Part shown: positions 1-64,000 of the stretch, piece by piece
Layout of the letters: every line of letters begins with the position of its first letter
Numbering within the stretch: the first letter of the stretch is position 1
Source of the DNA: a virus
DNA: 64,000 nucleotides
IMG/VR virus record: IMGVR_UViG_3300021142_000007
Span: 1-64,000 of that record
Direction: 5' to 3' (one strand)
The notes under the pieces: generated by a model
Databases searched by the model: none
Seen by the model: only the letters and a program-made list of their open reading frames with translations
What the model was told of the DNA's origin: nothing
Program-made: the position numbers and the translations under genes

Positions 1-2
1 TA

Positions 3-662
3 TCCCAAGGAGGTTTGGTTGTCAACCCTGGTCAGCGTATATTTCTTGACCGATATATCGATATCGCTAAAAAGTTCTTATTTGATACTTATGAAGTATC
101 AAGTTCCGATGAAGTTAAAAAAGCAATCGAACACAATGGTGATATAAAGATAGAATTCTACAAAGAAAGGGTATATATTCCAAGGCCCACTTATAGACCT
201 CATATTTTTTGGGATACCAATGGGTTAAAAAAATTCTCTTCAACTAACGATATTGTTTATGGTGATAACACAAGCCTACTAAGAACAAATATAGCGGGGT
301 CATATTATAACTCCACCGATGAATTAAATATGAGCAACACATATACTAGCACTTCTAATTATGTTGACTCAACTATCAGTACAACACTTGATTTTCTAAG
401 TCAAGAAACAACATCTCCAATTAAAAAACAAAAGCTAGAAACTGGACGTGTTGAAGCAGGGTCTGATTCTGACCAAAAATTTGAATATGTCAGCAAAACA
501 TTTGAATACAGCCCATTTCATACCATAGAGTATAAGTTGCTACCTGTATCTCAAAAAATAAACACCACAGCCGATTTAAACGTTAAATTATACTGTACTC
601 AGTGTGGTGCTAAACTCGGTAAAACAGATAAGTTCTGTTCCCAGTGTGGCCATAAGGCCTAA
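3..662 (+). CDS. Zinc-ribbon protein, 5' end outside the window
   Basis: The frame is open from the left edge, so the N terminus is missing; the first TTG in frame (base 15) is unlikely to be the true start. About 220 residues are visible. The middle is polar and Ser/Thr/Asn rich. The C terminus has two CxxC pairs (CTQC and, 13 residues later, CSQC) forming a classical zinc ribbon. The gene is followed directly by a hairpin terminator. It lies beside the capsid gene but on the opposite strand. I do not recognise the family; a structural or nucleic-acid-binding role is possible. Confidence 0.75.
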   Translation, partial: SQGGLVVNPGQRIFLDRYIDIAKKFLFDTYEVSSSDEVKKAIEHNGDIKIEFYKERVYIPRPTYRPHIFWDTNGLKKFSSTNDIVYGDNTSLLRTNIAGSYYNSTDELNMSNTYTSTSNYVDSTISTTLDFLSQETTSPIKKQKLETGRVEAGSDSDQKFEYVSKTFEYSPFHTIEYKLLPVSQKINTTADLNVKLYCTQCGAKLGKTDKFCSQCGHKA

Positions 663-688
663 ATAAATCATAAAGTTAACGCAAATAA

Positions 689-718
689 AAACCCGAACTT
701 GACAATTCGGGTTTTTTT
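689..718 (+). terminator. Rho-independent terminator
   Basis: The stem ACCCGAA / TTCGGGT is followed by a run of seven T. It ends the zinc-ribbon gene and physically overlaps the promoter of the next small gene. Confidence 0.85.
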
Positions 719-729
719 ATGTATATTTG
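699..729 (+). promoter_or_regulatory. Host-type promoter
   Basis: TTG at 699-701, a 20-base spacer and TATATTTG at 722-729 match the Bacteroidota TTG/TAnnTTTG form. It lies 11 bases before the ATG at 741. Confidence 0.7.
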
Positions 730-740
730 AAATAAAAATT

Positions 741-887
741 ATGAATACACTAGAAGCAAGAGTTTTACAGGAAATACTTAAATTGGTTGAAACAACGCCT
801 AACGATTATGACCTAGGAAAGGTTGTAAGAATTGTTTACCATGATTACAAAGAAGGTAAGCTAAACGATAAGGTTGAAAACCCATAA
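741..887 (+). CDS. Small hypothetical protein (48 aa)
   Basis: The ATG at 741 is chosen because a host-type promoter ends at 729; a longer frame from 699 would run through the terminator and promoter. The product is a small charged helical protein beginning MNTLEARVLQ. A bidirectional terminator follows. Function unknown. Confidence 0.7.
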   Translation: MNTLEARVLQEILKLVETTPNDYDLGKVVRIVYHDYKEGKLNDKVENP

Positions 888-901
888 GCATTACACAAAA
901 C

Positions 902-932
902 AAAAAAGCCTAGATTTCTCTAGGCTTTTTTT
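902..932. terminator. Bidirectional terminator between convergent genes
   Basis: AAAAAAGCCTAGA / TCTAGGCTTTTTT is symmetric, with an A run on one side and a T run on the other. It can stop the small plus-strand gene and the minus-strand capsid transcript. Confidence 0.85.
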
Positions 933-953
933 ATATAAGATATTCGTTTAAGA

Positions 954-2846
954 TTATCTCAATTCTGCTACGTTAAATGTAGGTACACCATCAACACGCA
1001 CGTGTCCGTAGAATCTGTTGTTAACAGCCTTCTTAGCGTAACGAGTCATGATACCCTTAACTGGAGCAAAGTTAAATGGATTGTACATTGTTGGAGTCAA
1101 TTGCAATGGCACGTATGGTGCGTAGATGTAACCTGTATCCAATAATGACTTACCTTTGTGACCTACGATAACTGAGTAAGCTGGTGAATAAGGGTCACGG
1201 TATACTTGATAACGACCACCCAAAGTACCAATTCTTTCGATACCCATGTTATATTGGTCTTGCTCTGGGTTAGCATCACTTACGTGGAAGTATTCAAGGT
1301 CATCGAATACAGCTGATATCTCAGAAGATACAACTACGAAGTTAGCACCACCACGAAGAGTTGACTTGTGGATTTGAGCAGACAATTGGTTAACTCTTGT
1401 GATAAGAGTTTGGTTCCAGTCTTTTTGTGTATATGGGCTAGCAGCTGAAGAAGCTTTTCTCCAACCATTGTAATCCCAACGTAATTGCCATGCAGCCAAT
1501 TTACGCAAATCTCTAAGGATTTCACGGTCAATTTCAGCAGCAACTTGTTCTGACAACATAGCTGTCAATTCAGCTTCAGCATCGATGTTGTGGAATGCAC
1601 TAACGTCTTGTGCCAACTCTGGAGACCAAGTGGCTCTTAATTTTCTTTCTTCAACAGCAACTACAACTTCAGCAAGGTTGAAAGATACTTCACCAAGTTC
1701 AGTTTCAAGTTCCAATGAAGAGTATTCAGCCCAAGCAAATGTCATACCGTTTGTAACAGCACTTACTGAGTTTGCAAGACTAGAACTTGTAGCACCAGTT
1801 GTACCTACATAACCATCATAAGTTGATGTACCAGCTTTAGCTACACCAGATGCAGTTGTACCTACTGGGTGACGGAAGTCAAGTTCAAGGTAGATAAGAC
1901 CTTGGTCAGTTACCAAGTTACCACTTGTATTTTGAACGATACCTTTACCATATTGTTGAGTAACTACACGGAAAGGAACTTCTTTGTTAGCTGCGATTAT
2001 TGTGTTACCGTCTGCATCCAAAAGAGCATTTGAAGTAACTACGTGCAATGAAGCCAAGAATGATTCTGTATCCATGTTGTTACCATCTGGACCAGTTAAT
2101 ACTTCACGTCCACTTGAACCAGCACCTCCAGAGAAACCAGAAAGACCAATAATCGCATGTCTTACTGAACCGTCAGTTGCCAATGGCAATATAGTTGCAC
2201 CGTAAGCAGGTGATAGAGTACCATCTGTGTTAAATGTAAATGTAGTGTAAGTTGTTTGGGTTTTGATTGTAAGGGTACCCTTAGAGTTATCAAACATACC
2301 GTCATTGTAGAATATATCATACAAGTTTTTAGCCATGAACTTAGTTACAGGATAAGAATGTGCAGCAGCAGCAACAGGAAGTGCAGCAGCAGTAGCTGAA
2401 CCATTGTGTTCACCGTTAAGACCAGTGTGAGCTGAATAGATAGTACCGTATACATCGCTAGAATCACTAGTTGCATAGTCGTTACCAGCATTACCTAAAC
2501 CGTCTTGACGGCTAGAAGTTTGAGGTACGAAATAGAACAATTTACCGATAGGCATATTCATCGCTTGTACTGATACGATATCATTTGCAAGTAATTTAGA
2601 GAATACACGTCTTACGATAGGGAATACAACTGTTTCGAATGAACCAGATGAAGTTGCCGATGTAGATTCAGTCAACAAAGCAGAAGCTTCGTTTTCATAC
2701 AATTGAGCAATGTTTTCTTTTACATGGCCTTTAAGACCATCAAGGAAACCTAGGGCTTCCCATTTTGCTTGGGTTTCTTGGCGAATCGCTTTCATGTGAT
2801 TCAAACCGATGTTACCCACTTGTCCAGATGTTAATAAATGTGACAT
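954..2846 (-). CDS. Major capsid protein, T4 gp23-like
   Basis: 630 residues. The N-terminal 60 residues are a helical delta-type propeptide ending in ALLTE, followed by a Ser/Thr-rich segment. The next region (VVFPIVRRVFSKLLANDIV then VQAMNMPIGKLF) matches the T4 gp23 core after its cleavage site (FLTE before AE at position 65). Prohead protease is therefore predicted to cut after E60. The protein is longer than T4 gp23 (521 aa), with extra Gly/Ser/Thr-rich sequence at about 125-370 that could be an insertion domain. It is last in the late block, directly after the core protein gene, with an unusually A-rich leader. It forms the hexameric head lattice. Confidence 0.93.
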   Translation of the reverse strand: MSHLLTSGQVGNIGLNHMKAIRQETQAKWEALGFLDGLKGHVKENIAQLYENEASALLTESTSATSSGSFETVVFPIVRRVFSKLLANDIVSVQAMNMPIGKLFYFVPQTSSRQDGLGNAGNDYATSDSSDVYGTIYSAHTGLNGEHNGSATAAALPVAAAAHSYPVTKFMAKNLYDIFYNDGMFDNSKGTLTIKTQTTYTTFTFNTDGTLSPAYGATILPLATDGSVRHAIIGLSGFSGGAGSSGREVLTGPDGNNMDTESFLASLHVVTSNALLDADGNTIIAANKEVPFRVVTQQYGKGIVQNTSGNLVTDQGLIYLELDFRHPVGTTASGVAKAGTSTYDGYVGTTGATSSSLANSVSAVTNGMTFAWAEYSSLELETELGEVSFNLAEVVVAVEERKLRATWSPELAQDVSAFHNIDAEAELTAMLSEQVAAEIDREILRDLRKLAAWQLRWDYNGWRKASSAASPYTQKDWNQTLITRVNQLSAQIHKSTLRGGANFVVVSSEISAVFDDLEYFHVSDANPEQDQYNMGIERIGTLGGRYQVYRDPYSPAYSVIVGHKGKSLLDTGYIYAPYVPLQLTPTMYNPFNFAPVKGIMTRYAKKAVNNRFYGHVRVDGVPTFNVAELR

Positions 2847-2876
2847 AGTTTTTTTTTATTTTTTTTTTTGTTAGGG
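2847..2876 (-). promoter_or_regulatory. A-rich leader of the capsid gene
   Basis: On the coding strand the 30 bases before the capsid ATG are nearly all A (runs of 11 and 8-9 A broken by a T). No Shine-Dalgarno is present. A-rich leaders are typical of strongly translated Bacteroidota genes; this role is inferred. Confidence 0.45.
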
Positions 2877-4058
2877 TTATTTTGTTTCAACTCTCTTGAT
2901 TAGGTCAAGAATTCTTTTAGTTGAAGGGTCTACATACGCAGTACTTTCATTTAATTGTTTTGAAGTACTTGTAGTAGCCTCTTTGATTATTTTATTCTCT
3001 ACCGATTCAGCGATTGGCTTTCTTGAAGTCAATTCATTCTCGATAGTTTTATATAACTTTTTGGACTCTTTAAGGGTTGTAACCTCTTCATCAAATCTCT
3101 TGATGATAGTTTGTTTTTCTCCCTTGGTTGTCGCATGTTCCATAAACAACTTTGTTACGTAAGTAAGGTTGCTATTGAACACCACAGTTTCTACCAACTT
3201 GTTTCTAAATTCTTTAAGAGCCTTTCTGAATTCTTCGTTCTCGGTCTTAAGCTTTTTAGCTTCGGTTAATAGTGTATTGTATTTTTTTGTTGTTTCAGAA
3301 ACAAGTTTCTTAGCCGCAACAGATTCTTCTAACTTAGACTTAGGATTTTCAGGTGCACCAATTGACTTAGGACCTTCACCACGGTGGTTACCAACACTTC
3401 TGCCAATACCAACGCTAATCTTTTCTTCAATAGTTTCTTCTTCCTCTGTTTCAACTTCAGTCAGTTCGCTTTCTTCTTCTGATTCTTCTTCGTCATCAAC
3501 TGGCTTAAATTCGTCTGAACCTTCTTCTGATTCACCGTCTTCATCACCGTCAAGTTCGATTTCATAATCAACATCATCTTCTGATTCTTCATCATCATGG
3601 TGTCCACCAATTTCAGAAGCTTTAACGATATAATCGCCTGGTTCCGCGATGTGTAAGTGAACTTCGTCACCTACGATTTCGATTTCATCATCTCCACTCA
3701 ATTTCTTGTAGATTTCGATAACGTCATCATCTGATGCGTGTGTCATGTCTAGTTCTTCTGATGTAGTATCATCCATTCCTTCTTCGTATATATCTTCATG
3801 CATGTCTTGTTCTTCCATGCCTTCTGTTTCCATACCTTCTGCTGACATTTCACTTTCAGTCATTTCTTCAGATTCAGTTTTGGTTTCTTCCATAACTTCC
3901 TCTTCTTCGTAATCTTTGTTTAAAGATTCTTTCACAACACTGTCAATTTCTTCCTTAGCTACGCTACGAAGTATTTCTTTTGTGTTGGCATTAAGAGCGT
4001 TTTTGATATTTTGTATGTCAAGTAACGCTTCTTCAAGTATTGTCTTTTTATCTGCCAT
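2877..4058 (-). CDS. Prohead core / scaffold protein, T4 gp22-like
   Basis: 393 residues, extremely rich in Glu and Asp from about 40 to 215, with Met/Glu repeats. Long charged helices or coiled coil follow (about 235-345), then a Ser/Thr-rich tail. It lies between the protease and capsid genes, exactly as gp22 does in T4. Several (I/L)xE tripeptides (for example IKEA and LNES near the C terminus) fit prohead-protease sites, as expected for a scaffold degraded during maturation. Identity comes from composition and gene order, not strong sequence similarity. A TATTTATT box lies about 57 bases upstream. Confidence 0.8.
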   Translation of the reverse strand: MADKKTILEEALLDIQNIKNALNANTKEILRSVAKEEIDSVVKESLNKDYEEEEVMEETKTESEEMTESEMSAEGMETEGMEEQDMHEDIYEEGMDDTTSEELDMTHASDDDVIEIYKKLSGDDEIEIVGDEVHLHIAEPGDYIVKASEIGGHHDDEESEDDVDYEIELDGDEDGESEEGSDEFKPVDDEEESEEESELTEVETEEEETIEEKISVGIGRSVGNHRGEGPKSIGAPENPKSKLEESVAAKKLVSETTKKYNTLLTEAKKLKTENEEFRKALKEFRNKLVETVVFNSNLTYVTKLFMEHATTKGEKQTIIKRFDEEVTTLKESKKLYKTIENELTSRKPIAESVENKIIKEATTSTSKQLNESTAYVDPSTKRILDLIKRVETK

Positions 4059-4171
4059 TTGTGTTTATTTATTTTGAATTATTAATAGATAAAAAATTCG
4101 AGTTTATTTGATAATAAATATGCGTATTTTATTGAAAAGACACATATTCAATAAAAAAATCTTATTTTTGA

Positions 4172-4894
4172 TTAGTCTAGCAAAAATTTATCCAATTTGG
4201 TTACCAAGTTTTCGGTCAAAGTTGGCTTAACCACCTCTACGCTTTCAGTATAAGGCTTAGCTTCCTCAACACTCTTGAATATCCAAGCGTCTGGTGTTGA
4301 TGGTGCCGTAACAACGTCCCAACAAATAATCTCGAAATCGTCTTGTACTATTTGTTCCCCGTTACGACCTTCTTTCAATGAACCAACACCTCTTGAAGAA
4401 ACACCAATCTTAATTCTGTTTCTTAATAGGTTTGCAACTTCATCACCTTTCGTTGATACGATACCGTAGTTTATAAAACCTGGCGACATGAGGATTTCCA
4501 TCTTACCCATAAGCGTTTTGCCTTCCCACCATGTTTCAATGATATTGTGTGATATTCTATCACCAGCAATGATACTAGATTCTGGGTGGTCCAATTCACC
4601 TACAGCTGCACGTTCCTTTATTAGTTTTTGATATAGTCTATCTTGTTTAACCAACACATGTTCTGGGTATATTCTTCCATTACGGTTAAGAACACCATAC
4701 TTCTGTAGAATAACATAAACCACGAGAGGTTCAGCTATTACCAGTTTTTTGCTATCAAGCTTTTGTATTTCGTTAATGAAGGCTTGGTTTCTTGGTTCAT
4801 CAGGGCTGATGAATCCAGCATCGTGTTCAATCAAATAACCAAAACCGCTGTCACCGCGTTTAAGTACCTTTATATCTTTATAGTTTATATCCAT
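4172..4894 (-). CDS. Prohead core maturation protease, T4 gp21-like
   Basis: 240 residues, a usual length for this family. The motif NRNGRIYP (70-77), GELDHPES (99-106, with the probable catalytic His103) and GVSSRGVGS (164-172, with the catalytic Ser) are the signature of the phage prohead protease (Peptidase U9/S80). TAPSTPDAW near 197-204 is also conserved in the family. It cuts capsid, scaffold and internal proteins after (I/L)xE inside the prohead. Its place between the core-type genes and the scaffold gene supports this. Confidence 0.93.
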   Translation of the reverse strand: MDINYKDIKVLKRGDSGFGYLIEHDAGFISPDEPRNQAFINEIQKLDSKKLVIAEPLVVYVILQKYGVLNRNGRIYPEHVLVKQDRLYQKLIKERAAVGELDHPESSIIAGDRISHNIIETWWEGKTLMGKMEILMSPGFINYGIVSTKGDEVANLLRNRIKIGVSSRGVGSLKEGRNGEQIVQDDFEIICWDVVTAPSTPDAWIFKSVEEAKPYTESVEVVKPTLTENLVTKLDKFLLD

Positions 4895-4910
4895 GATAGT
4901 CTGTTATAGA

Positions 4911-4918
4911 TATAAATA
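4911..4918 (-). promoter_or_regulatory. Late-type box TATTTATA
   Basis: TATTTATA is read on the coding strand, 16 bases before the protease ATG. It is one of about a dozen exact copies in the window. Confidence 0.55.
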
Positions 4919-4930
4919 TATCCCTAGAAT

Positions 4931-4955
4931 AAAAAAGCCCCGATATCGGGGCCTT
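4931..4955 (-). terminator. Rho-independent terminator
   Basis: The perfect palindrome GCCCCGATATCGGGGC is followed on the minus strand by six T. It ends the gene at 4958-5401 and precedes the protease gene. Confidence 0.85.
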
Positions 4956-4957
4956 TG

Positions 4958-5401
4958 TTATTTCTTTCTTTTGTGAAATTCAAATGTTTCGTCTTTTTCA
5001 AACACATTCTTGATGATATCTTCGGTAATCCACTCTAGCTTTCCTTGCATGAACTCTGTATTTACCGATATTTCTTCTTCCAAGAATAGTGTTAATTCGC
5101 AATTCATAAAGCTTCTTTTACCGAACTTGATACCTGATTCTCTGATATCCAAATCAACGATGGTTCTTTCTTTTACAAACTTGCTGGTTATGTCTGTAGA
5201 TAGCAAGTTGTAAGTCTGTTGCTTAATGAGCTTATTGATGTTTCGTATGACCCTTAGATAACTAACGTCATCATTTTCTTTGGGTGCCGCCCAAGCTGAA
5301 ATATTGATATATACAGCCTTTGGGTTTTTGTTATTTACGCTACCGAATACAACGCTGTATTCTTTAAATTTGTTTGTTTTTACTTCTTTTCCTGTTTTCA
5401 T
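4958..5401 (-). CDS. Hypothetical protein at the gp68 position
   Basis: 147 residues, mixed alpha/beta, no signal or membrane segment. It ends in a basic tail (HKRKK). It lies immediately before the protease gene, where T4 has prohead core gene 68 (141 aa), but I see no sequence motif to prove equivalence. It is followed by its own terminator. Confidence 0.75.
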   Translation of the reverse strand: MKTGKEVKTNKFKEYSVVFGSVNNKNPKAVYINISAWAAPKENDDVSYLRVIRNINKLIKQQTYNLLSTDITSKFVKERTIVDLDIRESGIKFGKRSFMNCELTLFLEEEISVNTEFMQGKLEWITEDIIKNVFEKDETFEFHKRKK

Positions 5402-5454
5402 AATACCTGGTGTTTTTAAGACTAAGTATAATGAAAATAATTCAATAGGTCAAA

Positions 5455-5790
5455 TTATTTTTTTAGGTTTGCCCAGATTGAAATTGCTATGGTTAAGGCT
5501 AATTGAGCAAAGCCTAGAATAGCCATTGCAGCTATCCAACGATTTTTTTGTTTGTATATTTCATCCTTTGCTTCTTTCATTTGAGTTGGTGACCAAACGT
5601 CATTAACCTTCTCTATCCATTTAGCATGAGTATCCACCTTACCTTCGACATTTTTAAATTCGGTAAGCTTTTGGTTAAGTTCAGAGAAACGATTATCCAT
5701 ATCGCTTCTCATTTTATCATAATTATCGTTTAGTCTTTCTAATTCCTTAAGTACTAGTTTGCTATAGTCCCCCCAAGTTTCTTCAGCCAT
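5455..5790 (-). CDS. Small coiled-coil, C-terminally membrane-anchored protein
   Basis: 111 residues. Residues 10-60 have a heptad pattern (coiled coil), and about 85-107 form one hydrophobic membrane segment (AMAILGFAQLALTIAISIW) followed by NLKK. The layout resembles XhlA-type holin accessory proteins and other tail-anchored phage proteins. This is only a layout match. It overlaps no neighbour and lies in the core-gene block. Confidence 0.75.
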   Translation of the reverse strand: MAEETWGDYSKLVLKELERLNDNYDKMRSDMDNRFSELNQKLTEFKNVEGKVDTHAKWIEKVNDVWSPTQMKEAKDEIYKQKNRWIAAMAILGFAQLALTIAISIWANLKK

Positions 5791-5792
5791 CT

Positions 5793-6014
5793 TTATAAAT
5801 TTACGGTTGTTAGAATGTTAGTTATTGTGGTACACATTTGTTCGTAACACTTTATTTTGCTTTGCGGAGTCTCAGAATTTCCTATTTCAGTTTTACCTTC
5901 ACTCACTACTTTTTTTAATCTACGTAAAACACTTTCATATTCATTTTCTGAGCTACTGCATAATTTTTCGGTTAATTGTCTTAATTTTAAGATGTTTTCA
6001 CTCATTTCAGCCAT
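5793..6014 (-). CDS. Small hypothetical protein (73 aa)
   Basis: Helical, Glu/Lys/Ser rich, two Cys near 19 and 55-60. It lies 1 base after the gene at 6016-6804 and 2 bases before the next, so it is translated in one operon. Function unknown; a minor prohead component is possible from position. Confidence 0.7.
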   Translation of the reverse strand: MAEMSENILKLRQLTEKLCSSSENEYESVLRRLKKVVSEGKTEIGNSETPQSKIKCYEQMCTTITNILTTVNL

Positions 6015-6015
6015 A

Positions 6016-6804
6016 TTAATTTTCTTTTAGGTTACTTCTTAATTCTACCAACTTAGAAATATTCTTAACATAGTCTTCGTTAATTTCTAACTTATCGTTA
6101 AGAAGCTTATCTTTTACCTTCAGCAATTTATCTTTTGCGTCTAGGTCTTTGGTGTCAAGCTTTTCGTCAATCAAGTTAAGACACTCTCTAATCATGCTAG
6201 AGTATACATCTTTCTTGGTGTCATCACCTTCAACAAAGCTTTTAATAACCGATTGCTCGATTGTATCAAGCTCTGAGTATTTGCTGTTGTATTTTTCTAC
6301 CAATAAGCCCAATAACATACTATTAGGTACATCGTAGCTTTCAAGTATTTCTTTTGGTTTATTATTAACCAAATGGTTAACTATCTTGCTGGTAGACTCA
6401 ACAATAACATCTATTGTCTTTGGTGTTTTTTCTGTGAAGATAAGATTGGTTATAGATTCGTGAAGTTCCGCTAAATCGCTAGTAGTATCTTGTTCGAATG
6501 AAACTTTTTCAGCCAATTTTTTATTGGCTTCATATATATCTTTTTTGCTGTATTTATTTAGCAAAGCTATTGATTCATTAACATATAGGGTAGCCTTGTT
6601 AAAGTCTGGCTCTACCTTATTTTCAAGGTTGGTATAAACCTCAAATAGTGTTCTTAGAATCTTGCTTTCGTTTATGGTATCAACATAGTGCTTAAACAAC
6701 TTCTTTTTATCTGTGCTTTTGTCTATTAGACTCTCGCTTAACAAGTGGTTGTAAACTGATTTTATCGTACCAAAGTTTTTTATATTTGACTGTAATTCTG
6801 ACAT
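6016..6804 (-). CDS. Helical protein at the gp67 position, possible core component
   Basis: 262 residues, almost wholly predicted helical and Lys/Glu/Asp rich, no membrane segment. It follows the portal gene directly, the place of T4 core gene 67. It contains several (I/L)xE tripeptides (HLLSE, INE, LHE, EINE) that could be protease sites. An exact late box lies 13 bases upstream. No family recognised. Confidence 0.75.
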   Translation of the reverse strand: MSELQSNIKNFGTIKSVYNHLLSESLIDKSTDKKKLFKHYVDTINESKILRTLFEVYTNLENKVEPDFNKATLYVNESIALLNKYSKKDIYEANKKLAEKVSFEQDTTSDLAELHESITNLIFTEKTPKTIDVIVESTSKIVNHLVNNKPKEILESYDVPNSMLLGLLVEKYNSKYSELDTIEQSVIKSFVEGDDTKKDVYSSMIRECLNLIDEKLDTKDLDAKDKLLKVKDKLLNDKLEINEDYVKNISKLVELRSNLKEN

Positions 6805-6817
6805 TTTTGAATTTTAT

Positions 6818-6825
6818 TATAAATA
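6818..6825 (-). promoter_or_regulatory. Late-type box TATTTATA
   Basis: Exact octamer on the coding strand, 13 bases before the ATG at 6804. Confidence 0.55.
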
Positions 6826-6844
6826 TCGTTATTTAACACAAAAA

Positions 6845-8914
6845 CTATTGGTCACCCAACATTTTATCGATGTCATTAATCATGTCATCAACTTCCGCAT
6901 TAATTTTTACATTTTTATCTAGGATTCTTGTCTTGGGTTCCTTAAGTTCTTTTGTTGGTTGTATTGATTCTATTAGCCTATTAACGAAGACATTTTTGTA
7001 TTTTTTCGTCCTATCATCAAGCTTCTTAGCCAAGACTGCCTTTTCTTCTTTTAGAATCTTACTAACCTTTTTGAACGATTCTGTTACGTTTTCTGGTGCT
7101 GCTTCTCCTTCTGCTCCAGTTTCGGTAGCAGTTTCTTCTGCTCCAGCTTCAGCACCAGCTTCGGTAGCCGCTTCTGATTCACCTTCTTCTCCAAAGTTCA
7201 AGTCTTCACCTCCAACGCCGCCGCCCCCGAATGAACCTCCTCCAGCAGGGCCTCCAGAAGGACCTCCAGATGGACCTCCAGATGGGCCTCCTTCTTCGTT
7301 TCCAGCACCTTCTCCAGCACCACCGCCGCCTTTAAGAGCTAATTTAAAGTCACCATAAACACGGTCAACGATATCGAACATACCTGTATGTTTAATAACA
7401 TTTGCCGAATTTGCTAATTCAGCAGCAGCTGCTTTTTCCATACGTTGTTCAAGCAAGTCTTGTTTGATATCATCATCTGACATACCAAGTATATCTCTCT
7501 TAGCACGTGTCATTGACATAGCACCAAATCCGTTACCAGAATCAGATACAGCGTCTTTATATAGGGTAACCTTGGTCTGCAAGTGTTCAACCTTAAGCAT
7601 TTCGGCTTGTGTTGATGGGTTATTAAGCGTAAGGGTAAAGTTATCGAAGTCTTCTTCAAATCCAAGAATGTACAAGTGAATCATAGCTATCTTGTTAAGC
7701 TCTTGAAGCATTGCTTGTTGTATACGATTTATGGTTCTTGAGAAACGAATATCTTGTAATGCAAGGTTTTTGCCTTCACCAGTTGTATCATCAAAACCCA
7801 AGAATGGCTTAGGTACGCGTAATGCTGTAAACAAATTGTGTTGCAAGTATTGTATATCCGCAATTTGGTCTAGGTTCGAGGCACCTGGCAACGTATCAAT
7901 TGGATTTGGTGCGCTTTCATCACGAACTGGGATGAAGAAGTCTTGGTCATTTGATAACTGATTATATCTCAAGTCTATTTGACCTGTATTAGGGTCGGTA
8001 ATAGGCATACGTTTAAACCTATCAGCGATTTGGTTTACATATGCTTCAACGTCACCGTCATCAATGTTACCAACATATATCTTGTATACACGTCTTTCTG
8101 GAGCACGGGTAACACGGTAAACAAGCATCGAGTCTTCAGAAAGAATAAGTTGCTTCCAAATACGTCTTGCTTTTTCAAGAACGCTGGTACCATAAGGTAG
8201 TCTTCTATCATCTCCCAACAAACGGAAGTGAGCAATTTGCCATGAGTTAAATTCAACGTCACGACCTCTCCAGTAGAACTTTATCTTATCACCAGTACTT
8301 ACTTGACCATTAACCGTATCACGACCAGTAATCATATCAAATAGACCGCTTTCTCTGCGCTCCATTTCGTAGTTAGGCATTTGCTTGGCACTTAAGATAC
8401 CATGCTTATCATCAATGTTTAAATATACGAAGTTATCACCGTATTTGCAGGTGTTTCTTGTCCACATCGGAAGCGATACGTGAATATCCAAACGGTTAAA
8501 GAATAAGTCTTCAAGAATACCCTTAACACGCTTGCTATCTGAGTATATATTCATTACCCTACCCTTATCATTTATGGTTGTTGATTCTTCCATCATGATA
8601 TCCAAAGCAGCTGCAATAGTTGGGTAGAACTCCATAGCCTCGAAATCAGAATATGAACCTATACGTGTTGTTTCATAGTTGATAGATTGTTGAAACAATC
8701 CGCTCTCAACCTTTTTCCACATTTGACCCAAGTACTTAACTTGTTGAGCCTGTAGCTTAGCTCTTTCGAAATCAGCTTTATTATCTGTCTTTAATAATAC
8801 ATCACCACCTATGTTATATCTTTGTGGTTGTTTTGCTGGTTCTTTTAGTCTTACCGCATCTGGACTAATTATTTGTCCTAGTCGTTGAAAGACCGTTAGT
8901 TTTTTTTCTGCCAT
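6845..8914 (-). CDS. Portal vertex protein, T4 gp20-like
   Basis: 689 residues against 524 in T4 gp20. The first 500 residues carry the portal pattern: an Ile/Met-rich EESTTINDKG segment, then MWTRNTCKYGDNF, KFYWRGRDVEFNSWQIAHFRLL and YRVTRAPERRVYKIYVGN, all typical of T4-type portals. The C-terminal part is a Gly/Pro/Ser repeat (about 545-580), then an Ala/Glu-rich linker and a charged helical end. This extension is additional to the T4 protein. It forms the dodecameric DNA channel and the site of head initiation. It follows the terminase gene. Confidence 0.92.
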   Translation of the reverse strand: MAEKKLTVFQRLGQIISPDAVRLKEPAKQPQRYNIGGDVLLKTDNKADFERAKLQAQQVKYLGQMWKKVESGLFQQSINYETTRIGSYSDFEAMEFYPTIAAALDIMMEESTTINDKGRVMNIYSDSKRVKGILEDLFFNRLDIHVSLPMWTRNTCKYGDNFVYLNIDDKHGILSAKQMPNYEMERRESGLFDMITGRDTVNGQVSTGDKIKFYWRGRDVEFNSWQIAHFRLLGDDRRLPYGTSVLEKARRIWKQLILSEDSMLVYRVTRAPERRVYKIYVGNIDDGDVEAYVNQIADRFKRMPITDPNTGQIDLRYNQLSNDQDFFIPVRDESAPNPIDTLPGASNLDQIADIQYLQHNLFTALRVPKPFLGFDDTTGEGKNLALQDIRFSRTINRIQQAMLQELNKIAMIHLYILGFEEDFDNFTLTLNNPSTQAEMLKVEHLQTKVTLYKDAVSDSGNGFGAMSMTRAKRDILGMSDDDIKQDLLEQRMEKAAAAELANSANVIKHTGMFDIVDRVYGDFKLALKGGGGAGEGAGNEEGGPSGGPSGGPSGGPAGGGSFGGGGVGGEDLNFGEEGESEAATEAGAEAGAEETATETGAEGEAAPENVTESFKKVSKILKEEKAVLAKKLDDRTKKYKNVFVNRLIESIQPTKELKEPKTRILDKNVKINAEVDDMINDIDKMLGDQ

Positions 8915-8964
8915 ATCTTTTAATTTATATTATAAGTGTTTTTTAACCAAAATAAATGATAACG

Positions 8965-10752
8965 CTATTTTGTTCCGCTAAATAACCACAAGAATTGTCC
9001 TGTTGGGTCTTGCATATTTTTAGCCACCGTAGGGTTGAATTTTGGTTTTGGCATCGCTGCCTTATTTCTGTTATTTTTACTTACAAATCCACTTCCTTTT
9101 TCAAGTTCAATCTGTTCTAGTGTCTTGGTATTACCTATCACCCAACTATTTAAGATTGCTTTGTTTTGCTTTTCAAGACGCTCAAGATTTTTGAATGAGT
9201 GTTCGAGAACCCATAGACACATAGCCAGTGACATCAACAAGTCATCATGGTATCCATCCATGTGGTCAGGTCTACCATTCTTGTAAACAAATGTTTTCAT
9301 CTCCATAGCAAGTCTCATCGAACGAATCTTAACCGCATTGGTTCTTATCTTGTATTCAAGATTTGAAACCATAGGAAGCCTTACGTTTGTTGCATGGAAA
9401 CCTGGCGTTTTGCTGTTCGTATCGTATCTTGATAGTTCTCTTTGTCTAGCGGATAGTATCTTACCATTGGTTGTTTCGTAGTGTAGTCTCTTGTAGTTAA
9501 ATTCCATGAGCTTTAATACGGTAGAAACACCCATACCACCAGTTACATCCACTACGGTATATGCCTTGTATTGTTCTCCGTATTCCTCGACCAATTGAGC
9601 CAATAAGTCTGGTTGTATCTTTCCTTTGTACTCCAATACCTGTTCCATGGTCGTGAAATCAATGATTACAATGGTTGATGAATCCTCTCCATCACCCCTT
9701 GAAACGTCTACGCCCATAATATACTGATGACCCTCTTGTGGAAGTTCCCATATCCAAGTATCCTTATCGGCACCAAGCATTATTATTGGTTCCTTTACGT
9801 TATTTTTTATCTGTAGGTCTATGAATTGTTCATCAATAACGTTACCTCCCGAACCAATAAATGACACATCAAGCTCTTGTGCAATCATCTTAGCATCGTT
9901 GTTCATACCTTCGCACATTTCTTCATACCAACTAGATGTTGGTTTCCAACCATCTGATATTCTCTTTTCGTAAGATGCAAATGTAAACTCGGTTTCTAGT
10001 TCAATAACATCATCTTTTACCCAACGCAAATCCTTATTATATCTCAAGTCTTCATACCATTTCATTTCAATGATATTAAAACCGTTCTTTTTTTGTTTTG
10101 CAAGGTCGTATGTTTTGTAGTAGAGTTCGTCCATACCACGTGGAGTAGATATAAGCATCGCTCTACCACCCGTACCCAACGCTGTTAATGCAGCACCAAA
10201 CACTTCGGCACCGTTATCGATATATGCTGCTTCATCCATAACAAGATACGTAGGTGTAAAACCTCTTAACGCATCCTTAGAGGTTGCAACGGCCTTAACA
10301 CGACTACCATTAGGTAACTTTATTTCTTGTTTAGAATCTGTAAGAAAAATGGTTTTCTTTTCGTTTTTAGGGTTACCGTAGTAATCTGGTCCCCAAATCC
10401 ATCTGGGTAGCTGGTCTAGGAAGTCTTTAATCTTGCTTAAGAATTCAAAAGCCAATGCTTGTTTGTTGGCGATAATCAATACGTTCTCTGGGTTATCTGA
10501 ATCTGCTAATCCAACCTTTACGGCCATGTAAGCTGCTGTTGTGGTTGATACACCAGCCTGTCTTGGTTTGGTAATTAGATTAAACCTATTATTCTCGTAA
10601 GCGTATATGATTTCTTTTTGTTTTGGAAATAACTTGAAAGGAACAAAGCCCTCTTGGGTCTTGTCGAACGTTTCAAAGAATGTCTCGATTGCGTATACTG
10701 GACTTGCCAAACACTTTGCGTATTCTTTAAGTATTTCACCTCTTGTTAGCAT
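8965..10752 (-). CDS. Terminase large subunit, T4 gp17-like
   Basis: 595 residues, close to T4 gp17 (610). The ATPase domain has a Walker A variant KPRQAGVST (62-70), Walker B YLVMDEAAY (169-177) and the coupling motif STPRG (202-206). The RNase H-like nuclease domain has MGVDVSRGDG with Asp349, VVDVTGG with Asp402, and GYHDDLLMS near the C terminus as the acidic cluster. It packages DNA into the prohead by headful cutting, as expected for this family. An exact late box lies 9 bases upstream. Confidence 0.95.
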   Translation of the reverse strand: MLTRGEILKEYAKCLASPVYAIETFFETFDKTQEGFVPFKLFPKQKEIIYAYENNRFNLITKPRQAGVSTTTAAYMAVKVGLADSDNPENVLIIANKQALAFEFLSKIKDFLDQLPRWIWGPDYYGNPKNEKKTIFLTDSKQEIKLPNGSRVKAVATSKDALRGFTPTYLVMDEAAYIDNGAEVFGAALTALGTGGRAMLISTPRGMDELYYKTYDLAKQKKNGFNIIEMKWYEDLRYNKDLRWVKDDVIELETEFTFASYEKRISDGWKPTSSWYEEMCEGMNNDAKMIAQELDVSFIGSGGNVIDEQFIDLQIKNNVKEPIIMLGADKDTWIWELPQEGHQYIMGVDVSRGDGEDSSTIVIIDFTTMEQVLEYKGKIQPDLLAQLVEEYGEQYKAYTVVDVTGGMGVSTVLKLMEFNYKRLHYETTNGKILSARQRELSRYDTNSKTPGFHATNVRLPMVSNLEYKIRTNAVKIRSMRLAMEMKTFVYKNGRPDHMDGYHDDLLMSLAMCLWVLEHSFKNLERLEKQNKAILNSWVIGNTKTLEQIELEKGSGFVSKNNRNKAAMPKPKFNPTVAKNMQDPTGQFLWLFSGTK

Positions 10753-10761
10753 AGTTTTAAC

Positions 10762-10769
10762 TATAAATA
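10762..10769 (-). promoter_or_regulatory. Late-type box TATTTATA
   Basis: Exact octamer on the coding strand, 9 bases before the terminase ATG. Confidence 0.6.
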
Positions 10770-10805
10770 TGTAAAACTACGCTAAAACGCCTTTTTTTAA
10801 ATAAT

Positions 10806-10826
10806 AAAGGCCCTTTCGGGCCTTTG
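10806..10826 (-). terminator. Hairpin terminator
   Basis: AAAGGCCC / GGGCCTTT with a four-base loop, followed on the minus strand by an imperfect T-rich tract. It ends the gene at 10827-12119. Confidence 0.7.
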
Positions 10827-12119
10827 TTATTCTATATCATTTATACCTAAGTCATCAAAGCTAAAACCATCGCCATCACCTTCATCAGTATCTTTGGTTC
10901 CGAATATTTCATCAAATGAATAACTAGATTTTGGTTGGGTAGCATCTTCTGGACTTCCAACTTCATCAATCTCTTTCATCGCAGAATTAAATTCGTCTTC
11001 TTGAAGACCAGCCTTAACATCGTTAAGTATTTCTTTTACTATCTTTTTACCTTCTTTCGTACCAGCCATTATCTCGCGCATCTTAGCGTTGAATTCTTTT
11101 ACTGGCAAAGCCGCTAATTCAGCATATACATGATGCTTAAGACCAAAGTCATCAGCACCGACAGCTTCGGTAAATCGCTCCCAGAGGCCTGGCCCCATAC
11201 GCATATCCCATGGTTCAGCGGCCAAAAAGTCAGCCTTATTTATTACGTATTCACCTATTCTTTTGTTTTTAGGTAAACCGTGAGCTGATATCAACTCCAT
11301 AACACCCTTAACCAATTCATGGATAAGAACAGGGAAAACCATTGCTTGTGCGTATATCACAGCTTTAGGGTTTGATTCGGTAGGGAACTGAACCCTAACA
11401 ACGCCACCACTAACACCATTTTCCATTTCTGGCATGATATAATACATGTAGTCAGCGGCTGACATCATTTTTGAATACTTATTTGGAAGCCTTGGGTCAA
11501 GTTCCATCAATTCTTCATCAACCATATGAAACATATGGTTTGTTTTTTTAGCAGCACCTTGAATCATGGCGTTCAAAAACCTACGCTTGTAGACTTCATC
11601 TTTTGCATTTACCATTTCTTCGTGATTTTTGAACTGAGTTTCGGTAGTCATCGGCTTAGCATTCTTCTTGGTACCTTCCATGTTAATATGCGGTGTCAAT
11701 TCAGCATGTATCTCAACAACATCTTTGCTCATATCAAATTCTTCACGAATCATTTCTTCAGCCAATTTTTCGAGAGCTTTTTTGTGGTTAGCCTCCAATT
11801 TCATAGCTTCTGTCACCATTGGCATCATTTCTGACATCACCTTACGATTATCGATTGACTCGCTATCGTAAGCTCTTTTAAGTCTATTTACAACTTCGCT
11901 AAAACGCTTACCCATGATTTTTTGCTCAAAGGTTGTTTCGTCACTTTCTGGAAATATAGGGTGAGCACCAAGAGAATGCGAACGATTAATCAAATCCTCT
12001 TCCAATTTTGGATGCATTCTTTCGGTTAATCCTTCTGGATAAACTACGCTTTCATTAAGTCTCTTGCCTTGTTTCGATTTTTTCAAAGCGGCCTCGGCTA
12101 TTTTTCTGTAATCGCTCAT
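10827..12119 (-). CDS. Probable virion protein with HELVKG motif
   Basis: 430 residues. The N-terminal third is helical and charged. A hydrophobic region at about 265-290 contains LIHELVKGVMEL, which resembles a metalloprotease helix but lacks the second His of HExxH, so catalysis is doubtful. The C terminus is acidic (EGDGDG then DDLG). It contains LNES and LTER near the N terminus, possible prohead-protease sites. It lies just before the terminase gene in transcription order and overlaps the upstream gene by 4 bases. Probably structural; family not recognised. Confidence 0.8.
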   Translation of the reverse strand: MSDYRKIAEAALKKSKQGKRLNESVVYPEGLTERMHPKLEEDLINRSHSLGAHPIFPESDETTFEQKIMGKRFSEVVNRLKRAYDSESIDNRKVMSEMMPMVTEAMKLEANHKKALEKLAEEMIREEFDMSKDVVEIHAELTPHINMEGTKKNAKPMTTETQFKNHEEMVNAKDEVYKRRFLNAMIQGAAKKTNHMFHMVDEELMELDPRLPNKYSKMMSAADYMYYIMPEMENGVSGGVVRVQFPTESNPKAVIYAQAMVFPVLIHELVKGVMELISAHGLPKNKRIGEYVINKADFLAAEPWDMRMGPGLWERFTEAVGADDFGLKHHVYAELAALPVKEFNAKMREIMAGTKEGKKIVKEILNDVKAGLQEDEFNSAMKEIDEVGSPEDATQPKSSYSFDEIFGTKDTDEGDGDGFSFDDLGINDIE

Positions 12120-13114
12120 TTTATGTCTTTTACTTTTATTACTTTAATTACGTTTTCTGTTACTTGTTGTGCTTGTTGCTGTGGTTGTGCTTGTTGCTGT
12201 GATTGTGCTTGTTGCTTGGCCAAATCCTTCAAGTTATTAATCAATTGCGGTAATTGATTTCTTTTTACACCAACCAATTCAGCAAATGCTGCAATAACTT
12301 CTCTTTGAGCAACTGGAGTCTTAATAGTACCAATGATGTTATTTATTCTGCTATTTGATTTGATAACATCCATTAGCTTTTGCGCCTTTGCGTTCATCTC
12401 TTCATCAGACTCAACACCAGTTGGCATAACTTCTTTAAGGCTTCTATGCTTAGAACCAAATAGTCTTTCAGCCACGTGTTTTTTGAACTGAGGAAGATTC
12501 ATATAGCTCTCATCTTCGGTCATATTAGCTTTAGCCAATTCTTCTATTGACTTAAACTTTCTAACCTTTCCGTTTTTCTTGTTTATGATATAGTGCTTAA
12601 ATTCGCTTAGATTAGAAGCCTTTTCTGGTATTGGTTGAATGTCTTGACCCATAGGTGCCGCCATAGCTTCTTTCATCGGTCTTGCTATGGTTTCTTCGAA
12701 GTGGTCCACTGGGTGAATAATATTTTCACCAGATTCATTCAAGTCATCAAAACAATATACACCCATAACAACTTCTCTGTTTGGAGTTATACCTCTAACC
12801 ATTTGATACTTCTTATTAGCTATTTCAAATGGCTTAGATACTTCACCAGTTTCACCATCAACAACATTTGATAAGTACTTTATAGTTTCTTTATCTTGAG
12901 GCTTGATTACTGCTTCTGGTTGTTCAGTCATAGTTGGAAAACCGCCACTAGTACCACTAGTACCGCCACCTTTTGCGGTAACGTTAAGCTTAACTTTTTT
13001 TTGTTGTTGTAGTTTTTTTAACGCATCTAAGTCACCAGTTGGCATCTTTTCTATGTCTTTAAGACCAAGATTTAGGTTTAGTGAGTTATCCTCGTTTATG
13101 TTTTTATTCTTCAT
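12116..13114 (-). CDS. Probable virion-associated protein, Gln-rich C-terminal segment
   Basis: 332 residues. The N terminus is polar with INED; the middle has a Cys-containing beta region (VMGVYCFDDLNE). The end carries a Gln/Ala repeat (about 300-318) and a basic tail. It overlaps its upstream neighbour by 11 bases and the downstream one by 4, so the three genes are one translational unit. No known domain recognised. Confidence 0.8.
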   Translation of the reverse strand: MKNKNINEDNSLNLNLGLKDIEKMPTGDLDALKKLQQQKKVKLNVTAKGGGTSGTSGGFPTMTEQPEAVIKPQDKETIKYLSNVVDGETGEVSKPFEIANKKYQMVRGITPNREVVMGVYCFDDLNESGENIIHPVDHFEETIARPMKEAMAAPMGQDIQPIPEKASNLSEFKHYIINKKNGKVRKFKSIEELAKANMTEDESYMNLPQFKKHVAERLFGSKHRSLKEVMPTGVESDEEMNAKAQKLMDVIKSNSRINNIIGTIKTPVAQREVIAAFAELVGVKRNQLPQLINNLKDLAKQQAQSQQQAQPQQQAQQVTENVIKVIKVKDIK

Positions 13115-13511
13115 GATATTGTTTATTATAGATTAGTGTTAGGTCTTTTTCATAAAGCTTGTCTGAAACGATTTGTAACGAGTCTCCAAATCTAAAACAT
13201 AGTCTTTTATCTGGATACGCATCATATGCGTTTATGTTCTCCCAAGCCAAGGCTATTACACCATCAACGGCATCCCAAACAGCGAAGGTATCGCTATTTT
13301 GAACCACATCAAGCTTTAGTGATGACTCCAAACGACCAACTTTTTTTATAAATTCGTCATGAGGAGCTTCTGGTCGGCCTGAAGCTGGGAACGTATCCCA
13401 TTCATTACCGTCAATATTTTTGGTCGTATCAGAAAAGATAAACTCATAAAGGTAATTACCTTCATAGTTTTTTCCAATCATATTAACGTATACCAAAAAT
13501 AACTTATCCAT
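13104..13511 (-). CDS. Hypothetical protein (135 aa)
   Basis: A compact alpha/beta protein with Trp and aromatic residues (GNEWDTFPASGRP, VWDAVDGVIALAWENIN). No membrane or signal segment. It overlaps the downstream gene by 11 bases and touches the upstream one by 1 base. Found inside a virion gene operon; function unknown. Confidence 0.78.
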   Translation of the reverse strand: MDKLFLVYVNMIGKNYEGNYLYEFIFSDTTKNIDGNEWDTFPASGRPEAPHDEFIKKVGRLESSLKLDVVQNSDTFAVWDAVDGVIALAWENINAYDAYPDKRLCFRFGDSLQIVSDKLYEKDLTLIYNKQYHEE

Positions 13512-15130
13512 TACTTACTAGCTTTTGGGTTTGGTTGAACCTTAGGTGTTGGTAAAAATGGCTTATCCTTTCTACTTGGCGTTGCTGGTGCTTCCTTTGG
13601 CTTAGTTGTTGGCTTTACAACTGGTGCAGTTTCGGTATCTCTAAATGTTTCTCTAAGCATATTCTTAATCTTGTTTTTATTTTCAAATATACTATTATTT
13701 TTCGAATTATTCAAGTCCTCTACTATTTTTGATACTGGTTTTCTTGACCACATTCTGCATGACCAATACTTAGGTGTTGTTCTATCCTTGGCTTGAGAAC
13801 ACTTATGTCTCGCTCTGAATGATTTTCTTCTCTCTGGATTATCTCTCTTGATTTCCATGTTAGGGTCACCGAAGTTAACCTTTACAACATTACCAGATTT
13901 ATTTTTAACATAAACCTTGAACTTCTTAACGTCACCTTTAGTAGGCTTACCTAGCTTTACTTCTTTTCCATGATATTCAGCTTCGCTCATAGATATGTTT
14001 TCTACGCTACCGTATTCATCGCTATATCCACCTTGTGTTTCGCCATCATAAACATCCAATTCAGCTTCCAAGAAGTGATATACGTGTTCAATCATTTCTC
14101 TAACCTTAGAAATGTGGTCAATAGCCCAACCATGACCGTTAGCCAATAATCCATCTATTTGTTCGTGATTCATTTCTAGAATTCTACCACTAGCATGATT
14201 AATGGTTTTAAGGTCTTGCCAAAACATGTAGTTATTGGTTTCGCCTTTTGTTTCCATGTTTTCATCAAGCGTACCCTCTATAAAATGATAAACTTGTTCC
14301 ATCGATTCAGCGGCTCTTGCGATGTGGTCCAAAGCCCAAGCATTACCATCTGATAATAAGGTATCAACGTGGTTAAAGCTCATGTGAAGAATTTGACTTG
14401 CATCCTCATGTATCCCTTTCATGTTTGACCAAAACATATAGGTTTGATTTTCATTCATTTGATTTGTTTCTTTTAGGTCCTCTTCTTTAAGACCTTTCCA
14501 AATCTTACCTTTTCTACACTTAACAACAGCACCAGACGCATAAGCAGATGGCCAAACATCATATTTTCTTTTTGCTATGTTTGTGCATCTGTCTTCATCA
14601 AGTATATCGTTTGAACCCTCTTGAAACATATTATTTTTCTTAGGGTCGACAAATAAATTATCCATGTTTTCGTAAATATACAATTCATCCAAGCCTTCTT
14701 CATCAGATGGTTCAGATTCTGGTGTTGGTTCTTTACTAGGTGTTTCATCGCTTTCTGGGGCAACATCTTCATCACCTTGACCAGCTTTCTTGACTTTGCT
14801 TATGATATCTTTTTGGTCTTCAGCATCCATTTCACCAGTATGCGTTGCTGACAATAAAGAGTTAATTGCGAACTTTTCTAGCTCGAAGTCTGGCTGTCCT
14901 TGTTCGTCAGTATATTTTCTTAGGGATTGTCCTAATTTACCTGTAAGTTGTTCTATGAATTTTTTTGGGTCTGATTCTTCATCAGCCTCTACACCAGCAT
15001 CAAATGGCTCGTCATCAAACGGCTTATCATTAGCTGGCGGTGTTTTAGCTTCTGGCTCAGGCATTGGAGCAGCCTCTGGAGCAGCCGCTGGAGTTGGAGC
15101 AGCAGGTTCTGGTGAACCTGCAACTTTCAA
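13511..15130 (-). CDS. Modular virion protein, probable C-terminal part of a split gene
   Basis: 539 residues from a TTG; no ATG is available. The frame stays open upstream through the A10 run into the previous gene, so it is probably the -1 continuation of it. Order: an Ala/Pro-rich linker (8-30); a helical region with SDPKKFIEQLTGKLGQSLR; a Cys-containing segment (RCTNIAKRKYDVWPSAYASG) of a type common in large phage proteins; two tandem copies of an about 75-residue module (each with YMFW, then ML/MN-H-x-DxLL and W-x-xDHI, ending VYHFxE); then ERRKSFRARHKCSQAK followed by YWSCRMW; and a tail with KIKNMLRET. A structural or packaged role is likely. Confidence 0.8.
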   Translation of the reverse strand: MKVAGSPEPAAPTPAAAPEAAPMPEPEAKTPPANDKPFDDEPFDAGVEADEESDPKKFIEQLTGKLGQSLRKYTDEQGQPDFELEKFAINSLLSATHTGEMDAEDQKDIISKVKKAGQGDEDVAPESDETPSKEPTPESEPSDEEGLDELYIYENMDNLFVDPKKNNMFQEGSNDILDEDRCTNIAKRKYDVWPSAYASGAVVKCRKGKIWKGLKEEDLKETNQMNENQTYMFWSNMKGIHEDASQILHMSFNHVDTLLSDGNAWALDHIARAAESMEQVYHFIEGTLDENMETKGETNNYMFWQDLKTINHASGRILEMNHEQIDGLLANGHGWAIDHISKVREMIEHVYHFLEAELDVYDGETQGGYSDEYGSVENISMSEAEYHGKEVKLGKPTKGDVKKFKVYVKNKSGNVVKVNFGDPNMEIKRDNPERRKSFRARHKCSQAKDRTTPKYWSCRMWSRKPVSKIVEDLNNSKNNSIFENKNKIKNMLRETFRDTETAPVVKPTTKPKEAPATPSRKDKPFLPTPKVQPNPKASK

Positions 15131-15150
15131 CTTATATTTTGTGTCTTCAA

Positions 15151-15984
15151 TTAGACTTTTTTTTTTGAGCTTTCGTTTACGCTATATTCTTTTCCGTCTA
15201 CGTTAAACTTAGACTTACCAGCTTCTTTAGCTTTTTCTAATTCACCAGAAAATTTGTTACCTTCACCTATTTCTTTTTCCATCTTTGAAGCTTCAATCAT
15301 TTCATCGATAGCTTTTTCGTATTCAGTCATGTGTGGTTCTTCTTCCATGTATCCGCATTCAGCCATCCAACCTTCTTCGGTCATAGACTCATCCATACCC
15401 ATTTTCTTCTTAACGTCCATAACGCAAGATTCGTATTTTTCTGAATTTCTACCAACACTAGCTGTGCAAATAGCCCATGGGTTTTTTGCTTTACCTTCTT
15501 CCATCCAAGTCTCTTCCATTGGTCTGTTGTTCTCAAGATTGCCATGACCACTAAAGCCATTACCTTCCATTTGAGAGAATCCACCAGCCATTGGCATAGA
15601 TTCGTTCAATAGGTTATCGTTTAAGAATACATTGATTTCACCTTCGAAGTCATAGGCTTCAGCAAGACTTCTGAACTTAAGATTTAAGTGCTTCAAAGCA
15701 TTTGCATATGAAGGATAAGCTTCAGATTTTTTGTTTTGTAGACCTCCGATATACTTGAAGTCTTCAGCAACCAAATTAGCTGTCTTATCAGCTTTTTTGA
15801 TGTACCATTCGTGGTTTTCTCTTATGATTGCATAAGCTTTTCCATCTGGACCCATCTTGGTTGTTTCAACAACTATCTTAGATTTATTTTCATTGATAGA
15901 TTGTATTCCCATCAATTCTTTCATACGTTCGGTAATCTGGTTACCTTTAAGCCCTAGTGGGTTGATTAATACTTGTTTTTTCAT
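15151..15984 (-). CDS. Virion protein with phage AICTASVGR motif, N-terminal part of a split gene
   Basis: 277 residues. The N terminus is MKKQVLINPLGLKGNQITERM, with ITE and INE tripeptides. The centre has KNPWAICTASVGRNSEKYE followed by CVMDVKKKMG, a motif seen widely in large phage virion proteins. The end has NKFSGELEKAKEAGKSKF and DGKEYSV, another recurrent phage motif. It ends after KKK encoded by a run of ten A; a -1 shift there would continue into the frame of 13511-15130. An exact late box is 14 bases upstream. Confidence 0.8.
   Translation of the reverse strand: MKKQVLINPLGLKGNQITERMKELMGIQSINENKSKIVVETTKMGPDGKAYAIIRENHEWYIKKADKTANLVAEDFKYIGGLQNKKSEAYPSYANALKHLNLKFRSLAEAYDFEGEINVFLNDNLLNESMPMAGGFSQMEGNGFSGHGNLENNRPMEETWMEEGKAKNPWAICTASVGRNSEKYESCVMDVKKKMGMDESMTEEGWMAECGYMEEEPHMTEYEKAIDEMIEASKMEKEIGEGNKFSGELEKAKEAGKSKFNVDGKEYSVNESSKKKV
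15157..15166 (-). other. A10 slippery run joining two frames
   Basis: Ten consecutive A on the coding strand at the end of the upstream frame. Slippage by -1 here (A AAA AAA type) leads into the open downstream frame without a stop. See findings. Confidence 0.6.
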
Positions 15985-15998
15985 CCTAAGTTTTTTTA

Positions 15999-16006
15999 TA
16001 TAAATA
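15999..16006 (-). promoter_or_regulatory. Late-type box TATTTATA
   Basis: Exact octamer on the coding strand, 14 bases before the ATG at 15984. Confidence 0.55.
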
Positions 16007-16024
16007 TAAGCGTTTTATTGAAAA

Positions 16025-16270
16025 TTAATACATATTTGGTGAACCTTGGAATACATTTTGATTATCACCCAATAAGTAACAACCTGTACCTCCACTTATG
16101 CTTCTTACCCAAATCTTTATATTTGTACAGCCAGCTACTTGTACTAGTGTTCCATTAAGAACCATCGTACAACCACTAGCTCCACCATATACTTCGTTAT
16201 AAGTATGTGCGGTGAAGTTTGGTGCATCGGCAGAAACTATTATGCTATGTATGTCGGTTATATTTGCCAT
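16025..16270 (-). CDS. Small beta-rich protein (81 aa)
   Basis: Gly/Ser/Thr/Val-rich with three Cys and alternating hydrophobics (TMVLNGTLVQVAGCTNIKIW), suggesting a small beta sandwich or fibre-like piece. No signal peptide. An exact late box lies 16 bases upstream, which fits late expression and a virion decoration role. Function not recognised. Confidence 0.72.
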   Translation of the reverse strand: MANITDIHSIIVSADAPNFTAHTYNEVYGGASGCTMVLNGTLVQVAGCTNIKIWVRSISGGTGCYLLGDNQNVFQGSPNMY

Positions 16271-16286
16271 GTTTATCTTTTTACCT

Positions 16287-16294
16287 TATAAATA
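16287..16294 (-). promoter_or_regulatory. Late-type box TATTTATA
   Basis: Exact octamer on the coding strand, 16 bases before the ATG at 16270. Confidence 0.55.
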
Positions 16295-16304
16295 TCGCTT
16301 AAAA

Positions 16305-16330
16305 TAAAAAAAGCACCTATTAGGTGCTTA
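16305..16330 (-). terminator. Rho-independent terminator
   Basis: AAGCACCTA / TAGGTGCTT followed on the minus strand by a T7 run. It lies just downstream of the T9SS-like gene. Confidence 0.85.
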
Positions 16331-16333
16331 TAT

Positions 16334-17809
16334 TTATTGTTTTGTGTAAAGAATCTTTCGACCCACTCCATTGATTACTTCGATATAAAACTTGTATGGT
16401 AATAACTCGTGTTCTTGTATTCCTAATAGATTATAGTATTTCACATCTGTATCATTGGTTATTGATATGATATCAGAATAAGCATACTGGCCGTCTATAT
16501 CCACTTGCTTTAACCTGTAGTAGTTACTTCCTTGTATCGGCAAACCATCTATAAAAGAATACTCCGTTTGACTTGTTGTAGTACCCATTCCCTTAACAAT
16601 CCCTATGCTTGACCAATTTAACGCAGAATCGGCCCTTTCCACCTCAAATCTATCGTTATCTATCTCTGATGCTGTTACCCAGTATAAAACGTTCTTATTG
16701 CCGTATTTTTGCCCGTAAAATGCCGTTAGCTTAACTGGTAGTTCTGTGGCTATCGATAGCGTTCCAGAACTTGAATAAGCAACGCAAGGCGAATTTGTTG
16801 AAGCTATTCTATAACGATAACCGTTTATTCCATGATTTGCTGGATAAATCTTCAAGGTATCGCCACGAGTTGAATAAGGCGAAGCTATCGTTAAGCTAGA
16901 CCAACTTGACCCTCCATTGGTTGAAACCTGCCAAACAAATGGATAGTTTGCGTGAGCTATAAACCAATAAGTTGCGCCAACATGTACCGCAGTAACACTT
17001 GATGGGTTTATACTAATCGTTGGCATGGAATTTATAACCACCGAAAAGGTATCTGTCTTTGACCATACGCTTGTACAGCCAGCCACTACCGAAACCGTTC
17101 TTGCGTAGTATGTTCCAGACGATGAAATTGTTGTTGATACAGATGTGCTAGTTCCTGATGATGTTGTTTCAATATAAGAGTTAGACGGAAGACTTATAAC
17201 ACTTGAAGTACAAGCTGGTGTAGTATAAGTTGGTGTGGGAGAAGATGGTATTAAACATCCAACCAATTTAATATCATCCAATCTAAATTGAGTTCCGTTG
17301 TTAGTACCTAAACGGAATCTTATTCTTAAATTAGATGTTGCTGGAATGGCTCCTGTTGGTGAAACAAGTGTCCAAACGCTTGTTCCACTACCAGTAGCCA
17401 TTGTGTAAGATAAAGCAGTGTATGTTGTTCCATCAGAACTTGTCTCGATTACCATTTCAGAACCATTAGAAGCTATTGTTGACTTCAGTATCCCAAGACT
17501 CAATGCTAGGTTGGTATAGTTTGTTGTATTTATACCACTTATTTGGACATATATACCTAATGAATTGGTGAAGAATATATTACCACCTCCAGAAGCTCCC
17601 GTATAGGTAGATGATGGACTTGTGGTTCTGACATCGGGTGATGTTGCTGAAGCTGTATAGGTTAAACTAGCGTTGTTTTGCCATCCTGTATATGTTGCAG
17701 CAGAGGTTGTGGCTGCTGGATTTCCACAATTTTCGGTGAATATAGTTGTTTGTGCCATAATAAAGAATGGCATAAGAACTAGGATAAGAATTCGTAAGAC
17801 TTTTTTCAT
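16334..17809 (-). CDS. Secreted T9SS-type adhesin-like protein
   Basis: 491 residues. Residues 1-19 form a signal peptide (MKKVLRILILVLMPFFIMA, probable cut before Q). The next 170 residues are Ser/Thr/Gly rich with the FTENCG start of many Bacteroidota surface proteins and the jelly-roll-like RFRLGTNNGTQFRLDDI. Ig-like/SprB-like Ser/Thr segments follow. The C-terminal 130 residues show LPVKLTAFYG, VLYWVTASEIDNDRFEVERA, NYYRLKQVDIDG and a final YYNLLG...YIEVINGVGRKIL; this is the typical end of type IX secretion cargo. The product should cross the host inner membrane by Sec and leave by T9SS. Host origin is likely. Confidence 0.85.
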   Translation of the reverse strand: MKKVLRILILVLMPFFIMAQTTIFTENCGNPAATTSAATYTGWQNNASLTYTASATSPDVRTTSPSSTYTGASGGGNIFFTNSLGIYVQISGINTTNYTNLALSLGILKSTIASNGSEMVIETSSDGTTYTALSYTMATGSGTSVWTLVSPTGAIPATSNLRIRFRLGTNNGTQFRLDDIKLVGCLIPSSPTPTYTTPACTSSVISLPSNSYIETTSSGTSTSVSTTISSSGTYYARTVSVVAGCTSVWSKTDTFSVVINSMPTISINPSSVTAVHVGATYWFIAHANYPFVWQVSTNGGSSWSSLTIASPYSTRGDTLKIYPANHGINGYRYRIASTNSPCVAYSSSGTLSIATELPVKLTAFYGQKYGNKNVLYWVTASEIDNDRFEVERADSALNWSSIGIVKGMGTTTSQTEYSFIDGLPIQGSNYYRLKQVDIDGQYAYSDIISITNDTDVKYYNLLGIQEHELLPYKFYIEVINGVGRKILYTKQ

Positions 17810-17810
17810 T

Positions 17811-18044
17811 TTAAGGTATATTGTTTAATGTGATTGAAATTTTATACTTTGTTTTTTCAGAGTCTTTAACACCAAAAAAAACACCATTACTTTCAATATC
17901 TATTATTGGAGGAGTAATTTCTATATCAGGCATGTTTTTAAGAGCTGTTTCTATTTGTGTGACTAACATATCTGGTATGTCGGTTTCTACTTCAGTAGGT
18001 GTAAAATCTTTAGGGTTGTAGTGTGTTGCTTTGTACTTTTTCAT
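17811..18044 (-). CDS. Hypothetical protein (77 aa)
   Basis: Soluble alpha/beta protein beginning MKKYKATHYN, with PPIIDIESNGVFFGV near the middle. It is one base from the secreted protein gene and three bases from thymidylate synthase, so it is in the same operon. Function unknown. Confidence 0.7.
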   Translation of the reverse strand: MKKYKATHYNPKDFTPTEVETDIPDMLVTQIETALKNMPDIEITPPIIDIESNGVFFGVKDSEKTKYKISITLNNIP

Positions 18045-18047
18045 GTT

Positions 18048-19229
18048 TTAATTACTTAATGGTGCGTTTATCTTAGGATGTGATTGATAATTTTCTATCG
18101 TAAAATCATCAATCTCTATTCCTTTTATTAATGATTCAAAATTTTCGGTAAGATTTCCAATTCCACACTCTCCAGATTCGGTAAGCCAAAATTCTGTGTT
18201 GATGTTTAATTTTGGAAGCGGATATGGTTCTCTACCAATTTGTTCTTTTGCTTGTTCTACATGATTAAGATATAAGTGTGTGTCACCCAAGTTTCCGATT
18301 AGTTCGTCTGGAACCATGTTTGTAATCTTTGCAAGTATCTTTAAAAGTAGGCCATAAGAAGCTATATTGAACGGAAGGCCAAGGAATGTATCAACTGAAC
18401 GCTGGCTCCACATTAAAGAAATTGCTCTGGTTGGAATATTCTTTTCATCTAAACATTCTTTGATTTTTTTTCTTCTAACATTTTTAAAACTTTGAATTTC
18501 TTCATAAATTAGCCTTTGTTCATTTTGAGTAAGAGCGTCCATTCTTTCTTTTTCACTCAATTCTCTTGTATAAACTTGAAAACCATAATGGCAAGGTGGC
18601 AAAACGCAAGTATCAACTTCATCTGGATTCCAAGCCGTAACGAGCATCCTACGGTCATCTGGATTTGTTTTTAACTTGGTTATGAGGTTTTGTATTTGGT
18701 CAATGCCATTAAAATGCACACCGCTTGTTCCGTTGTGGTTTTGGTGCTTATTAGAAACCCTTCCACCCCAGTCTCGCCATTGTGCCCCGTATATCCGACC
18801 CAAACTCCCCCACTTAACAGCAAACTCATCATCAGTTTTGATTTTATTGATGAATTCTTCTTGAGTATATGCTCTATTAGAAGAACCATTCATTCCATTA
18901 ATAACAACATCTTCTTTTACATTATCCTTATTAGAGAACCTGTCTCTATTCTTTAGATAATTAGCAAAGGAATCTCCGTCCCAAATATGACAATTGTTAT
19001 CAACCAAGAACTTAATATTTGTGTCTCCTCTTAAAAACCACAACAATTCTACTACTATTGATTTCCAAGCCATTTTTTTAGTGGTCAAAAGTGGAAATCC
19101 TTCTGACATAGAATGTCTTATTTGTCTTCCGAATACTGAAATGGTTCCCCCATTTCTTGTTTCTTTTTTTGTACCGTTATCAAGAATGTCTTGAAGCAGG
19201 TCTGTGTATTTTTTGTCTAAGTTATTCAT
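18048..19229 (-). CDS. thyA: Thymidylate synthase
   Basis: 393 residues from the ATG of MNNLDKKYTDLL. A longer frame to 19304 would overlap the upstream gene by 83 bases, so the inner ATG is preferred. It makes dTMP from dUMP with methylene-tetrahydrofolate. Conserved features: TRNGGTISVFGRQIRHSM, FPLLTTKKMAWKSIV, ELLWFLRGDTN, RIYGAQWRDWGG, the active-site Cys in LPPCHYGFQ, SQRSVDTFLGLPFNIASY and GDTHLYLNH. It is longer than E. coli ThyA (264 aa), with insertions after NYLKNRDRF and between the active site and the SQRS motif (a charged helical stretch). It provides thymidine nucleotides for phage DNA. Confidence 0.95.
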   Translation of the reverse strand: MNNLDKKYTDLLQDILDNGTKKETRNGGTISVFGRQIRHSMSEGFPLLTTKKMAWKSIVVELLWFLRGDTNIKFLVDNNCHIWDGDSFANYLKNRDRFSNKDNVKEDVVINGMNGSSNRAYTQEEFINKIKTDDEFAVKWGSLGRIYGAQWRDWGGRVSNKHQNHNGTSGVHFNGIDQIQNLITKLKTNPDDRRMLVTAWNPDEVDTCVLPPCHYGFQVYTRELSEKERMDALTQNEQRLIYEEIQSFKNVRRKKIKECLDEKNIPTRAISLMWSQRSVDTFLGLPFNIASYGLLLKILAKITNMVPDELIGNLGDTHLYLNHVEQAKEQIGREPYPLPKLNINTEFWLTESGECGIGNLTENFESLIKGIEIDDFTIENYQSHPKINAPLSN

Positions 19230-19527
19230 ATAACCATTTATTTGCGAAGGCCTTATTGTTCTTTGTTTCGATTGCAAACCAGTCTTTTGTTGGTATATCG
19301 TCATATCCTATAAAGGTATTTACGTATTCTGTATATGCCTTATCGATAAGGTCTTCGAGGGTAGGTTCTTTAGCGTCTATTTCATACCAGCCCCCACGCA
19401 AAAAGTACGGGCCATTATCAAGTACTTCGTGCGCTTTTTTGCATAAGTGACATTCATTATCTTCGCTTGAATGAACACAAACGATTCTTTCATGTAGAGA
19501 ATCCCATTTTACGTAAACTCTTTCCAT
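19222..19527 (-). CDS. Hypothetical protein with CxxC motif (101 aa)
   Basis: An alpha/beta protein with HSSEDNECHLCKKAHE, a CxxC preceded and followed by His that could bind a metal. The rest is acidic with many aromatic residues (GGWYEIDAKEPTLEDLI). It overlaps the thymidylate synthase start by 8 bases and the upstream gene by one. Function unknown. Confidence 0.75.
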   Translation of the reverse strand: MERVYVKWDSLHERIVCVHSSEDNECHLCKKAHEVLDNGPYFLRGGWYEIDAKEPTLEDLIDKAYTEYVNTFIGYDDIPTKDWFAIETKNNKAFANKWLYE

Positions 19528-19781
19528 TAGTATTTTTTTAACATCGGGTATTCGGTTATTATAACATGCTTTTTGCTGGTCTTATAAACCTCATCTAACA
19601 CGGTAGCAAGCAAATCTTCTTTATTGCTTTTACTATAAGATATCCAATTTGTATCACCAAACCCAACGGGTATACTCCTACCAAGTGTTTTCCAACCAAA
19701 AAGAGTTTTTTTCTGGATAGTATATATCGGATTATCTTCACCTATTTGGATAAATCTGATGCTTAGCTTTTTCTTTTTCAT
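19527..19781 (-). CDS. Hypothetical protein (84 aa)
   Basis: A basic small protein starting MKKKKLSIRFIQIGED, with GWKTLGRSIPVGFGDTNWISY. It looks like a compact beta domain. It shares a one-base stop/start overlap with the next gene and is one base from the KTSC gene. Function unknown. Confidence 0.72.
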   Translation of the reverse strand: MKKKKLSIRFIQIGEDNPIYTIQKKTLFGWKTLGRSIPVGFGDTNWISYSKSNKEDLLATVLDEVYKTSKKHVIITEYPMLKKY

Positions 19782-19782
19782 A

Positions 19783-20262
19783 CTATGCTTGCGCTTCTTC
19801 CTCTTTAGGTTCTACTACCTTTGTGTAGTCTTCTATTTTGGTCTTGATAGTTTCAAGACTTGTCTTTTCAAGAGAACCAGTCTTTATGTATTCACCTATT
19901 ACGGTATGCATAGCTTCTATGATAGCTTTTGAGTTAGCAATCAAGATATTTTTTTCTTCGGCAGCTGTTATTTCTGATACTTCATCAAGAATGCCTTTAA
20001 GCACTTCATCGCTAAGCTTATCTAGCTTTTCAAAGTTTGTATATTTCTTTTTGATATAGGTGTTGAAGGTAGTTCCATTGCTGTCAGCAATTTCAAATCT
20101 AGTATAGTCTGTTAGAGATACGCTAGGATACTTGTATTGTCCACCGTTATTGAAGATAACTATCAAGTCGTTAGTTGTTGTGTCAAAGATAGAAGCGCAT
20201 ATAGTTGACGAAGAATACATGGCTTTGATTTTTCCGTTTTTTTCTTGTTTTTTAACAATCAT
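19783..20262 (-). CDS. KTSC-domain protein
   Basis: 159 residues. Residues 15-72 match the KTSC domain pattern: SSTICASIFDTTTNDLIVIF, GGQYKYPSVSLTDYTRF and NGTTFNTYIKKKY. KTSC is a small domain also found fused to lysyl-tRNA synthetase and RNA-related proteins; its role is not settled. The C-terminal half is a charged helix (about 80-155). It lies in the nucleotide/unknown operon ending with thymidylate synthase. Confidence 0.8.
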   Translation of the reverse strand: MIVKKQEKNGKIKAMYSSSTICASIFDTTTNDLIVIFNNGGQYKYPSVSLTDYTRFEIADSNGTTFNTYIKKKYTNFEKLDKLSDEVLKGILDEVSEITAAEEKNILIANSKAIIEAMHTVIGEYIKTGSLEKTSLETIKTKIEDYTKVVEPKEEEAQA

Positions 20263-20271
20263 TTTGTTTTT

Positions 20272-20481
20272 TTAATTTTGTGTTTTATATGAAGAAATTT
20301 GAGTGAGTTCAAAAACTCTATTATTTTCAATCACATTTTTATTTTCATCTATTAACTGTGTTGTTATTATTAGAAAATTACCAGTTATTTCTAAGCTACA
20401 ATTTTCAAATTTTTGTTTAGCAGTGTGATATGTCTTATTATTAAAGATTATTTCAACACTATTATACTTGATACCAACCAT
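20272..20481 (-). CDS. Hypothetical protein (69 aa)
   Basis: A small beta-rich protein (KYNSVEIIFNNKTYH, FLIITTQLIDENKNVI). First gene of the minus-strand operon 18.0-20.5 kb, with a host-type promoter 15 bases upstream. Function unknown. Confidence 0.72.
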   Translation of the reverse strand: MVGIKYNSVEIIFNNKTYHTAKQKFENCSLEITGNFLIITTQLIDENKNVIENNRVFELTQISSYKTQN

Positions 20482-20495
20482 GATTTACTTTTATA

Positions 20496-20526
20496 CAAAT
20501 ATACAAATATTTATTGAATAAATCAA
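20496..20526 (-). promoter_or_regulatory. Host-type promoter (divergent pair, left)
   Basis: On the minus strand: TTG, 20-base spacer, TATATTTG. It drives the operon starting at 20481. It is back to back with the promoter of the ClpC-like gene, four bases away. Confidence 0.75.
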
Positions 20527-20530
20527 GTCC

Positions 20531-20561
20531 TTGCGGATTTAAAAATAATTTCGTAACTTTG
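20531..20561 (+). promoter_or_regulatory. Host-type promoter (divergent pair, right)
   Basis: TTG at 20531, 20-base spacer, TAACTTTG at 20554-20561, 13 bases before the ATG of the ClpC-like gene. Confidence 0.75.
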
Positions 20562-20574
20562 TAAAAAACAACGC

Positions 20575-23079
20575 ATGAATAGAGAAATTTATCCGAAGGT
20601 TAAGATTATAATGTCAGAAGCAATGAAGGAAGCTAAAAACTTCGATGACGTTAAGGTAAGACCAGAACACATAACCTTGTCCATTTTATTGGACAACGAT
20701 AATGAAGCTGTGAGTGTTTTTAATTACATAAATCTAAACAGACTAGACCTTTGCGAAAGAATTTCTGACCATCTCAGAAAAAGTGACCTAACACCTCGTG
20801 TTGGCAATACATCAAAAAGAACGCTTCCGTTTTCAGATGAAACCAAGATAATCATCAAAGGCTTGGATAAAGAATGTGATGAACTAAACGATGCTATGAT
20901 TGATACTACTCATATCATATTATCAATACTAAAAAACAATACGCCTGTGACAGAGACTCTTCTTGAGGTCTATGGGATTGATTATAATAAATTTAAAAAC
21001 GCAACAATTAAAATGAGAGAAGGTTTTAAAAATAATGCTTTTGAGGATGATGATGTCCAAGAACAAGAGCCTTTCAAAAAGAAGCCAAAACAAGGTGAAG
21101 GTAAAACAAAAACACCAGTATTGGATAACTTTTGTAGAGACGTTTCAAAAGCAGTAGAAAAAGGTGAAATCGACCCAGTGGTCGGTAGAAGTGTTGAAAT
21201 CAAAAGAGTTTCACAAATCCTTTCACGTAGAAAGAAAAATAATCCGATTCTAATCGGAGAACCTGGCGTCGGTAAAACCAGTATTGTAGAAGGTCTTGCA
21301 ACGCTTATCAAAGAAGGTGGTGCGCCAAGACCTCTTACCAACAAAAGAATCTTCACACTGGATTTGGCCAGCCTAGTCGCTGGTACCAAGTATCGTGGCC
21401 AGTTTGAAGAAAGAATGAAAGCCGTTCTGGAAGAATGCAAAGCAAACCCAGACATCATTCTTTTTATAGATGAACTTCACACCATCGTAGGTGCTGGTAA
21501 CGCCAGTGGTTCGCTAGATGCATCTAACATATTTAAACCAGCATTGGCTCGTGGCGAAATACAAATCATAGGTGCAACAACCCTTGATGAATATCGTGAA
21601 CACATTGAAAAGGACGGTGCCCTTACAAGACGTTTCCAGCAAGTATTGGTCGAAGAACCAAGTCTTGATGAAACGAAAGAAATCCTTATGAACATCAAGG
21701 AAAAATATGAAAAGCACCATAGGGTAACATATACCCAAGACGCTATTGATGAATGCGTTAAGCTATCAGCGAGATATATCATGGAACGTAGTATGCCAGA
21801 CAAAGCAATAGACGTTATGGATGAAGCTGGAGCAACAACCAATGTTAATCTTGAAAAGCCTGAGAATATCAAACAACTTGAAGCTCAAATCAGAGAAATC
21901 AATGATAGGAAAAAAGAAGTTGTTGAAAAACAAAAATATGAAGAAGCTGCTAAGCTCAGAGACGAAGAGAAAAAGATTAAAGACAAGCTTGAAGCTTCTT
22001 TGAACGAATGGAACAAAAGCCTTGAAGGAAAAACCACCGAAGTAGGTGTTGAGTTGATATCTCAAGTTGTATCCATGATGACTGGTATTCCGCTTACAAA
22101 GATTTCTACCCAAGAAAGCAAACGTCTTATGAACTTGGATAAAGAACTCATGGGCAAAATAATAGGTCAAGATGACGCTGTTGCTAAGGTTGTTAAGGCA
22201 ATCAAACGTAACCGTATAGGTATCAAAGACAAAACCAAGCCTGTCGGTTCGTTTATATTCTTGGGACCTACTGGTGTCGGAAAAACAATGCTTGCTAAGC
22301 TCCTAGCTGAAAACGTATTCGGTGATGCGGATGCTTTGGTAAGAATGGATATGTCTGAATACATGGAAAAACACAGCGTATCTAGGATGATTGGTAGCCC
22401 ACCAGGTTACGTGGGATATGAACAAGGTGGTCAACTTACAGAAAAGGTTCGTAGAAAGCCACACTGCGTTATATTGTTTGATGAAATCGAGAAGGCACAT
22501 GAAGACGTGTTTAACCTATTGCTTCAATTATTGGACGAAGGACAATTAACCGATGGCTTGGGACGTAAGGTGAACTTCAGAAACTCATTGATTATCATGA
22601 CATCTAACATCGGTGTTAAAGAAGTCAATTCATTCGGAAAGTCGCTTGGTTTTGAAACAGCCGCTTCAATCGTAAACGAAGAAAACAAAGCTCGTGATAT
22701 CATAGAAAAGGCCTTGAAGAAGAAATTCAGACCAGAATTCCTTAACCGTATCGATGAAGCCATCATCTTTAGAAGCCTAACCGAAGAGGATATCCACAAA
22801 ATCATCAGTCTTGAGGTTGGTAAGCTTGAAAAACGCTTGAACGAAATGAAGTTCAAGCTAAAGATTTCCCAAGATGCTATTGAATTCTTGGCTAGACAAG
22901 GATATGACGAAAACTACGGTGCCCGTCCTCTAGCCAGAGCTATCCAACACTATGTTGAAGATGCGGTGGCCGATGAAATCCTTAATGGTGAAATATCAGA
23001 GGGGGATACGTTAAACATAGGGTTTAACAAAGAAAAAGATGAAATCACTATCAAATACTCCAAACAAAAAGCCAAATAA
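20575..23079 (+). CDS. ClpC/ClpA-type AAA+ unfoldase
   Basis: 834 residues with the full class I Clp layout: N-terminal Clp repeat domain (about 1-145), AAA1 with Walker A GEPGVGKT (228-235) and LFIDELHT, a short UVR-like coiled-coil middle region ([20 protein letters not shown]), AAA2 with GPTGVGKT and [10 protein letters not shown], sensor/arginine-finger region [11 protein letters not shown], and a D2-small domain. The short middle region fits ClpC/ClpA rather than the long ClpB coil. It unfolds proteins and may feed host ClpP or act alone as a chaperone. No degradation-loop assignment is made. No protease partner gene is seen in the window. A host-type promoter and its own terminator bracket it. 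Confidence 0.93.
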
Positions 23080-23081
23080 TC

Positions 23082-23110
23082 AAAAGGTCCGATTTTTCGG
23101 ACCTTTTTTT
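23082..23110 (+). terminator. Rho-independent terminator
   Basis: AAAAGGTCCGA / TCGGACCTTTTTTT just after the ClpC-like stop codon. Confidence 0.9.
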
Positions 23111-23111
23111 A

Positions 23112-23119
23112 TATTTATA
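23112..23119 (+). promoter_or_regulatory. Late-type box TATTTATA
   Basis: Exact octamer on the coding strand, only 4 bases before the ATG at 23124; it also touches the end of the terminator. Confidence 0.5.
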
Positions 23120-23123
23120 ATAT

Positions 23124-23852
23124 ATGATAGAGGATATTCTTAAAGAAAAATATGGTGAGTATTTGGATGGGTTAGACATTTATGAAAACCCCAATAGCAT
23201 AACTCTGTCAAGAATAGTGATAAAAAAAGACCTCAGAGAAAAAGGACTAGGCAAACAAATCATGACAGATTTAGTTAGCTATGCTGACCAACATAAAAAG
23301 ACAATCGTGCTAACGCCGTCTTCTGATTTTGGTGGAAACGTAAACAGACTAGTCCAATTCTATAAGGGTTTCGGATTTGTACCTAATAAGGGTAAGAACA
23401 AGAATTTTGAATTTCGTGATACCATGATTAGGTCTCCAAAAATAAATGAAAACATGAAACCACTAATAAAACAATTACTAAGAGAAGCCATTCTTAGTAA
23501 AGATGAAAAAGACATAAGAATCGTATCCGATTTCATCAACTTCGCCAAGGATTTCTTAGGTATCGATGACGGCATAAAGGTTGACTTGGCTTTCGAGCGA
23601 ACACCAGACCTTAAAACAACCGCTTATTACAACTTATTGGGTCATGTTAAGGTATATGCCAAAGACAGAGCGATAATAGACGTATGTCGTTCTATAGCGC
23701 ACGAATTGGTTCACCATAAACAAAACCTAGAAGGTCGTATCACACAAAATAATGATGGTGATGATGGTAGCCCAATAGAAAATGAAGCAAATGCTGTGGC
23801 AGGCGTTATAATCAGAAAATACGGGAAAATAAACCCAAGTATTTATATCTAA
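23124..23852 (+). CDS. GNAT acetyltransferase fused to a HExxH metalloprotease-like domain
   Basis: 242 residues. Residues 1-100 are a GNAT fold: LSRIVIKKDLREKGLGKQIM carries the acetyl-CoA loop, and LVQFYKGFGF is the final strand motif. Residues 111-125 read MKPLIKQLLREAILS, a phage terminal motif that elsewhere starts proteins. The rest is a small zincin with IAHELVHHKQN (HExxH) and a downstream ENEANAVAG that may give the third ligand. Met111 (base 23454) could be an internal start giving the protease-like domain alone. Cleavage after LLRE by prohead protease is another possibility. Substrates unknown. Confidence 0.8.
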   Translation: MIEDILKEKYGEYLDGLDIYENPNSITLSRIVIKKDLREKGLGKQIMTDLVSYADQHKKTIVLTPSSDFGGNVNRLVQFYKGFGFVPNKGKNKNFEFRDTMIRSPKINENMKPLIKQLLREAILSKDEKDIRIVSDFINFAKDFLGIDDGIKVDLAFERTPDLKTTAYYNLLGHVKVYAKDRAIIDVCRSIAHELVHHKQNLEGRITQNNDGDDGSPIENEANAVAGVIIRKYGKINPSIYI

Positions 23853-23864
23853 ACTTATAAACAC

Positions 23865-24722
23865 GTGTATAATACAAAACAATTATTAAGAGAAGAAATT
23901 TATTTGTTTGATAGGAAAAAATTACTGTCAGAACATTCTTTATCGTTACTAGAAGACAAATATTATGTGGATATAGTTTTGGGTGTTGATTTAAACTTAC
24001 ATGAAAACAACAATTTTGAATATAAAAAATTAATCATAGAACAACAAATAATAATTGAAACGGTATTAGATTCGATAAACAGTTATTTAGGTAATTTAGT
24101 TCAAAAGGGTAAAGAAAAATCTTTGCAATTAATAAATGATATTAAAAATTTAAAAGAATTGGCAATATTATTTAAAAACATTTTATTGGACCCAAAATTA
24201 ATGGAGGAAGCTATTAACAACGTTAAAACCGCTATTAGTAATGAATTAAATAAGATTAAAGAGTTGATAAATAAACTTATTCAAAAAATTTCTGTAAACT
24301 TAGTGGGTTTTACAGATAAATTAAAAATTTTTTTAGATAATGTTTTAAAACATGGACAAGAATTCCTTAATAAGAAAGGATGGGTTGGTTTTATAATGGG
24401 GCTAGGGTTGGCTGTGTTATTAACATGGGTCAATACAAATTGGTTGGAAAAATTACAGAATCTAGCTTTGGAAAAAATAACAGAGCAAATTAAAAATGTT
24501 GATTCAGTTGTAAAAATTTTTAATAGCTTAAAAGATTTATCAACATATGTTGCCAGTGATTTAGGTATTGAAAATATTCTAACATGGTTTATAAACTTTG
24601 GTACGAAGACCCAATTAGTTGGAGTTGCGTTTTTAGCGGCTGAAATAATTAAAATAATTTACGAAATTCTAGTGCCAACGGTTAAAGATATAAAAAAAAG
24701 GTTTAATCTATCAAAAACATAA
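23865..24722 (+). CDS. Membrane-anchored helical protein with LLREE N-terminal motif
   Basis: 285 residues from a GTG. The N terminus MYNTKQLLREEI has the LxE-type motif shared with nearby genes. Residues 60-165 are long amphipathic helices. About 178-196 form a membrane segment (VGFIMGLGLAVLLTWVNT), and a second hydrophobic stretch is near 250-272 (GVAFLAAEIIKIIYEILV). AT content is higher than in its neighbours. It sits between the GNAT-protease gene and the DUF5661-type gene, all in one direction. A membrane-acting injected protein is possible but unproven. Confidence 0.75.
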   Translation: MYNTKQLLREEIYLFDRKKLLSEHSLSLLEDKYYVDIVLGVDLNLHENNNFEYKKLIIEQQIIIETVLDSINSYLGNLVQKGKEKSLQLINDIKNLKELAILFKNILLDPKLMEEAINNVKTAISNELNKIKELINKLIQKISVNLVGFTDKLKIFLDNVLKHGQEFLNKKGWVGFIMGLGLAVLLTWVNTNWLEKLQNLALEKITEQIKNVDSVVKIFNSLKDLSTYVASDLGIENILTWFINFGTKTQLVGVAFLAAEIIKIIYEILVPTVKDIKKRFNLSKT

Positions 24723-24733
24723 AATAAACAAAA

Positions 24734-26074
24734 ATGCCATATACTCATAGAAAAGTAGGGGATAAACAATGCGTGTATAAAAAAGATGGTGGTACCAAAG
24801 TAGGTTGTACCAAAGGGTCAGTAGAAAAATATCTAGCAGCTCTACATGCAAATGCCAATGAATCAATTTCAGAAATAAACACAATCAAAGGTGGCAAAGC
24901 TGATAAGATGTCTGTTGAAGATATCGCTAAGAAGTTTAATGTATCAGTTGAAAAAATCAAAGCCCAAATAAAAAAAGGTATTGAGGTTGAAAAGGAACAT
25001 ACCAATGACAAAGAAAAAGCAACTGAAATTGCTATGGACCATGTTAGTGAATTCCCAGATTACTACGATAGAATACAAAAAATGGAAAAAGGGGCTGAAA
25101 AAGAATGGGGTAAAACTAACGAAGGTGTGAAAAATTATCTTGCTGCAACAGCGTTAGGGTTAAGTTTAATGGGTACACCCAATATTACAAAGGGTTCAAA
25201 TTTAATACAAACTGGTCAAAATCAAACTCAAACACAAAAAGTTTTAAGTAGGGTAAGTTTTGATGCGTATCAACCAACATCAAACCCAGATTTAGACTTA
25301 GTTCATGGTGCTTTAGGTTCAAAAAGATTACAAGATGATTTTGAAAAAAGAGTAGAAGATGAATTATCAAAGCAAGTGAAAAATGGTAATACACCTAGTG
25401 TATCTAACATACAAGTAAAAACATATGTACAAGACGATAAAATAATAACCAAAGCATCTTGTGATATCGTTCAATCTGAAGATGGAATTGCCTATACACA
25501 CTTTACTACTAGAGGTTCAATAGGTTCTGATTATGATAAAAGACATGATGCTCAAGTAAATGGACTAGTTAGTAGATTAGAAAATTACTATGGGGGTGTT
25601 GCTAAACAAATTGGTAAACCAATTGATATTTCTTTTAAATTAAATGGTAGCGTTATAACCTATAGACAAAGTTTCTTTGCTGCGTCTGACACTAAAAACT
25701 TCACAAAAGCAAGTGTTGAAAATAAAGAAATTATAGGTTCCGACATTAACGATTTGAGAAGCAAATTAAATTCAGAAACAAAAGACATTTATATAGATAT
25801 TAATTCTGTTAAGGTTGATATGAATAATTACAAAATATCCTACAAAACTGGTAATATTAAAATACATAAAATTTCTTTATTGTTTGATGACTCTGGTAAT
25901 TTACAAAACAGATTGAAAAATGTGAAATTACAAAACCAAACTTTTAAAGAAATTAAAACAGGTAATATAGGTAACGTAGAATGGGTTGTTGGTTTAATAC
26001 CTTATGAAGAAAATGTTAATGAAACTACCAAATCACTTATTAAACGTCTTATTCGTGAGAATTTAGGTCTATAA
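24734..26074 (+). CDS. Virion-type protein with DUF5661-like domain
   Basis: 446 residues. Residues 1-40 hold MPYTHRKVGDKQCVYKK, VGCTKGS and YLAALHANAN, a small Cys module common in large phage virion proteins. Residues 55-115 (VEDIAKKFNVSVEKIKAQIK, then GIEVEKEHT and DHVSEFPDYYDRI) match DUF5661. The remaining 300 residues are polar and beta-rich with no family I recognise. The C terminus is KSLIKRLIRENLGL, the IxE/LxE terminal motif. It is probably packaged in or attached to the virion. It converges on the GNAT gene, with a 6-base overlap. Confidence 0.82.
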   Translation: MPYTHRKVGDKQCVYKKDGGTKVGCTKGSVEKYLAALHANANESISEINTIKGGKADKMSVEDIAKKFNVSVEKIKAQIKKGIEVEKEHTNDKEKATEIAMDHVSEFPDYYDRIQKMEKGAEKEWGKTNEGVKNYLAATALGLSLMGTPNITKGSNLIQTGQNQTQTQKVLSRVSFDAYQPTSNPDLDLVHGALGSKRLQDDFEKRVEDELSKQVKNGNTPSVSNIQVKTYVQDDKIITKASCDIVQSEDGIAYTHFTTRGSIGSDYDKRHDAQVNGLVSRLENYYGGVAKQIGKPIDISFKLNGSVITYRQSFFAASDTKNFTKASVENKEIIGSDINDLRSKLNSETKDIYIDINSVKVDMNNYKISYKTGNIKIHKISLLFDDSGNLQNRLKNVKLQNQTFKEIKTGNIGNVEWVVGLIPYEENVNETTKSLIKRLIRENLGL

Positions 26075-26491
26075 TTTGATTTCACCAATATACTCGAAGC
26101 TACCACATAGTCTTTTATTATCAGCATAATGACCTTTAAATACGTTTTTATGTTTAACATCAGTCCTCAATTTCTTGTGTTTACTAGTTGTTTTCCATAA
26201 TGGTGATTTTTCTCTATAACTAATTAATCTAGGGTGTGCTGTTCTAGAAAAAAATCTATGACCTTGGTCCAAATGAATCTGACCTATTGCATCTGAAAAT
26301 CTTGGACCAATACCCATTCCTTGATAATCTGGTAATATGCAAATTCGATGACCTCTCCAGCCATTTTTAAAAGCACCGTTGGGTTGAGTTAGGCTTGCAC
26401 CAAACGCAACTACTTGGTCTTCCCAAATACCCAAATAACATCTAGCTGCTTTATTTATATTACCATCTAAATAGTGATGGTCTTTAAACAT
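26069..26491 (-). CDS. GNAT acetyltransferase, probable C-terminal half of a broken ATPase-GNAT gene
   Basis: 140 residues from the first ATG. The HHYL segment, ARCYLGIWEDQVVAFGASL, RICILPDYQGMGIG (acetyl-CoA loop) and the closing YREKSPLWK are a GNAT domain of the type fused behind ABC-like ATPases in phages and Bacteroidota. The frame is open upstream of the ATG back to a T9 run inside the ATPase gene, and the extra residues (RPKIIVKIYRTNYDSWGMF) look like the expected linker. The pair is therefore likely one gene interrupted by a frameshift. Confidence 0.8.
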   Translation of the reverse strand: MFKDHHYLDGNINKAARCYLGIWEDQVVAFGASLTQPNGAFKNGWRGHRICILPDYQGMGIGPRFSDAIGQIHLDQGHRFFSRTAHPRLISYREKSPLWKTTSKHKKLRTDVKHKNVFKGHYADNKRLCGSFEYIGEIKL

Positions 26492-27156
26492 TCCCCAACT
26501 ATCATAGTTTGTCCGATATATTTTGACAATGATTTTTGGTCGGACAAAAAAAAACCGTGAAGCAATTCACCTGTGTCGGTATTAATCACCCAATCTGGTT
26601 CCAACCAATCAACAATATCATGATGACATGTTGATATAACAACATTATGTATGTCATTGTTTTTGATATATCTTGATAAGGCGATGCTGGCGGCTTTAGC
26701 TACCGTTCGGTCAACAACACTGGTATATTCATCAATAACAGCCCCAGATTTAATCTTTCTGGCCAAATCAGCTCTAAATTTTTCACCGTTGGATAAAACA
26801 CCATATGGCTTATACCATGAAGGTATTGAATTAAAACCCACAGAACCCAATTTATTTATTCCATCATCTGGGTCTTCAAAATGTGATATGATAGCTTTAC
26901 TGTGGTCCCAAATTGGTTGTTCTTCTTGTCCGAACTTTTTTAATAGTGTTGATTTACCAGAACCGCTGGAACCGACTATTACACCTATTTTAAAGCTCTT
27001 TGGTAGCTTGGTTGGTGTTGACCATGGGAAGAAGGTAGAAGTGCCGTTAAAAGCACAATCAAATGCTTTTTCGCTGGCTTGTATGAACTCGTCACGTTCT
27101 ACGGTTGAAATCAAAGGATTGATTTCACGTTCTAGTTTTTCTATTAGTCTTTCCAT
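26467..27156 (-). CDS. ABC-like ATPase, N-terminal half of a probable ATPase-GNAT fusion
   Basis: 229 residues. Walker A GSSGSGKST (about 62-70), signature-like YGVLSNGEKFRADLARKI (about 118-135, an ABC LSGGQ equivalent) and Walker B-like VIDEYTSVVDR (about 139-150), followed by the switch His region CHHDIVDWL. It ends a short out-of-frame tail after a T9 run; the real continuation seems to be the GNAT gene. Fused ABC-ATPase/GNAT proteins are known, but their substrate is not established. Confidence 0.8.
   Translation of the reverse strand: MERLIEKLEREINPLISTVERDEFIQASEKAFDCAFNGTSTFFPWSTPTKLPKSFKIGVIVGSSGSGKSTLLKKFGQEEQPIWDHSKAIISHFEDPDDGINKLGSVGFNSIPSWYKPYGVLSNGEKFRADLARKIKSGAVIDEYTSVVDRTVAKAASIALSRYIKNNDIHNVVISTCHHDIVDWLEPDWVINTDTGELLHGFFLSDQKSLSKYIGQTMIVGECLKTITI
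26546..26554 (-). other. T9 run at the ATPase/GNAT frame junction
   Basis: Nine T on the coding strand (plus-strand A9). A -1 shift here joins GELLHGFF to FVRPKIIV and the GNAT frame with no stop. See findings. Confidence 0.6.
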
Positions 27157-27206
27157 GCGTAAAATATAAGGTAGGGTTTACCCATGTAAAGGGGAAATAA
27201 AATAGC

Positions 27207-27235
27207 TAGGCCGTCCTAAAAGATGACCTAGCCAA
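27207..27235 (-). terminator. Possible hairpin terminator
   Basis: On the minus strand GCTAGGTC / GAC-GGCCTAGC followed by TATTTTATTT. The stem is imperfect. It lies just after the small coiled-coil gene. Confidence 0.5.
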
Positions 27236-27254
27236 GTTATTCCTAGAGAAGTAA

Positions 27255-27455
27255 TTACTTCTTGCTTTCTGTTAGTCTCTTAACTGAAGCTTCTAATTTC
27301 GCTATTTTGCTTTCCAAAACTGCTGTTTTTTCAGCGTTTTTCTTAGCTTGTTCGTTAATCCAATCTTTTTTTTGTTTAGCAACTGTTTCTGTAACGATGT
27401 TGTCAATCATATCTACTAATTGGCTTTCTTTGATGTTTACGGTCTTTTTTGACAT
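27255..27455 (-). CDS. Small coiled-coil protein with IKES N-terminal motif
   Basis: 66 residues, starting MSKKTVNIKESQLVDMID and continuing as an Ala/Lys/Glu-rich coiled coil. The IKESQ motif near the N terminus resembles KITESQ in three other genes here. A TATTTATT box lies about 35 bases upstream. Function unknown; a packaged small protein is possible. Confidence 0.72.
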   Translation of the reverse strand: MSKKTVNIKESQLVDMIDNIVTETVAKQKKDWINEQAKKNAEKTAVLESKIAKLEASVKRLTESKK

Positions 27456-27575
27456 GGGATAAGGTTTTATTAAAGCTTATTTTGTTATTAATAAATATAT
27501 AGATTTAGCAAAAAGACTCACCAACGGATAAAAAAATTATCCATCAATAAGTCTTTTAACTAAAAAGGATTTTAA

Positions 27576-28082
27576 TTAAAGAATATTATCGGCGCAATAT
27601 GAGCTTGCGAAAGCGTCTGGCTTAATCTTGAATTCATAACCCATACCTAGTATATAACCAACAGCTTGTTGCATAGCTTTGTTAGATTCAAACATTGGGT
27701 TTGGGTTTATATCCGCGTGAACTTCAAGAGGTATTTCATATAAATCCAAAAGCGAAGCAATTTCATATGCAACTTCTACAGACTTACCTACTTCATAAAT
27801 CATTCTCTCGTTTACAGCCTCTTTGTTTCTTGCTTTGAACTTATGAACGTGAGTTGATGCCATAACCAATCCACCACGACCCACTTCTACACCATCACCT
27901 AGGTCTTCGGTTCTAGCCAATATGATTACCGTAGCAAACTTATAGGCAGTACCATACTTTTGAGAGTCGGTACCCACAAATACTCTAAGCTTATAGCCTT
28001 TCTCGGTTTCCTCGTTTATGAGGTCTTCCAAGTATTCCAGTATTGGCTTTTTAATCACTTCGTTGTTTCTTTTCCATTCCAT
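27576..28082 (-). CDS. DUF458 (YkuK-like) RNase H-fold protein
   Basis: 168 residues. LRVFVGTDSQKYGTAYKFAT, GGLVMASTHVHKF and the VHADINPNP / QQAVGYILGMGYEFKIKPDA region match the DUF458/YkuK family, predicted to have an RNase H-like fold with conserved Asp residues (GTDSQ, HADIN). A nuclease role is predicted for the family but not shown. It stands alone between two terminators. No clear promoter box upstream. Confidence 0.85.
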   Translation of the reverse strand: MEWKRNNEVIKKPILEYLEDLINEETEKGYKLRVFVGTDSQKYGTAYKFATVIILARTEDLGDGVEVGRGGLVMASTHVHKFKARNKEAVNERMIYEVGKSVEVAYEIASLLDLYEIPLEVHADINPNPMFESNKAMQQAVGYILGMGYEFKIKPDAFASSYCADNIL

Positions 28083-28108
28083 AATTGTTTCGTTTAAAAC
28101 TTGTTATA

Positions 28109-28139
28109 TAAAAAAGGCCCTAGTTTAGCTAGGGCCTTG
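28109..28139 (-). terminator. Rho-independent terminator
   Basis: AAGGCCCTAG / CTAGGGCCTT followed on the minus strand by TTTTTTATAT, between the DUF458 gene and the LRR gene transcription unit boundary. Confidence 0.75.
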
Positions 28140-28142
28140 ATT

Positions 28143-29564
28143 TTAATTTATTGACGTTTGTGGTAACAAACGTTTTATCTTATCAAAATTATTAGCTCCT
28201 ATGTCTTCCTTATTTACACCAATTCTCACTAGCGACCCACCATTGCTTTTATCTAAATACGTCAACTCATCGGGTATTTCAGTAATCTGATTCCCGTTGA
28301 TATTCAAAAATTTTAAATTCGTTAACATACCTATTTCTTTTGGTAGCGTTTTTAATTTGTTATCTGTTAATGCCAAAATTTCAAGACTTTTCAAGGCTCC
28401 TATTGATGGATGAATTTCGACTAGTTTTGCGCTCGTTATTATAAGCGTTTCTAGCTCTTTAAACCTTGATATGTCTGGAAGCTTTGGTATCTCCTTTTTC
28501 ATTATCCTAATAATCGGCGTTTCTTCAGGAAACAACTCAAAATAGCTTTCGGTAAAACCGAACTGTATCAGATAGTCAAGATATATATTTGTTTCTATAC
28601 CTTGTTTGTTAGTCTTAGCCATTTCCATCAATTCCTCGTAAAAGAAATTGCTTAAGCCTTCGCTCTGAGATAAAACGCTTTCAAAAATGCTAACGTTTTG
28701 TCCGTTCTTTCTATCTTTTAGTTGCCTTGTCTCAAAGTGTATTTGAAACAATTCATCCGATTCACCAGAGAAAAACCTATTATCTATAATGATATAAATA
28801 TCTGAGTTTTTCCCATTGGGTTTTCTATTATTTTCGGTATATGATTTAAACATACCGTTACCCTCTCTTGCCGTACACCAGTTCGCAAACTTGTCGAAGA
28901 CAACGCTGGCAGCTGTGGTCTTGGGAATATAAAGCGTAAACTTCCTATCCCTTACTGGTATCAAGGCTTGACCGCCATCAACATACTTCTTTAGCGTTCT
29001 TTCGATAGCACTTGGTTCACGTTCAATGAACGGGTCAACCGCATCAAATAATTGCGCCAGTGATTGATACTGGTTTATATTCGTAGGGTCGGTCACATGC
29101 TTCAAGCTATAACTTGCAGTTGACAAATCCTTGAACTTCTTTTTTCTCTTGTTATCTTCAAATAACAAGAGATAATTGCTGGCTTGCGGTAAGTCTTCGT
29201 CCACAAATCTTATCGCCGCTTCTACGCTTGTAACATCCCCAGCCTTAAGCAACCTAACAAATACATTAAGCATCCATTGAAGATACATCTTGTTTTCGGT
29301 TGGGTCAGCACTAATCATATCTGAAAAAACACTATCAGATACGCTGGTCTTAATCAAAAAACGATTCTTTTCGTTCTTCTTGCTTGAAATTAATGCGATA
29401 ACAGAATCCTTAGCGTTTTTTATCGGTCTCGTTTCGTAGCCCTCTTTTTTCAATTCGGAAAGCTTAACCTCAATAGGACTCGAACCATTATCACTTGATG
29501 TTTCAAATACATCAAATGTCTTGGCCAAAAACGTAAGTCTATCTGTTATGTTATTATTTTTCAT
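28143..29564 (-). CDS. Leucine-rich-repeat protein
   Basis: 473 residues from MKNNNITDRLTFL; the promoter box at 29578-29585 lies inside the longer frame, so the inner ATG is chosen. The first 330 residues are a globular charged region with CTAREGNGMFKSY and IYIIIDNRFF, not recognised. Residues about 370-450 contain three or four LRRs (FKELETLIITSAKLVEIHPS, LKSLEILALTDNKLKTLPKE, LTNLKFLNINGNQITEIPDE). LRRs bind proteins; the partner is unknown. It lacks a signal peptide, so it acts inside the cell. Early-type promoter in a late region is notable. Confidence 0.85.
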   Translation of the reverse strand: MKNNNITDRLTFLAKTFDVFETSSDNGSSPIEVKLSELKKEGYETRPIKNAKDSVIALISSKKNEKNRFLIKTSVSDSVFSDMISADPTENKMYLQWMLNVFVRLLKAGDVTSVEAAIRFVDEDLPQASNYLLLFEDNKRKKKFKDLSTASYSLKHVTDPTNINQYQSLAQLFDAVDPFIEREPSAIERTLKKYVDGGQALIPVRDRKFTLYIPKTTAASVVFDKFANWCTAREGNGMFKSYTENNRKPNGKNSDIYIIIDNRFFSGESDELFQIHFETRQLKDRKNGQNVSIFESVLSQSEGLSNFFYEELMEMAKTNKQGIETNIYLDYLIQFGFTESYFELFPEETPIIRIMKKEIPKLPDISRFKELETLIITSAKLVEIHPSIGALKSLEILALTDNKLKTLPKEIGMLTNLKFLNINGNQITEIPDELTYLDKSNGGSLVRIGVNKEDIGANNFDKIKRLLPQTSIN

Positions 29565-29577
29565 ATTAAACAATACA

Positions 29578-29608
29578 CAAAGGTACGTAATATTTTTCAA
29601 ATAGACAA
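29578..29608 (-). promoter_or_regulatory. Host-type promoter of the LRR gene
   Basis: Minus strand TTG, 20-base spacer, TACCTTTG at 29578-29585, ending 13 bases before the ATG at 29564. Confidence 0.75.
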
Positions 29609-29611
29609 GGT

Positions 29612-29956
29612 TTACAACAAAAATCTTTTAAAGAAGTCTTCTTCCAAGTATTCTTCGATTCTAGCCTTAAGTCCCCAAGCCAAAGAATTCAAGTTATCTG
29701 ATTCTTTTTCAATTATGCTCAAGATAACCTCGTTAGGGTCTTCGCCGTCTGTTAGTCTGTATTTTATTTCCTTTAAATAATGGTCCTTGCCACTATTTAT
29801 CAAGTCTTCTAGTATTAAGCTATATATTTCCCATCTTTCAGTATGTTCCTCGTCAAGCGTGTTAATCAAGTTTTTTACATGTTGGCTATAAGCCTTGTCA
29901 AGAGTCGTTCTCTTACTATGACTAGGGTTTAATAAGAGTATATTAGGTCCCATCAT
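29612..29956 (-). CDS. Hypothetical helical protein, paralogue of 31034-31354
   Basis: 114 residues, helical. YRLTDGEDPNEVILSIIE resembles YKLTEDENPNDMVIEAIE in the gene at 31034-31354, in the same position before a C-terminal helix, so the two are related. Two ATG codons are adjacent at the start. A late box is 29 bases upstream. Function unknown. Confidence 0.72.
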   Translation of the reverse strand: MMGPNILLLNPSHSKRTTLDKAYSQHVKNLINTLDEEHTERWEIYSLILEDLINSGKDHYLKEIKYRLTDGEDPNEVILSIIEKESDNLNSLAWGLKARIEEYLEEDFFKRFLL

Positions 29957-29985
29957 TGTAATATTTAATAGTAGTCGTTATTTAC

Positions 29986-29993
29986 TATAAATA
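29986..29993 (-). promoter_or_regulatory. Late-type box TATTTATA
   Basis: Exact octamer on the coding strand, 29 bases before the ATG at 29956, in the short gap after the heptosyltransferase gene. Confidence 0.5.
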
Positions 29994-29996
29994 TCT

Positions 29997-31034
29997 TTAA
30001 ACCAGCAATTCACCTAACTTTTTCAATACCGTTTCAACATCAGTAACCTCAACAGCTTCATAGTCAACACCATTTAATTTATTGGCACAAAACCTAGTGA
30101 TATTCGTATGAAATTCATGCCAAGTTGGTGTTACATCGCTTATCATCACCACAGGTGTTCCAACGGCCCAAGCAAGCCAACTTAACCCAGAACTCACCCC
30201 TAAATGCATCTTGGCATTCATTATTTCAAACGCTCTATTGGTAAGCGGTATATTCCCTGTATGGTCAATAACATCGGTCAAATTGGTTGGTTCTTTTGAT
30301 ATCACAATAACTTCATAACCCTTGCTTTTTATGAAGTCAACTACCTTTTTCCATCCATCAATACATTTCCATTCTTTGGTATTGGCACTACCAAATTCTG
30401 CTATGGTAACATATTTTTTATCGACCCTAACGTCTTCAGGAAACATTTTGGTTAAGTCTGGTCTTATTTCCGTGTGTTCTAAGCCTAGTATGCTTGATGC
30501 AACGTGTTGTAACGCCGTTTCGTTTGACTTAACTGGCGAGTAATGAGGGTTTTCATCATTGCTGGCCCCTATATAGTATTGCGCATATATGTTTTCTATT
30601 ATTGTATTTGGTTTAACGAACATGATGTCTGGATAATTCTCAACAAATAAATCATTGAAAAAGGTTGAACATATTACGTTACACTCATGCTTGTCTTTGA
30701 ACGCTTGAACATACGGAATCCATGCTATATTATCACCCAGCGCATAAGCGTCCATCTTTATGAACACGTTCTTTCCTTTAAGCGAAAATAAGTCTTTAAA
30801 TACTAGGCTGCCGTTTTCATCAAAAATAAATACGCCCCATGAAGTATACCATTGATTGGCATTTGCCATTATTACTTGATTGTTCCTACACGTCCCAGAA
30901 CTAATAAGGTGTTGGGTTTGTGTGTCTATAAAGGCTACGGTGTATTCTTTATCTTCGTTACCTTTAATCGTAACTCTAGGCGCATTACCTTCTTTTGGCA
31001 GCGTTGTGACATAACTTACTTTAAAACTATTCAT
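29997..31034 (-). CDS. GT9 heptosyltransferase-like glycosyltransferase (autotransporter Aah/TibC type)
   Basis: 345 residues. GDNIAWIPYVQAFKDKHECNV then CSTFFNDLF, YIGASNDEN, and a C-terminal nucleotide-sugar region (TKEWKCIDGWKKVVDFIKS, MHLGVSSGLSWLAWAVGTPV, FCANKLNG) match the O-heptosyltransferases that modify bacterial autotransporters. The expected reaction is transfer of a sugar, usually heptose, from an ADP-activated donor to protein. The acceptor here is unknown; a virion or host surface protein is possible. It shares a TGATG overlap with the upstream small gene. Confidence 0.85.
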   Translation of the reverse strand: MNSFKVSYVTTLPKEGNAPRVTIKGNEDKEYTVAFIDTQTQHLISSGTCRNNQVIMANANQWYTSWGVFIFDENGSLVFKDLFSLKGKNVFIKMDAYALGDNIAWIPYVQAFKDKHECNVICSTFFNDLFVENYPDIMFVKPNTIIENIYAQYYIGASNDENPHYSPVKSNETALQHVASSILGLEHTEIRPDLTKMFPEDVRVDKKYVTIAEFGSANTKEWKCIDGWKKVVDFIKSKGYEVIVISKEPTNLTDVIDHTGNIPLTNRAFEIMNAKMHLGVSSGLSWLAWAVGTPVVMISDVTPTWHEFHTNITRFCANKLNGVDYEAVEVTDVETVLKKLGELLV

Positions 31035-31354
31035 CAGAAATTCTTTATCTTATAATATAGTCTTTCAAGTTCTGGAGTAAATGTTTTTATATCTTCTATG
31101 GCCTCGATTACCATATCATTTGGGTTTTCATCTTCGGTGAGCTTATATAGTAATTCTTTCACCTTAAGCATGTCTTTCAGAGAGTATTTGATTTCAAGAA
31201 TTATTTGGTTATACGTAGCCCATTGGCTTCTTTTTACCAAGGGACCATCAACAAGTTTTTCGGTTATAACATCTTCGTATTGATGCTCCAGAATGCTATC
31301 GAAATTGCCATAGCGTTTTCTTAATTCTTCTCGTATTTTAACCTTCAGGTTCAT
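31034..31354 (-). CDS. Hypothetical helical protein, paralogue of 29612-29956
   Basis: 106 residues, helical, with KIREELRKRYG near the start and YKLTEDENPNDMVIEAIE shared with 29612-29956. It is coupled to the glycosyltransferase by an overlapping stop and start. Function unknown. Confidence 0.72.
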   Translation of the reverse strand: MNLKVKIREELRKRYGNFDSILEHQYEDVITEKLVDGPLVKRSQWATYNQIILEIKYSLKDMLKVKELLYKLTEDENPNDMVIEAIEDIKTFTPELERLYYKIKNF

Positions 31355-31356
31355 GG

Positions 31357-31698
31357 CTATTTCATTGATACGGTCTTTGATAACATATATTCATCTGTTA
31401 TCTTTCCGCTAACCCAATCACGAATAACTTGTTTGGTAAATTCTTCGCCCATCTTGTACTTGTATTTCAAATACTCATAAAGTGACTTGGGACTTATAAC
31501 TTCTTTATCCGCATTTACTTGAATCATCGGTCTTTCAAAATACTCACCACCTTCACGCATATATTTTTTGATTGGCGTGTAGTTTTTATCCAAATCAGCC
31601 TTCATCTCTTTAACCATGTATGAATGAGCTGTTGTTTCGTTTAACTTGGTCTGTAAACGGCTGAATTGACTTTCTGTTATGATTATTTTCTTCTTCAT
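31357..31698 (-). CDS. Hypothetical protein with ITESQ N-terminal motif
   Basis: 113 residues starting MKKKIIITESQFSRLQTKLNE, a terminal motif shared with the genes at 33117 and 33569. The rest is helical and basic. The motif contains ITE and LNE, both (I/L)xE sites. An exact late box is 3 bases upstream of the ATG. A packaged internal protein is a reasonable guess; no family recognised. Confidence 0.75.
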   Translation of the reverse strand: MKKKIIITESQFSRLQTKLNETTAHSYMVKEMKADLDKNYTPIKKYMREGGEYFERPMIQVNADKEVISPKSLYEYLKYKYKMGEEFTKQVIRDWVSGKITDEYMLSKTVSMK

Positions 31699-31701
31699 AT
31701 C

Positions 31702-31709
31702 TATAAATA
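31702..31709 (-). promoter_or_regulatory. Late-type box TATTTATA
   Basis: Exact octamer on the coding strand, 3 bases before the ATG at 31698, so the transcript would be leaderless. Confidence 0.5.
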
Positions 31710-31722
31710 TTCCGATAAAAAT

Positions 31723-31746
31723 AAAAGGCCCTTATCGGGCCTTCTT
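31723..31746 (-). terminator. Rho-independent terminator
   Basis: AAGGCCC / GGGCCTT followed on the minus strand by TTTATTTTT, directly after the thioredoxin stop. Confidence 0.8.
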
Positions 31747-32061
31747 TTATGCTAATAATTCATTTATCTTAGCTTGGATATTTTCTTTGGTTGCAAGCCC
31801 TACTAGCTTATGTGCTACCTTTCCATTTTTGAAGAATATCATGGTTGGAACACCTCTAATACCCAATTCAACAGCGGTTTCTTTGTTTTCATCAACATTG
31901 ATTTTTACAATCTTTGCTTTCGTGTTTTCATCGGTCAACTTATCTATGATTGGAGCTAGTGCTTTACATGGACCACACCATGTAGCATGAAAATCTGCCA
32001 ATACGACTTCGTTGTTATTTATTAGTTCGGTTAATTCGGTTGCGTTAATGTCTTTACTCAT
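31747..32061 (-). CDS. trxA: Thioredoxin
   Basis: 104 residues from MSKDINATELTEL; the upstream in-frame ATG would include the late box, so the inner one is used. The active site is ATWCGPCK, with the cis-Pro motif RGVPTMIFF and the FKNGK strand, all standard. It reduces protein disulfides in the cytoplasm. In phages it may supply ribonucleotide reductase or act as a polymerase factor; neither partner is visible here. Confidence 0.95.
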   Translation of the reverse strand: MSKDINATELTELINNNEVVLADFHATWCGPCKALAPIIDKLTDENTKAKIVKINVDENKETAVELGIRGVPTMIFFKNGKVAHKLVGLATKENIQAKINELLA

Positions 32062-32090
32062 TTTAAAAATTTTTTTATTATTGTTATAGT

Positions 32091-32098
32091 TATAAATA
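32091..32098 (-). promoter_or_regulatory. Late-type box TATTTATA
   Basis: Exact octamer on the coding strand, 29 bases before the thioredoxin ATG at 32061. Confidence 0.5.
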
Positions 32099-32122
32099 TA
32101 CAAAAAGATTCTTAAAAAATCA

Positions 32123-32374
32123 ATGACGGATTCAGAAATAATTTGGAAATACCTTTCAGGATTGATACAAGATGACCACTTGGTTGTTTACTTGTATTGC
32201 TGTGGACAAAAATTTAGCCAAGAAAACGCTAAAAAAAAGGTATTTGATGATATATACCCTGTATTTAAAAAAGCAATGCCAGATAGCCTACTGAAAACCA
32301 GCATAAAGGCCTTCTTGGACTACAAGAAAACACAATACATAAATGCTGAAATTACCGTCAAATCAATTTATTGA
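32123..32374 (+). CDS. Hypothetical protein (83 aa)
   Basis: Small helical protein with LVVYLYCCGQKFSQENAKKK. It is convergent with the next gene, overlapping by 17 bases. No promoter motif is clear upstream. Function unknown. Confidence 0.68.
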   Translation: MTDSEIIWKYLSGLIQDDHLVVYLYCCGQKFSQENAKKKVFDDIYPVFKKAMPDSLLKTSIKAFLDYKKTQYINAEITVKSIY

Positions 32375-32681
32375 TGTCGTCATTTATCGGTAAGCAAGAC
32401 TTCATTTGACGTACTGGTGATTCAAAGATTAAATACTTTTCTTGAATAAAGAATTTGTAGATATAGTCTACGCTCATTTGACGGTCAAATGCGAATAGCT
32501 TACCGATAACCTTAGCAATGAATAAGACTTGAGACTCAACAACCTTATCGATATCATTGTTCTCCAGCTTTATTTTTATTATCCTACAGAAGTTTAAATA
32601 TGTGCTATATCTCGTCTTTTCAAAGATACCATAAGACGATTCACATATATTCATATAAACATGGTTTTCAAATTTTCTCAT
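32358..32681 (-). CDS. Hypothetical protein (107 aa)
   Basis: Starts at the ATG of MRKFENHVYMNIC; the upstream TTG two codons earlier is less likely. Helical with aromatic residues and several Cys. Divergent from the gene at 32701. Function unknown. Confidence 0.7.
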   Translation of the reverse strand: MRKFENHVYMNICESSYGIFEKTRYSTYLNFCRIIKIKLENNDIDKVVESQVLFIAKVIGKLFAFDRQMSVDYIYKFFIQEKYLIFESPVRQMKSCLPINDDINKLI

Positions 32682-32700
32682 TTGCAAGATATTTATTGAT

Positions 32701-32955
32701 ATGTATACACAGTATGAAAAAGACTTTATATTAAGGTTTCTTGTTAAGAATTATCCAGTTATTAGATACAAAAACGGTGTCCACTTCAAGAGAGCCATCA
32801 ACACTGGGTTTCATGTTTATTTCCTTAGCGAAGAAGACTCATATGATAAATTGAGATATGAATTAGCTTCTTTATTGAACATTATATTTGGTTATGAAGA
32901 ACCATTCTTAATGCCTATCGTAGATAAGTACTTACCATCAAAGCGCAAAAAGTAA
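32701..32955 (+). CDS. Hypothetical protein (84 aa)
   Basis: Basic/aromatic alpha-beta protein (MYTQYEKDFILRFLVKNYPV) ending in a KRKK tail. It overlaps a small minus-strand gene at its 3' end. Function unknown. Confidence 0.7.
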   Translation: MYTQYEKDFILRFLVKNYPVIRYKNGVHFKRAINTGFHVYFLSEEDSYDKLRYELASLLNIIFGYEEPFLMPIVDKYLPSKRKK

Positions 32956-33067
32956 TTATTTTTTTTATATTACTTAGTATAATCATCAATGGTGTTAGTG
33001 TAAAAAACAATATGCTTGGATGTCCTTCACCACATAATCCAAATAAGTGTTTAATAATTTCTGTCAT
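32915..33067 (-). CDS. Small membrane protein (50 aa)
   Basis: Begins MTEIIKHLFGLCGEGHPSIL and has one hydrophobic segment (ILFFTLTPLMIILSNI). A perfect host-type promoter ends 17 bases before the ATG, which is the main reason to call it. It overlaps the end of the plus-strand gene by 41 bases. Short proteins starting with LFGLCGE-HPS and a membrane helix recur in Bacteroidota phages as far as I recall. Function unknown. Confidence 0.68.
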   Translation of the reverse strand: MTEIIKHLFGLCGEGHPSILFFTLTPLMIILSNIKKIITFCALMVSTYLR

Positions 33068-33084
33068 GTATCTTTAATTTGATA

Positions 33085-33115
33085 CAAAGGTACGGAATTT
33101 TTTTGACAATGTCAA
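33085..33115 (-). promoter_or_regulatory. Host-type promoter
   Basis: Minus strand TTG, 20-base spacer, TACCTTTG at 33085-33092, upstream of the small membrane protein. Confidence 0.75.
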
Positions 33116-33116
33116 A

Positions 33117-33563
33117 TTAAAATGTCTGCGTTCCAACTTCGACTCTCCTGAAATCCTTGAATACATCAGCACTATCGTTACTTGTGTATCTATCAGAAAC
33201 ATCCTCTAGGTCACTAAGCATCAAGGCCAACGTATCTATCTTAGGACTTACCTTATCCCTAGCGTTGTACATCTGCATGTCAAAATTGTCCTCTGGAAGA
33301 GTTTCTATATACGCTGAACACTCATCATAGGCTTTATCAACCAATCCCTCAATACTACTTAATTCTTTTTTTAACTTAGGTATTAAATTATTGTCGTGTA
33401 TTATCTCATCTACGCTTAATACTAGTATCTTTCCGTATAATTTATTAACCTCAATAGCAAGCTTATTACATAATGCTATGAATTTGGTTAATGGATTTTG
33501 CGCTTCTTCTTCTTTCATGAAACCTAAACGCATGGCCTGGCTTTCTGTAATCTTAATTTTCAT
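33117..33563 (-). CDS. Hypothetical protein with KITESQ N-terminal motif
   Basis: 148 residues starting MKIKITESQAMRLGFMKEEE. Helical and acidic, no membrane segment. It lies 5 bases after the next gene (33569-33937), which starts with nearly the same residues, so the motif is duplicated in adjacent genes. Possible packaged protein; function unknown. Confidence 0.74.
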   Translation of the reverse strand: MKIKITESQAMRLGFMKEEEAQNPLTKFIALCNKLAIEVNKLYGKILVLSVDEIIHDNNLIPKLKKELSSIEGLVDKAYDECSAYIETLPEDNFDMQMYNARDKVSPKIDTLALMLSDLEDVSDRYTSNDSADVFKDFRRVEVGTQTF

Positions 33564-33568
33564 GTCTT

Positions 33569-33937
33569 TTATTTTTGTTTAATTATCAATTCGCCTAATG
33601 CTTCCAACTTACCAACTAATTCTTGAAATGCTATTTGTTCTATATTCATAGAGTCTTTGGTTGATGAGTATAACTTTTCTAGTAATTTTTTATATTCAGC
33701 TTTGGCTTCATCTAGCTCCATCTTTCCGCTGGCGGCTTTTTTATAATAGGGTAATTTTACCTTGAAATGATGATATGTTAACATAGAAGGACCACCTTTC
33801 TTTTCAGCGTTATCAGCTATCTTTTCGGCACCATTCAAACGAGTTTCAGCAAATTCTTCGAATGCATCTAGCGTCTTTGCTTCCAATAAAGCATTCATCG
33901 TTCTTTTATACTGTTCTTCGGTTATTTTAATCTTCAT
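33569..33937 (-). CDS. Hypothetical protein with KITEEQ N-terminal motif
   Basis: 122 residues starting MKIKITEEQYKRTMNALLEAK; helical and Lys/Glu rich. First gene of a two-gene operon with 33117-33563. An exact late box is 12 bases upstream. Function unknown. Confidence 0.74.
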   Translation of the reverse strand: MKIKITEEQYKRTMNALLEAKTLDAFEEFAETRLNGAEKIADNAEKKGGPSMLTYHHFKVKLPYYKKAASGKMELDEAKAEYKKLLEKLYSSTKDSMNIEQIAFQELVGKLEALGELIIKQK

Positions 33938-33949
33938 GTCTTTTTTTAG

Positions 33950-33957
33950 TATAAATA
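33950..33957 (-). promoter_or_regulatory. Late-type box TATTTATA
   Basis: Exact octamer on the coding strand, 12 bases before the ATG at 33937. It lies almost against a plus-strand host-type promoter. Confidence 0.5.
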
Positions 33958-33959
33958 TC

Positions 33960-33989
33960 TTGATTTCTCAAAAATTTTTAGTATATTTG
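33960..33989 (+). promoter_or_regulatory. Host-type promoter
   Basis: TTG at 33960, 19-base spacer, TATATTTG at 33982-33989, only 3 bases before the ATG at 33993. Confidence 0.65.
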
Positions 33990-33992
33990 ATT

Positions 33993-34460
33993 ATGGCAAA
34001 TCTTAATTTTAAAAAAGACCTAGAACTATCTAGCGTAGGTGAACTAAAGGTAAAAGAATTTTTGGAATCGAAAGGATGCATTTACCAAGCTTCCAACAAC
34101 GATAATAAGTTTGATTTGAAGATGACCAAAAATAATAAAGATACAACATACGAAATAAAAACCGACTTCAAGTGCGCTCCGCTTTTTGATACTGGAAACC
34201 TATTTATTGAGTATGAATGCCGTAACCGACCTTCTGGTATTAGCGTAACACAAGCTGATTGGTTTGTAACACATTTCCTTTATCTCGATGAATTATGGTT
34301 CATAAAGAGCGAAGACCTCAAAAAACTTATATTCGATAATAATTTTCCAGTATTTATCGATGCTGGTGATATAAACAGCGAAACCAAGGGTTACCTAATA
34401 AACAGAAAAAATTATCGAAACTACTTTCATGTCTACAAAACCCAAACAACTACTAATTGA
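33993..34460 (+). CDS. PD-(D/E)XK nuclease-like protein
   Basis: 155 residues from MANLNFKKDLELSS; the longer frame would include the promoter. The N terminus ELSSVGELKVKEFLESKG and the core DNKFDLKM, then TYEIKTDF, give the D-(x)n-ExK signature of the PD-(D/E)XK fold (Asp and Glu-x-Lys). VTQADWFVTHF is a typical later motif of this group. Substrate unknown. It overlaps the HNH gene start by 32 bases, suggesting joint expression. Confidence 0.78.
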   Translation: MANLNFKKDLELSSVGELKVKEFLESKGCIYQASNNDNKFDLKMTKNNKDTTYEIKTDFKCAPLFDTGNLFIEYECRNRPSGISVTQADWFVTHFLYLDELWFIKSEDLKKLIFDNNFPVFIDAGDINSETKGYLINRKNYRNYFHVYKTQTTTN

Positions 34461-35022
34461 ACTAATCCCCAAAACCTGTCACTTCAGCAATGTCCGAACA
34501 ACCGTTTCCGCTAAGGACTGGGACACCATAAGACTAATATCATACGAAGCCGCTGGCCATAAGTGCGAAATATGCGGAGACTCTGGCCTTAATCAAGGTT
34601 ATAAGCACAGAGTTGAATGCCACGAAATATGGGAATATGATGACGAAAAACACGTTCAAAAATTAGTGGGTCTCATATCCCTATGCCCTACGTGCCACCA
34701 AGTAAAACACTTCGGACGAGCAGTCATGATTGGAAAGAAAACCATCTGCGTCAAACAAATGGCTAAGGTAAATAAGTGGACACTAGCTAGGGTGGAACAA
34801 CATATCCTAGAATCATTTTCGGTGTATTCTGAGCGTTCTAAGCACGAATGGCTGCTGGATATATCAATGCTGGCTAAACCGCCCTATAACATCGTTCTAA
34901 AGCCTCAAAAAAAAAGAATATTCGAGGTTAAGAAATACAAGAAAAAGAAAGCAACCAAAAAGAAAACAGCCGCTAAAAAAGCAGCTGCTAAAAAGACCAA
35001 CAAGCGTCCTAAGAAACGCTAG
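34429..35022 (+). CDS. HNH nuclease-like protein with a histone H1-like tail
   Basis: 197 residues. Residues 35-100 hold a zinc-type HNH module: HKCEICGD, VECHEIWEY and SLCPTCHQVKHFG (two CxxC pairs and the His residues). The C-terminal 35 residues are almost only Lys and Ala (KKKATKKKTAAKKAAAKK), as in histone H1 tails, and should bind DNA non-specifically. It overlaps the PD-(D/E)XK gene, so two nucleases are co-expressed. Target unknown. Confidence 0.82.
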   Translation: MSTKPKQLLIELIPKTCHFSNVRTTVSAKDWDTIRLISYEAAGHKCEICGDSGLNQGYKHRVECHEIWEYDDEKHVQKLVGLISLCPTCHQVKHFGRAVMIGKKTICVKQMAKVNKWTLARVEQHILESFSVYSERSKHEWLLDISMLAKPPYNIVLKPQKKRIFEVKKYKKKKATKKKTAAKKAAAKKTNKRPKKR

Positions 35023-35380
35023 TTAGCATATTTTCTTGGTACCAGATAACAAACTTAACAACAAGCTTCCAAGCTGCTTGTATATCCGATTGTTCTTGTG
35101 TGATGTATTCTGCATGACTAAATGAAAAGTGCTTATAGAACTTGCCACCACTTTCAACCGTACAAGACACATAGGTCTTAAAGATGGCAAACTGTGTTGC
35201 CTTGTTAAGAGAATTTATCTTTCTTATTACTGGCATCAAAGAATCCCAAGAAGTATCATAACTAAATGATACTGCTGAAAAGGTCTGAGAAGCATTGTTG
35301 GGGTTTAATAAAAATCCCTTATGATACTCCCAACCCATGAACTTAGCTATTTCTATGTTATTTTGTGTTATTTCGTTCAT
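35009..35380 (-). CDS. Hypothetical protein (123 aa)
   Basis: Start at MNEITQNNIEIAKFMGW, sharing TAATG with the previous gene. The segment IEIAKFMGWEYHKG and the following beta region are seen in many small phage proteins of unknown role. It converges with the HNH gene by 14 bases. Function unknown. Confidence 0.73.
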   Translation of the reverse strand: MNEITQNNIEIAKFMGWEYHKGFLLNPNNASQTFSAVSFSYDTSWDSLMPVIRKINSLNKATQFAIFKTYVSCTVESGGKFYKHFSFSHAEYITQEQSDIQAAWKLVVKFVIWYQENMLTSVS

Positions 35381-35721
35381 TATTTGTATTTTTTGAACCA
35401 TAAGTTTCGGTTCTGGTTAATAATGATATACAAGTCTTCATCAGATAAAGCTACGCTCTTATCACCGCTTTCCTTGTACTTGTCTCTGTAGTCCCCCTGT
35501 AGTAGTATCTGAAACTTAGAGGATACATCAACGGTAAAGCTAATCACCATCGTAAATGGATTAAAAAACTCGGCACTTGGATTGCTTACAATCTTGGTTC
35601 TGTTTTCTTCGATTAATTCGTTAGCTTTATTGTAGATTGGTGTCGTTATCTTTAATAATAACTGACCCAACCAAAGCAAAGGCGTATTGCCTCTTACTCT
35701 ATTCATTGGTAACTTGCTCAT
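35380..35721 (-). CDS. Hypothetical protein (113 aa)
   Basis: Starts MSKLPMNRVRGNTPLLWLG; middle has NPFTMVISFTVDVSSKFQ; ends WFKKYK. No membrane or signal motif is certain. It overlaps both neighbours by a few bases, so it is the middle of a three-gene operon. Function unknown. Confidence 0.72.
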   Translation of the reverse strand: MSKLPMNRVRGNTPLLWLGQLLLKITTPIYNKANELIEENRTKIVSNPSAEFFNPFTMVISFTVDVSSKFQILLQGDYRDKYKESGDKSVALSDEDLYIIINQNRNLWFKKYK

Positions 35722-36086
35722 TTCGTTTTTCTTTCGTTTATCAATCCAACCAAAAATCTCTCGAATTGATGCTTACACGCCAATTCCATATCCGATACCA
35801 TCATAGATGCCCTTATCTCATGCAATGAAATAAGATACTTATCGTCTTCTTTATAGGACGATATATCCAAGCCACTTGGCTTGGGTCTTTCCACCTTAGC
35901 CTCTGGCTTAGACGGCGAACCCTTTAATTGACCATATAATTCCCCGATTCCAATTTCCACGGAACCAGTCTTCATACCCTTGAGCTTCATGGATATCTTT
36001 TGCGTGGGGGTTAGCGTAATTTGAATCTCTCGCTCGTCAACCCTTATGGTTGTTTCCCTGCTTATGTCTTTGTCTAATGGGGTCAT
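35718..36086 (-). CDS. Hypothetical protein (122 aa)
   Basis: Acidic N terminus with beta repeats (TTIRVDEREIQITLTPTQKI), a Pro/Lys linker (SKPEAKVERPKPSG) and a helical C terminus. First gene of the operon 35.0-36.1 kb behind a clear host-type promoter. Function unknown. Confidence 0.72.
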   Translation of the reverse strand: MTPLDKDISRETTIRVDEREIQITLTPTQKISMKLKGMKTGSVEIGIGELYGQLKGSPSKPEAKVERPKPSGLDISSYKEDDKYLISLHEIRASMMVSDMELACKHQFERFLVGLINERKTK

Positions 36087-36102
36087 TATCCTTTATTTTT
36101 GA

Positions 36103-36132
36103 CAAAGGTACGAAATGTTTTTGTATTTTCCA
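36103..36132 (-). promoter_or_regulatory. Host-type promoter
   Basis: Minus strand TTG, 19-base spacer, TACCTTTG at 36103-36110, 16 bases before the ATG at 36086. Confidence 0.75.
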
Positions 36133-36134
36133 AA

Positions 36135-36854
36135 TTAAACTTCAATTACCGACCAACTTCCATCGTGGTTTTCAACCAAAGCAGTCTTTGATTCTACCCA
36201 ATCACCAGAGTTCTTGTACTCCATTCCATCGATATCTCTTATCTCGGCCTTGTGTATATGACCGCAAATCACACCATCATATTCTAGGTTTTTTGCATGT
36301 TTAACCATATGACTCTCAAAGTCACCAACATACTTCGTTGCTTGCTTTACACTATCCTTTATTACCTTCGATAACGAGAAGTACTCAAGACCCCTCCAGC
36401 GTCTATACGTATTATAGTGCTTATTTATCCATAAGCACAAGTCATATCCTAAGCTTCCAAGCATTGCTAACCATTTCATATTTGTTATGAATACATCGAA
36501 TATATCGCCATGTATCACAAGATACCTCTTGCCATTGACCCCGATGTGTTCTATTTCAGATTTAATGCTAATATTACCTAAAGTAAACCCAATGAAATCC
36601 ATCAAGAACTCATCATGGTTCCCCTTGACCCAAATTACTTCGGTGTCCCTAGAAATCTTAAGTATCTTTCTTACAAGCTTCATATGCTCTTCCGTCCACT
36701 TGCTACCAGACTTCAAGGCCCATCCATCAATGATATCGCCATTTAGTATTAGCTTTTCACACTGGTTGTTAGCCAAGAATTCTGTTGCGTCACTGGCCCT
36801 TGAATAAGCGGAACCCAAGTGAATGTCCGATAGTATGATTGTTTTGTATTTCAT
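36135..36854 (-). CDS. Metallophosphoesterase, LpxH-like
   Basis: 239 residues from MKYKTIILSDIHLGS. The calcineurin-type metal motifs are complete: SDIHLG, NGDIIDGW, KGNHDEFL, VIHGDIFD and GHIHKAE. This pattern and length fit UDP-2,3-diacylglucosamine diphosphatases of Bacteroidota, which act in lipid A synthesis, though other phosphoesterases share it. It is coupled by an ATGA overlap to a GT2 gene, which suggests work on cell-surface or virion glycans or lipids. Confidence 0.85.
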   Translation of the reverse strand: MKYKTIILSDIHLGSAYSRASDATEFLANNQCEKLILNGDIIDGWALKSGSKWTEEHMKLVRKILKISRDTEVIWVKGNHDEFLMDFIGFTLGNISIKSEIEHIGVNGKRYLVIHGDIFDVFITNMKWLAMLGSLGYDLCLWINKHYNTYRRWRGLEYFSLSKVIKDSVKQATKYVGDFESHMVKHAKNLEYDGVICGHIHKAEIRDIDGMEYKNSGDWVESKTALVENHDGSWSVIEV

Positions 36855-37543
36855 GACCAATAACCGATGTCTTTTTTAAATGCCTTTTTATTATTTCGTT
36901 GTAGTATGTTGAAAAAGAAGTATCTAGCCATTCCTAGCTTACCCATCTTCTTAAACCTCCTGTCATCCGTATATATGTACTTGTTTATTATTGCGAACTT
37001 TTTGTTGCTTATTTCCCTGCTCAAGAAGTAATCCTCGCAATGCATCAGCGATTCATCAAAACCCCCAAGCCTTTCGAAAGCCTCTTTTGTTATCATGAAA
37101 TAAGCCCCAACAACAAATGGCTTCTCCAACTTCGAAAACCTCATGACCATATTGGATAAGAAATACAAAAAGCGTATAAACGAATTCTTTTTTATGCTCA
37201 ATAAGGCACCAACCAATTCGTTACCCTCCTGTATCTTAATCAAAGACTCACGTATGAGTTCTGGGTCCTCGAACGTGGTGTCAGCATCCAAGAATAACAA
37301 GACATCACCCTTCGCAACCTCGGCTCCATTATTCCTTCCTACGCTAGGTAACCCACCAGATACCTTCTTTATTGGTAAAACATGGGAATAGGCTGAAATT
37401 ATCAACGGAGTCTTATCGGTGGAATCCGCGTCAGCCACTATGATTTCAACGTTTTTAGGTAGACGCTGCTTCTGTATTGCAGAAAACAACTTGCCTATAT
37501 AACGCTCTTCATTTTTACAAGGAATTATGATAGATAGTTTCAT
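36851..37543 (-). CDS. Family 2 glycosyltransferase
   Basis: 230 residues. LSIIIPCKNEERYIGKLFSA (start of the GT-A fold), IVADADSTDKT, PSVGRNNGAEVAKGDVLLFL then DAD (the DxD metal motif), and FVVGAYFMITKEAFERLGGF with a late ED (HCEDYFLS) are typical. It transfers a sugar from a nucleotide donor to an unknown acceptor. A TATTTATT box is just upstream. It forms a two-gene unit with the LpxH-like gene. Confidence 0.9.
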   Translation of the reverse strand: MKLSIIIPCKNEERYIGKLFSAIQKQRLPKNVEIIVADADSTDKTPLIISAYSHVLPIKKVSGGLPSVGRNNGAEVAKGDVLLFLDADTTFEDPELIRESLIKIQEGNELVGALLSIKKNSFIRFLYFLSNMVMRFSKLEKPFVVGAYFMITKEAFERLGGFDESLMHCEDYFLSREISNKKFAIINKYIYTDDRRFKKMGKLGMARYFFFNILQRNNKKAFKKDIGYWS

Positions 37544-37617
37544 ATTAATAAATATCTTTTATTACCAAGTAATCTAATCAATTTACATACATAACGATTT
37601 TTTAAACCAAGTCTAAG

Positions 37618-37625
37618 TATTTATA
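37618..37625 (+). promoter_or_regulatory. Late-type box TATTTATA
   Basis: Exact octamer on the coding strand, 18 bases before the ATG at 37644. Confidence 0.5.
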
Positions 37626-37643
37626 CTAAAAGCTTCAGATACT

Positions 37644-38933
37644 ATGCAATTTATTATAAAACCCTCTGGGTTTATCTTGGAAAACGCTAAGCCACATCCA
37701 ACCAAATTGGATGAGTATGATTCATTATATGAAGTCGTTGAAGCAAGCCTAAGCCAAGAATTAACCATTCCAAAGGATGTCATGGATTCATTCAGAATCA
37801 AGGATACCCTAAACCCAGAAATATGGCCCAAAGGAAAGCTTGATGAAAAGGTAAAGAATCAACTAATGAAGATTGCTAGAGCCTTCATGAAAGATATAGG
37901 CATTCCGAAAGGAACCAAGATAAAAGATATCATCTTCACAGGTAGCCTAGCTAACTATAATTGGTCTAGGTTCTCTGATATAGACCTTCACATTGTGCTG
38001 GACCTAAATAAGTTTACAGGTAATCCACAAATGATTAGAGACTTCTTTACCGCACAAAAAACCCTCTGGAATAACCAACACGATATCAAGATAAAAGGCT
38101 ACCCAGTTGAATTATACGTACAAGATACCAACGAAAAGCTACACGCAACCGCCATTTATTCAATCGCAAGAGACAAATGGATTAAAAAACCCATAAGAGA
38201 AAAGCTCAGGGTCGATAAACAAACCATAAAAAACAAAGCCAAGCAATTCATTTCCAAGCTTAGAAACATACGCGATGCCTATAAGGACCATAAGTACCAA
38301 CAAGTCATCGATGACTCCACCAAGCTCAAGGATAAGATAAAACAAATGAGAAAGGCTGGCCTTGAAAGCGGTGGCGAATATAGCATAGAAAACCTCGTAT
38401 TTAAGGTGCTTAGAAGAACAGCCTTCATGGATTTGCTATCCGACCTTAAGGCCAAGGCCTATGATAAGCTCATGACCATATCAGAACAAGACCTAAATGA
38501 AGGCGAAGTTCTGAATAACACAGAGTTTAGGGTCAATAAGGGTCACGAAGATGACTACAACATAAGCGCAGAGTATAACGGTGACGAAATTGGTGTATTG
38601 GTTATATACGAAGTCGTTAACGGCTACTGGATGTTCGATGATGTGCTTAGCGAAGATGAATACGAAAAGATATTCCCAAATGACAAGTTCATAGACTTCA
38701 ATTACTTGAATATCCCAGATGCCAATATGAGAGGAGAAGGAATAGCTAAGAAACTTGTTAGTCTAGGTATAGAAGAAGCTAAGAAGCTAGGATATGCAAC
38801 CATATACCTAAACGCAAGCCCCATGGGTGGCAATGGACTTCCATTAAACGACCTAGTTGGATTCTATAAGCCCTTCGGCTTCAAGGAATTTAAGCACCAA
38901 GGAAATAATGTACTTATGGTAAAATACATATAA
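37644..38933 (+). CDS. Nucleotidyltransferase-GNAT fusion protein
   Basis: 429 residues. Residues about 95-190 form a Pol-beta-type nucleotidyltransferase: FTGSLANYNWSRFSDIDLHI has the GS and DxD-like pair (SDIDLH), and PVELYVQD gives the third acidic position. A helical linker with SEQDLNEGE follows. Residues about 310-429 form a GNAT domain (MRGEGIAKKLVSLGIEEAKK is the acetyl-CoA loop; LVGFYKPFGFKEF the end). Each domain could modify host proteins or RNA. The late box and the motif-bearing gene behind it suggest late expression and possible packaging. No close family known to me. Confidence 0.82.
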   Translation: MQFIIKPSGFILENAKPHPTKLDEYDSLYEVVEASLSQELTIPKDVMDSFRIKDTLNPEIWPKGKLDEKVKNQLMKIARAFMKDIGIPKGTKIKDIIFTGSLANYNWSRFSDIDLHIVLDLNKFTGNPQMIRDFFTAQKTLWNNQHDIKIKGYPVELYVQDTNEKLHATAIYSIARDKWIKKPIREKLRVDKQTIKNKAKQFISKLRNIRDAYKDHKYQQVIDDSTKLKDKIKQMRKAGLESGGEYSIENLVFKVLRRTAFMDLLSDLKAKAYDKLMTISEQDLNEGEVLNNTEFRVNKGHEDDYNISAEYNGDEIGVLVIYEVVNGYWMFDDVLSEDEYEKIFPNDKFIDFNYLNIPDANMRGEGIAKKLVSLGIEEAKKLGYATIYLNASPMGGNGLPLNDLVGFYKPFGFKEFKHQGNNVLMVKYI

Positions 38934-39617
38934 ATGAAAGACATAATAAAAAAATTGCTCCGCGAAGCAATAATCAACCTACCAGATACAACCCATAAAC
39001 AAGAACTTAGGTATGCTTCGTACCCAAGCCTTAGCGACCCAAAGAAAAGAGCTGACTTGAACGATATACGTGCTAGGATTGCAAGAGCTTCAAGTATCGC
39101 AAGCTCCAGTGATAAAGAATACTTCAACTCCCCACAAGAAGGTGATGGCTTTTATCAAGTCGAATTCAGACACGATGGCAAGATAACAACCAAACACATA
39201 ATGCCAAGCGCAGATATGCTGCAACAAAGCGGCAAGTTCCAACCTAGTGATGTGGGAACATGCAAGGACTTCCAAAACATAGCTAGATACTGCTTCGTTA
39301 AGGCTGGAAAAGAAAACAAATCCATAGGAAAAAGCCCAGCAGAAGATGCCGCAAATAAAGCCTTGATTATATTTGCGGACCAAATACTAAGCTTCTACGG
39401 AGACTCATACATAGACCCAGAAAAATCAGCCCAGATATCCAAAGAAAAGATGTCCCAACAAATGGCTAAACACAAGGATACCAAAGATGCCTTCGATAAT
39501 AGAGAACGCAAGTCAACCATAAGCATGGACCCAACACAAGCAGCCGACATAGAAGCAAAACAAGCTGCCGCAAAAGCAAGACTAGAAAAGGCTATGGCAA
39601 GACTCAAGAAGTCCTAG
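38934..39617 (+). CDS. Hypothetical protein with KKLLREA N-terminal motif
   Basis: 227 residues. It starts at the base after the previous stop. The N terminus MKDIIKKLLREAIINLPD has the LRE terminal motif of this phage. The middle is polar with two Cys (GTCKDFQNIARYCF); the C terminus is an Ala/Lys helix. It is translationally linked to the nucleotidyltransferase-GNAT gene. Role unknown; possible packaged partner. Confidence 0.78.
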   Translation: MKDIIKKLLREAIINLPDTTHKQELRYASYPSLSDPKKRADLNDIRARIARASSIASSSDKEYFNSPQEGDGFYQVEFRHDGKITTKHIMPSADMLQQSGKFQPSDVGTCKDFQNIARYCFVKAGKENKSIGKSPAEDAANKALIIFADQILSFYGDSYIDPEKSAQISKEKMSQQMAKHKDTKDAFDNRERKSTISMDPTQAADIEAKQAAAKARLEKAMARLKKS

Positions 39618-39829
39618 TAGCCCTTGACTTCCTTGAATATCAAGAATAACTCCTCTAGGCTGAATTCATCATGACCATCATGTGTCTCGAAATCCCCATC
39701 CGATGTAAGTATCTTATAGGTATTGCAGTCTGGTTGCTGTAATACACAACGAGTAATCCATTTATGCATGGGCAGTATCTTGAACATAGGCTCGTTCATC
39801 CACTTGGCAAATTCAATAGCTATTTCCAT
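39614..39829 (-). CDS. Hypothetical protein (71 aa)
   Basis: Small acidic protein (MEIAIEFAKWMNEPMFKILP, then FETHDGHDEFSLEELFLIFK). A host-type promoter lies upstream. Convergent with the previous gene by 4 bases. Function unknown. Confidence 0.72.
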   Translation of the reverse strand: MEIAIEFAKWMNEPMFKILPMHKWITRCVLQQPDCNTYKILTSDGDFETHDGHDEFSLEELFLIFKEVKGY

Positions 39830-39843
39830 ATTTGATTTTTATG

Positions 39844-39874
39844 CAAAGATACGATAAATAATTCAAACAAACAA
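39844..39874 (-). promoter_or_regulatory. Host-type promoter
   Basis: Minus strand TTG, 20-base spacer, TATCTTTG at 39844-39851, 14 bases before the ATG at 39829. Confidence 0.75.
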
Positions 39875-39875
39875 G

Positions 39876-40376
39876 CTAATAAGTCTTATTAGCATAGAAT
39901 CGCATATATGATAATAAGCAACCGCCTCGCAAGTTATGCCACTTATCATCGTTAATCCTTATGCCCATACGCCTACCAAGCCTATAACCCTCGTCCCATG
40001 CCTTGAATTCCTCTTCAAGACAAGATACTTGATACACAACCCTGCGCTTATACTTGTCATCCCCTTCGTTGAAATGCTTGTCCTCGGCTTCAGCACTTAT
40101 GGGAAGCAATTCCTTGAACCTCGTCCAATCCTTGCGCAATACATGATGACCCAACTCGTGCAATAATAGATAAACCATGGTCTCCACTGGATTCTTCTGG
40201 ATGTATATCTTATTTGGCCAATTAAGTGTACGGTTAACCCAAGTTATCTCCGATATGCTATCATGGTCAAGTATAACCTCGTAACCCTCCTTGTTAGCCC
40301 AAGTGGTTAACCTATCCAGTGCTTTGGTGTAGTTATAGCGTCCCATAACCATAAATATATCGTAATCGATATACAT
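39876..40376 (-). CDS. HExxH metallopeptidase-like protein
   Basis: 166 residues from the longest start; inner ATG codons at 40352 or 40346 are also possible. TMVYLLLHELGHHVLRKD is a zinc-binding helix (HExxH), and SCLEEEFKAWDEG further on may supply a third ligand (Glu). The pattern is like the IrrE/ImmA and SprT group of small cytoplasmic zincins. Target unknown. Confidence 0.82.
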   Translation of the reverse strand: MYIDYDIFMVMGRYNYTKALDRLTTWANKEGYEVILDHDSISEITWVNRTLNWPNKIYIQKNPVETMVYLLLHELGHHVLRKDWTRFKELLPISAEAEDKHFNEGDDKYKRRVVYQVSCLEEEFKAWDEGYRLGRRMGIRINDDKWHNLRGGCLLSYMRFYANKTY

Positions 40377-40421
40377 CGATTAATTTCATATAGAAATTAA
40401 AGCCTTTGATAAGTATTCACG

Positions 40422-40429
40422 TATTTATA
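40422..40429 (+). promoter_or_regulatory. Late-type box TATTTATA
   Basis: Exact octamer on the coding strand, 11 bases before the ATG at 40441. Confidence 0.5.
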
Positions 40430-40440
40430 ACAAAAACACC

Positions 40441-40656
40441 ATGAAAACCCAAAGACAAACCATAAAGGAAAACCTAGATGCACTTAAGGACCAACCTAAG
40501 CTGGTTAATAAAGAAGAAACCCTTGGAGGACTAATGCAAAAAAAAGACCGATTAATTGCTGAAAGAAACGCTATTAACGCTCAAATCAAAGAGGTGGAAA
40601 AACAAATCCGTATATGGGAAAAACAAATCTCCCCTAACCAAACAACCATGTTCTAA
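40441..40656 (+). CDS. Small coiled-coil protein (71 aa)
   Basis: Starts MKTQRQTIKENLDALKDQPK; residues 28-60 form one heptad coil (KKDRLIAERNAINAQIKEVE). No other motif. It is the last gene before the unusual boundary region. Function unknown. Confidence 0.74.
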   Translation: MKTQRQTIKENLDALKDQPKLVNKEETLGGLMQKKDRLIAERNAINAQIKEVEKQIRIWEKQISPNQTTMF

Positions 40657-40682
40657 ATCCTAGAGCAAAATTTCTAGAAATA

Positions 40683-40725
40683 TTTTTTTTTGAAATAGGG
40701 GTGGTCTTATTTTTAAGGTCAAAAA
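40683..40725 (+). repeat. Tandem unit, copy 1
   Basis: A T run, then GAAATAGGGGTGG, then a T-rich stretch, AAGGTC and an A run. Copy 2 begins at 40737. Confidence 0.7.
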
Positions 40726-40736
40726 TCCTAAAAAAA

Positions 40737-40777
40737 TTTTTTTTTGAAATGGGGTAGGCCTCTTTTTAAGGTCAAAA
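40737..40777 (+). repeat. Tandem unit, copy 2
   Basis: A T run, then GAAATGGGGTAGG, a T-rich stretch, AAGGTC and an A run; the same order as copy 1 with small changes. Confidence 0.7.
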
Positions 40778-40832
40778 AAAATTCCAGGAAAATTTCGCGT
40801 AAATCATCATGCCCCCTATATAGGCGTGGTAC

Positions 40833-40896
40833 GGGGGGGTATGTAAGGGGGGTAACGGGGGGAGGGGTACGTAGGGGGGTCTAACGGGGGGAGGGG
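40833..40896 (+). repeat. G-tract cluster with quadruplex potential
   Basis: Seven runs of G (7, 6, 6, 4, 6, 6 and 4 long) separated by 1-7 bases, including the repeat AACGGGGGGAGGGG twice. Such spacing can fold into DNA or RNA G-quadruplexes; on the other strand it is C rich. Confidence 0.75.
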
Positions 40897-40908
40897 TTAT
40901 TCATAGGA

Positions 40909-40939
40909 CAAAGATAAAAAAAGCCCCTCACATTTGCAA
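40909..40939 (-). promoter_or_regulatory. Host-type promoter reading into the C-rich strand
   Basis: Minus strand TTG, 20-base spacer, TATCTTTG at 40909-40916. No gene starts soon after; the transcript would carry the C-tract strand and run towards 40.66 kb. The spacer overlaps the terminator of the DUF932 gene. Confidence 0.65.
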
Positions 40940-40951
40940 GGGGCTTTTTGT
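40915..40951. terminator. Bidirectional terminator after the DUF932 gene
   Basis: AAAAAAAGCCCCT / AAGGGGCTTTTT with a nine-base loop; ends the transcript of 40973-41854. Confidence 0.85.
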
Positions 40952-40972
40952 TAAAGAATGTTAAAAAACATA

Positions 40973-41854
40973 TTAGTTAAGATTCTCATACACAAGCTGG
41001 TGGGCAGTTGTGTTTAGTTCGTTCGCCCTCGCATATAGGATTTTTTCCATATCTCCGCTTGCTATGTCGTGGGTCGTATACCTTGTAACGCCTTGCAATA
41101 AGCTAAACATATTCGCGCCTGTATTTTGCACTTCGATAGCCACCGCGCCATTTATAGCGTCTATAATGTTTCTTTTACGCGAAGTCAATTCGCTGTATTG
41201 GGCTACATTATAGCCTGTTAACTCGGTTATGAAGCTATCTATCTGTTTTTGCGTTACTGCCTTTAGAGACGCTGTATTGAGCAAATTTACATAGTTTTCA
41301 GTTTCGGCTACTACCTTTAAAATTTCGTTGGTAAAAGTTAGCAAACGGGCCTGGTTATTGGTCGTGTTTTTCATAGCTATATCCACATCTTTTTTCCAGT
41401 TTTTAGCACCGTTCGCGCACCATAGACGCAGGGCGTAGAAGCCTAGTGACATTTTGGTCTTACCGTCAAAGCCTGTGCGAAATTCGAGGGCTGTTTCGAG
41501 GGTATCACCTACCATAGGCGATTGTATTTCATATTTTTTTAATGGGAGGCGAAATACTACCTTTGACCCCTTTTGGTATTCGTTGTATGTTAATTTAGAC
41601 AGGTCAACATCTATACCTGAAGCTAATACGCTATTTTCGATAGCGTCCAGAAAAAGGGACAAATCGGTAGGCTCAAAAACGTCCCCCACCACGCCCAAAC
41701 AGTCCCCGCCTGTGTGCTTATATATACCGTAGCTTTTAGGGCTGTTAAAGCCTTCTAAGCCTGTATGTAGCTGTATTTTTTTAGCGTTAAATACTTGGCT
41801 TTTGAGGTTTGCAATGTGTGAACCTTGTGTTTCAAGAAAATTGAGAATTTCCAT
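40973..41854 (-). CDS. DUF932 family protein
   Basis: 293 residues. KSYGIYKHTGGDCLGVVGD, a central FRTGFDGKTKMSLGFYALRL then WCANGAKNWKK, and the helical C terminus match the DUF932 / phage-plasmid-like family (the RxxCxNG-type motif is the hallmark). The family is common in phages and plasmids and has no settled role. It has its own promoter and terminator and is expected to be early. Confidence 0.85.
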   Translation of the reverse strand: MEILNFLETQGSHIANLKSQVFNAKKIQLHTGLEGFNSPKSYGIYKHTGGDCLGVVGDVFEPTDLSLFLDAIENSVLASGIDVDLSKLTYNEYQKGSKVVFRLPLKKYEIQSPMVGDTLETALEFRTGFDGKTKMSLGFYALRLWCANGAKNWKKDVDIAMKNTTNNQARLLTFTNEILKVVAETENYVNLLNTASLKAVTQKQIDSFITELTGYNVAQYSELTSRKRNIIDAINGAVAIEVQNTGANMFSLLQGVTRYTTHDIASGDMEKILYARANELNTTAHQLVYENLN

Positions 41855-41887
41855 TGTTGTGTGTTTTTTTTTGATTAATTAATGATG

Positions 41888-41918
41888 CGAATGTAAGTAA
41901 ATTAATTTAATTATGCAA
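41888..41918 (-). promoter_or_regulatory. Host-type promoter (DUF932 gene)
   Basis: Minus strand TTG, 20-base spacer, TACATTCG (one mismatch to TAnnTTTG) at 41888-41895. Confidence 0.65.
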
Positions 41919-42001
41919 GTCCTATCTTAATTAATTTCGTTTTAATTTACTTTTTAACATATTAGTAATTTAACATATATGTTAATTTTTTTATTTATAT
42001 G

Positions 42002-42056
42002 TATAGACGTAGTGGAGTATACCTCCCGACCCTTAGTGTCGTCCCGTCTGAATGAC
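42002..42056 (-). ncRNA. Small structured RNA, family member A
   Basis: A promoter ends about 5 bases before the conserved start GTCATTCAGACGGGACG. Predicted fold: P1 AGACG/CGTCT, P2 CGAC/GTCG (7-base loop), P3 GGAG/CTCC with loop GTATA, linker ACTA. No ORF. See findings. Confidence 0.65.
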
Positions 42057-42060
42057 AATA

Positions 42061-42090
42061 CAAAGATAAAAAAAAGGCTTGGATTTCCAA
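42061..42090 (-). promoter_or_regulatory. Host-type promoter (RNA A)
   Basis: Minus strand TTG, 19-base spacer, TATCTTTG at 42061-42068. The spacer is part of the preceding terminator hairpin. Confidence 0.75.
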
Positions 42091-42103
42091 ACCTTTTTTT
42101 GTT
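42068..42103 (-). terminator. Terminator of the 42124 gene
   Basis: AAAGG-TTGG / CCAA-CCTTT hairpin with flanking A and T runs; it overlaps the promoter of RNA A. Confidence 0.8.
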
Positions 42104-42123
42104 AATAGATGTTAATTTTTATC

Positions 42124-42642
42124 TTAGCCAAACATTACGGTAACTCCACATTTGATATGTTTGATATTGTCCATTTTAACGGTACGTACAATTATTGCCT
42201 CGTCTGTGCCTTGATTGGTCGGTGCTGTTGTTTTGGGTCTGAATTGCTTTATAGTGGCAATTTCGCTCTCGCTTGCTTCTATACCATCTATGTAGTATTT
42301 CAGTGTCTCGGACGTATTACAAGCAAATAGCAAATATAATTCTGTCGGGTCGCTTTTTTTGGCTACTATCGAACCGTTAAAGCTATCATTTACCTTTTGG
42401 AACCAATTTTCTTTAGCTGTGAAGTTAGCTTCTTTGCCCTCTTTAGCTAGTCTGTTGTTTACCATGTTAGCATAGTTAGCATTTAGAAGCATATTATAGC
42501 TAACTAGCTTGGTCACTTTTGACTTTGCGAAAGGATTGCCAGTTTTAAGTTGTTTTTGTTCAACTTCGGCTATCATTTGAGCGAATTTCGCTGAACCGCC
42601 ATCATTAATAAGTGTCTCGATTACTTGTGTTTTGTTGTTCAT
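42124..42642 (-). CDS. Early hypothetical protein (172 aa)
   Basis: Helical N-terminal half (SKVTKLVSYNMLLNANYANM, FTAKENWFQKVND), then a beta region and a Thr-rich end. It lies next to the DUF932 gene, and the pair is often seen together in phages as far as I recall. No catalytic motif visible. Own promoter and terminator. Confidence 0.75.
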   Translation of the reverse strand: MNNKTQVIETLINDGGSAKFAQMIAEVEQKQLKTGNPFAKSKVTKLVSYNMLLNANYANMVNNRLAKEGKEANFTAKENWFQKVNDSFNGSIVAKKSDPTELYLLFACNTSETLKYYIDGIEASESEIATIKQFRPKTTAPTNQGTDEAIIVRTVKMDNIKHIKCGVTVMFG

Positions 42643-42670
42643 AACAGTGTGTTTTGATTGATTAATGATA

Positions 42671-42701
42671 CAAATATAGGTTAATTAAATTAGAATAGCA
42701 A
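42671..42701 (-). promoter_or_regulatory. Host-type promoter
   Basis: Minus strand TTG, 20-base spacer, TATATTTG at 42671-42678; drives 42124-42642. Confidence 0.75.
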
Positions 42702-42719
42702 ATTTTATTTGTTAAAAAA

Positions 42720-42995
42720 TCAAAGATTTTTGATAAATTGCTTTATCTTATCATATTCTTTTTTTCCATAATAAAAGACTACCGTTTTATCTTCGTGTAG
42801 CTTGCTTTTATAGCTGTGGCTATCTTCGATAGCTTGTGCTATATTTGCGCTCGTAGTACGTACATAAACGCCTGTTTGAGTACGTACCAATATAGTGCTA
42901 TGTGTGAGGGTATCTCTGCTTATTATTGTCGGTGCTGTGGCGTAGCTTGTTATTGATACAAGTATTAAAGTTAGTGTTAATAGTGTGTTTTTCAT
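42720..42995 (-). CDS. Small secreted protein (91 aa)
   Basis: Start at MKNTLLTLTLIL, just after a promoter; the longer frame would include the promoter. Residues 1-20 are a signal peptide (LTLTLILVSITSYATA). The mature part is Thr/Ser/Lys rich, no Cys. It should be periplasmic or outer-membrane. Function unknown; an effect on the host envelope or superinfection is possible. Confidence 0.75.
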   Translation of the reverse strand: MKNTLLTLTLILVSITSYATAPTIISRDTLTHSTILVRTQTGVYVRTTSANIAQAIEDSHSYKSKLHEDKTVVFYYGKKEYDKIKQFIKNL

Positions 42996-43013
42996 TTCGT
43001 TTGATTGATAGGG

Positions 43014-43043
43014 CAAAGATAGTAATTTAAAATTACCAAACAA
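43014..43043 (-). promoter_or_regulatory. Host-type promoter
   Basis: Minus strand TTG, 19-base spacer, TATCTTTG at 43014-43021; drives 42720-42995. Confidence 0.75.
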
Positions 43044-43105
43044 GTCCCTTAACATTTTTAACATATTAGCTATTTAATATATATGTTAATTTTTTTATGT
43101 ATATG

Positions 43106-43157
43106 TATAGGCGTGTCGGAGTATACCTCCCGCTTCGCAGCGTCCCGTCTGATTGAC
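43106..43157 (-). ncRNA. Small structured RNA, family member B
   Basis: Conserved start GTCAATCAGACGGGACG. P2 CGC/GCG with loop TGCGAA; P3 GGAG/CTCC with loop GTATA, both identical in place to the other members. P1 is AGACG/CGCCT with one mismatch. Confidence 0.62.
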
Positions 43158-43161
43158 AATA

Positions 43162-43192
43162 CAAATATAAAAAAAGGATTTGGAATTACCAA
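43162..43192 (-). promoter_or_regulatory. Host-type promoter (RNA B)
   Basis: Minus strand TTG, 20-base spacer, TATATTTG at 43162-43169, overlapping the terminator of the next gene. Confidence 0.75.
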
Positions 43193-43203
43193 ATCCTTTT
43201 TGT
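43170..43203 (-). terminator. Terminator of the 43223 gene
   Basis: AAAGGATTTGG / CCAAATCCTTTTT hairpin. It overlaps the promoter of RNA B. Confidence 0.85.
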
Positions 43204-43222
43204 TAATAGATGTTAAAAGACC

Positions 43223-43453
43223 TTATTTATTTGCATTGCGGTAGTGATAGTGTTTTTGTTTAATATGTGGCGTTGCATAGGGAGTTTTTGAGAAACGACC
43301 ACTAAAAAGACTTTCGTGTCCATGTACCAATTTTGCGCCATGTCCTCCATTTGAGTAACATGGAGATTCTTTGGTATGTGCTGAAGCAGATAGGGCAATG
43401 AGAGACAGAACAACTACCAATACGAAGATTTTTACCAATACTAAATTTTTCAT
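43223..43453 (-). CDS. Small secreted His-rich protein (76 aa)
   Basis: Signal peptide in residues 1-25 (VLVKIFVLVVVLSLIALSASA). The mature part has many His, Lys and Tyr (HTKESPCYSNGGHGAKLVHG, KQKHYHYRNANK), so metal binding is possible. Its own promoter and terminator. It is the second secreted early protein in a row. Function unknown. Confidence 0.74.
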   Translation of the reverse strand: MKNLVLVKIFVLVVVLSLIALSASAHTKESPCYSNGGHGAKLVHGHESLFSGRFSKTPYATPHIKQKHYHYRNANK

Positions 43454-43483
43454 TTGTGTGTTTTTTTTGAGTGATTAATAGGA

Positions 43484-43513
43484 CAAAGATAGTAATTAAT
43501 TTGATACTTGCAA
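43484..43513 (-). promoter_or_regulatory. Host-type promoter
   Basis: Minus strand TTG, 19-base spacer, TATCTTTG at 43484-43491; drives 43223-43453. Confidence 0.75.
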
Positions 43514-43516
43514 GGA

Positions 43517-43687
43517 CTAATTTGTTAATTTTTTAGGTCTATAACCTACTGAGTATACCGTACCATGATTTATACACATACGAAGATGTTTCCATATCTT
43601 CGTTTGTTTTGGACGTTTACAAGTTTGTGCCCCTACAATATTTTCTTTGCTCTTATTTGTTTCGTAGTAATAAAATTCGTATACCAT
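43517..43687 (-). CDS. Small basic protein (56 aa)
   Basis: A 57-codon frame beginning MVYEFYYYETNKSKEN and ending VGYRPKKLTN, very basic. The host-type promoter ends 23 bases before the ATG, and the frame fills an otherwise empty gap. No family recognised. Confidence 0.68.
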   Translation of the reverse strand: MVYEFYYYETNKSKENIVGAQTCKRPKQTKIWKHLRMCINHGTVYSVGYRPKKLTN

Positions 43688-43710
43688 GATGTGTGTTTTG
43701 ATTGATAGGA

Positions 43711-43741
43711 CAAATATAAATAAAGTAATTTAAACCACCAA
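43711..43741 (-). promoter_or_regulatory. Host-type promoter
   Basis: Minus strand TTG, 20-base spacer, TATATTTG at 43711-43718; drives 43517-43687. Confidence 0.72.
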
Positions 43742-43754
43742 ATAATATTTGTTA

Positions 43755-43784
43755 AAAAAAAGGACTACTTTCGTAGTCCTTTCT
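43755..43784 (-). terminator. Rho-independent terminator
   Basis: AAAGGACTAC / GTAGTCCTTT with minus-strand T run; ends the gene at 43802. Confidence 0.85.
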
Positions 43785-43801
43785 TAACCTATAAACACAC
43801 A

Positions 43802-44026
43802 CTATTTTACTTTGGTGCCATCCCATGTGCCGTATGCTTTAGCGTATGGATTACCACCTGAATATTTTTCAAATACCTTTATAACCGTGCCTTGTGGCAA
43901 GTCTGAATTTAGTTCATATCTACCACCACCGCCAAACATGGAGTAGTTTGTGCCGTATACCTTTTGTTTAGCAGTTAATGCTTCATTGATTGCTTTTTTA
44001 CTTTTAGCTTGTACGTAGATTTCCAT
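43802..44026 (-). CDS. Early hypothetical protein (74 aa)
   Basis: MEIYVQAKSKKAINEALTAK, then a Gly run (FGGGGRYELN), and GTWDGTKVK at the end: a small beta-alpha fold. Similar in size and start pattern (KKAI/LxA near the front) to 46536-46727, but the match is weak. Function unknown. Confidence 0.74.
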   Translation of the reverse strand: MEIYVQAKSKKAINEALTAKQKVYGTNYSMFGGGGRYELNSDLPQGTVIKVFEKYSGGNPYAKAYGTWDGTKVK

Positions 44027-44056
44027 TGTGTGTTATTTTTTGATTGATTAATGATA

Positions 44057-44086
44057 CAAAGATAATGCTTTTTTTGAGACTTGCAA
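44057..44086 (-). promoter_or_regulatory. Host-type promoter
   Basis: Minus strand TTG, 19-base spacer, TATCTTTG at 44057-44064. Confidence 0.75.
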
Positions 44087-44105
44087 GTAATTTTTTGTTA
44101 AAAAT

Positions 44106-44315
44106 TTACATATGGTGACTATACTTGTTAATTAATGCTTTTGCTTCAGATATGAACGAAAGTCTGTCAATAGTTGTTTCGCATAAGCTACCATGTGTTT
44201 CTTCTTCGTATTGGACGCGCTTATCCGCTAGTTTATCTAATTTGTTAAGCCTATCCAAAATAAGGCTCATTTCCTTTGCCATCTTTAGTCTTAGTTGTGG
44301 TTCTTTGTTTGTCAT
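44106..44315 (-). CDS. Early helical protein (69 aa)
   Basis: Start at MTNKEPQLRLKMAKEM; the longer frame is promoter sequence translated. Coiled helices, two Cys. Function unknown. Confidence 0.72.
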   Translation of the reverse strand: MTNKEPQLRLKMAKEMSLILDRLNKLDKLADKRVQYEEETHGSLCETTIDRLSFISEAKALINKYSHHM

Positions 44316-44335
44316 GTGTGTTTTGATTGATAGGG

Positions 44336-44365
44336 CAAAGATACTAATTAAATTCATATTTCCAA
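44336..44365 (-). promoter_or_regulatory. Host-type promoter
   Basis: Minus strand TTG, 19-base spacer, TATCTTTG at 44336-44343; nearly identical to 44588-44617 over 35 bases. Confidence 0.78.
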
Positions 44366-44366
44366 A

Positions 44367-44567
44367 TTAATTTGTTGCTAATTTGAAGATTATTTTTTGC
44401 ACCTTTTTATGTCCTGAATGATAGCTGTCTCCGAATAGGCTTTTACCCATAAATGAGTCCCCTTTTATATTATTGCCTGAGACGGTCTTCATTTCGTCAT
44501 TATGTAGAATTGTGTCGCCAGCTTGGATATTTGAGATGTGTGTTTCTAGTATGCTATAATTGTACAT
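44367..44567 (-). CDS. Early hypothetical protein (66 aa)
   Basis: Start at MYNYSILETHISNIQAGDTI for the same reason as the previous gene. A small beta domain with HNDEMKTVSGNNIKGDSF, basic end. Function unknown. Confidence 0.7.
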   Translation of the reverse strand: MYNYSILETHISNIQAGDTILHNDEMKTVSGNNIKGDSFMGKSLFGDSYHSGHKKVQKIIFKLATN

Positions 44568-44587
44568 GATTGATTGATTTGATAGGG

Positions 44588-44617
44588 CAAAGATACTAAT
44601 TAAATTCATATTTCCAA
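44588..44617 (-). promoter_or_regulatory. Host-type promoter
   Basis: Minus strand TTG, 19-base spacer, TATCTTTG at 44588-44595. Confidence 0.78.
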
Positions 44618-44661
44618 ATTAAAATGAATTTATTTTTTTTTAAGATAAATTGTTAAATACT

Positions 44662-44691
44662 TTGGTAGTCTCAAATAAATAGCTATCTTTG
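44662..44691 (+). promoter_or_regulatory. Host-type promoter (RNA C)
   Basis: Plus strand TTG, 19-base spacer, TATCTTTG at 44684-44691. Confidence 0.75.
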
Positions 44692-44696
44692 TTGGG

Positions 44697-44757
44697 TCAT
44701 TCAGACAGGAGGTCGTCACCGACTTGAGGTAGACTCCGTCACGTCCCTATATAAGGT
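44697..44757 (+). ncRNA. Small structured RNA, family member C
   Basis: The most diverged copy, on the plus strand. It keeps the start GTCATTCAGAC, a P2-like hairpin AGGTCG/CGACTT with loop TCAC, a P3-like GAG/CTC with loop GTAGA and the closing ACGTCCC. P1 pairing is weak. The P2 sequence differs from the others but still pairs. Confidence 0.5.
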
Positions 44758-44790
44758 AATTTTTAAATTTGTTAAAAAGTGTTAATTGGT

Positions 44791-44820
44791 TTGGTTTTTA
44801 AATTAATTAATTTATCTTTG
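44791..44820 (+). promoter_or_regulatory. Host-type promoter
   Basis: TTG at 44791, 19-base spacer, TATCTTTG at 44813-44820, 25 bases before the ATG at 44846. Confidence 0.78.
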
Positions 44821-44845
44821 CCCTATCAATCAAAACACATAATAT

Positions 44846-44986
44846 ATGAGCAAAGCACAAAAGAAGACGATGAAAGCGGTTTATCAAGTCCATATCGGGA
44901 TGAATGTCCTAGATGAGCATGGTATGTATAACTATGACCGAGCGAAGCGTAGAGCGAAATCCTATCATTACTGGAGGTCTAAATAA
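44846..44986 (+). CDS. Small basic protein (46 aa)
   Basis: MSKAQKKTMKAVYQVHIGMN through AKRRAKSYHYWRSK: very basic, likely nucleic-acid binding or a small host-protein ligand. It is called because promoter, ATG, frame and terminator fit closely. Plus strand within a mostly minus-strand block. Confidence 0.72.
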   Translation: MSKAQKKTMKAVYQVHIGMNVLDEHGMYNYDRAKRRAKSYHYWRSK

Positions 44987-44991
44987 CTTCA

Positions 44992-45031
44992 AAAAAAGTG
45001 GGGCTACTATTTGGTAGTCCCATTTCTTTTT
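44992..45031 (+). terminator. Rho-independent terminator
   Basis: GGGGCTAC / GTAGTCCC followed by ATTTCTTTTT. The right arm is shared with the tRNA-like gene promoter. Confidence 0.75.
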
Positions 45032-45041
45032 CATATATTTG
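45011..45041 (+). promoter_or_regulatory. Host-type promoter of the tRNA-Leu-like gene
   Basis: TTG at 45011, 20-base spacer, TATATTTG at 45034-45041. The expected start of transcription is within one or two bases of the tRNA 5' end. Confidence 0.75.
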
Positions 45042-45047
45042 CATTAT

Positions 45048-45179
45048 AATCGGGTGGCGAAATTGGTAGACGCACATAGAGTCATGGTGAAGCACTTTGT
45101 AAAAAGAAAGCCCATGTTTAAGTTTAAAGCTATCTATGATTGGTTGCAAACAATGCAGGTTCGAGTCCTGCTCCGATTA
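45048..45179 (+). tRNA. tRNA-Leu-like gene with an insertion in the anticodon loop
   Basis: Acceptor AATCGGG (45048-45054) pairs with TCCGATT (45172-45178), with discriminator A45179 and no encoded CCA. D arm GCG/CGC with AAATTGGTAGA as in bacterial tRNA-Leu. Long type II variable arm ATTG/CAAT. T arm GCAGG-TTCGAGT-CCTGC. The anticodon stem CATAGA (45075-45080) / TCTATG (45133-45138) is present, but 52 bases lie between instead of 7 or fewer. They include a hairpin CATGG/CCATG (about 45083-45116). No normal anticodon can be assigned. An intron, an anticodon-less tRNA mimic or a broken gene are the options. Confidence 0.7.
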
Positions 45180-45194
45180 CTTAAATCAATCAAT

Positions 45195-45332
45195 ATGTTA
45201 CTACTAGGTAAAAACCCAGAGATAACAGCTATCTTTGATTGTCAGCTTCAGTACTATATCGTTTATAAGAATGGTCAGGTATTGGTCAGTCACAAGTATC
45301 GCTACCGAGACATCGAGAGTTATCTTAATTAA
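45195..45332 (+). CDS. Small hypothetical protein (45 aa)
   Basis: Starts at the ATG of MLLLGKNPEITAIFDCQLQY, 15 bases after the tRNA-like gene; a longer frame would run through the tRNA-like sequence and is rejected. The end is basic (VSHKYRYRDIESYLN). Probably co-transcribed with the RNA. Function unknown. Confidence 0.65.
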   Translation: MLLLGKNPEITAIFDCQLQYYIVYKNGQVLVSHKYRYRDIESYLN

Positions 45333-45338
45333 AATGAA

Positions 45339-45366
45339 AAGGCCCGAATTTCTTCGGGCTTTTTTG
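45339..45366. terminator. Terminator
   Basis: GCCCGAA / TTCGGGC hairpin with four A on the left and six T on the right. It ends the plus-strand unit and may also stop the minus-strand operon 46.1-45.4 kb. Confidence 0.85.
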
Positions 45367-45371
45367 TTTGA

Positions 45372-45425
45372 TATCTAGCCGAGCCTTCGCTGTCCGAGGT
45401 CGGTGTACACAATTGTGTATACTAG
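45372..45425 (+). other. Stem plus ACACAATTGTGT hairpin, element X
   Basis: CCGA-CCT / AGG-TCGG nested stem, then ACACAATTGTGT palindrome. Element Y at 53883-53945 has the same order. Both lie just behind plus-strand terminators. Function unknown. Confidence 0.45.
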
Positions 45426-45568
45426 GGCATTGGGAAGAAATGAAGGAGCAGACCGAATACTATTATGGTGCCAGTTGCACCGATTATAAGACCTACATTG
45501 AAGCCTTCGTTTAAGCCTTGTCTGTGGGCTTTTTCTATTTGTTGTTTGTAGATTGAATTTGTTTGCAT
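45422..45568 (-). CDS. Small membrane protein (48 aa)
   Basis: MQTNSIYKQQIEKAHRQGLN, then a Gly-rich hydrophobic helix (VGLIIGATGTIIVFGLLLHF) and a short FPMP end: one membrane segment. Last gene of a tightly packed four-gene minus-strand operon. Function unknown. Confidence 0.68.
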   Translation of the reverse strand: MQTNSIYKQQIEKAHRQGLNEGFNVGLIIGATGTIIVFGLLLHFFPMP

Positions 45569-45570
45569 GA

Positions 45571-45723
45571 TTATTTTTTAAAGATAAACGGATAATAGAT
45601 GAATTTATACCAATAGACCTTAATCCAAGTCTTGATATTAACGTATCTCTCTATGAGCAATTGTCTTACACCTTTCCATCCTTTGGTGTTCTGTCTTTTA
45701 TAGTCTTGAATAAATGTGTTCAT
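45571..45723 (-). CDS. Small basic aromatic protein (50 aa)
   Basis: MNTFIQDYKRQNTKGWKGVR and a Trp/Tyr/Phe-rich C terminus (KVYWYKFIYYPFIFKK), probably membrane-associated. Two bases from the next gene and one from the previous. Function unknown. Confidence 0.66.
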   Translation of the reverse strand: MNTFIQDYKRQNTKGWKGVRQLLIERYVNIKTWIKVYWYKFIYYPFIFKK

Positions 45724-45724
45724 C

Positions 45725-45817
45725 TTAATTTATTTTTTTGTGAATAACTAAAAATATCAGTCTTCCATATAAGACCCCGATTGCTAGGCATATAAACCAA
45801 TATAGTAGTTCTATCAT
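45725..45817 (-). CDS. Tiny membrane protein (30 aa)
   Basis: MIELLYWFICLAIGVLYGRL then IFLVIHKKIN: a single membrane helix. Its ATGA overlaps the upstream stop, showing translational coupling. Function unknown. Confidence 0.64.
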   Translation of the reverse strand: MIELLYWFICLAIGVLYGRLIFLVIHKKIN

Positions 45818-46056
45818 GATTTATGAGTGTAGTAATTAGTGATTTCAACGAAGTTCTCCATAGAAGAGATGAATTCTGTTTTGATACGTAGAACGTCTTT
45901 TGGCGACTCTGATATACGATTATACTGCATAATAACAGGCAGTTGTGTTTGAGCGTCAATAATGACTATGAGGTCTTGACCAGCTTCTTTAGCGTTTTTA
46001 GCCTCGCGGTACATCATGTGTATGTTCAACTTAATGAACTCAAGTATTCTTTTCAT
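45814..46056 (-). CDS. Early hypothetical protein (80 aa)
   Basis: First gene of the four-gene operon. MKRILEFIKLNIHMMYREAK and QDLIVIIDAQTQLPVIMQYN: alpha/beta, soluble. Function unknown. Confidence 0.74.
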   Translation of the reverse strand: MKRILEFIKLNIHMMYREAKNAKEAGQDLIVIIDAQTQLPVIMQYNRISESPKDVLRIKTEFISSMENFVEITNYYTHKS

Positions 46057-46075
46057 GTTTGATTGATTTATGGTA

Positions 46076-46105
46076 CAAATATAATACTTTTTTTGGTATC
46101 TCCAA
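46076..46105 (-). promoter_or_regulatory. Host-type promoter
   Basis: Minus strand TTG, 19-base spacer, TATATTTG at 46076-46083; drives the four-gene operon. Confidence 0.75.
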
Positions 46106-46109
46106 ATTC

Positions 46110-46310
46110 TTAGTCAGGTATTTTTTCAAATATTTCACCCAGTGATTTATAACCAAACATGTGGTTCAACCATAGATTACCAAAGACCCCACCATTATCA
46201 CCAACGAATCTAACTTGTGTTTCTTTGATAGATACGTCATAGACCTTATTTCGGCTGAGGATGCCAGCTTGTATTGGCAGTTCGTTTTTTGCTATGTATT
46301 TTACTTTCAT
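46110..46310 (-). CDS. Early hypothetical protein (66 aa)
   Basis: MKVKYIAKNELPIQAGILSR then a beta segment (YDVSIKETQVRFVGDNGGVF) and a helix. It looks like a small SH3-like barrel, but this is only a shape guess. Function unknown. Confidence 0.74.
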   Translation of the reverse strand: MKVKYIAKNELPIQAGILSRNKVYDVSIKETQVRFVGDNGGVFGNLWLNHMFGYKSLGEIFEKIPD

Positions 46311-46314
46311 GGTA

Positions 46315-46345
46315 CAAATATAAGCATAAAAAACGAAACCCCCAA
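46315..46345 (-). promoter_or_regulatory. Host-type promoter
   Basis: Minus strand TTG, 20-base spacer, TATATTTG at 46315-46322. Confidence 0.75.
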
Positions 46346-46372
46346 ATTTCTTTGAGAGTTTCGTTCCTTTTT
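46331..46372 (-). terminator. Long-loop hairpin, probable terminator
   Basis: ACGAAAC / GTTTCGT with T-rich flanks on both strands. It ends the unit starting at 46727 and overlaps the promoter of 46110-46310. Between 46373 and 46535 I see only a ten-codon frame (MARNKGSPSK) and nothing stronger. Confidence 0.6.
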
Positions 46373-46535
46373 TATTACTATAATTTCAATGCTTATGACA
46401 AGATGTTTTATTTCATACCTTATAGAGTTTTGGGGTTAATTAATACTTATAAATTTTAACATTAATTCTCTTGATATTCCAGTTACTTATTTACTGGGAC
46501 TGCCTTTGTTTCGTGCCATTTTTCAGAGTTGTGAG

Positions 46536-46727
46536 TTAATTACTTTGTGCGAAGCTAAACGGATATGCTTTCTTGCCTTTGAGATTGCATACGCGGATGA
46601 AGGACTTGACCCTTTCGTCAGTGCCTTTGATGTACATGGTATTCGTACCACCTGAATAGCTTGCGTTTACACCGTATGCTTGCGCTGAAGCTTGCAGTGC
46701 TTTTTTTGGGCTTGTTGTTGTTAACAT
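46536..46727 (-). CDS. Early hypothetical protein (63 aa)
   Basis: MLTTTSPKKALQASAQAYGV, then a Ser/Gly/Thr beta part and VKSFIRVCNLKGKKAYPF. Small and basic. Function unknown. Confidence 0.72.
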   Translation of the reverse strand: MLTTTSPKKALQASAQAYGVNASYSGGTNTMYIKGTDERVKSFIRVCNLKGKKAYPFSFAQSN

Positions 46728-46753
46728 GATTTATTGTTTTTTGATTAATGATA

Positions 46754-46783
46754 CAAAGATAAGACTTATTTTCGTATTTCCAA
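46754..46783 (-). promoter_or_regulatory. Host-type promoter
   Basis: Minus strand TTG, 19-base spacer, TATCTTTG at 46754-46761. The 30-base core is identical to 47459-47488 except for one base, and to 48324-48353. Confidence 0.8.
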
Positions 46784-46794
46784 ATCTTTATTTC

Positions 46795-47079
46795 TTAAAA
46801 GTTTGAATAAGTGTGTATGAAGCTTTCAACCATGATTCTTTCTTTTACCGACTCATATACGATTTCACCGCTAAATGATTCAGGTATTAGATATGAATCA
46901 AACATATTAACCATATCATCACCTATTTTTGCGGCATCATCTTCTGAATCACACATGATGATTGCATCTACACGATGCACCAAAGCTTTTTCACCTTCGG
47001 GTTTAGAGAATAGCTTCAATTCTTTTTCATCGAAATGGTGGAAGGTAATGTTTCCGAGGATTAGCAGTACTTTTTTCAT
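46795..47079 (-). CDS. Early hypothetical protein (94 aa)
   Basis: MKKVLLILGNITFHHFDEKE, then an acidic stretch (DAIIMCDSEDDAAKIGDDMV). Alpha/beta, soluble. Function unknown. Confidence 0.75.
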   Translation of the reverse strand: MKKVLLILGNITFHHFDEKELKLFSKPEGEKALVHRVDAIIMCDSEDDAAKIGDDMVNMFDSYLIPESFSGEIVYESVKERIMVESFIHTYSNF

Positions 47080-47099
47080 GATTGATTATTTTGTTAGGA

Positions 47100-47129
47100 C
47101 AAAGATAAGAATATTATCCGAATTACCAA
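47100..47129 (-). promoter_or_regulatory. Host-type promoter
   Basis: Minus strand TTG, 19-base spacer, TATCTTTG at 47100-47107. Confidence 0.76.
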
Positions 47130-47434
47130 TAAAGATTGATAGGAAATTTTACCTTGCTTTTGACCCATTTGAGTATTTCGTCAGCGTAGTAGCTTGTAGT
47201 TTCTTCGCACAGGTAGTCCAGCAATGCTCTTTCAGCCTTGCCACTATTATTGTCAGGGTTGATGGTTACTTCGATACGATGAACTTCTTTGGCTTTGCTT
47301 TGGTCGCTGTTTTTATTTGTGCCAGCTGATACGTCCCATAGCTTGCTGATTATGGTTACTTTGTTTTTGGTAGTTATTGCGGTGATAACTCCATTCTTTG
47401 CGTATTCGCCAATCTTGAATGTTTTGGTTGCCAT
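47123..47434 (-). CDS. Early hypothetical protein (103 aa)
   Basis: Beta-rich N terminus (KIGEYAKNGVITAITTKNKV) then SAGTNKNSDQSKAKEVHRIE and a helical basic end with EILKWVKSKVKFPINLYW. Function unknown. Confidence 0.74.
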   Translation of the reverse strand: MATKTFKIGEYAKNGVITAITTKNKVTIISKLWDVSAGTNKNSDQSKAKEVHRIEVTINPDNNSGKAERALLDYLCEETTSYYADEILKWVKSKVKFPINLYW

Positions 47435-47458
47435 GATATGTGTTTTTGATTAATGATA

Positions 47459-47488
47459 CAAAGATAAGACTTATTTTCGTATTTCCAA
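47459..47488 (-). promoter_or_regulatory. Host-type promoter
   Basis: Minus strand TTG, 19-base spacer, TATCTTTG at 47459-47466. Confidence 0.8.
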
Positions 47489-47971
47489 GTCTTTTAGCTT
47501 ATTTTTTAGCAAATTCCAAAATAATTCATGGTCTTTCGCATTGAAGGAGAATATTTCGATTATAAAACAATTTATATTCGTATACTTCTCAAGGTTAGAA
47601 ATAACATCTAACCGATACTTATTTCTTAATTCATTTGGAGTCTTTCGCTTGTATTGACTAGCAGTCAGATACTCAAGGTTACCACTTATGTAGTTTTCTT
47701 TTAATACATCGATTATCTCTCCGAGCGTTTCCATTATTGCTTTGAAAGACTCTTTGGTATAGGTAAAGTGTAGATAACTTACGTTATCCCTTAGTAGATT
47801 TTCGCTACGCTTTGATAAGATGGTCTGTAGATTTGGATTGGCATTTATGGCATCCAATACCTCTAGCAAACCTTCATCTAGGTCCCAATCCTTATCGGTG
47901 AATTTCTTTGCCTTGTCCAATTCAGCCATATAATAGGTTTTGCTAGTGGCTGTCAGATATATCTCTTTCAT
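47471..47971 (-). CDS. Early helical protein (166 aa)
   Basis: Helical throughout (MKEIYLTATSKTYYMAELDK, ILSKRSENLLRDNVSYLHF). No motif recognised. It is the second gene of a two-gene unit, one base behind 47973-48299, without its own promoter. Confidence 0.74.
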   Translation of the reverse strand: MKEIYLTATSKTYYMAELDKAKKFTDKDWDLDEGLLEVLDAINANPNLQTILSKRSENLLRDNVSYLHFTYTKESFKAIMETLGEIIDVLKENYISGNLEYLTASQYKRKTPNELRNKYRLDVISNLEKYTNINCFIIEIFSFNAKDHELFWNLLKNKLKDLEIRK

Positions 47972-47972
47972 A

Positions 47973-48299
47973 TTATAGTTGTTCAGGTAGATAAGAAAAT
48001 ATGTATCCGTTCTCTTCGATAGCTAGGTCTACTATATCCTTTGCTTTTTGTTTTGCTTTATCTATAAAGCGTTTAAGGATAGGTTCTTGTTCCTCATAAT
48101 TAAAACCTATTGCTGTTAGGGTTCTTTTAAACTCAATTTGTGTTCTCATGTAGTATGTGACCAAATCTAATATTGCTTGTTCCTTTTCTTCTATTCGACA
48201 ACAAAGAACATCGTCAAATTCTATGTCATTACCAATGGTTATGAACTTGTGGCTTGTTGAACGGATGCTTACTTTTGTGTTTGCTATTCCCAGTATCAT
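47973..48299 (-). CDS. Early hypothetical protein (108 aa)
   Basis: Start at MILGIANTKVSIRSTSHKF, behind the promoter; the longer frame reads through it. Beta-rich first half, helical second half (AKQKAKDIVDLAIEENGYIF). Function unknown. Confidence 0.73.
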   Translation of the reverse strand: MILGIANTKVSIRSTSHKFITIGNDIEFDDVLCCRIEEKEQAILDLVTYYMRTQIEFKRTLTAIGFNYEEQEPILKRFIDKAKQKAKDIVDLAIEENGYIFSYLPEQL

Positions 48300-48323
48300 T
48301 GTATTTGTTTTTGATTGATAGGA

Positions 48324-48353
48324 CAAAGATAAGACTTATTTTCGTATTTCCAA
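48324..48353 (-). promoter_or_regulatory. Host-type promoter
   Basis: Minus strand TTG, 19-base spacer, TATCTTTG at 48324-48331. Confidence 0.8.
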
Positions 48354-48378
48354 ATCCTAGCACAACTTTTTTTAAATA

Positions 48379-48406
48379 AAAAAGGAGGTACAAGTACCTC
48401 CCTTCT
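48379..48406 (-). terminator. Rho-independent terminator
   Basis: GGAGGTAC / GTACCTCC followed on the minus strand by TTTTTTATTT; ends 48424-49101. Confidence 0.85.
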
Positions 48407-48423
48407 TAACAATCAATAAAACA

Positions 48424-49101
48424 CTAGCTTTCAGCTACAAGTAGCTCTATATATTCTTTTTCTGTCAGATGTCGTGGTGCTGTCAGAGGTTCATACTTTC
48501 CTTTCGGCTTTATGAGTATGCAGTCTCCCTGTCTTAGTACCTCTTTAATATGACCCTTCGGCACGTTGGTCTGTATCGTCCATGCAATAGCTTGTATTGC
48601 AGTTATCGGACAATCACTTAGACTATAAAACCACCTATCTTCATTTGTGGTATATACGCTTGCAGGGTCAACCCAAATAAAGTAGGTTCTATCTGTCGAA
48701 GTATCTTTGCACTTCACATAGTAGCAGTCTCTCATTGTCTGCCATGAATCCAAGCCTTCGTTGAAGTACGACCCATCTACTTCGTAGAGTTCGTATATAT
48801 CGTTGAACTTATGTTCGACCCTTTCGCCCTTTTCGTTCACCCAGTTAGTTGTCTTTTCGATGTTTTGGCGACTGATTAGTCTCGGCTTTACTTCATTTAC
48901 GAGACGTTCCAAGCCCAAGCATACTACGCCTACCCTTCTTTGTTCAAGGTTTGGTAGCCTTGCTATTTCTTTGAAGGTCAAAGGCTTGATACTATCCCAA
49001 GTATCTTTTAGTTCAGGAAAAGGACACTCGCTGTTTTTTAGCTTCAATAAACGACTTCCTATTTCGTGTGGAAACTTTTGGCTGTTTACAATGATATTCA
49101 T
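48424..49101 (-). CDS. Early hypothetical protein (225 aa)
   Basis: MNIIVNSQKFPHEIGSRLLK, PLTFKEIARLPNLEQRRVGV and a C-terminal ITAIQAIAWTIQTNVPKGHI region. Several Cys and Trp; soluble. The middle (YFIWVDPASVY) is beta-rich. Function unknown. Confidence 0.77.
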   Translation of the reverse strand: MNIIVNSQKFPHEIGSRLLKLKNSECPFPELKDTWDSIKPLTFKEIARLPNLEQRRVGVVCLGLERLVNEVKPRLISRQNIEKTTNWVNEKGERVEHKFNDIYELYEVDGSYFNEGLDSWQTMRDCYYVKCKDTSTDRTYFIWVDPASVYTTNEDRWFYSLSDCPITAIQAIAWTIQTNVPKGHIKEVLRQGDCILIKPKGKYEPLTAPRHLTEKEYIELLVAES

Positions 49102-49122
49102 TTATATGTTTTTTATGTTAGG

Positions 49123-49152
49123 CAAAGATAAGGAAGTATTCGGAATTTCCAA
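49123..49152 (-). promoter_or_regulatory. Host-type promoter
   Basis: Minus strand TTG, 19-base spacer, TATCTTTG at 49123-49130. Confidence 0.78.
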
Positions 49153-49171
49153 ATACTTCCATGATTTTTTT

Positions 49172-49795
49172 TTAGTCGCTTTCTTTATAAACGTAGCCTT
49201 GTTTGCTAACGCTTATGGTCAACATATTGTCAGATAACTTAATATCTCCTTCGCCTGTGGTGAAGGTGAACCACCCACCTGATTCATCTTCAATCGCTTT
49301 TAGGCAGAAACCTTCGGCTGTGTCTCTTATTTTATCCACTATGCTTTTGGCTCTTGCTTCGTCTTCATCGGTTATAATGAAGTCATGCTTATATAGCACC
49401 GCTTCGTTATCATCATCACCGTTTATGTTTCGGATATGATTAGCCACAAATTCAGCTTCTTCTTTCGATAGTTCTACGGTAGTGTCTTCGGTGAAGGTTT
49501 CGCTAAATTCAGATGTAGCATCCTTGCTAAAGGACAGGTCATCTTCGTCCAATTCGATTGTAACCACACCGTTTTCGCCTATGTAGTGTCCATCTGAATT
49601 TACATAGAAGTCTACCTTGTCATAGATTACTTCATTTATGTATTCATCTATTTCAGGTACTTGTATTTCTTCTCCATCCTTATTGAGGATTGTAATGTCT
49701 GTATCGCCCATGCTATCACCACCGCAGTCAAAAGTGAAGTCTACGTGGTCTACGTTTTTTTCTTTCCAAAGACTGATTATTTCTTCTTTACGCAT
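49172..49795 (-). CDS. Early acidic protein (207 aa)
   Basis: A highly acidic protein (VTIELDEDDLSFSKDATSEF, EDEARAKSIVDKI) with beta segments. Its charge makes a DNA-mimic or host-protein-binding role conceivable, but there is no direct evidence. Own promoter. Confidence 0.76.
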   Translation of the reverse strand: MRKEEIISLWKEKNVDHVDFTFDCGGDSMGDTDITILNKDGEEIQVPEIDEYINEVIYDKVDFYVNSDGHYIGENGVVTIELDEDDLSFSKDATSEFSETFTEDTTVELSKEEAEFVANHIRNINGDDDNEAVLYKHDFIITDEDEARAKSIVDKIRDTAEGFCLKAIEDESGGWFTFTTGEGDIKLSDNMLTISVSKQGYVYKESD

Positions 49796-49818
49796 TTTCT
49801 TGTTTTAATTTATGATGC

Positions 49819-49849
49819 AAATTTATGTAAATAAAATTAAACCACCAAA
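49819..49849 (-). promoter_or_regulatory. Host-type promoter
   Basis: Minus strand TTG, 20-base spacer, TAAATTTG at 49819-49826. Confidence 0.72.
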
Positions 49850-49931
49850 TTTATTTGCTTATTTTTTAAATTATTTTCTAACTCAGGTACGAATCTTATT
49901 CTAAAATCTTGACTTTTACACAAAAATAATA

Positions 49932-49939
49932 TATTTATT
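49932..49939 (+). promoter_or_regulatory. Late-like box TATTTATT
   Basis: One mismatch from the late octamer, 14 bases before the HNH gene ATG at 49954. Confidence 0.4.
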
Positions 49940-49953
49940 GTAAAAACAAAATT

Positions 49954-50739
49954 ATGGATACAAAAATTTGCAATAAGTGTAATCTGGATAAGCCAGTCAA
50001 TGAGTATTATAAAGACAAAACAAAAAAAGATGGTTTAGCTTCTTTTTGTATTGAATGTAAAAAACGTAGCGGTAAATTGTCATATGAAAAAAATGCTGAG
50101 AAAAGAATAGCAAAAGCTAAACAATATCGTGAGCAAAATAGAGATAAAGTAAACAAAAAAAATAAGCTCTATTATCTTAAAAATAAACAAACTTTTTCTG
50201 AAAAATCCAAAATTTATCGTGAGGCAAATTCAGATAATATAAAGAAGATGAGTAAACAATACTATGAAGAAAATAAGCATAAGGTACTGGAGCGTTATTT
50301 TAAAAATAGAGAAAACGAATTAAAAAGAATGAAAGATTGGAAAAAAGACAATCGAAAAAGACTAGCAGAGTATCAAAGAAACTATTATCAATCTCGAAAG
50401 AAAAAAGACCCATTGTTTAAATTAACTCTAAACATTAGAGGGTTAATAAGATTATCAATTAAAAATAAAGGGTTAAAGAAAAACTCTAAAACCTCTGATA
50501 TACTTGGCTGTTCGTTTGAAGAATTTAAAATCTATTTAGAATCTAAGTTTGAGTCTTGGATGAATTGGGATAACTATGGGCTTTATAACGGGGAGCCAAA
50601 CTATGGTTGGGATATTGACCATATAATACCTTTAGCTACTGCCTTAAAGGAAGAAGACTTGCTAAGTTTAAACCACTACACTAATCTTCAACCATTATGT
50701 AGTTATTTGAACAGAGACGTTAAAAAAGATAATTATTGA
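49954..50739 (+). CDS. HNH endonuclease with zinc-finger and long basic coil
   Basis: 261 residues. N-terminal CNKCNLDKPVNEYYKDK followed by SFCIECKK is a Cys4 zinc finger. Then a long Lys/Asn/Glu coil (about 45-150). The C terminus has WMNWDNYGLYNG, GWDIDHIIPLATA and LNHYTNLQPLCSYLN, the HNH (DH...N) nuclease core. It resembles homing-type free-standing HNH genes. It is alone on the plus strand in a minus-strand block and has the late-like box, so it looks inserted. Confidence 0.87.
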   Translation: MDTKICNKCNLDKPVNEYYKDKTKKDGLASFCIECKKRSGKLSYEKNAEKRIAKAKQYREQNRDKVNKKNKLYYLKNKQTFSEKSKIYREANSDNIKKMSKQYYEENKHKVLERYFKNRENELKRMKDWKKDNRKRLAEYQRNYYQSRKKKDPLFKLTLNIRGLIRLSIKNKGLKKNSKTSDILGCSFEEFKIYLESKFESWMNWDNYGLYNGEPNYGWDIDHIIPLATALKEEDLLSLNHYTNLQPLCSYLNRDVKKDNY

Positions 50740-51134
50740 ACATTCTCTTTTAATTTCTCTTTAAATTCTTTTGCTGTTTCATATGCTTCAGGGTTATCTA
50801 AAGGTTTTACTCCGTTACACATCCAAGGTTGCACTTGCATATGTTTTAGATAATCCTGCGGTGTTGGTATGAAGGTTCTGAAGTCTTCAAGAATATGTAG
50901 CATTGCTATATCTACCGTATCAACGCTACGACCATCTGAATTTACTATGTTGTAGCCAAATACCTTTGGTATGATATTATATGCAAACCAAGTATTATGT
51001 GTCAGGAAACGTGAAGTATTGTTGTTCATTGCACCCTTAGGACTATCAAGTAGTTCATGAAGTTGTAGGTAGTCTTCGGGCTTACCACCCCAACGCTTAA
51101 CGCTTGACTTTGAATGTAAGTATGGATTTGCCAT
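50733..51134 (-). CDS. Early hypothetical protein (133 aa)
   Basis: Start at MANPYLHSKSSVKRWGGKPE behind the promoter. Contains LHELLDSPKGAMNNNTSRFL then THNTWFAYN, a conserved-looking helical core. It converges with the HNH gene, overlapping by 7 bases. Function unknown. Confidence 0.76.
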   Translation of the reverse strand: MANPYLHSKSSVKRWGGKPEDYLQLHELLDSPKGAMNNNTSRFLTHNTWFAYNIIPKVFGYNIVNSDGRSVDTVDIAMLHILEDFRTFIPTPQDYLKHMQVQPWMCNGVKPLDNPEAYETAKEFKEKLKENVQ

Positions 51135-51153
51135 GTTTGATTGATTGATAGGA

Positions 51154-51183
51154 CAAAGATACAAAAAGTATTTGAATTTGCAA
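51154..51183 (-). promoter_or_regulatory. Host-type promoter
   Basis: Minus strand TTG, 19-base spacer, TATCTTTG at 51154-51161. Confidence 0.78.
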
Positions 51184-51201
51184 GAACTAATTTGTTAAAA
51201 A

Positions 51202-51462
51202 TTAATCCCAAACTTGGCTAATGCTACCCTCAAAAGGATTGTATTCTACTTGCTTTCCTAGTACATAGTTTCCTTTTTTTACGAAAAGAGCCATGTGTTC
51301 AGCTTGCGAACCATCAGGCTTTTCGTGCTTTAGTATGCTATCTTCGTTCACCTTTATAGGTGCGAAGTCAGCAGGTTTCTCGTCTACGGTCAGGCTTCCA
51401 TAAAGGGTATGTTGGTGCGAACCTTCGCCTTTAAGTAGGATTTGTCTTTTTGTTTTTGGCAT
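51202..51462 (-). CDS. Early hypothetical protein (86 aa)
   Basis: MPKTKRQILLKGEGSHQHTL, then beta strands (LYGSLTVDEKPADFAPIKV) and EYNPFEGSISQVWD. A small beta domain with conserved-looking His. Function unknown. Confidence 0.74.
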   Translation of the reverse strand: MPKTKRQILLKGEGSHQHTLYGSLTVDEKPADFAPIKVNEDSILKHEKPDGSQAEHMALFVKKGNYVLGKQVEYNPFEGSISQVWD

Positions 51463-51481
51463 GAGTATTTTATTTATGATG

Positions 51482-51511
51482 CAAATATACTAATTAATTT
51501 TGAAAAAACAA
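51482..51511 (-). promoter_or_regulatory. Host-type promoter
   Basis: Minus strand TTG, 19-base spacer, TATATTTG at 51482-51489. Confidence 0.74.
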
Positions 51512-51514
51512 ATC

Positions 51515-51697
51515 TTATTCGATTTCTTTTATTTCCATTATATCAACATCAGCACCGTATTGTTTTGATAGCACTGGCGCAATCGTTGAATTAAATTCAT
51601 TTCTTGCCATTTCTTCATCACTGGCTTTAACCGTTACATTTCCTGTGGTGAACCCTTCATCACAATGATAATTGAACCTTATATTAAACTTTTTCAT
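51515..51697 (-). CDS. Early hypothetical protein (60 aa)
   Basis: Start at MKKFNIRFNYHCDEGFTTGN; the long upstream frame crosses the promoter and the small RNA region. A small beta-alpha fold with VKASDEEMARNEFN. Function unknown. Confidence 0.72.
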   Translation of the reverse strand: MKKFNIRFNYHCDEGFTTGNVTVKASDEEMARNEFNSTIAPVLSKQYGADVDIMEIKEIE

Positions 51698-51714
51698 GTT
51701 GGTTTCTTTTAATG

Positions 51715-51745
51715 CAAATCTATGAATAAATATCCGAAAAAACAA
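51715..51745 (-). promoter_or_regulatory. Host-type promoter
   Basis: Minus strand TTG, 20-base spacer, TAGATTTG at 51715-51722. Confidence 0.72.
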
Positions 51746-51779
51746 GCATTTACCTAAATAAAAATAATTTGTTAAATGC

Positions 51780-51810
51780 TTGGTGAATTCAAGTCTTTTG
51801 CTTATGTTTG
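51780..51810 (+). promoter_or_regulatory. Host-type promoter (RNA D)
   Basis: TTG at 51780, 20-base spacer, TATGTTTG at 51803-51810. Confidence 0.72.
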
Positions 51811-51814
51811 TTTT

Positions 51815-51870
51815 GTCATTCAGACGGGACGCTGCAAAGCGGGAGGTATACTCCACTACGTCCCTATATT
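51815..51870 (+). ncRNA. Small structured RNA, family member D
   Basis: Conserved start GTCATTCAGACGGGACG. P1 GACG/CGTC (51823-51826 with 51859-51862), P2 CGC/GCG (51830-51832 with 51839-51841), P3 GGAG/CTCC (51842-51845 with 51851-51854), linker ACTA. An alternative P1 GGGACG/CGTCCC is also possible. Confidence 0.65.
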
Positions 51871-51887
51871 AAATACTACATAAAATA

Positions 51888-51930
51888 AAAAAGGGGGCAA
51901 GGATGCCCCCGCGAACCCTAGGCGGTTCGG
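51888..51930 (-). terminator. Double-hairpin terminator
   Basis: On the minus strand CGAACC/GGTTCG, then GGGGGC/GCCCCC and TTTTTTATTT. It ends 51939-52133. Confidence 0.8.
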
Positions 51931-51938
51931 TTAATCAA

Positions 51939-52133
51939 TCAAAATTTATCAGTAATGGCTTTCGCCTTGAGGTCTGTTAGTTTTTTCTCAGCAATTGCTA
52001 TGACCATACTAGAAGCGACTTTAACGTCTATTTCATTTTCGTATGCTATTTGTGCCAGAAGGTCGGCGCATTTACCTATGTTAGATAACTTAGTTATGTT
52101 ATCCATTTCTTCTTGTGTTAATTTGTTTACCAT
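51939..52133 (-). CDS. Early helical protein (64 aa)
   Basis: MVNKLTQEEMDNITKLSNIG through SSMVIAIAEKKLTDLKAK: three helices. Function unknown. Confidence 0.73.
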   Translation of the reverse strand: MVNKLTQEEMDNITKLSNIGKCADLLAQIAYENEIDVKVASSMVIAIAEKKLTDLKAKAITDKF

Positions 52134-52158
52134 GATATGTGTGTTTTGATTAATGATA

Positions 52159-52188
52159 CAAAGATAATAAAAGGTTTGGAAATTCCAA
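52159..52188 (-). promoter_or_regulatory. Host-type promoter
   Basis: Minus strand TTG, 19-base spacer, TATCTTTG at 52159-52166; overlaps the terminator of the next gene. Confidence 0.78.
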
Positions 52189-52197
52189 ACCTTTTAT
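52171..52197 (-). terminator. Hairpin terminator overlapping a promoter
   Basis: AAAAGGTTTGG / CCAAACCTTTT; ends 52208-52645 while its arm supplies the -33 box of the next promoter. Confidence 0.75.
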
Positions 52198-52207
52198 CAT
52201 ATTTTTT

Positions 52208-52645
52208 TTATTTTGATAGGTTTGCTATCATTTTCTCCAATGCTTCAATACGTTTGTTTTGAGCGTCAAACATCTCTCTGATTGGCTTGGGTACAAGTAT
52301 ATTAAATTCTTTTACCCTTAGTGCTTCTTTTACTTTATTTCGACCCTCAAAGGTAGGTATATCTAGCTTTAGTTCGCTACCAAAGGTTTTTTTATACTCC
52401 CTTGATATACTGGCTTTGATACCTGTTGTCTTAGCTTCAAGGTATTGTCTGATTAGCCTATCCTTATCCATAGTAAGGTGTGCCTTATGCTGTGGACTTA
52501 GTTTTTCTCTCTTAGGCATGAGATTTGCGCTAGTTAAGATACTCCATACCTTGTGGTATGTAAGACCCAAAGAAGCTGAAATTTCTTTGGCTTTTTTGCC
52601 TTTGTTAGCGTATTCGATTACTTTGTCTTTGATTTCTGCTGACAT
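52208..52645 (-). CDS. HTH DNA-binding protein
   Basis: 145 residues. IKDKVIEYANKGKKAKEISA then SLGLTYHKVWSIL form an HTH of the Hin/transposase-like kind (residues about 5-38). A basic middle (TMDKDRLIRQYLEAK) and a C-terminal coil (FDAQNKRIEALEKMIANLSK) suggest dimerisation. It may regulate phage or host promoters. Own promoter and terminator. Confidence 0.8.
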   Translation of the reverse strand: MSAEIKDKVIEYANKGKKAKEISASLGLTYHKVWSILTSANLMPKREKLSPQHKAHLTMDKDRLIRQYLEAKTTGIKASISREYKKTFGSELKLDIPTFEGRNKVKEALRVKEFNILVPKPIREMFDAQNKRIEALEKMIANLSK

Positions 52646-52670
52646 GATTTGATTGATTTGATTAATGATA

Positions 52671-52700
52671 CAAAGATAGTGCTTTTTTTGAGACTACCAA
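52671..52700 (-). promoter_or_regulatory. Host-type promoter
   Basis: Minus strand TTG, 19-base spacer, TATCTTTG at 52671-52678. Confidence 0.78.
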
Positions 52701-52705
52701 ACTTT

Positions 52706-53341
52706 TTATGAATTATTTTTACGTACTCTAAAGATATACTGCACCATAGGTAGAGACTTTAGCTTATTCTTATATACGACCATGTGTACGCTAGGGTCAA
52801 CGCTGACATCTTCGTTATTCAACGCTGTGCCTATGTAATAGCCCATTTCTTGCATATATTCTTCGTGTTCGTCTTCATTGTCAAATAGCTGTCTTATACC
52901 TTCATTTTCTGTTCTGCTATGTAGGGTATAGGTTACTGCAAATATAGTATCTTTTGTTAATGGATTGTTGCTTATCCATTCAAGTAATTCACCTATATTT
53001 TCGGGACGCAAACAAGTCATAAAGTCAAACCAAATAAAGTCTTCACCTGAATACTTGTGAGTGAAGATATTTTTATTTATAACACTAATTCCGCTAGGCG
53101 CATTTTTACTAGCTATTTCAGCTGTCTTTGGGTTAAATTCATACGAAATACCCGATAGCTTATATGTTATATTAAGTAGTTTTTCCATTTCTAGGTCTAT
53201 ACCACCCAGTGTAAATGTACGTAGTGTTTTGACCTTAGATTTAGGAAACATCTTTCGTATCTCTGAAAATATCATGTAACGGCAGTCTTCTTTGGCTACT
53301 GCTTTGCTATGTACGTATGTGTTATTGTCTATTGCTACCAT
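52706..53341 (-). CDS. Possible Rossmann/methyltransferase-like protein
   Basis: 211 residues from MVAIDNNTYVHSK behind the promoter. TFTLGGIDLEMEKLL, then YEFNPKTAEIASKNAP (a strand ending in acidic E), and EDFIWFDFMTCL resemble the order of SAM-dependent methyltransferases, but the Gly-rich loop is poor. A non-catalytic or distant relative is equally likely. Early promoter. Confidence 0.7.
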   Translation of the reverse strand: MVAIDNNTYVHSKAVAKEDCRYMIFSEIRKMFPKSKVKTLRTFTLGGIDLEMEKLLNITYKLSGISYEFNPKTAEIASKNAPSGISVINKNIFTHKYSGEDFIWFDFMTCLRPENIGELLEWISNNPLTKDTIFAVTYTLHSRTENEGIRQLFDNEDEHEEYMQEMGYYIGTALNNEDVSVDPSVHMVVYKNKLKSLPMVQYIFRVRKNNS

Positions 53342-53361
53342 GATTGATTTGATTATGAAGG

Positions 53362-53391
53362 CAAAGATATATAACTTTTTGGACTTTCCAA
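53362..53391 (-). promoter_or_regulatory. Host-type promoter
   Basis: Minus strand TTG, 19-base spacer, TATCTTTG at 53362-53369. Confidence 0.78.
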
Positions 53392-53435
53392 ATTTCAGCA
53401 ATACTTTTTTTCAAGTATTTTTTTCATCAAAAAGC

Positions 53436-53466
53436 TTGTAGCATTCGAAACTAATTCGTATCATTG
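53436..53466 (+). promoter_or_regulatory. Host-type promoter
   Basis: TTG at 53436, 20-base spacer, TATCATTG (one mismatch) at 53459-53466, followed by the usual AATCAATCAA leader. Confidence 0.65.
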
Positions 53467-53485
53467 CATCGATAATCAATCAACC

Positions 53486-53734
53486 ATGAATATATCTATA
53501 TAAACAAAAATAAAGTATCTCGAACGAACGGTTAAACTTGAAGGTCACAGTGTTGTAGCTATCAACCCAAAATCCATTCGTGTTGCATATGATTTAATTC
53601 TTGGTGGTGTAGTTGGTTTATTAAATACTAGATATGGCTCTGAATCCGATAACTACGTAGCCGCACATAGATGGGCTACCAAACAAAGACTAAAACGTAT
53701 TCAACACGGAAAAAAGGGTAAATTGATAAACTAA
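53486..53734 (+). pseudogene. Small gene with an in-frame stop after five codons
   Basis: The ATG at the expected distance from the promoter starts MNISI and then TAA (53501-53503). The same frame continues open to 53734: TKIKYLERTVKLEGHSVVAI, SIRVAYDLILGGVVGLLNTR, basic end. It has no other ATG, and it shares TAATG with the next gene. Either a nonsense mutation, a non-AUG start after the stop, or readthrough. The coding character of the long part looks real. Confidence 0.6.
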
Positions 53735-53850
53735 TGAGACACTGGCATCCCAATCAAACCCGTTTAATACTGGCTACACTGGTATGGGCTATGATATGTC
53801 TTGCTATCCTATTCAAAGGCATCGATATAATCCTTAGAAAAAAGAAATAA
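53734..53850 (+). CDS. Small membrane protein (38 aa)
   Basis: MRHWHPNQTRLILATLVWAM then ICLAILFKGIDIILRKKK: one membrane helix and a basic tail. Start overlaps the previous stop, so it depends on translation of that frame. A terminator follows. Function unknown. Confidence 0.68.
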   Translation: MRHWHPNQTRLILATLVWAMICLAILFKGIDIILRKKK

Positions 53851-53858
53851 ATTAATCT

Positions 53859-53881
53859 GCCCCAACTTCTGGGGCTTTTTT
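53859..53881 (+). terminator. Rho-independent terminator
   Basis: GCCCCA / TGGGGC followed by six T. Confidence 0.85.
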
Positions 53882-53882
53882 G

Positions 53883-53945
53883 TCATGGCTAGTCGGTTGA
53901 CGCTGGCCAGCACCTAGCCATGTACACAAATGTGTGCATATAAAA
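53883..53945 (+). other. Stem plus ACACA/TGTGT hairpin, element Y
   Basis: CATGGCTAG / CTAGCCATG (9 bp) with inner GGT/ACC and a GCTGGCCAGC palindrome, then ACACAAATGTGT. Same order as element X at 45372. Confidence 0.45.
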
Positions 53946-53971
53946 GGGGTCACCAGTTACCCAGTGACCCC
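53946..53971 (-). terminator. Terminator of the tRNA-Glu transcript
   Basis: GGGGTCAC / GTGACCCC followed on the minus strand by TTTTATATG. Confidence 0.75.
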
Positions 53972-54003
53972 AGTCTATGCCCAGTCATTAACCAAAAAAA
54001 TAG

Positions 54004-54075
54004 TACCGCGTAGGGAATTCGAATCCCTGACTTCTCCGTGAAAGGGAGACGACTTAACCACTTGTCGAACGCGGC
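54004..54075 (-). tRNA. tRNA-Glu (anticodon TTC)
   Basis: 72 bases, all arms present: acceptor GCCGCGT/ACGCGGT, D arm GAC/GTC, anticodon stem TCTCC/GGAGA with loop CTTTCAC (anticodon TTC), T arm CAGGG-ATTCGAA-TCCCT-type. Discriminator A; no CCA encoded. The first pair is G1-T72, unusual. No own promoter seen; probably made from the 54.6 kb unit. It reads GAA/GAG codons, common in this genome. Confidence 0.9.
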
Positions 54076-54092
54076 GTGTAAAAATTGATGAA

Positions 54093-54314
54093 TTATTCTT
54101 CGTCTTGGAAATAAACCACCACCACTGGGCAATTTATCATTTCGGCTAAAAGTCCATCCTGATTGTAGATGTGAAACGTAATATCTTCATCACCTTCTGT
54201 TTTGATGATGTCGGTTACTATTTCCCCCTTCGGGAAAGGATAGCGTGTTCCTACTTCAAAAAAATAAGTCGGTTGCATACCGCACTCTGCAATACTCTTG
54301 ATTTTATGTGCCAT
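54093..54314 (-). CDS. Early hypothetical protein (73 aa)
   Basis: Start at MAHKIKSIAECGMQPTYFFE. Beta-rich with DIIKTEGDEDITFHIYNQDG and an acidic end. Follows the gene at 54329. Function unknown. Confidence 0.72.
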   Translation of the reverse strand: MAHKIKSIAECGMQPTYFFEVGTRYPFPKGEIVTDIIKTEGDEDITFHIYNQDGLLAEMINCPVVVVYFQDEE

Positions 54315-54328
54315 TGTTTTTATTTTAA

Positions 54329-54562
54329 TTAATTCCAACCCTCTTTGATTATCTCTAGCTTTCCGTTATTGGCTTCTGACCAGTGCTCAAACCATTCTCC
54401 CCACTGCCCTCTGCGAGAGCGTGTAACGCTTATCACATTATCATTGCTTACCTTTAACATAGCCCTTAATGCTTTCTTTAGCTTGGTGTATGTATCATAG
54501 GTATTGATATGTTCTTTACCCTTATCATCGGTGAAGCTTGCTTGTGGTTTAAAACTTGCCAT
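54329..54562 (-). CDS. Early hypothetical protein (77 aa)
   Basis: Start at MASFKPQASFTDDKGKEHIN; the upstream TTG is inside the promoter leader. Small basic protein with VTRSRRGQWGEWFEHW. Function unknown. Confidence 0.72.
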   Translation of the reverse strand: MASFKPQASFTDDKGKEHINTYDTYTKLKKALRAMLKVSNDNVISVTRSRRGQWGEWFEHWSEANNGKLEIIKEGWN

Positions 54563-54580
54563 TGCGTTTATTTGTTGATG

Positions 54581-54611
54581 CAAACATAAGAAGTATTTTT
54601 GAATAAACCAA
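54581..54611 (-). promoter_or_regulatory. Host-type promoter
   Basis: Minus strand TTG, 20-base spacer, TATGTTTG at 54581-54588. Confidence 0.72.
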
Positions 54612-54612
54612 A

Positions 54613-54882
54613 TTAAATTCGATATTTTTTTTCGATGTCATCTGGTCCTATTTCATGACCATAGGATAGCTTATGTAGCGTACTTGTATTTGGATGCTGA
54701 CGATGTAAAAACTCGCTTACCGCTTTATTCCCCTGCAAATACGTTCCCATATACTCCCAAGCATATCCTTCGTTTAAAGCCACGCTAGGCTCTTCTAAGC
54801 CTTGATTGATGGGATGACTGGCTACCCAGTCCCACATTTCGTCCCACTTAGGGGATGTCATCTTAATTAGTATAAAATCCAT
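54613..54882 (-). CDS. Early hypothetical protein (89 aa)
   Basis: MDFILIKMTSPKWDEMWDWV, EGYAWEYMGTYLQGNKAVSE, His-rich end (HRQHPNTSTLHKLSYGHE). The pattern is seen in small phage proteins of unknown role. No own promoter; it follows 54895-55128. Confidence 0.72.
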   Translation of the reverse strand: MDFILIKMTSPKWDEMWDWVASHPINQGLEEPSVALNEGYAWEYMGTYLQGNKAVSEFLHRQHPNTSTLHKLSYGHEIGPDDIEKKYRI

Positions 54883-54894
54883 ACCCCAATGATA

Positions 54895-55128
54895 CTACGA
54901 TATAGGTGTTAAGTCAAGCTTTAATTCATTTCTGCCTTTGTTGCTCTTCAATGGAAATCCGTGACGATTCCATTGACAGGAGCAAAAACCATCATGCAAG
55001 CTGGGCTTTCCGAACACTGGGTCTTTTACTTGACCGACAATGATATTATCCAAAGCAATCCAACGCAAGTTACGAACTTCGTGTCCGTCTATGGTCTGCG
55101 TTACTTTATTTAAAGCTTCTTGTTCCAT
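54895..55128 (-). CDS. Early hypothetical protein (77 aa)
   Basis: Start at MEQEALNKVTQTIDGHEVRN behind the promoter. GFCSCQWNRHGFPLKS has a Cys pair and beta strands. Function unknown. Confidence 0.73.
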   Translation of the reverse strand: MEQEALNKVTQTIDGHEVRNLRWIALDNIIVGQVKDPVFGKPSLHDGFCSCQWNRHGFPLKSNKGRNELKLDLTPIS

Positions 55129-55132
55129 GATG

Positions 55133-55163
55133 CAAATATAAAAAGACCCCTCGATATATGCAA
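55133..55163 (-). promoter_or_regulatory. Host-type promoter
   Basis: Minus strand TTG, 20-base spacer, TATATTTG at 55133-55140. It overlaps the next terminator. Confidence 0.76.
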
Positions 55164-55174
55164 GGGGTCTTTTG
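55139..55174 (-). terminator. Terminator overlapping a promoter
   Basis: AAAAAGACCCCT / AGGGGTCTTTT; ends 55190-55726. Confidence 0.85.
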
Positions 55175-55189
55175 TTAAAGAGTGTTAAA

Positions 55190-55726
55190 TTAGTCCATTT
55201 CAAAACTAGGCACAAGTTCCGTATACCCGTCAGGTATTTTTTTGTCTACGCTGATTAGGTCTCTAGCCCATATACCAATATGAGGATTTTCTTCTCTGCG
55301 GTAGTCACCACCACCTTGTCCGTTACCTTCGCAGGTCAATAGTGGTAGCGGATGCACTTGATAGTCCGACCACTCACCTTTGCCAAATGGACAAATTAAT
55401 TTATCTACAAATTGCTTTTTGGTATGGTTAATGATATACCTTGTTTCAGCAAGCGTATAAGGGTTTTCATGTCCCCCTTTGTTTTTGTCATTGCAACGGT
55501 CATAAACATTGCTTTTACGACCCTTGCACTTTTCGGCATAGTCGCCAGCCCATACAAGCCTTTGAGGTGCTTGCTTTAGATGCGCTTCCACCATAGCAAC
55601 GAAGTTATTACCCATGTATGAGTGTTCCATTAGCTTTAAACCATTTCGGTAGTCATGGCTATAAAACCAAGCAAGAACTGTCTTTTTGTTTCTAGCTAAG
55701 AACGCTGGATGATAGTATTGTCCCAT
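55190..55726 (-). CDS. Conserved phage hypothetical protein, MGQYY type (178 aa)
   Basis: MGQYYHPAFLARNKKTVLAW, SHDYRNGLKLMEHSYMGNNF then LVWAGDYAEKCKG: a start and motif set seen in many phage and bacterial hypothetical proteins, as far as I recall. Cys and His (CPFGKGEWSDY, LLTCEGNGQ) may bind metal. Function unknown. Confidence 0.8.
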   Translation of the reverse strand: MGQYYHPAFLARNKKTVLAWFYSHDYRNGLKLMEHSYMGNNFVAMVEAHLKQAPQRLVWAGDYAEKCKGRKSNVYDRCNDKNKGGHENPYTLAETRYIINHTKKQFVDKLICPFGKGEWSDYQVHPLPLLTCEGNGQGGGDYRREENPHIGIWARDLISVDKKIPDGYTELVPSFEMD

Positions 55727-55751
55727 TGTTTTTTGTTTTTGATTAATGATA

Positions 55752-55781
55752 CAAAGATAATACTTTATTTGGAAATTCCAA
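55752..55781 (-). promoter_or_regulatory. Host-type promoter
   Basis: Minus strand TTG, 19-base spacer, TATCTTTG at 55752-55759. Confidence 0.78.
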
Positions 55782-55782
55782 A

Positions 55783-56103
55783 TTAATTGGAAATTCTTTT
55801 TTCAGTTTTTAGCTTTTCAGCTTCATAGAACTCACAGATGATAAGAATATCCTGTAATTCATCTTTGGTCATAAGTTCATAGTCCTGTTTATAGCTATGA
55901 ATACTATCATCATTGCTACTGGTAGTATCATACACTTCAACGTCAGCACCGTTCAAATTAAAGTGTTCAGCTAAGGCAATAAGGTCGCCCATTTGTCCAA
56001 CACCTACTGATTGCCCATCATTCTGTTCAACTTCGCCAGCACTAAAAGAACCAAACTTATTGATGATGCGTTTGATGTTCTTGATGATTGTTTTCTTTTG
56101 CAT
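55783..56103 (-). CDS. Early acidic protein (106 aa)
   Basis: MQKKTIIKNIKRIINKFGSF, GVGQMGDLIALAEHFNLNGA and an acidic SNDDSIHSYKQDYELMTKDE. Soluble. Function unknown. Confidence 0.74.
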   Translation of the reverse strand: MQKKTIIKNIKRIINKFGSFSAGEVEQNDGQSVGVGQMGDLIALAEHFNLNGADVEVYDTTSSNDDSIHSYKQDYELMTKDELQDILIICEFYEAEKLKTEKRISN

Positions 56104-56127
56104 AAGTTTTGTTTTTGATTAATGATA

Positions 56128-56157
56128 CAAAGATAAAAAAGGATTTGGAAATTCCAA
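56128..56157 (-). promoter_or_regulatory. Host-type promoter
   Basis: Minus strand TTG, 19-base spacer, TATCTTTG at 56128-56135; overlaps the terminator. Confidence 0.78.
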
Positions 56158-56167
56158 ATCCTTTTTT
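56134..56167 (-). terminator. Terminator overlapping a promoter
   Basis: AAAAAGGATTTGG / CCAAATCCTTTTTT; ends 56179-56694. Confidence 0.85.
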
Positions 56168-56178
56168 GTTAAAATATC

Positions 56179-56694
56179 CTAGTCGTGCATATCCATTAGT
56201 ACCACCCACTTTTTGCCTTCGTATTGCTCGACTACATTGGTTACACCAAATTCTGTATAGTCATATTCGTTGTAGCTTTCGGTCAATACGTCAAATGTAG
56301 CGTCTATTGGCTTATCGCTAATGGCTCTACCCTCTTCAAATTTACGCTTTTCCATAAGGTCTTCGATGTACTTAGCATACGACCATAATTCATTTGAAGT
56401 CATGGTTTCGATAGTCTTACCCTCCTTTAGTGCTTGTAGGGCTACATCAGCTTTCCATGAAGTACCAATGGCTTTTTGTACCATTTCATTGATTTTTTCA
56501 ATGGTATCGCTTTTTTCATCAGGTTCGTAACGACCTTCGCCATTCAGATAGACTTCGTTGTCCTCGCTGACAGCCCCACACATGGAACGCCAGTTGTTCT
56601 CTGTTCCGAAGTCAAATAATAGGTCTTCCGCTTCATTACAAGCGTCTAAGCCACTTTCGGCTCTTACTACGATTAAATGCAGATTATGCGCCAT
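56179..56694 (-). CDS. Early hypothetical protein (171 aa)
   Basis: MAHNLHLIVVRAESGLDACN, EDLLFDFGTENNWRSMCGAV and a helical middle; C-terminal MDMHD. The N-terminal half looks like a conserved alpha/beta phage domain (HNLHLIVV...DFGTENN). Function unknown. Confidence 0.76.
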   Translation of the reverse strand: MAHNLHLIVVRAESGLDACNEAEDLLFDFGTENNWRSMCGAVSEDNEVYLNGEGRYEPDEKSDTIEKINEMVQKAIGTSWKADVALQALKEGKTIETMTSNELWSYAKYIEDLMEKRKFEEGRAISDKPIDATFDVLTESYNEYDYTEFGVTNVVEQYEGKKWVVLMDMHD

Positions 56695-56722
56695 TGTTTT
56701 TTTGTTTTGATTAATAATAGGA

Positions 56723-56753
56723 CAAATATAAAAAAACCCCTAGACATACGCAA
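56723..56753 (-). promoter_or_regulatory. Host-type promoter
   Basis: Minus strand TTG, 20-base spacer, TATATTTG at 56723-56730; overlaps a terminator. Confidence 0.76.
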
Positions 56754-56765
56754 GGGGTTTTTTGT
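56729..56765 (-). terminator. Terminator overlapping a promoter
   Basis: AAAAAACCCCT / AGGGGTTTTTT; ends 56781-57521. Confidence 0.85.
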
Positions 56766-56780
56766 TAAAGAGTGTTAATT

Positions 56781-57521
56781 TTATTTGTTGTAGATTTCCA
56801 GCAGTTGAGCATATAGCTTACCTTCGCTGGTGCTAAAAATGAATTTATCTTTGATAGCACTTTTTATTTTCTTCACCATTGCCTTTTGATTGTAGGCTTC
56901 CACCGTAAGCATAAGCTTTATCAGTGCTTCGTTCATCGGGCGAGTATTCGGCAAGCTATACGATAGTTCTCTGATATAGCCCAGCAGTTCTTCACCGCGT
57001 AATTTATTTACGATTTCAAAAGTACCTTCTTTTACCATCTTGGTTACTTTTGACCTCGTTTTTTGAGAATAGGCTTGCATGATTACAGTTACCTGTATAT
57101 CGGAAAATGCACCCTTGTAGTCAGAACGAAGTTGACCATAGTGTTTTTTACCACTTTCAGCCCAGCTATGGATATAGTCATCCAGCTTCCATGATTTGCT
57201 GGTATTATTGAGGTCTATCATCAGCTGTGTGATGTCTTGTTCGGTTTCACACTCTATTACTTTGCAATGAATGCTCCATTTTAGTTCTTTGATTGCTTCG
57301 GTCAAATGCTGTCCATCTACGATATAGAAGTTGTTATTGTACTTCACCACGATTACGTAGCGCAATACACCATGCTTCAATATAGAAGACTTCATTTTTG
57401 CCACGTGCAATTTGCAAATAGCACGGTTTTTTGCAAAGGTCTTTAGCAGGTGATACATATCAGGACTGATTACCAATACGCTCTCTAGCGTGTTTACCAC
57501 TTGTTTTGTTAGTGTTGACAT
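56781..57521 (-). CDS. ParB-like domain protein
   Basis: 246 residues. Residues about 25-95 form a ParB/Srx-type fold: RAICKLHVAKMKSSILKHGV, KYNNNFYIVDGQHLTEAIKE (the DGQHxxEA motif) and TQLMIDLNNTSKSWKLDDYI. The C-terminal part is helical without the usual ParB HTH. Such short ParB-like proteins occur in many phages; DNA binding or a regulatory role is likely, not chromosome segregation. Confidence 0.84.
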   Translation of the reverse strand: MSTLTKQVVNTLESVLVISPDMYHLLKTFAKNRAICKLHVAKMKSSILKHGVLRYVIVVKYNNNFYIVDGQHLTEAIKELKWSIHCKVIECETEQDITQLMIDLNNTSKSWKLDDYIHSWAESGKKHYGQLRSDYKGAFSDIQVTVIMQAYSQKTRSKVTKMVKEGTFEIVNKLRGEELLGYIRELSYSLPNTRPMNEALIKLMLTVEAYNQKAMVKKIKSAIKDKFIFSTSEGKLYAQLLEIYNK

Positions 57522-57548
57522 TGTTTTTTGTTTTGATTAATAATAGGA

Positions 57549-57578
57549 CAAAGATAAGACTATTTTTTAGATTTCCAA
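57549..57578 (-). promoter_or_regulatory. Host-type promoter
   Basis: Minus strand TTG, 19-base spacer, TATCTTTG at 57549-57556. Confidence 0.78.
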
Positions 57579-57590
57579 GTATAAATGAAA

Positions 57591-57902
57591 TTATTTTTTA
57601 CCAATGATTGCTTTGATGATAAAGCCCATTTCATACTTGGTACCATACATTGTCATGAATACCAAAGCATTGATATGTGTCTGTGACCCTTCCGAAGCTT
57701 TCTGAACCACAAATCTAACGGCATCAGCATCGGTCTCGAATACTTGGTCGTCATCAACCTTCTCGATACGAAACTCGCTACCATTGGCTGTTCCATGTGA
57801 TTCAAATATGCTCCAACCCTCGCCCCTTATTGCTTCATGAATGTCATTAAGCATAGTTACGTGTTCAATACTAACGTTCTTTTCTTGTTGTAGTTGTGTC
57901 AT
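57591..57902 (-). CDS. Early hypothetical protein (103 aa)
   Basis: MTQLQQEKNVSIEHVTMLND, GEGWSIFESHGTANGSEFRI and a hydrophobic end (ALVFMTMYGTKYEMGFIIKA). Alpha/beta. Function unknown. Confidence 0.74.
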   Translation of the reverse strand: MTQLQQEKNVSIEHVTMLNDIHEAIRGEGWSIFESHGTANGSEFRIEKVDDDQVFETDADAVRFVVQKASEGSQTHINALVFMTMYGTKYEMGFIIKAIIGKK

Positions 57903-57921
57903 TGTTTATTGATTATGATGA

Positions 57922-57951
57922 CAAAGATAATGATATTTTTCGGATTTCCAA
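57922..57951 (-). promoter_or_regulatory. Host-type promoter
   Basis: Minus strand TTG, 19-base spacer, TATCATTATC-type leader with TATCTTTG at 57922-57929. Confidence 0.76.
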
Positions 57952-57952
57952 A

Positions 57953-58360
57953 TTATAGTTGTTTTATCAGTACTTTTTTTCCTTCGTATTCCTTTACGAC
58001 CTCTAAAAGGTTTTTATTCTCTGCGTTGAATCTTAGATGCTCTCCATCAGGAACAACCGTAACACAGATATGGATAGACATATCGCCAAAGGTTTCACCT
58101 TCTTTTATTTGATAGTCTATCAAGACTTCTTTGATGATACCCAAGAAACATATAGGCAGTTTTTTAATTTCTTCGGCTATCACCAATGTCATATTCATCC
58201 TACTTAATTTCTGAATAGGTACTTCAAACGTAGACGTTACATAAAACCCATTAGCACTACCAATACGTAGTGAGCCTAGATTGGTTATACCTAATTCTTC
58301 TTTGATTACACCAGTGATTGCTGAAATCATATTAAAATACATAGTGTTTATTCTTTCCAT
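57953..58360 (-). CDS. Early hypothetical protein (135 aa)
   Basis: MERINTMYFNMISAITGVIK, LRIGSANGFYVTSTFEVPIQ, DMSIHICVTVVPDGEHLRFN: beta-rich with a helical start. No motif recognised. Confidence 0.74.
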   Translation of the reverse strand: MERINTMYFNMISAITGVIKEELGITNLGSLRIGSANGFYVTSTFEVPIQKLSRMNMTLVIAEEIKKLPICFLGIIKEVLIDYQIKEGETFGDMSIHICVTVVPDGEHLRFNAENKNLLEVVKEYEGKKVLIKQL

Positions 58361-58379
58361 TGCTTATTGTTTATGAGGA

Positions 58380-58409
58380 CAAAGATAATACTATTTTTTA
58401 GATTTCCTA
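58380..58409 (-). promoter_or_regulatory. Host-type promoter, weak -33
   Basis: TATCTTTG at 58380-58387 on the minus strand; the -33 box is TAG rather than TTG. Confidence 0.55.
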
Positions 58410-58855
58410 GTTTTTTCTTGATTTTTTTTGTAATTGATATGCTCCTTAAGCTTATCGCTCATCCATGTATGAGTCGCCATATCATCAACATCCTCCATGA
58501 ATGATGAATACGCGAAGTAATTATCGCTCACCAATTCGCGTTTTCGGTTAAACATCTTCACACACGCATTCTCGTCACACTCTTCGAAGTTAACGTAATA
58601 GATGTGGTTCTTGGTCTCCAGTACCCTTTCAAATGTACCTAGTAGTGTTTTGATATATCGCTGAGAACTTAGTTTCATTATATAGTCTTTTTTTGCTTTT
58701 TCGAACTTAATTAAATACTCTTCGTATTGCCCTATATTACTTTGTTTAAGCTTAGATAAAGCATAAGACGCATTCGTATCTTCAGGTGCTGTCCCTAGAT
58801 GTATCGAACGTATAGAATTTTCTATGTTACGTATTAGTAACTCCTCATTCTTCAT
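58391..58855 (-). CDS. Early helical protein (154 aa)
   Basis: The start is placed at MKNEELLIRNIENSIRS, overlapping the previous gene by 11 bases; MTKYVR at 58873 is an alternative. Helical and basic, ends in a Lys-rich tail (KKNQEKTRKSKK). FEECDENACVKMFNRKRELV is in the middle. Function unknown. Confidence 0.7.
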   Translation of the reverse strand: MKNEELLIRNIENSIRSIHLGTAPEDTNASYALSKLKQSNIGQYEEYLIKFEKAKKDYIMKLSSQRYIKTLLGTFERVLETKNHIYYVNFEECDENACVKMFNRKRELVSDNYFAYSSFMEDVDDMATHTWMSDKLKEHINYKKNQEKTRKSKK

Positions 58856-59174
58856 CCTCACATATTTCGTCATAAGATACCTCCATATCGATTTTCCCAT
58901 CCAATACCAATTGCCAGAAATTCTGGGAATTACTGAACGTTCCTTTCGTCCCAGCTTTTAAGACATCTCTACTGGGTATACGATTGCCATAATAGTCCTT
59001 GCGGAATACCTTCGGTAGCATACACGCACCGCTCTCAAGCAAACGCATTGCTTCGCGACCTACGCTACCCTCAAAGAGCCATGCTTGACCTGAATCGATG
59101 TTTTTTTGCATCCCGTCAAGACCATATTGTTTCTGTAGCTTTTTTATGCTTGCAAATGATAATGCTTTTGTCAT
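58845..59174 (-). CDS. Early hypothetical protein (109 aa)
   Basis: MTKALSFASIKKLQKQYGLD, AWLFEGSVGREAMRLLESGA, then RKDYYGNRIPSRDVLKAGTK. This looks like a known phage hypothetical family but I cannot name it. It overlaps 59171-59461 by 4 bases. Confidence 0.75.
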   Translation of the reverse strand: MTKALSFASIKKLQKQYGLDGMQKNIDSGQAWLFEGSVGREAMRLLESGACMLPKVFRKDYYGNRIPSRDVLKAGTKGTFSNSQNFWQLVLDGKIDMEVSYDEICEDEE

Positions 59175-59461
59175 ATAGATATTTTTATACGTGAATCAAT
59201 ACTACCTCTCCAATTAACACTTACTCCGTGCTGTTCCAGTACCTCGACTATTTCTTTTCCATTACCGTTCCACGCTAAGTAACATGAACCATTTTCCTTT
59301 AGGTCGTTAGCATCTTGATTATGATAAAATACAGCCTTTTCAGCTTTTGCATCAGGAATACTAGCCCATGCGCATGATTGACAGCACCAAAAGTTTTGTC
59401 TAGCGAAGTAACCCTTTTTTCTTAGGGCTTTAAAAGCATTTGTTAGATTTGATTTTGACAT
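59171..59461 (-). CDS. DUF6891-like protein
   Basis: 96 residues. LRKKGYFARQNFWCCQSCAW, VFYHNQDANDLKENGSCYLA and VLEQHGVSVNWRG match the DUF6891 pattern (ARQNFxCCxxC, FYHxQD, LAWxGxGxE). Family role unknown; the Cys may bind zinc. First gene of a three-gene unit (59171, 58845, 58391). Confidence 0.82.
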   Translation of the reverse strand: MSKSNLTNAFKALRKKGYFARQNFWCCQSCAWASIPDAKAEKAVFYHNQDANDLKENGSCYLAWNGNGKEIVEVLEQHGVSVNWRGSIDSRIKISI

Positions 59462-59481
59462 GATATTTTTATTTTATGGAA

Positions 59482-59512
59482 CAAATATAAGAAAAGGATT
59501 TGGAATATCCAA
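59482..59512 (-). promoter_or_regulatory. Host-type promoter
   Basis: Minus strand TTG, 20-base spacer, TATATTTG at 59482-59489; overlaps a terminator. Confidence 0.76.
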
Positions 59513-59521
59513 ACCCTTTTC
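59490..59521 (-). terminator. Hairpin terminator overlapping a promoter
   Basis: AAAAGG(A)TTTGG / CCAAA-CCCTTTT; ends 59531-60016. Confidence 0.7.
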
Positions 59522-59530
59522 CATTTTTAT

Positions 59531-60016
59531 TTACGCTGTTTGTACTTTGTATTCCTTCACGATTTCATAGATGTTTCGGCATATACGGTCATTGTACGCG
59601 AAACGGTCTTTCATGTAGTCTTCGAGCGATATTTCAGGCAACGCATATTCTTCGAGCATTTCCGATAGCTTACAAGAATTTGTATACGATGGAAACATAC
59701 CAAAGCCTTTCAAGCCTCCATCTTCCTTGCGCTTTTCAGAATACACATCTAGCTTTACCTTGCCATCCTCGATGATTTGTCCAACACACTCGGTGTCCAC
59801 AAGCATACTCGTACCCTTTATGAGCGCAAGACTACCACGTATAGCAAAGTATTCATCAGGCTCTGCTTGCTTTACCAGTGTGCTTTCTTTGCATTTCTCC
59901 AACTGGTCTTTGATAGCCTTGTCAATGTCAGCGTTTAGCTTCTTGACATCTATTGGTATAACCATGATACCATTTACGTTTTTGCTTAGGTTTTGTCTTT
60001 CTTCTTTCGTTACCAT
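59531..60016 (-). CDS. Early hypothetical protein (161 aa)
   Basis: MVTKEERQNLSKNVNGIMVI, helical DKAIKDQLEKCKESTLVKQA, then beta EYFAIRGSLALIKGTSMLVD. Function unknown. Confidence 0.75.
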   Translation of the reverse strand: MVTKEERQNLSKNVNGIMVIPIDVKKLNADIDKAIKDQLEKCKESTLVKQAEPDEYFAIRGSLALIKGTSMLVDTECVGQIIEDGKVKLDVYSEKRKEDGGLKGFGMFPSYTNSCKLSEMLEEYALPEISLEDYMKDRFAYNDRICRNIYEIVKEYKVQTA

Positions 60017-60044
60017 TTTGATTTGTTTTGATTAATTAATGATG

Positions 60045-60074
60045 CAAAGATAATAAGAAAAATGATACTACCAA
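60045..60074 (-). promoter_or_regulatory. Host-type promoter
   Basis: Minus strand TTG, 19-base spacer, TATCTTTG at 60045-60052. Confidence 0.78.
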
Positions 60075-60093
60075 ATCCCAGCACAACTTTTTT

Positions 60094-60564
60094 TTAGGCT
60101 TCTTCTTTTTCTTTCATCGCGTCCAAAAAGTCTTCGGCATTGCCCTCAAACAATACACGCTTTTTATGCACATATTTGTTTTTCTCGTTATAGTAGCCAA
60201 ATTCATAGCAACGTAAGATTACTTCACGTGTATCGCTATTCACTTCGATTTCATACGTGTAGGCTTCACCACAGTCTTTGGCGTTCGCCTTATTTATGTA
60301 GAAACCACCAACGCCTTTTTTGAAATGAGCAATCAGTTGAGCCGCAAGACAACCTGCGCCGTTGAAAACGCGTTGTTTGCTTTCTATGTCGTCTGGTGAA
60401 AAACCATCAACTACCTTACTGCCATTCAAGAACTCCACAAGGTCAGCACCATGTCCAAGTGGATAGCCATCATATTGGCGATACATGGTGAGAAGTGTTT
60501 GTTTTTTCTTTTTACCTTCTTCGTTCCAACTTTCGATAATGTGTGTTAAACTACGTGTACCCAT
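60094..60564 (-). CDS. Conserved hypothetical protein, MGTRSLTHI type (156 aa)
   Basis: MGTRSLTHIIESWNEEGKKK, LLTMYRQYDGYPLGHGADLV then EFLNG, and IAHFKKGVGGFYI: a pattern common to many phage and bacterial hypothetical proteins. No catalytic residues known. Own promoter. Confidence 0.82.
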   Translation of the reverse strand: MGTRSLTHIIESWNEEGKKKKQTLLTMYRQYDGYPLGHGADLVEFLNGSKVVDGFSPDDIESKQRVFNGAGCLAAQLIAHFKKGVGGFYINKANAKDCGEAYTYEIEVNSDTREVILRCYEFGYYNEKNKYVHKKRVLFEGNAEDFLDAMKEKEEA

Positions 60565-60589
60565 GATTTATTTGTTTTGATTAGTGATG

Positions 60590-60619
60590 CAAAGATAATG
60601 CTTTTTTTCGTATTTCCAA
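60590..60619 (-). promoter_or_regulatory. Host-type promoter
   Basis: Minus strand TTG, 19-base spacer, TATCTTTG at 60590-60597. Confidence 0.78.
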
Positions 60620-60620
60620 A

Positions 60621-60941
60621 TTATTTTTCAGAAATGTTATCGATTCTATGCTTTGTTGATAAATCGGAACGCTCATGCCAATACAAGTCTTCAAACATCT
60701 TACGCGCGTGTTCTTCGTTATTGGCTTCGATATACATATCCGACTTATACGTTATAAGATACTTCTTCTTAGGCGGTTGAGTGTCGTCTATACACTTCTC
60801 CACCACAAGTACCCATGACCCACTAGGGTCTTCCTCTTGTGCGCTCGGATAGGCTTCAAGCACCTTTTGTATATGGTCTTCGCTTAGTACAGCACCTAAA
60901 AGACTGGCAACGTGTATAACGTCTTCTTTTTGTATGTTCAT
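60621..60941 (-). CDS. Early hypothetical protein (106 aa)
   Basis: MNIQKEDVIHVASLLGAVLS, VLEAYPSAQEEDPSGSWVLV then YLITYKSDMYIEANNEEHAR. The second half looks like a small ferredoxin-like alpha/beta unit. Function unknown. Confidence 0.75.
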   Translation of the reverse strand: MNIQKEDVIHVASLLGAVLSEDHIQKVLEAYPSAQEEDPSGSWVLVVEKCIDDTQPPKKKYLITYKSDMYIEANNEEHARKMFEDLYWHERSDLSTKHRIDNISEK

Positions 60942-60961
60942 TGTTTATTGATTTATGACCA

Positions 60962-60991
60962 CAAAGATAATACTATTTTTCGTATTTCCAA
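60962..60991 (-). promoter_or_regulatory. Host-type promoter
   Basis: Minus strand TTG, 19-base spacer, TATCTTTG at 60962-60969. Confidence 0.78.
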
Positions 60992-60992
60992 A

Positions 60993-61241
60993 TTATTGTA
61001 ACATAATAATATAGTTATCATCAAAAAAAGCCAGTAATAAATTATAACGACATAACTTATCACACATTTCACATATATCATTATATTCTTCTGTTTCAAC
61101 CCATTCGGTTGAAAATTTTTGTTGCCAAATATTCCATATATCCGATTCTATCTTATTCACCAACGCTCTAGCCTCAGATACGGTTCTTGGAGTATTAACC
61201 GCTGAATAAAAACGCTTTTTAAAAGGATTGTTTTTTGTCAT
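60993..61241 (-). CDS. Early helical protein (82 aa)
   Basis: MTKNNPFKKRFYSAVNTPRT, helical EARALVNKIESDIWNIWQQK, Cys in EMCDKLCRYN. Function unknown. Confidence 0.73.
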   Translation of the reverse strand: MTKNNPFKKRFYSAVNTPRTVSEARALVNKIESDIWNIWQQKFSTEWVETEEYNDICEMCDKLCRYNLLLAFFDDNYIIMLQ

Positions 61242-61261
61242 TGCTTATTGATTTATGACCA

Positions 61262-61291
61262 CAAAGATATGGCTTATTTCCGAATTTCCAA
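61262..61291 (-). promoter_or_regulatory. Host-type promoter
   Basis: Minus strand TTG, 19-base spacer, TATCTTTG at 61262-61269. Confidence 0.78.
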
Positions 61292-61300
61292 ATAAATATA

Positions 61301-61328
61301 TAAAAAAAAGAGAGACCCTAGGGTCTCC
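61301..61328 (-). terminator. Rho-independent terminator
   Basis: GAGACCCTAGGGTCTC palindrome followed on the minus strand by TCTTTTTTTTATA; ends 61350-61619. Confidence 0.85.
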
Positions 61329-61349
61329 CATCAATCAAAACAAGTTACT

Positions 61350-61619
61350 TTATTCTTCGATGAACATCATCGGTTCATCCAAATGCTCGTTACATAGCTT
61401 ATCAGCATCCATGCCAATTTCATCATCAGCAACATAGTAATAGATACCTTCATCCACAGATGTTGTCTCGGCATCAGCCTTGTTGGTATGAACACCATTG
61501 ATAATCAAAGCATCATATAGCGAAGCCGTTGAAATGGTAATGGTTTCTTCTTCGTTACCACGCAATACCGTTAGAGTTCTTGTAGGGTATTCTATCCCCT
61601 TGTAGGTTATCTTATCCAT
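61350..61619 (-). CDS. Early hypothetical protein (89 aa)
   Basis: MDKITYKGIEYPTRTLTVLR, beta-rich, then acidic YYVADDEIGMDADKLCNEHL. Similar small proteins with IEYPTR near the start occur in Bacteroidota and phages as far as I recall. Function unknown. Confidence 0.76.
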   Translation of the reverse strand: MDKITYKGIEYPTRTLTVLRGNEEETITISTASLYDALIINGVHTNKADAETTSVDEGIYYYVADDEIGMDADKLCNEHLDEPMMFIEE

Positions 61620-61639
61620 TGTTTATTGATTTATGACTG

Positions 61640-61669
61640 CAAAGATAATTCTTATTTCCGTATTTCCAA
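61640..61669 (-). promoter_or_regulatory. Host-type promoter
   Basis: Minus strand TTG, 19-base spacer, TATCTTTG at 61640-61647. Confidence 0.78.
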
Positions 61670-61671
61670 AT

Positions 61672-62172
61672 TTAATTTGAAAGATACTTCACACAATGCC
61701 AGTAGTCGGTTTCGGTATTTTGAGCGTTCATATCTATGTCATATATACTTACACTATCGTGGTCTTCACAGTAATGAACATCGAAGAACACATCACCTAG
61801 ATTTATAGTATACCAATAGTCGTCTTCGGGTATTTCAAGAACCTTAGTATGAACCACACCATTTGGTTTGAATTTCATCCTTATATCCAACAAACGCTTC
61901 TTCTTATCAAACCTAACATCGAAGAAATGTATCTTTTGCTTAAACTCAAAAGCCTTATCTACGATACGTCTAGGACTATCATCAGCACATATACGCTGGG
62001 TCTGCTTTTTACCACTCATGGTATACCCACGATGCGTTATTTCGTATATGCCCAATCCACGATTATGAAGGAAGTAACCTAAATCCTTGTCTCCACATAT
62101 CAACCACGTAACCGAAGATATACGGGTCAGTCCAGCTTTTTCAGCCAATTCTGTTAGTCTTGATTTTTTCAT
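61672..62172 (-). CDS. Early hypothetical protein (166 aa)
   Basis: MKKSRLTELAEKAGLTRISS, DLGYFLHNRGLGIYEITHRG, then FFDVRFDKKKRLLDIRMKFK. Basic alpha/beta protein; possible nucleic-acid binding. Function unknown. Confidence 0.75.
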   Translation of the reverse strand: MKKSRLTELAEKAGLTRISSVTWLICGDKDLGYFLHNRGLGIYEITHRGYTMSGKKQTQRICADDSPRRIVDKAFEFKQKIHFFDVRFDKKKRLLDIRMKFKPNGVVHTKVLEIPEDDYWYTINLGDVFFDVHYCEDHDSVSIYDIDMNAQNTETDYWHCVKYLSN

Positions 62173-62191
62173 TGCTTATTGATTATGAATA

Positions 62192-62221
62192 CAAAGATAA
62201 TGGTATTTTCCGTATTTCCAA
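62192..62221 (-). promoter_or_regulatory. Host-type promoter
   Basis: Minus strand TTG, 19-base spacer, TATCTTTG at 62192-62199. Confidence 0.78.
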
Positions 62222-62227
62222 ATAATT

Positions 62228-62443
62228 CTATGAATTATTTTGCATTTCTTTTAACCTACCTTGAATTAACTCCTGTGCAAATTCATCCGTCTCCGCATCA
62301 ATATCTCGATACTCGACACTACCATCAGGATATATCTTAGCGATTACACGACCATCTTCGTTATCGTCAGATGTCGTCCAAGCATCAATATGAATTACTC
62401 CATCTTCAATGAAGTCGGCATGTATTTCTGTCCATTTACTCAT
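62228..62443 (-). CDS. Early acidic protein (71 aa)
   Basis: MSKWTEIHADFIEDGVIHID, then a beta segment VIAKIYPDGSVEYRDIDAET and a helix. Four bases after 62448-62663. Last gene of the operon starting at 63085 or 62801. Function unknown. Confidence 0.73.
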   Translation of the reverse strand: MSKWTEIHADFIEDGVIHIDAWTTSDDNEDGRVIAKIYPDGSVEYRDIDAETDEFAQELIQGRLKEMQNNS

Positions 62444-62447
62444 ATGA

Positions 62448-62663
62448 TTATGAATTTAATTTATTTAAAAAACTTATAGCGTCAGTTTCACTATGGAAAG
62501 CATAACGGGTCATTTCTTTACCCCTATATGGCTTTAGACTTAGTCTATCTATCGTTTGACCCTTCTCGTTGGTTATATACCAATAAGTAGCGCAAGCTGG
62601 CAAACCACTAGGTAGTCTCTTGCTTTTGTAAGGTATGTATTGATTTGAATTTAGTGTATACAT
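62448..62663 (-). CDS. Early hypothetical protein (71 aa)
   Basis: MYTLNSNQYIPYKSKRLPSG, WYITNEKGQTIDRLSLKPYR: small beta-alpha fold. Six bases after 62670-62801. Function unknown. Confidence 0.73.
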   Translation of the reverse strand: MYTLNSNQYIPYKSKRLPSGLPACATYWYITNEKGQTIDRLSLKPYRGKEMTRYAFHSETDAISFLNKLNS

Positions 62664-62669
62664 CTTATC

Positions 62670-62801
62670 TTAATTTAGTTGTGAAACAGCTTTCTTCTCC
62701 AATTCATCCAGTATGACATAAACCGCTACGCCACGCCTCTTAGCTTCCAATTCTAATTCCTCTATGGTTACATGAATAACCCCTTCATCCTTTACGCTCA
62801 T
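62670..62801 (-). CDS. Small hypothetical protein (43 aa)
   Basis: MSVKDEGVIHVTIEELELEA then a helix to VSQLN. Clear promoter upstream and close genes downstream support it. Function unknown. Confidence 0.7.
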   Translation of the reverse strand: MSVKDEGVIHVTIEELELEAKRRGVAVYVILDELEKKAVSQLN

Positions 62802-62818
62802 ATGGCTATTTGTTTATG

Positions 62819-62848
62819 CAAAGTTAATAATTATTCCTAGACTTCCAA
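62819..62848 (-). promoter_or_regulatory. Host-type promoter
   Basis: Minus strand TTG, 19-base spacer, TAACTTTG at 62819-62826; drives 62801-62228. Confidence 0.75.
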
Positions 62849-63085
62849 GTCTTTTAACAAATCAGTATCAAAATCTACTAATGGTAATTCAAAAACCTCA
62901 TTGGTTAAAGGCTCATGAACCCTTACCTTTTCAGCATACGTGTCACAATGGTCAGGAGCAATTCCAGCATTGTTAGCAGAACTTCTAATAGCATAGGCTA
63001 TATTTCTAGCTACTTCCATTACATCATTATCATCATCGATACTCGATTCAAAAGTAACCGTAACGCTAAATGTTAATTGTTTCAT
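62837..63085 (-). CDS. Early hypothetical protein (82 aa)
   Basis: MKQLTFSVTVTFESSIDDDN, helical DVMEVARNIAYAIRSSANNA, and FELPLVDFDTDLLKDLEV. A ferredoxin-like alpha/beta layout. Function unknown. Confidence 0.75.
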   Translation of the reverse strand: MKQLTFSVTVTFESSIDDDNDVMEVARNIAYAIRSSANNAGIAPDHCDTYAEKVRVHEPLTNEVFELPLVDFDTDLLKDLEV

Positions 63086-63102
63086 GACCTTGTTTGTTTA
63101 TG

Positions 63103-63132
63103 CAAAGTTAATAATTATTCCGATACTACCAA
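63103..63132 (-). promoter_or_regulatory. Host-type promoter
   Basis: Minus strand TTG, 19-base spacer, TAACTTTG at 63103-63110. Confidence 0.75.
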
Positions 63133-63888
63133 ACTTTTATTGGTCTTTTTTTCAACCAAAGGCTTTGTTCGTATGGCAAAGCCACTTTCGAACGCTAGGC
63201 TATTGTTCGCACCGCGTCCTGTCATTTTCTTATACTTCAACCCACAAATAACTCCCTTTTTATCCAAAAATCTTAGGTCGTCATTGTCCGCGTTAATTAC
63301 TTCGTACCCCTCATACATACTAGGCAATTCATCAAATACCATAGCTACATTGTAACCCTTAGAAAGTATCTCCAATGCCTTGTCATGATTGGTTTCCGAC
63401 CTGCTAAAGGTCAAGTGATAGTTGCTAGGCAAAGGCTTATTAAACCTTGTATGATTCTTGGTGTAGTCATAAAATTGTACGCTAGGAAATACCTCAAAGA
63501 TATTCTTGCCATCAAATACCTTATGGCTCTCATAGGATATATCAGATGTGCCGTTCAAACGAAACGTTACAATTGTATCGTTATCGTTAGCATACTTCTT
63601 AATTGCTTTCTCGATTTCACCACGCAATTTATTCAGAAATTCAATACGATTGCTCAACCAGTATTCAGTCTTAGCAATACGTCCGTTTTTAACACTTAAA
63701 TACATACCGCCAAAACCACTGCCAGTTAAACAACTTTCAGCACAACCCTTAGACGCATACGCACATACATTCTTGCCAGTGCTGTTAAAGGTATAGGGAG
63801 ACATATATAGGATATATGTTTTATATCCAAGCTTCTCGCCTTTCATTGTTTTGGTATTGTTTGTCGTTAGTAGTGGTCTGTTATACAT
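63115..63888 (-). CDS. GP88-like (PF17338) phage protein
   Basis: 257 residues. TNNTKTMKGEKLGYKTYILY, VCAYASKGCAESCLTGSGFG (three conserved Cys), KNGRIAKTEYWLSNRIEFLN and VTFRLNGTSDISYE match the gene-product-88 family of phages and plasmids. The Cys cluster suggests a metal or Fe-S site; the family has no settled role. First early gene at the right end, with its own promoter. Confidence 0.84.
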   Translation of the reverse strand: MYNRPLLTTNNTKTMKGEKLGYKTYILYMSPYTFNSTGKNVCAYASKGCAESCLTGSGFGGMYLSVKNGRIAKTEYWLSNRIEFLNKLRGEIEKAIKKYANDNDTIVTFRLNGTSDISYESHKVFDGKNIFEVFPSVQFYDYTKNHTRFNKPLPSNYHLTFSRSETNHDKALEILSKGYNVAMVFDELPSMYEGYEVINADNDDLRFLDKKGVICGLKYKKMTGRGANNSLAFESGFAIRTKPLVEKKTNKSLVVSE

Positions 63889-63912
63889 GATTACGTGTTT
63901 TGATTATGAATG

Positions 63913-63942
63913 CAAAGATAAACCTTTTTTCCGTATTTCCAA
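63913..63942 (-). promoter_or_regulatory. Host-type promoter
   Basis: Minus strand TTG, 19-base spacer, TATCTTTG at 63913-63920. Confidence 0.78.
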
Positions 63943-63952
63943 ATGTTTTAAC

Positions 63953-63987
63953 AAAAAAAATGCCCTAGCGAATATTCACTAGAGCAT
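63953..63987 (-). terminator. Terminator of a gene beyond the right edge
   Basis: TGC-CTAG / CTAG-GCA hairpin followed on the minus strand by an eight-T run. It implies another minus-strand gene further right. Confidence 0.65.
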
Positions 63988-64000
63988 TACCATTAAAACC

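What the first reader, a model, noticed from the sequence alone, without database searches (positions are those of the whole stretch)
42002..51870. Four-copy family of small structured RNAs with their own promoters
Copies at 42002-42056 (-), 43106-43157 (-), 44697-44757 (+) and 51815-51870 (+) share the start GTCAnTCAGACnGG and the same fold: P1, a 3-base spacer, P2, P3 (GGAG/CTCC, loop GTATA) and a closing strand. P2 changes sequence but keeps pairing (CGC/GCG, CGAC/GTCG, GTCG/CGAC). Each lies 4-6 bases behind a TTG-N19/20-TAnnTTTG promoter and none has an ORF. P3 exposes GGAGGTA, a Shine-Dalgarno-like sequence, so ribosome or mRNA binding is one idea. I know no described family like this. 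Copy C is diverged and its P1 is weak.
Basis: partly seen in the sequence, partly recalled or inferred. Interest (0 to 1): 0.82.

Follow-up and report, generated by a model that had tools for sequence, protein, structure and literature searches.

The report
Multi-copy small RNA family in phages
Large uncultured viruses of Bacteroidota bacteria carry from one to about fourteen copies of a short folded RNA of about 70 letters, each with its own switch, that matches no catalogued RNA family and probably works by docking onto another molecule in the infected cell.

Summary
The four copies are real and belong to a larger, undescribed RNA family. The window is the first 64 kb of a 135-kb virus record with a T4-type terminase and Bacteroidota promoters. 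A fifth copy lies just outside it. Covariance models built from the copies found about 175 copies in 48 IMG/VR virus records (some near-duplicates), up to 14 per contig. Terminases of these phages range from 78% down to about 26% identity to this one. No Rfam family matches, and none of the four cultured or sequenced reference phages tested carries it.

The comparison corrects the fold. P3 is optional; its 3' strand lies in a near-invariant core, GUA[U/G]ACUCC. The Shine-Dalgarno-like GGAGG is not conserved. Nearly every copy starts a few bases behind a TTTGG-N~19-TAnnTTTG promoter. 38 of 89 have a convergent gene downstream, and 37 of the other 51 have a separate promoter before the next gene, so these are freestanding RNA genes, not leaders.

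Most likely it is an early trans-acting RNA that offers the conserved core to a protein, with copy number setting dose. The binding partner is inferred, not shown.

The parts
42014..42056 (-). RNA copy A (conserved part 42056>42014, tail runs on to about 41995): P0 42056-42046, spacer GGGA, P2 42041-42027 (CGAC/GUCG), GGAG, core GUAUACUCC 42022-42014
   Evidence: CM E 5e-25 (used to build the model)
42061..42090 (-). promoter of copy A: TTTGG with TTG at 42090-42088, 19-nt spacer, TATCTTTG 42068-42061; lies inside the terminator-like hairpin 42100-42069 of the upstream gene
   Evidence: family promoter profile
43118..43157 (-). RNA copy B: P0 43157-43147, GGGA, P2 43142-43131 (CGCU-GCGA-AGCG), GGAG, core 43126-43118; A and B share about 165 bp including both flanks, a local duplication
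43162..43192 (-). promoter of copy B: TTG 43192-43190, 20-nt spacer, TATATTTG 43169-43162
44696..44737 (+). RNA copy C: P0 44696-44706, spacer AGG, P2 44710-44725 (AGGUCG-UCAC-CGACUU), GAG, core GUAGACUCC 44729-44737
44662..44691 (+). promoter of copy C: TTG 44662-44664, 19-nt spacer, TATCTTTG 44684-44691
51815..51854 (+). RNA copy D: P0 51815-51825, GGGA, P2 51830-51841 (CGCU-GCAA-AGCG), GGAG, core 51846-51854; followed by convergent genes
51780..51810 (+). promoter of copy D: TTG 51780-51782, 20-nt spacer, TATGTTTG 51803-51810

Best explanation
Each copy is a freestanding small RNA gene read early in infection by host RNA polymerase from a Bacteroidota primary-sigma promoter. The RNA is about 70 nt: a 5' hairpin (P0), a 3-4 nt spacer, a second hairpin (P2), a purine stretch, the near-invariant core GUA[U/G]ACUCC, then a semi-conserved tail that in about 30% of copies runs into a U-tract at a fixed distance. 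The hairpins act as sequence-free scaffolds. The core, single-stranded or in a weak mini-hairpin, is what is recognised. Most likely it is bound in trans by a protein, either a host RNA-binding protein that the phage sequesters or redirects, or a phage protein, and copy number sets the dose. Shown: family, structure, promoters, autonomy, copy number. Inferred: transcription, early timing, protein binding and the partner. Confidence is about 0.9 that this is a trans-acting structured RNA family and about 0.45 for protein titration as the mechanism.
For: Compensatory change in P0 and P2: 53 cells with both sides changed against 14 in shuffles, 0 of 500 shuffles as high; arms of the same RNA pair better than swapped arms; earlier set. 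Loci fetched only by the 3' core pattern turn out to carry P0, P2 and the promoter as well. Autonomy: 38 of 89 have a convergent downstream gene; 37 of 51 same-strand cases have another TAnnTTTG before the next gene. Copy number 1-14 per record. The core is near-invariant across paralogs and phages while the hairpins drift. Position 4 of the core is U or G about equally, which cannot pair with one fixed target base. No excess of complementary sites in the phage. Precedent for a multicopy sRNA set bound by an RRM protein in this phylum: FopS/RbpB (PMC11697453).
Against: No protein partner was found: no protein family occurs in all RNA-bearing records and none of the RNA-free ones (best 8 of 11), and adjacent genes differ. 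No expression data exist. Base pairing with a host RNA is not excluded, because no host genome could be scanned. Most copies have no clear terminator of their own.
Confidence: 0.5

Rival explanations
1. Antisense small RNA: the conserved GUAKACUCC core is a seed that pairs with a fixed host RNA or host mRNA set, as FopS does with susC-type mRNAs.
For: Short conserved, largely unpaired core in a multicopy family; FopS precedent.
Against: U/G alternate at core position 4; no excess of GGAGTATAC or GGAGTCTAC sites in the phage; antisense matches to E. coli 16S and 23S rRNA do not clearly exceed shuffled controls (2 of 60 shuffles for 16S among four tests). Only E. coli rRNA was tested, not a host genome.
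Confidence: 0.22
2. Cis-acting nascent-RNA element like HK022 put, which changes RNA polymerase so that it reads through terminators.
For: About 70 nt, two stem-loops, right behind the promoter, many copies in an early region; put RNAs are about 70 nt with two stem-loops and putL lies just behind PL (PMC9378689).
Against: 38 of 89 copies face a convergent gene and 37 of the remaining 51 are followed by another promoter before the next gene; some run into a U-tract at a fixed distance. There is usually no operon for them to antiterminate.
Confidence: 0.08
3. RNA decoy against a host defence that uses or senses RNA (for example a type III toxin-antitoxin or an RNA-guided system); a special case of protein titration.
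For: Multicopy, probably early, variable shell with a constant core, patchy presence among related phages.
Against: No defence-related gene next to the copies by PADLOC models, which is not expected for a decoy anyway; copies are dispersed, not tandem; no Rfam match to any known defence RNA.
Confidence: 0.15
4. DNA site for a phage protein near early promoters, not an RNA.
For: Core sequence is conserved even where P3 pairing is lost; position relative to the promoter is fixed.
Against: P0 and P2 arms covary in sequence with conserved pairing and variable loop length. Other phage genes with the same promoter type lack the element.
Confidence: 0.03

Closest known systems
FopS, family of paralogous sRNAs of Bacteroides (RF04319; PMC11697453)
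   Same: Bacteroidota; about 14 dispersed paralogs; canonical primary-sigma promoters; conserved core; one sequence reported in a Caudovirales phage.
   Different: [quoted passage not shown] here the RNA starts with a hairpin and the conserved core is 3' of two hairpins. No RF04319 hit at any copy; the one sub-threshold hit (24.5 bits, cut-off 56) is elsewhere.
HK022 putL/putR antiterminator RNAs (PMC9378689)
   Same: Phage RNA of about 70 nt with two stem-loops at the start of an early transcript.
   Different: put works in cis on its own operon; most copies here have no operon downstream. No sequence comparison with put was made.
GOLLD and other large ornate RNAs (PMC12286853)
   Same: Structured non-coding RNAs found in environmental sequences and phages.
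   Different: GOLLD is a giant ornate RNA; this one is about 70 nt and multicopy. No Rfam hit.
T4 stable RNAs C and D (own knowledge)
   Same: Small stable RNAs of unknown function in a T4-type phage genome.
   Different: Single-copy, in the T4 tRNA cluster; similarity was not tested here.

Membership tests
FopS (RF04319) | match to the Rfam covariance model | tested here: not met
   no hit at any copy
FopS (RF04319) | single-stranded 5' seed then terminator hairpin | tested here: not met
   covarying hairpin P0 at the 5' end
FopS (RF04319) | many paralogs behind primary-sigma promoters | tested here: met
FopS (RF04319) | binds RbpB and represses SusC-type mRNAs | not testable with these tools
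   needs binding and expression experiments
HK022 put-type antiterminator | two stem-loops, about 70 nt, right behind a promoter | tested here: met
HK022 put-type antiterminator | lies upstream of, and in the same transcript as, the operon it acts on | tested here: not met
   38/89 convergent, 37/51 others have an intervening promoter
HK022 put-type antiterminator | acts on RNA polymerase beta' zinc-binding domain | not testable with these tools
   needs transcription assays
Type III toxin-antitoxin RNA (ToxI type; own knowledge) | tandem repeats next to a ToxN-type nuclease gene | tested here: not met
   copies are dispersed on both strands; no PADLOC or Pfam toxin at tested window neighbours
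any Rfam 15 family | score above gathering threshold | tested here: not met
   only tRNA reaches the threshold in the sequences searched
23S rRNA H71 mimic | RNAs align to H70-H71 more often than shuffled RNAs | tested here: not met
   4/90 against 19/450

The most novel reading that the evidence does not exclude
A phage-encoded, dose-amplified RNA decoy: the viruses flood the Bacteroidota host with up to 14 versions of one RNA whose constant core captures a specific host protein, either a central RNA-binding regulator or a defence effector. This would be an RNA-based host-takeover or counter-defence strategy with no described relative.
Probability: 0.3. Interest if true: 0.88.

Novelty: new variant of a known kind. 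Interest (0 to 1): 0.72.

Why it matters
Few phage small RNAs have a family-wide structure supported by covariation, and I found none described with up to 14 copies per virus. The family gives a defined core sequence to use as bait, and a clear question: what do these phages need so many copies for? Bacteroidota lack the classical RNA chaperones (PMC11697453), so a phage RNA aimed at their RNA machinery, or at a defence, could reveal a host factor.

Tried and rejected
A tail-to-purine-stretch terminator helix (RRGGUA/UACCYY): fits some members well but no better than swapped overall. Mimic of 23S rRNA H71 (tail ACUCCGACCUGCAC looks like GUUCCGACCUGCAC): no excess over shuffled RNAs. Antisense to 16S h41: best hit only 2/60 against shuffles in one of four tests, driven by one subfamily. 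Antisense sites in the phage's own genome: no excess. Cis leader: rejected on context. A marker protein that travels with the RNA: none; the 172-aa gene at 42124-42642 often sits beside copies but also occurs in RNA-free phages. Coding small peptide: 38 of 90 RNAs have no ATG at all and the longest frames are short. Host genomes: a 3'-core pattern scan of genome contigs found nothing; the terminase query gave no Bacteroidota genome, so the covariance model could not be run on hosts. BLAST of RNA copies against sequenced phages: nothing credible.

Full report
What was checked. The four places read as the finding says, each with an exact GTCAnTCAGACnGG. The window is positions 1-64000 of a 135,399-bp virus record. 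It has a T4-type terminase (the nearest named records are only about 30% identical), a portal and a major head protein. A fifth copy lies at 64684-64755. Rfam 15 has no match at the copies or their relatives.

Relatives. One pattern scan found a fifth sequence in a syntenic place of another virus. A covariance model from these five (R1) found diverged relatives beside the same gene in other phages and many more in whole records. A second model from 39 matches (R2) was run over 88 records of terminase and gene-neighbour relatives. It was also run over records fetched only by two 17-18-base patterns from the 3' core. By my count about 175 copies in 48 virus records score below E = 0.001 or close to it. 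Some records are near-duplicates, so this overstates independent cases. Copy number runs from 1 to 14 (G114 14, G126 and G127 13, G032, G118 and G124 9 each). About 25 records with a close terminase have none, including long ones such as G019, G023 and G028, which also shows that the model does not fire at random. RNA-bearing records have terminases from 78% to about 26% identical to this one, so the family spans divergent phages. Flavobacterium phage immuto, Cellulophaga phi17:2, Microcystis phage Mel-JY01, a 484-kb uncultured phage and an Emticicia plasmid have none.

Structure. Parsing each member separately shows a 5' hairpin directly behind the promoter (P0), a 3-4-base spacer, a second hairpin (P2), a purine stretch, the core GUA[U/G]ACUCC and a tail. 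P0 arms change from GUC/GAC to GUUAUC/GAUAAC, GUUCA/UGAAC, GUAC/GUAC, GUUGAUU/GAUCAAC and others. P2 arms change from CGCU/AGCG to CGAC/GUCG, AGGUCG/CGACUU, CGUUGC/GUAACG, CAAUAUU/AAUAUUG and others. Counting on the alignments gives 24 and 53 both-side changes against 5 and 14 in shuffles, with no shuffle as high, and the signal vanishes when partners are slid by one column. These alignments were fitted to the model, so I also swapped arms between members without any alignment: own arms pair better than swapped arms for both helices. P3 pairs fully as GGAG/CUCC in 27 of 90, and in another register (RAG-UAKA-CUC) in 44. Its 3' strand hardly varies, so P3 has little covariation support.

Transcription unit. 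63 of 90 members have all six fixed bases of TAnnTTTG (1% at random places) with TTTGG about 19 bases upstream. TAnnTTTG is the -7 box of the flavobacterial primary sigma factor (PMC9723704). Protein genes of this region use the same type of promoter (sequence). Of 89 members with a gene in reach, 38 face a convergent gene, typically 25-110 bases away; of the other 51, 37 have a further TAnnTTTG before the next gene. About 27 of 90 have a U-run of five or more starting 11-14 bases behind the core. Others, such as D and the G032 copies, run towards terminator-like hairpins that may belong to the convergent gene. The 3' ends are therefore uncertain.

Function. The parts that drift freely are the hairpin sequences; the part that is kept is the core and its purine flank. 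Core position 4 is U or G about equally, which a single antisense target could not tolerate, while a protein or a small internal fold could. There is no excess of complementary sites in the phage genome and no rRNA mimicry. No protein travels strictly with the RNA, which favours a host partner or one that is too diverged to see. The multicopy state, with independent promoters on both strands, suggests that dose matters. I therefore favour titration or redirection of an RNA-binding protein, with antisense action as the main rival.

Comparison. The nearest analogue is FopS, 14 paralogous sRNAs of Bacteroides bound by the RRM protein RbpB, with one relative reported in a phage (PMC11697453). FopS is built differently and its Rfam model does not match here. 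HK022 put is alike in size, two stem-loops and position (PMC9378689), but it acts in cis on a downstream operon, which most copies here lack. I therefore file it under neither.

Limits. No expression data exist and no host genome of the phylum could be scanned. E-values come from shortened calibration.

Noticed in passing
window 45039-45182 (+); L005 about 1046-1152 (+): tRNA-like sequences with a matching acceptor arm and T arm (GGTTCGAGTCC / GGTTCGAATCC) but a long insert; ARAGORN and Rfam do not call the window one. Possibly tRNA genes with an intron or a greatly enlarged arm. Several related phages give tRNAs with two-letter anticodons in ARAGORN.
   Followed up: partly
window 42069-42100 and 43171-43201 (-): Terminator-like hairpins of the upstream genes overlap the promoters of copies A and B: the TTTGG box is in one arm and the T-tract runs into TAnnTTTG. 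In many other members TTTGG-N7-CAAA forms a partial inverted repeat; neighbouring protein genes show a similar extended box.
   Followed up: partly
window 41951-42115 and 43055-43216: Copies A and B share about 165 bp including both flanks (84-90% identity), a local segmental duplication.
   Followed up: yes
G119:C1:57174-61622 and G107:C1:51046-53478: The terminase matches in two pieces inside one long open frame (1500 and 819 codons), as expected for an intein or similar in-frame insert.
   Followed up: no
window 42124-42642 (-): 172-aa protein without Pfam, PHROG, PADLOC or PDB match, found in many of these phages, often beside the RNA but also present in RNA-free relatives.
   Followed up: partly
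L135 (record positions about 124-129 kb): Nine tRNA genes by ARAGORN (Thr, Lys x3, Gly, Thr, Tyr, Gln, Pro), away from the RNA copies.
   Followed up: no
window 40973-41854 (-): DUF932 protein directly downstream of copy A; DUF932 also appears on an Emticicia conjugative plasmid.
   Followed up: no

What the first reader, a model, noticed from the sequence alone, without database searches (positions are those of the whole stretch)
45048..45179. tRNA-Leu-like gene with an extra hairpin in the anticodon loop
Acceptor, D arm, long variable arm and T arm form a normal type II tRNA with A73, but 52 bases lie between the two anticodon-stem strands. They include a CATGG/CCATG hairpin and give no standard loop with U33 and an anticodon. 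The promoter is placed so that transcription would start at the tRNA 5' end. The insert is too small for a group I intron. Options: a new short intron, an anticodon-less tRNA mimic acting on leucyl-tRNA synthetase, RNase P or tRNA nucleases, or a decayed gene.
Basis: seen in the sequence. Interest (0 to 1): 0.76.

Follow-up and report, generated by a model that had tools for sequence, protein, structure and literature searches.

The report
Phage tRNA-Leu look-alikes without anticodon
A phage gene that looks like a leucine tRNA but has other RNA folds where the anticodon should be belongs to a large family of such look-alike RNAs in uncultured phages, sometimes a dozen per phage, whose job is unknown.

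Summary
Window 45048-45179 has an intact tRNA-Leu shell (7-bp acceptor, Leu-type D arm, 5-bp T arm, U48, A73). 52 bases lie between the strands of a 6-bp anticodon-stem equivalent, with no usable anticodon loop. ARAGORN and Rfam find no tRNA there.

It is not a one-off. The same 135-kb phage has a second such gene (record 81506-81608, minus). A covariance model built from 49 other phage elements, neither copy included, finds them at 73.0 and 68.1 bits (E 1.3e-16 and 2.5e-15). Loci held (5.02 Mb) gave 493 distinct tRNA-like elements that ARAGORN does not call; a reversed-sequence control gave 2 hits in all. Many share the acceptor AGTCAGG and lie in same-strand arrays of up to 12 per record. 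Shells covary strongly. Interiors differ, but several recur between phages with covarying stems and pseudoknots.

Best reading: natural tRNA-shelled RNAs. Host tRNA enzymes, probably LeuRS included, would accept the shell; the interior, which cannot decode, is the working part. Function is inferred. The window copy's own interior fold is not supported statistically. Intron, canonical tRNA and tmRNA readings fail. Decay is unlikely but not excluded for this copy.

The parts
45000..45031 (+). terminator-like hairpin GGGGCTAC/GTAGTCCC followed by a T-rich run
   Evidence: sequence; the unit 44988-45051 recurs at 78-89% identity at four places in three related records (G022, G024 twice, G025), where at least G025 has no tRNA-like RNA behind it
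45034..45041 (+). TAnnTTTG (-7 box of Bacteroidota promoters, recalled) placed so that transcription would start at or near the tRNA 5' end
   Evidence: sequence; the same motif lies 4-9 nt upstream of 21 of 490 uncalled elements in other loci
45048..45179 (+). anticodon-less tRNA-Leu-like RNA, whole element
   Evidence: R1 73.0 bits, E 1.3e-16
45048..45054 (+). acceptor 5' strand AATCGGG (partner 45172-45178)
   Evidence: 7 of 7 pairs
45057..45073 (+). D arm with A14, A15, G18G19
   Evidence: sequence; LeuRS determinants as reviewed in PMC9976931
45075..45138 (+). anticodon-stem equivalent CATAGA/TCTATG with a 52-nt insert (45081-45132) that includes CATGG/CCATG
   Evidence: sequence
45139..45154 (+). 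short variable arm ATTG/CAAT; its loop TTGCAAA could pair with TTTGTAA 45096-45102
   Evidence: sequence; this kissing fold is no better than shuffles (53 of 300 as good)
45155..45171 (+). T arm
   Evidence: 5 of 5 pairs
45172..45179 (+). acceptor 3' strand and discriminator A73; no CCA encoded
   Evidence: sequence
45195..45332 (+). small ORF (45 codons) downstream, possibly on the same transcript
   Evidence: in-frame part of the ORF listed; not tested for coding
45340..45368 (+). terminator-like hairpin and T run that could end the transcript
   Evidence: sequence

Best explanation
The gene makes a tRNA-Leu-shaped RNA that cannot decode. It keeps the acceptor, D and T arms, U48 and A73. From these I infer that host RNase P/RNase Z, the CCA-adding enzyme and probably leucyl-tRNA synthetase treat it as tRNA-Leu. 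Where the anticodon should be it carries a different RNA fold. It is one member of a phage family, often in arrays, in which a conserved tRNA-like shell holds many different interiors. I think the shell gives tRNA-like maturation, stability and access to tRNA-binding proteins, and the interior is the working part. The likeliest action is in trans, as mimic or decoy for host proteins that act on tRNA, for example infection-triggered tRNA nucleases that find no anticodon to cut. Shown: shell, family, arrays, covariation of shell and of some interiors, absence of an anticodon. Inferred: expression, processing, charging and the decoy role.
For: Model R1 finds both copies of this phage at E 1.3e-16 and 2.5e-15 although neither was in it. 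A finder that asks for T arm, paired acceptor and D-loop GG gives 1249 sites in 5.02 Mb against 2 in the reversed control; of 1098 distinct, 493 are not called by ARAGORN, with A73 in 414 and U48 in 420. Anchored only on T arm plus acceptor 3' strand, in loci first fetched by that scan, 139 distinct elements include 104 uncalled and only 7 called tRNA-Leu; 60 of the 104 keep A14A15, D-loop GG and U48 together. Copies per record reach 12, all on one strand, 0 in the mirrored-pattern control. Shell pairs: 98.8% of 735 cells paired, 158 cells changed on both sides against 33.5 in shuffles (acceptor and T-stem pairing was a selection criterion). Interiors: compensatory pseudoknot changes in three classes; H-type pseudoknots beat all 30 shuffles in 43 of 221 elements, 7.1 expected. 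Of 350 interior homologue sites, 334 sit in an intact shell. A review states that A73, A15-U48, G18G19 and A20a matter for E. coli LeuRS, and that tRNA-Leu without anticodon and variable arms is still charged (PMC9976931, passages).
Against: No expression, processing or charging data. The window copy's interior has no homologue in the loci held and no fold better than shuffles. Only 60 of 104 unbiased elements keep the full Leu set, and some replace the D arm too, so charging by LeuRS is not the common denominator of the family. No neighbouring protein family is clearly associated, so no partner points to a target.
Confidence: 0.6

Rival explanations
1. A decayed tRNA-Leu gene: an ordinary phage tRNA-Leu that took an insertion in its anticodon loop and is dying.
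For: Interior fold of this copy not better than shuffles; no homologue of its interior found; phage tRNA genes do decay (general knowledge).
Against: All shell stems intact, promoter placed at the tRNA start, a second anticodon-less copy in the same phage, and a family whose shells covary while interiors recur across phages with different acceptors. Random decay would hit shell and interior alike.
Confidence: 0.17
2. A processing or stability element: the tRNA-like shell is cut out of phage transcripts by RNase P/RNase Z, so that it trims or protects the mRNA of the small ORF at 45195-45332; the interior is filler.
For: Promoter, tRNA-like RNA, small ORF and terminator lie in one unit; other elements with an adjacent promoter also have an ATG within about 30 nt downstream (L308, L526).
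Against: Many elements lie in arrays among ordinary tRNA genes; interiors recur with covarying structure, which filler would not.
Confidence: 0.13
3. A tRNA-Leu with a new short intron in the anticodon loop.
For: A 6-bp stem encloses the insert; the excess over a 7-nt loop is 45 nt.
Against: ARAGORN with introns allowed gives scattered anticodons; no anticodon-type stem-loop beyond shuffles in 284 elements; interiors from 43 to over 130 nt without a splice-site motif that I could see; no group I intron hit in the window.
Confidence: 0.04
4. A miniature tmRNA: tRNA-like part plus a tag-coding insert.
For: Anticodon-less tRNA-like part with pseudoknots in some relatives; tmRNA genes occur in 8 of 463 viral loci checked.
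Against: ARAGORN's default scan of the window covers tmRNA and finds none; no Rfam tmRNA hit; insert far shorter than tmRNA's; Leu-type rather than tmRNA-type ends.
Confidence: 0.02

Closest known systems
bacterial tRNA-Leu (type II tRNA)
   Same: acceptor, D arm with A14/A15/G18G19, U48, T arm, A73
   Different: no anticodon loop; interior of 43 to over 130 nt where ordinary tRNA-Leu has about 31-36 by the same ruler
tmRNA tRNA-like domain (RF00023)
   Same: natural bacterial/phage tRNA-like RNA without anticodon, charged by a synthetase that ignores the anticodon; pseudoknots (recalled)
   Different: no tag ORF; full D arm of tRNA-Leu; mostly 60-190 nt; many different copies per phage
engineered 'tRNA scaffold' for recombinant RNA (PMC3753655, passages read)
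   Same: acceptor, D and T arms kept, anticodon stem-loop used as insertion site so that cellular factors recognise the fusion
   Different: here natural, in phage arrays, with evolved interiors
plant-virus tRNA-like structures (recalled)
   Same: viral RNA that imitates tRNA, with pseudoknots
   Different: those form the 3' end of RNA genomes and their acceptor is itself a pseudoknot; these are separate genes of DNA phages with a regular acceptor
tRNA-Undet genes of Tenacibaculum phage pT24 (LC168164)
   Same: tRNA-like genes without readable anticodon in a cultured Bacteroidota phage; R1 hits at E about 3e-5
   Different: not Leu-type D arm; short interiors

Membership tests
tRNA-Leu | Leu-type shell: A73, A14/A15-U48, G18G19, type II body | tested here: met
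   sequence; R1 alignment; the long variable arm is reduced to a 4-bp stem
tRNA-Leu | 7-nt anticodon loop with U33 and NAA/NAG anticodon | tested here: not met
   family level
intron-containing tRNA | removal of an insert restores a Leu anticodon loop | tested here: not met
   ARAGORN with introns calls Met (cat) for this copy and scattered anticodons for the family
group I intron in tRNA-Leu | group I core (RF00028) | tested here: not met
   no RF00028 hit in the window; insert 52 nt
tmRNA | RF00023 / ARAGORN tmRNA match and tag ORF | tested here: not met
anticodon-less tRNA-Leu-like phage family described here | match to shell model R1 built without this element | tested here: met
   73.0 bits, E 1.3e-16
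anticodon-less tRNA-Leu-like phage family described here | interior with conserved or covarying fold | tested here: inconclusive
   no homologue; kissing fold 53 of 300 shuffles as good
tRNA pseudogene | broken shell pairs, lost promoter | tested here: not met
   all shell pairs intact, promoter-like box present
leucylatable RNA | charging by LeuRS | not testable with these tools
   determinants present; biochemistry needed

The most novel reading that the evidence does not exclude
Phages evolved a natural 'tRNA scaffold' system: batteries of RNAs that all wear the same tRNA-Leu-like coat, so that the host matures and charges them, and that carry exchangeable structured payloads, each aimed at a different host or defence component. 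The coat-and-payload arrays would be a new genetic system for deploying functional RNAs.
Probability: 0.3. Interest if true: 0.93.

Novelty: new variant of a known kind. Interest (0 to 1): 0.8.

Why it matters
If true, hundreds of phage genes passed over by tRNA finders form a family of non-decoding tRNA-like RNAs. They would show that viruses of bacteria use the tRNA coat as a carrier, offer a new class of candidate counter-defence RNAs, and warn that some 'tRNA-Undet' or odd-anticodon calls in phage genomes are not tRNAs. LeuRS is one of the few synthetases that ignore the anticodon, which would explain why this coat was chosen and makes a direct charging test possible.

Tried and rejected
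BLAST of the region against named phages: no match. BLAST with a family element and with 30-31-nt family ends: in the two narrow searches only short or partial matches, mostly ordinary tRNA ends of Enterococcus phages; no cultured phage with the AGTCAGG arrays among the rows shown. Neighbour-protein enrichment: none clear; the highest clusters were 4 of 8 and 12 of 26 near an element against a 23% background. Kissing-loop fold for the two copies of this phage: not better than shuffles (53 and 65 of 300), so not claimed; the same test gave 0 of 300 for each of three class K members. Syntenic comparison: the contig with a 100% identical terminase (G021) does not reach the element's place, so it says nothing about an empty site. 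Literature: nine searches showed no description of such a family. I saw listings and starts of abstracts; passages only of PMC9976931, PMC2864571, PMC3753655 and PMC7609411. The 2017 paper of candidate RNA motifs is not held. Absence from print is claimed only for those searches.

In genome contigs (67 stretches, 52 elements over the length cut) many are ordinary tRNA-Leu with long variable arms or assembly artefacts; by eye I take roughly 20 as family-like. The set of 493 uncalled elements still contains some of these. For model R1 I gave 49 of the 102 elements printed, leaving out the genome-contig ones and a number of viral ones.

Full report
What is there. The window (64 kb of a 135,399-base virus record) carries at 45048-45179 (+) an RNA gene with all outer parts of a bacterial tRNA-Leu: acceptor AATCGGG/TCCGATT, a 3-bp D stem with the tRNA-Leu D loop, T arm GCAGG-TTCGAGT-CCTGC, U48 and A73. 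ARAGORN and Rfam report only a tRNA-Glu elsewhere in the window, and no tRNA hit here even at E<=5. The 132-nt sequence as a whole does not fold better than shuffles. A TATATTTG box lies 6 nt upstream of the tRNA start, behind a terminator-like hairpin; a 45-codon ORF and a terminator-like hairpin follow.

A second copy. The same 22-base D-arm stretch occurs once more in the record, at 81583-81604 (-). It sits in another tRNA-Leu-like element, AGGGGGG...TCCCCCT-A (81506-81608), which ARAGORN does not call but Rfam's tRNA model just passes at 34.4 bits. The phage also has an ordinary tRNA array at about 124.7-128.8 kb, in which ARAGORN calls Lys three times and Gly, Thr, Tyr, Gln and Pro once each; no ordinary tRNA-Leu was called there.

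A family. Scanning IMG/VR with the D-arm 22-mer gave mostly ordinary tRNA-Leu genes but also several with long, odd middles. To avoid anchoring on the D arm I scanned for the T arm plus acceptor 3' strand alone (again 120 stretches). In the loci first fetched by that scan, 139 distinct elements with a perfect acceptor partner comprise 104 that ARAGORN does not call, 10 with an unreadable anticodon and 7 called tRNA-Leu. A finder on all loci then held (5.02 Mb) gave 1249 sites against 2 in the reversed control; of 1098 distinct, 493 are uncalled, 261 of them with acceptor AGTCAGG. In 20 records chosen from loci of interest, copies per record were 1 to 12, all on one strand, mostly within a few kb. 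They stand among ordinary tRNAs that have ordinary acceptors.

Selection on the shell. In an alignment of 49 viral elements the 15 shell pairs are paired in 98.8% of 735 cells, with 158 cells changed on both sides (33.5 expected from shuffles); sliding the partners by 1 to 3 columns drops pairing to 36-39%. Acceptor and T-stem pairing had been used to pick the elements, so the pairing percentage is partly built in; the variety of pair types at each acceptor position is not. Covariance model R1 from this alignment scores the window copy 73.0 bits (E 1.3e-16) and the second copy 68.1 bits (E 2.5e-15), neither being in the model.

No anticodon, no intron. Among 284 Leu-type uncalled elements a stem with 7-nt loop at the anticodon place occurs in 61, against 57.5 +/- 6.8 after shuffling the interior; among 77 called tRNA-Leu it occurs in 71. 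The uncalled set is by construction poor in such loops. With introns allowed ARAGORN of 241 elements, with scattered anticodons in the rows I saw.

Interiors. They are very diverse (325 singletons of 522), yet classes recur across phages. Class 7 (four phages) has an H-type pseudoknot with three compensatory pairs. Class 4 has two compensatory pairs in its long-range helix. Class 16 has seven pairs with changes on both sides, 0 of 500 shuffles as good. In class K (L264, L211 and L619, the last from a relative of the window phage) the loop of the anticodon-stem equivalent can pair with the variable-arm loop, 0 of 300 shuffles as good in each of the three, while the shells differ in acceptor sequence between L619 and the other two. 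Of 350 sites homologous to interiors, 334 sit in an intact shell, and most of the 16 listed exceptions have a shell with a small change; a few lie in another D-arm type, or at L211 919-990 in a different stem. For the two copies of the window phage the kissing fold is not better than shuffles, so nothing is claimed about their interior fold.

Relatives of this phage. The terminase (8965-10752, -) led to 268 related stretches, 80 kept. In 17 longer related records searched with R1, G026 has a cluster of four hits at 20.9-21.6 kb, at least two of them plainly anticodon-less; G035 (306 kb) has many hits, ordinary tRNAs included; and G022, G024 and G025 have short elements that ARAGORN does not call or gives no readable anticodon. 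G027 has an ordinary tRNA-Leu. No syntenic counterpart of the window copy was located.

How it may work. The features kept are those that host tRNA enzymes read. A review states that for E. coli LeuRS A73, the A15-U48 pair, G18G19 and A20a are needed, that the anticodon is not, and that tRNA-Leu variants lacking anticodon and variable arms are still charged, while the anticodon arm is needed for editing (PMC9976931, passages). So I infer maturation and probably leucylation by the host. CCA is not encoded at this copy. Since the RNA cannot decode and no protein partner is associated, I infer that it acts in trans on tRNA-binding host proteins, with the interior giving specificity. A decoy for tRNA-attacking defence is the guess I would test first; nothing here proves it. 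The engineered tRNA scaffold, in which RNA is placed in the anticodon stem of a tRNA so that E. coli factors accept it, is the closest functional analogue (PMC3753655, passages).

Novelty. Neither Rfam 15 nor ARAGORN has the class as such, although Rfam's general tRNA model picks up part of it at 29-41 bits. Nine full-text searches of the open PMC library showed no report of it. The kind (tRNA-like RNA without anticodon) is known from tmRNA and plant viruses (recalled); phage arrays of tRNA-Leu-shelled RNAs with exchangeable interiors appear new. Limits: scans capped and mostly Leu-anchored, no expression data, and the window copy itself rests on its shell and on its family.

Noticed in passing
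G000 81506-81608 (-) (L656, L002 1424-1526): Second anticodon-less tRNA-Leu-like gene of this phage, directly after the stop codon of a small ORF; a 199-nt stretch downstream folds somewhat better than shuffles (z -2.0, 9 of 200 as good) with a 12-bp stem.
   Followed up: partly
L538 / LC168164 192032-192477: Cultured Tenacibaculum phage pT24 has two 'tRNA-Undet' genes in which a hairpin replaces the anticodon loop; a ready experimental system.
   Followed up: partly
L258, L092, L383: Elements whose middle seems to contain another tRNA-like sequence (for example a Gln-type D arm and a T arm nested inside).
   Followed up: no
L658 194-362 (G035): AGTCAGG element with an extra hairpin-like insert in the D loop as well as a long interior.
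   Followed up: no
L211 7609-8193 (-): Phage tmRNA directly next to a group I intron, in a locus that also has a class K element.
   Followed up: no
L270, L275, L402, L453, L464, L117, L145, L224: ARAGORN finds tmRNA genes in 8 of 463 viral loci that carry tRNA-Leu-like elements or tRNAs.
   Followed up: no
L657 457-519 (G035): freshwater-1 RNA (RF02979) at 70.6 bits, just under its gathering score of 72, between two anticodon-less elements.
   Followed up: no
L241, L300, L402, L431, L138, L192: A class with acceptors such as TGTAGGG and G73, a 7-nt loop with GUC in the anticodon place but U33 not conserved, and in most a conserved GGTTGACCAC stretch.
   Followed up: no
window 44367-44609 and 44106-44357 (-): Two small ORFs begin with the same MNLISIFALS; the repeated DNA contains a TAnnTTTG box, so the shared start may be a repeated promoter rather than protein.
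   Followed up: no
L659 3739-3823 (G000 about 128237-128322, -): Weak tRNA-Sec-like match (29 bits, gathering 47) inside the phage's ordinary tRNA array.
   Followed up: no
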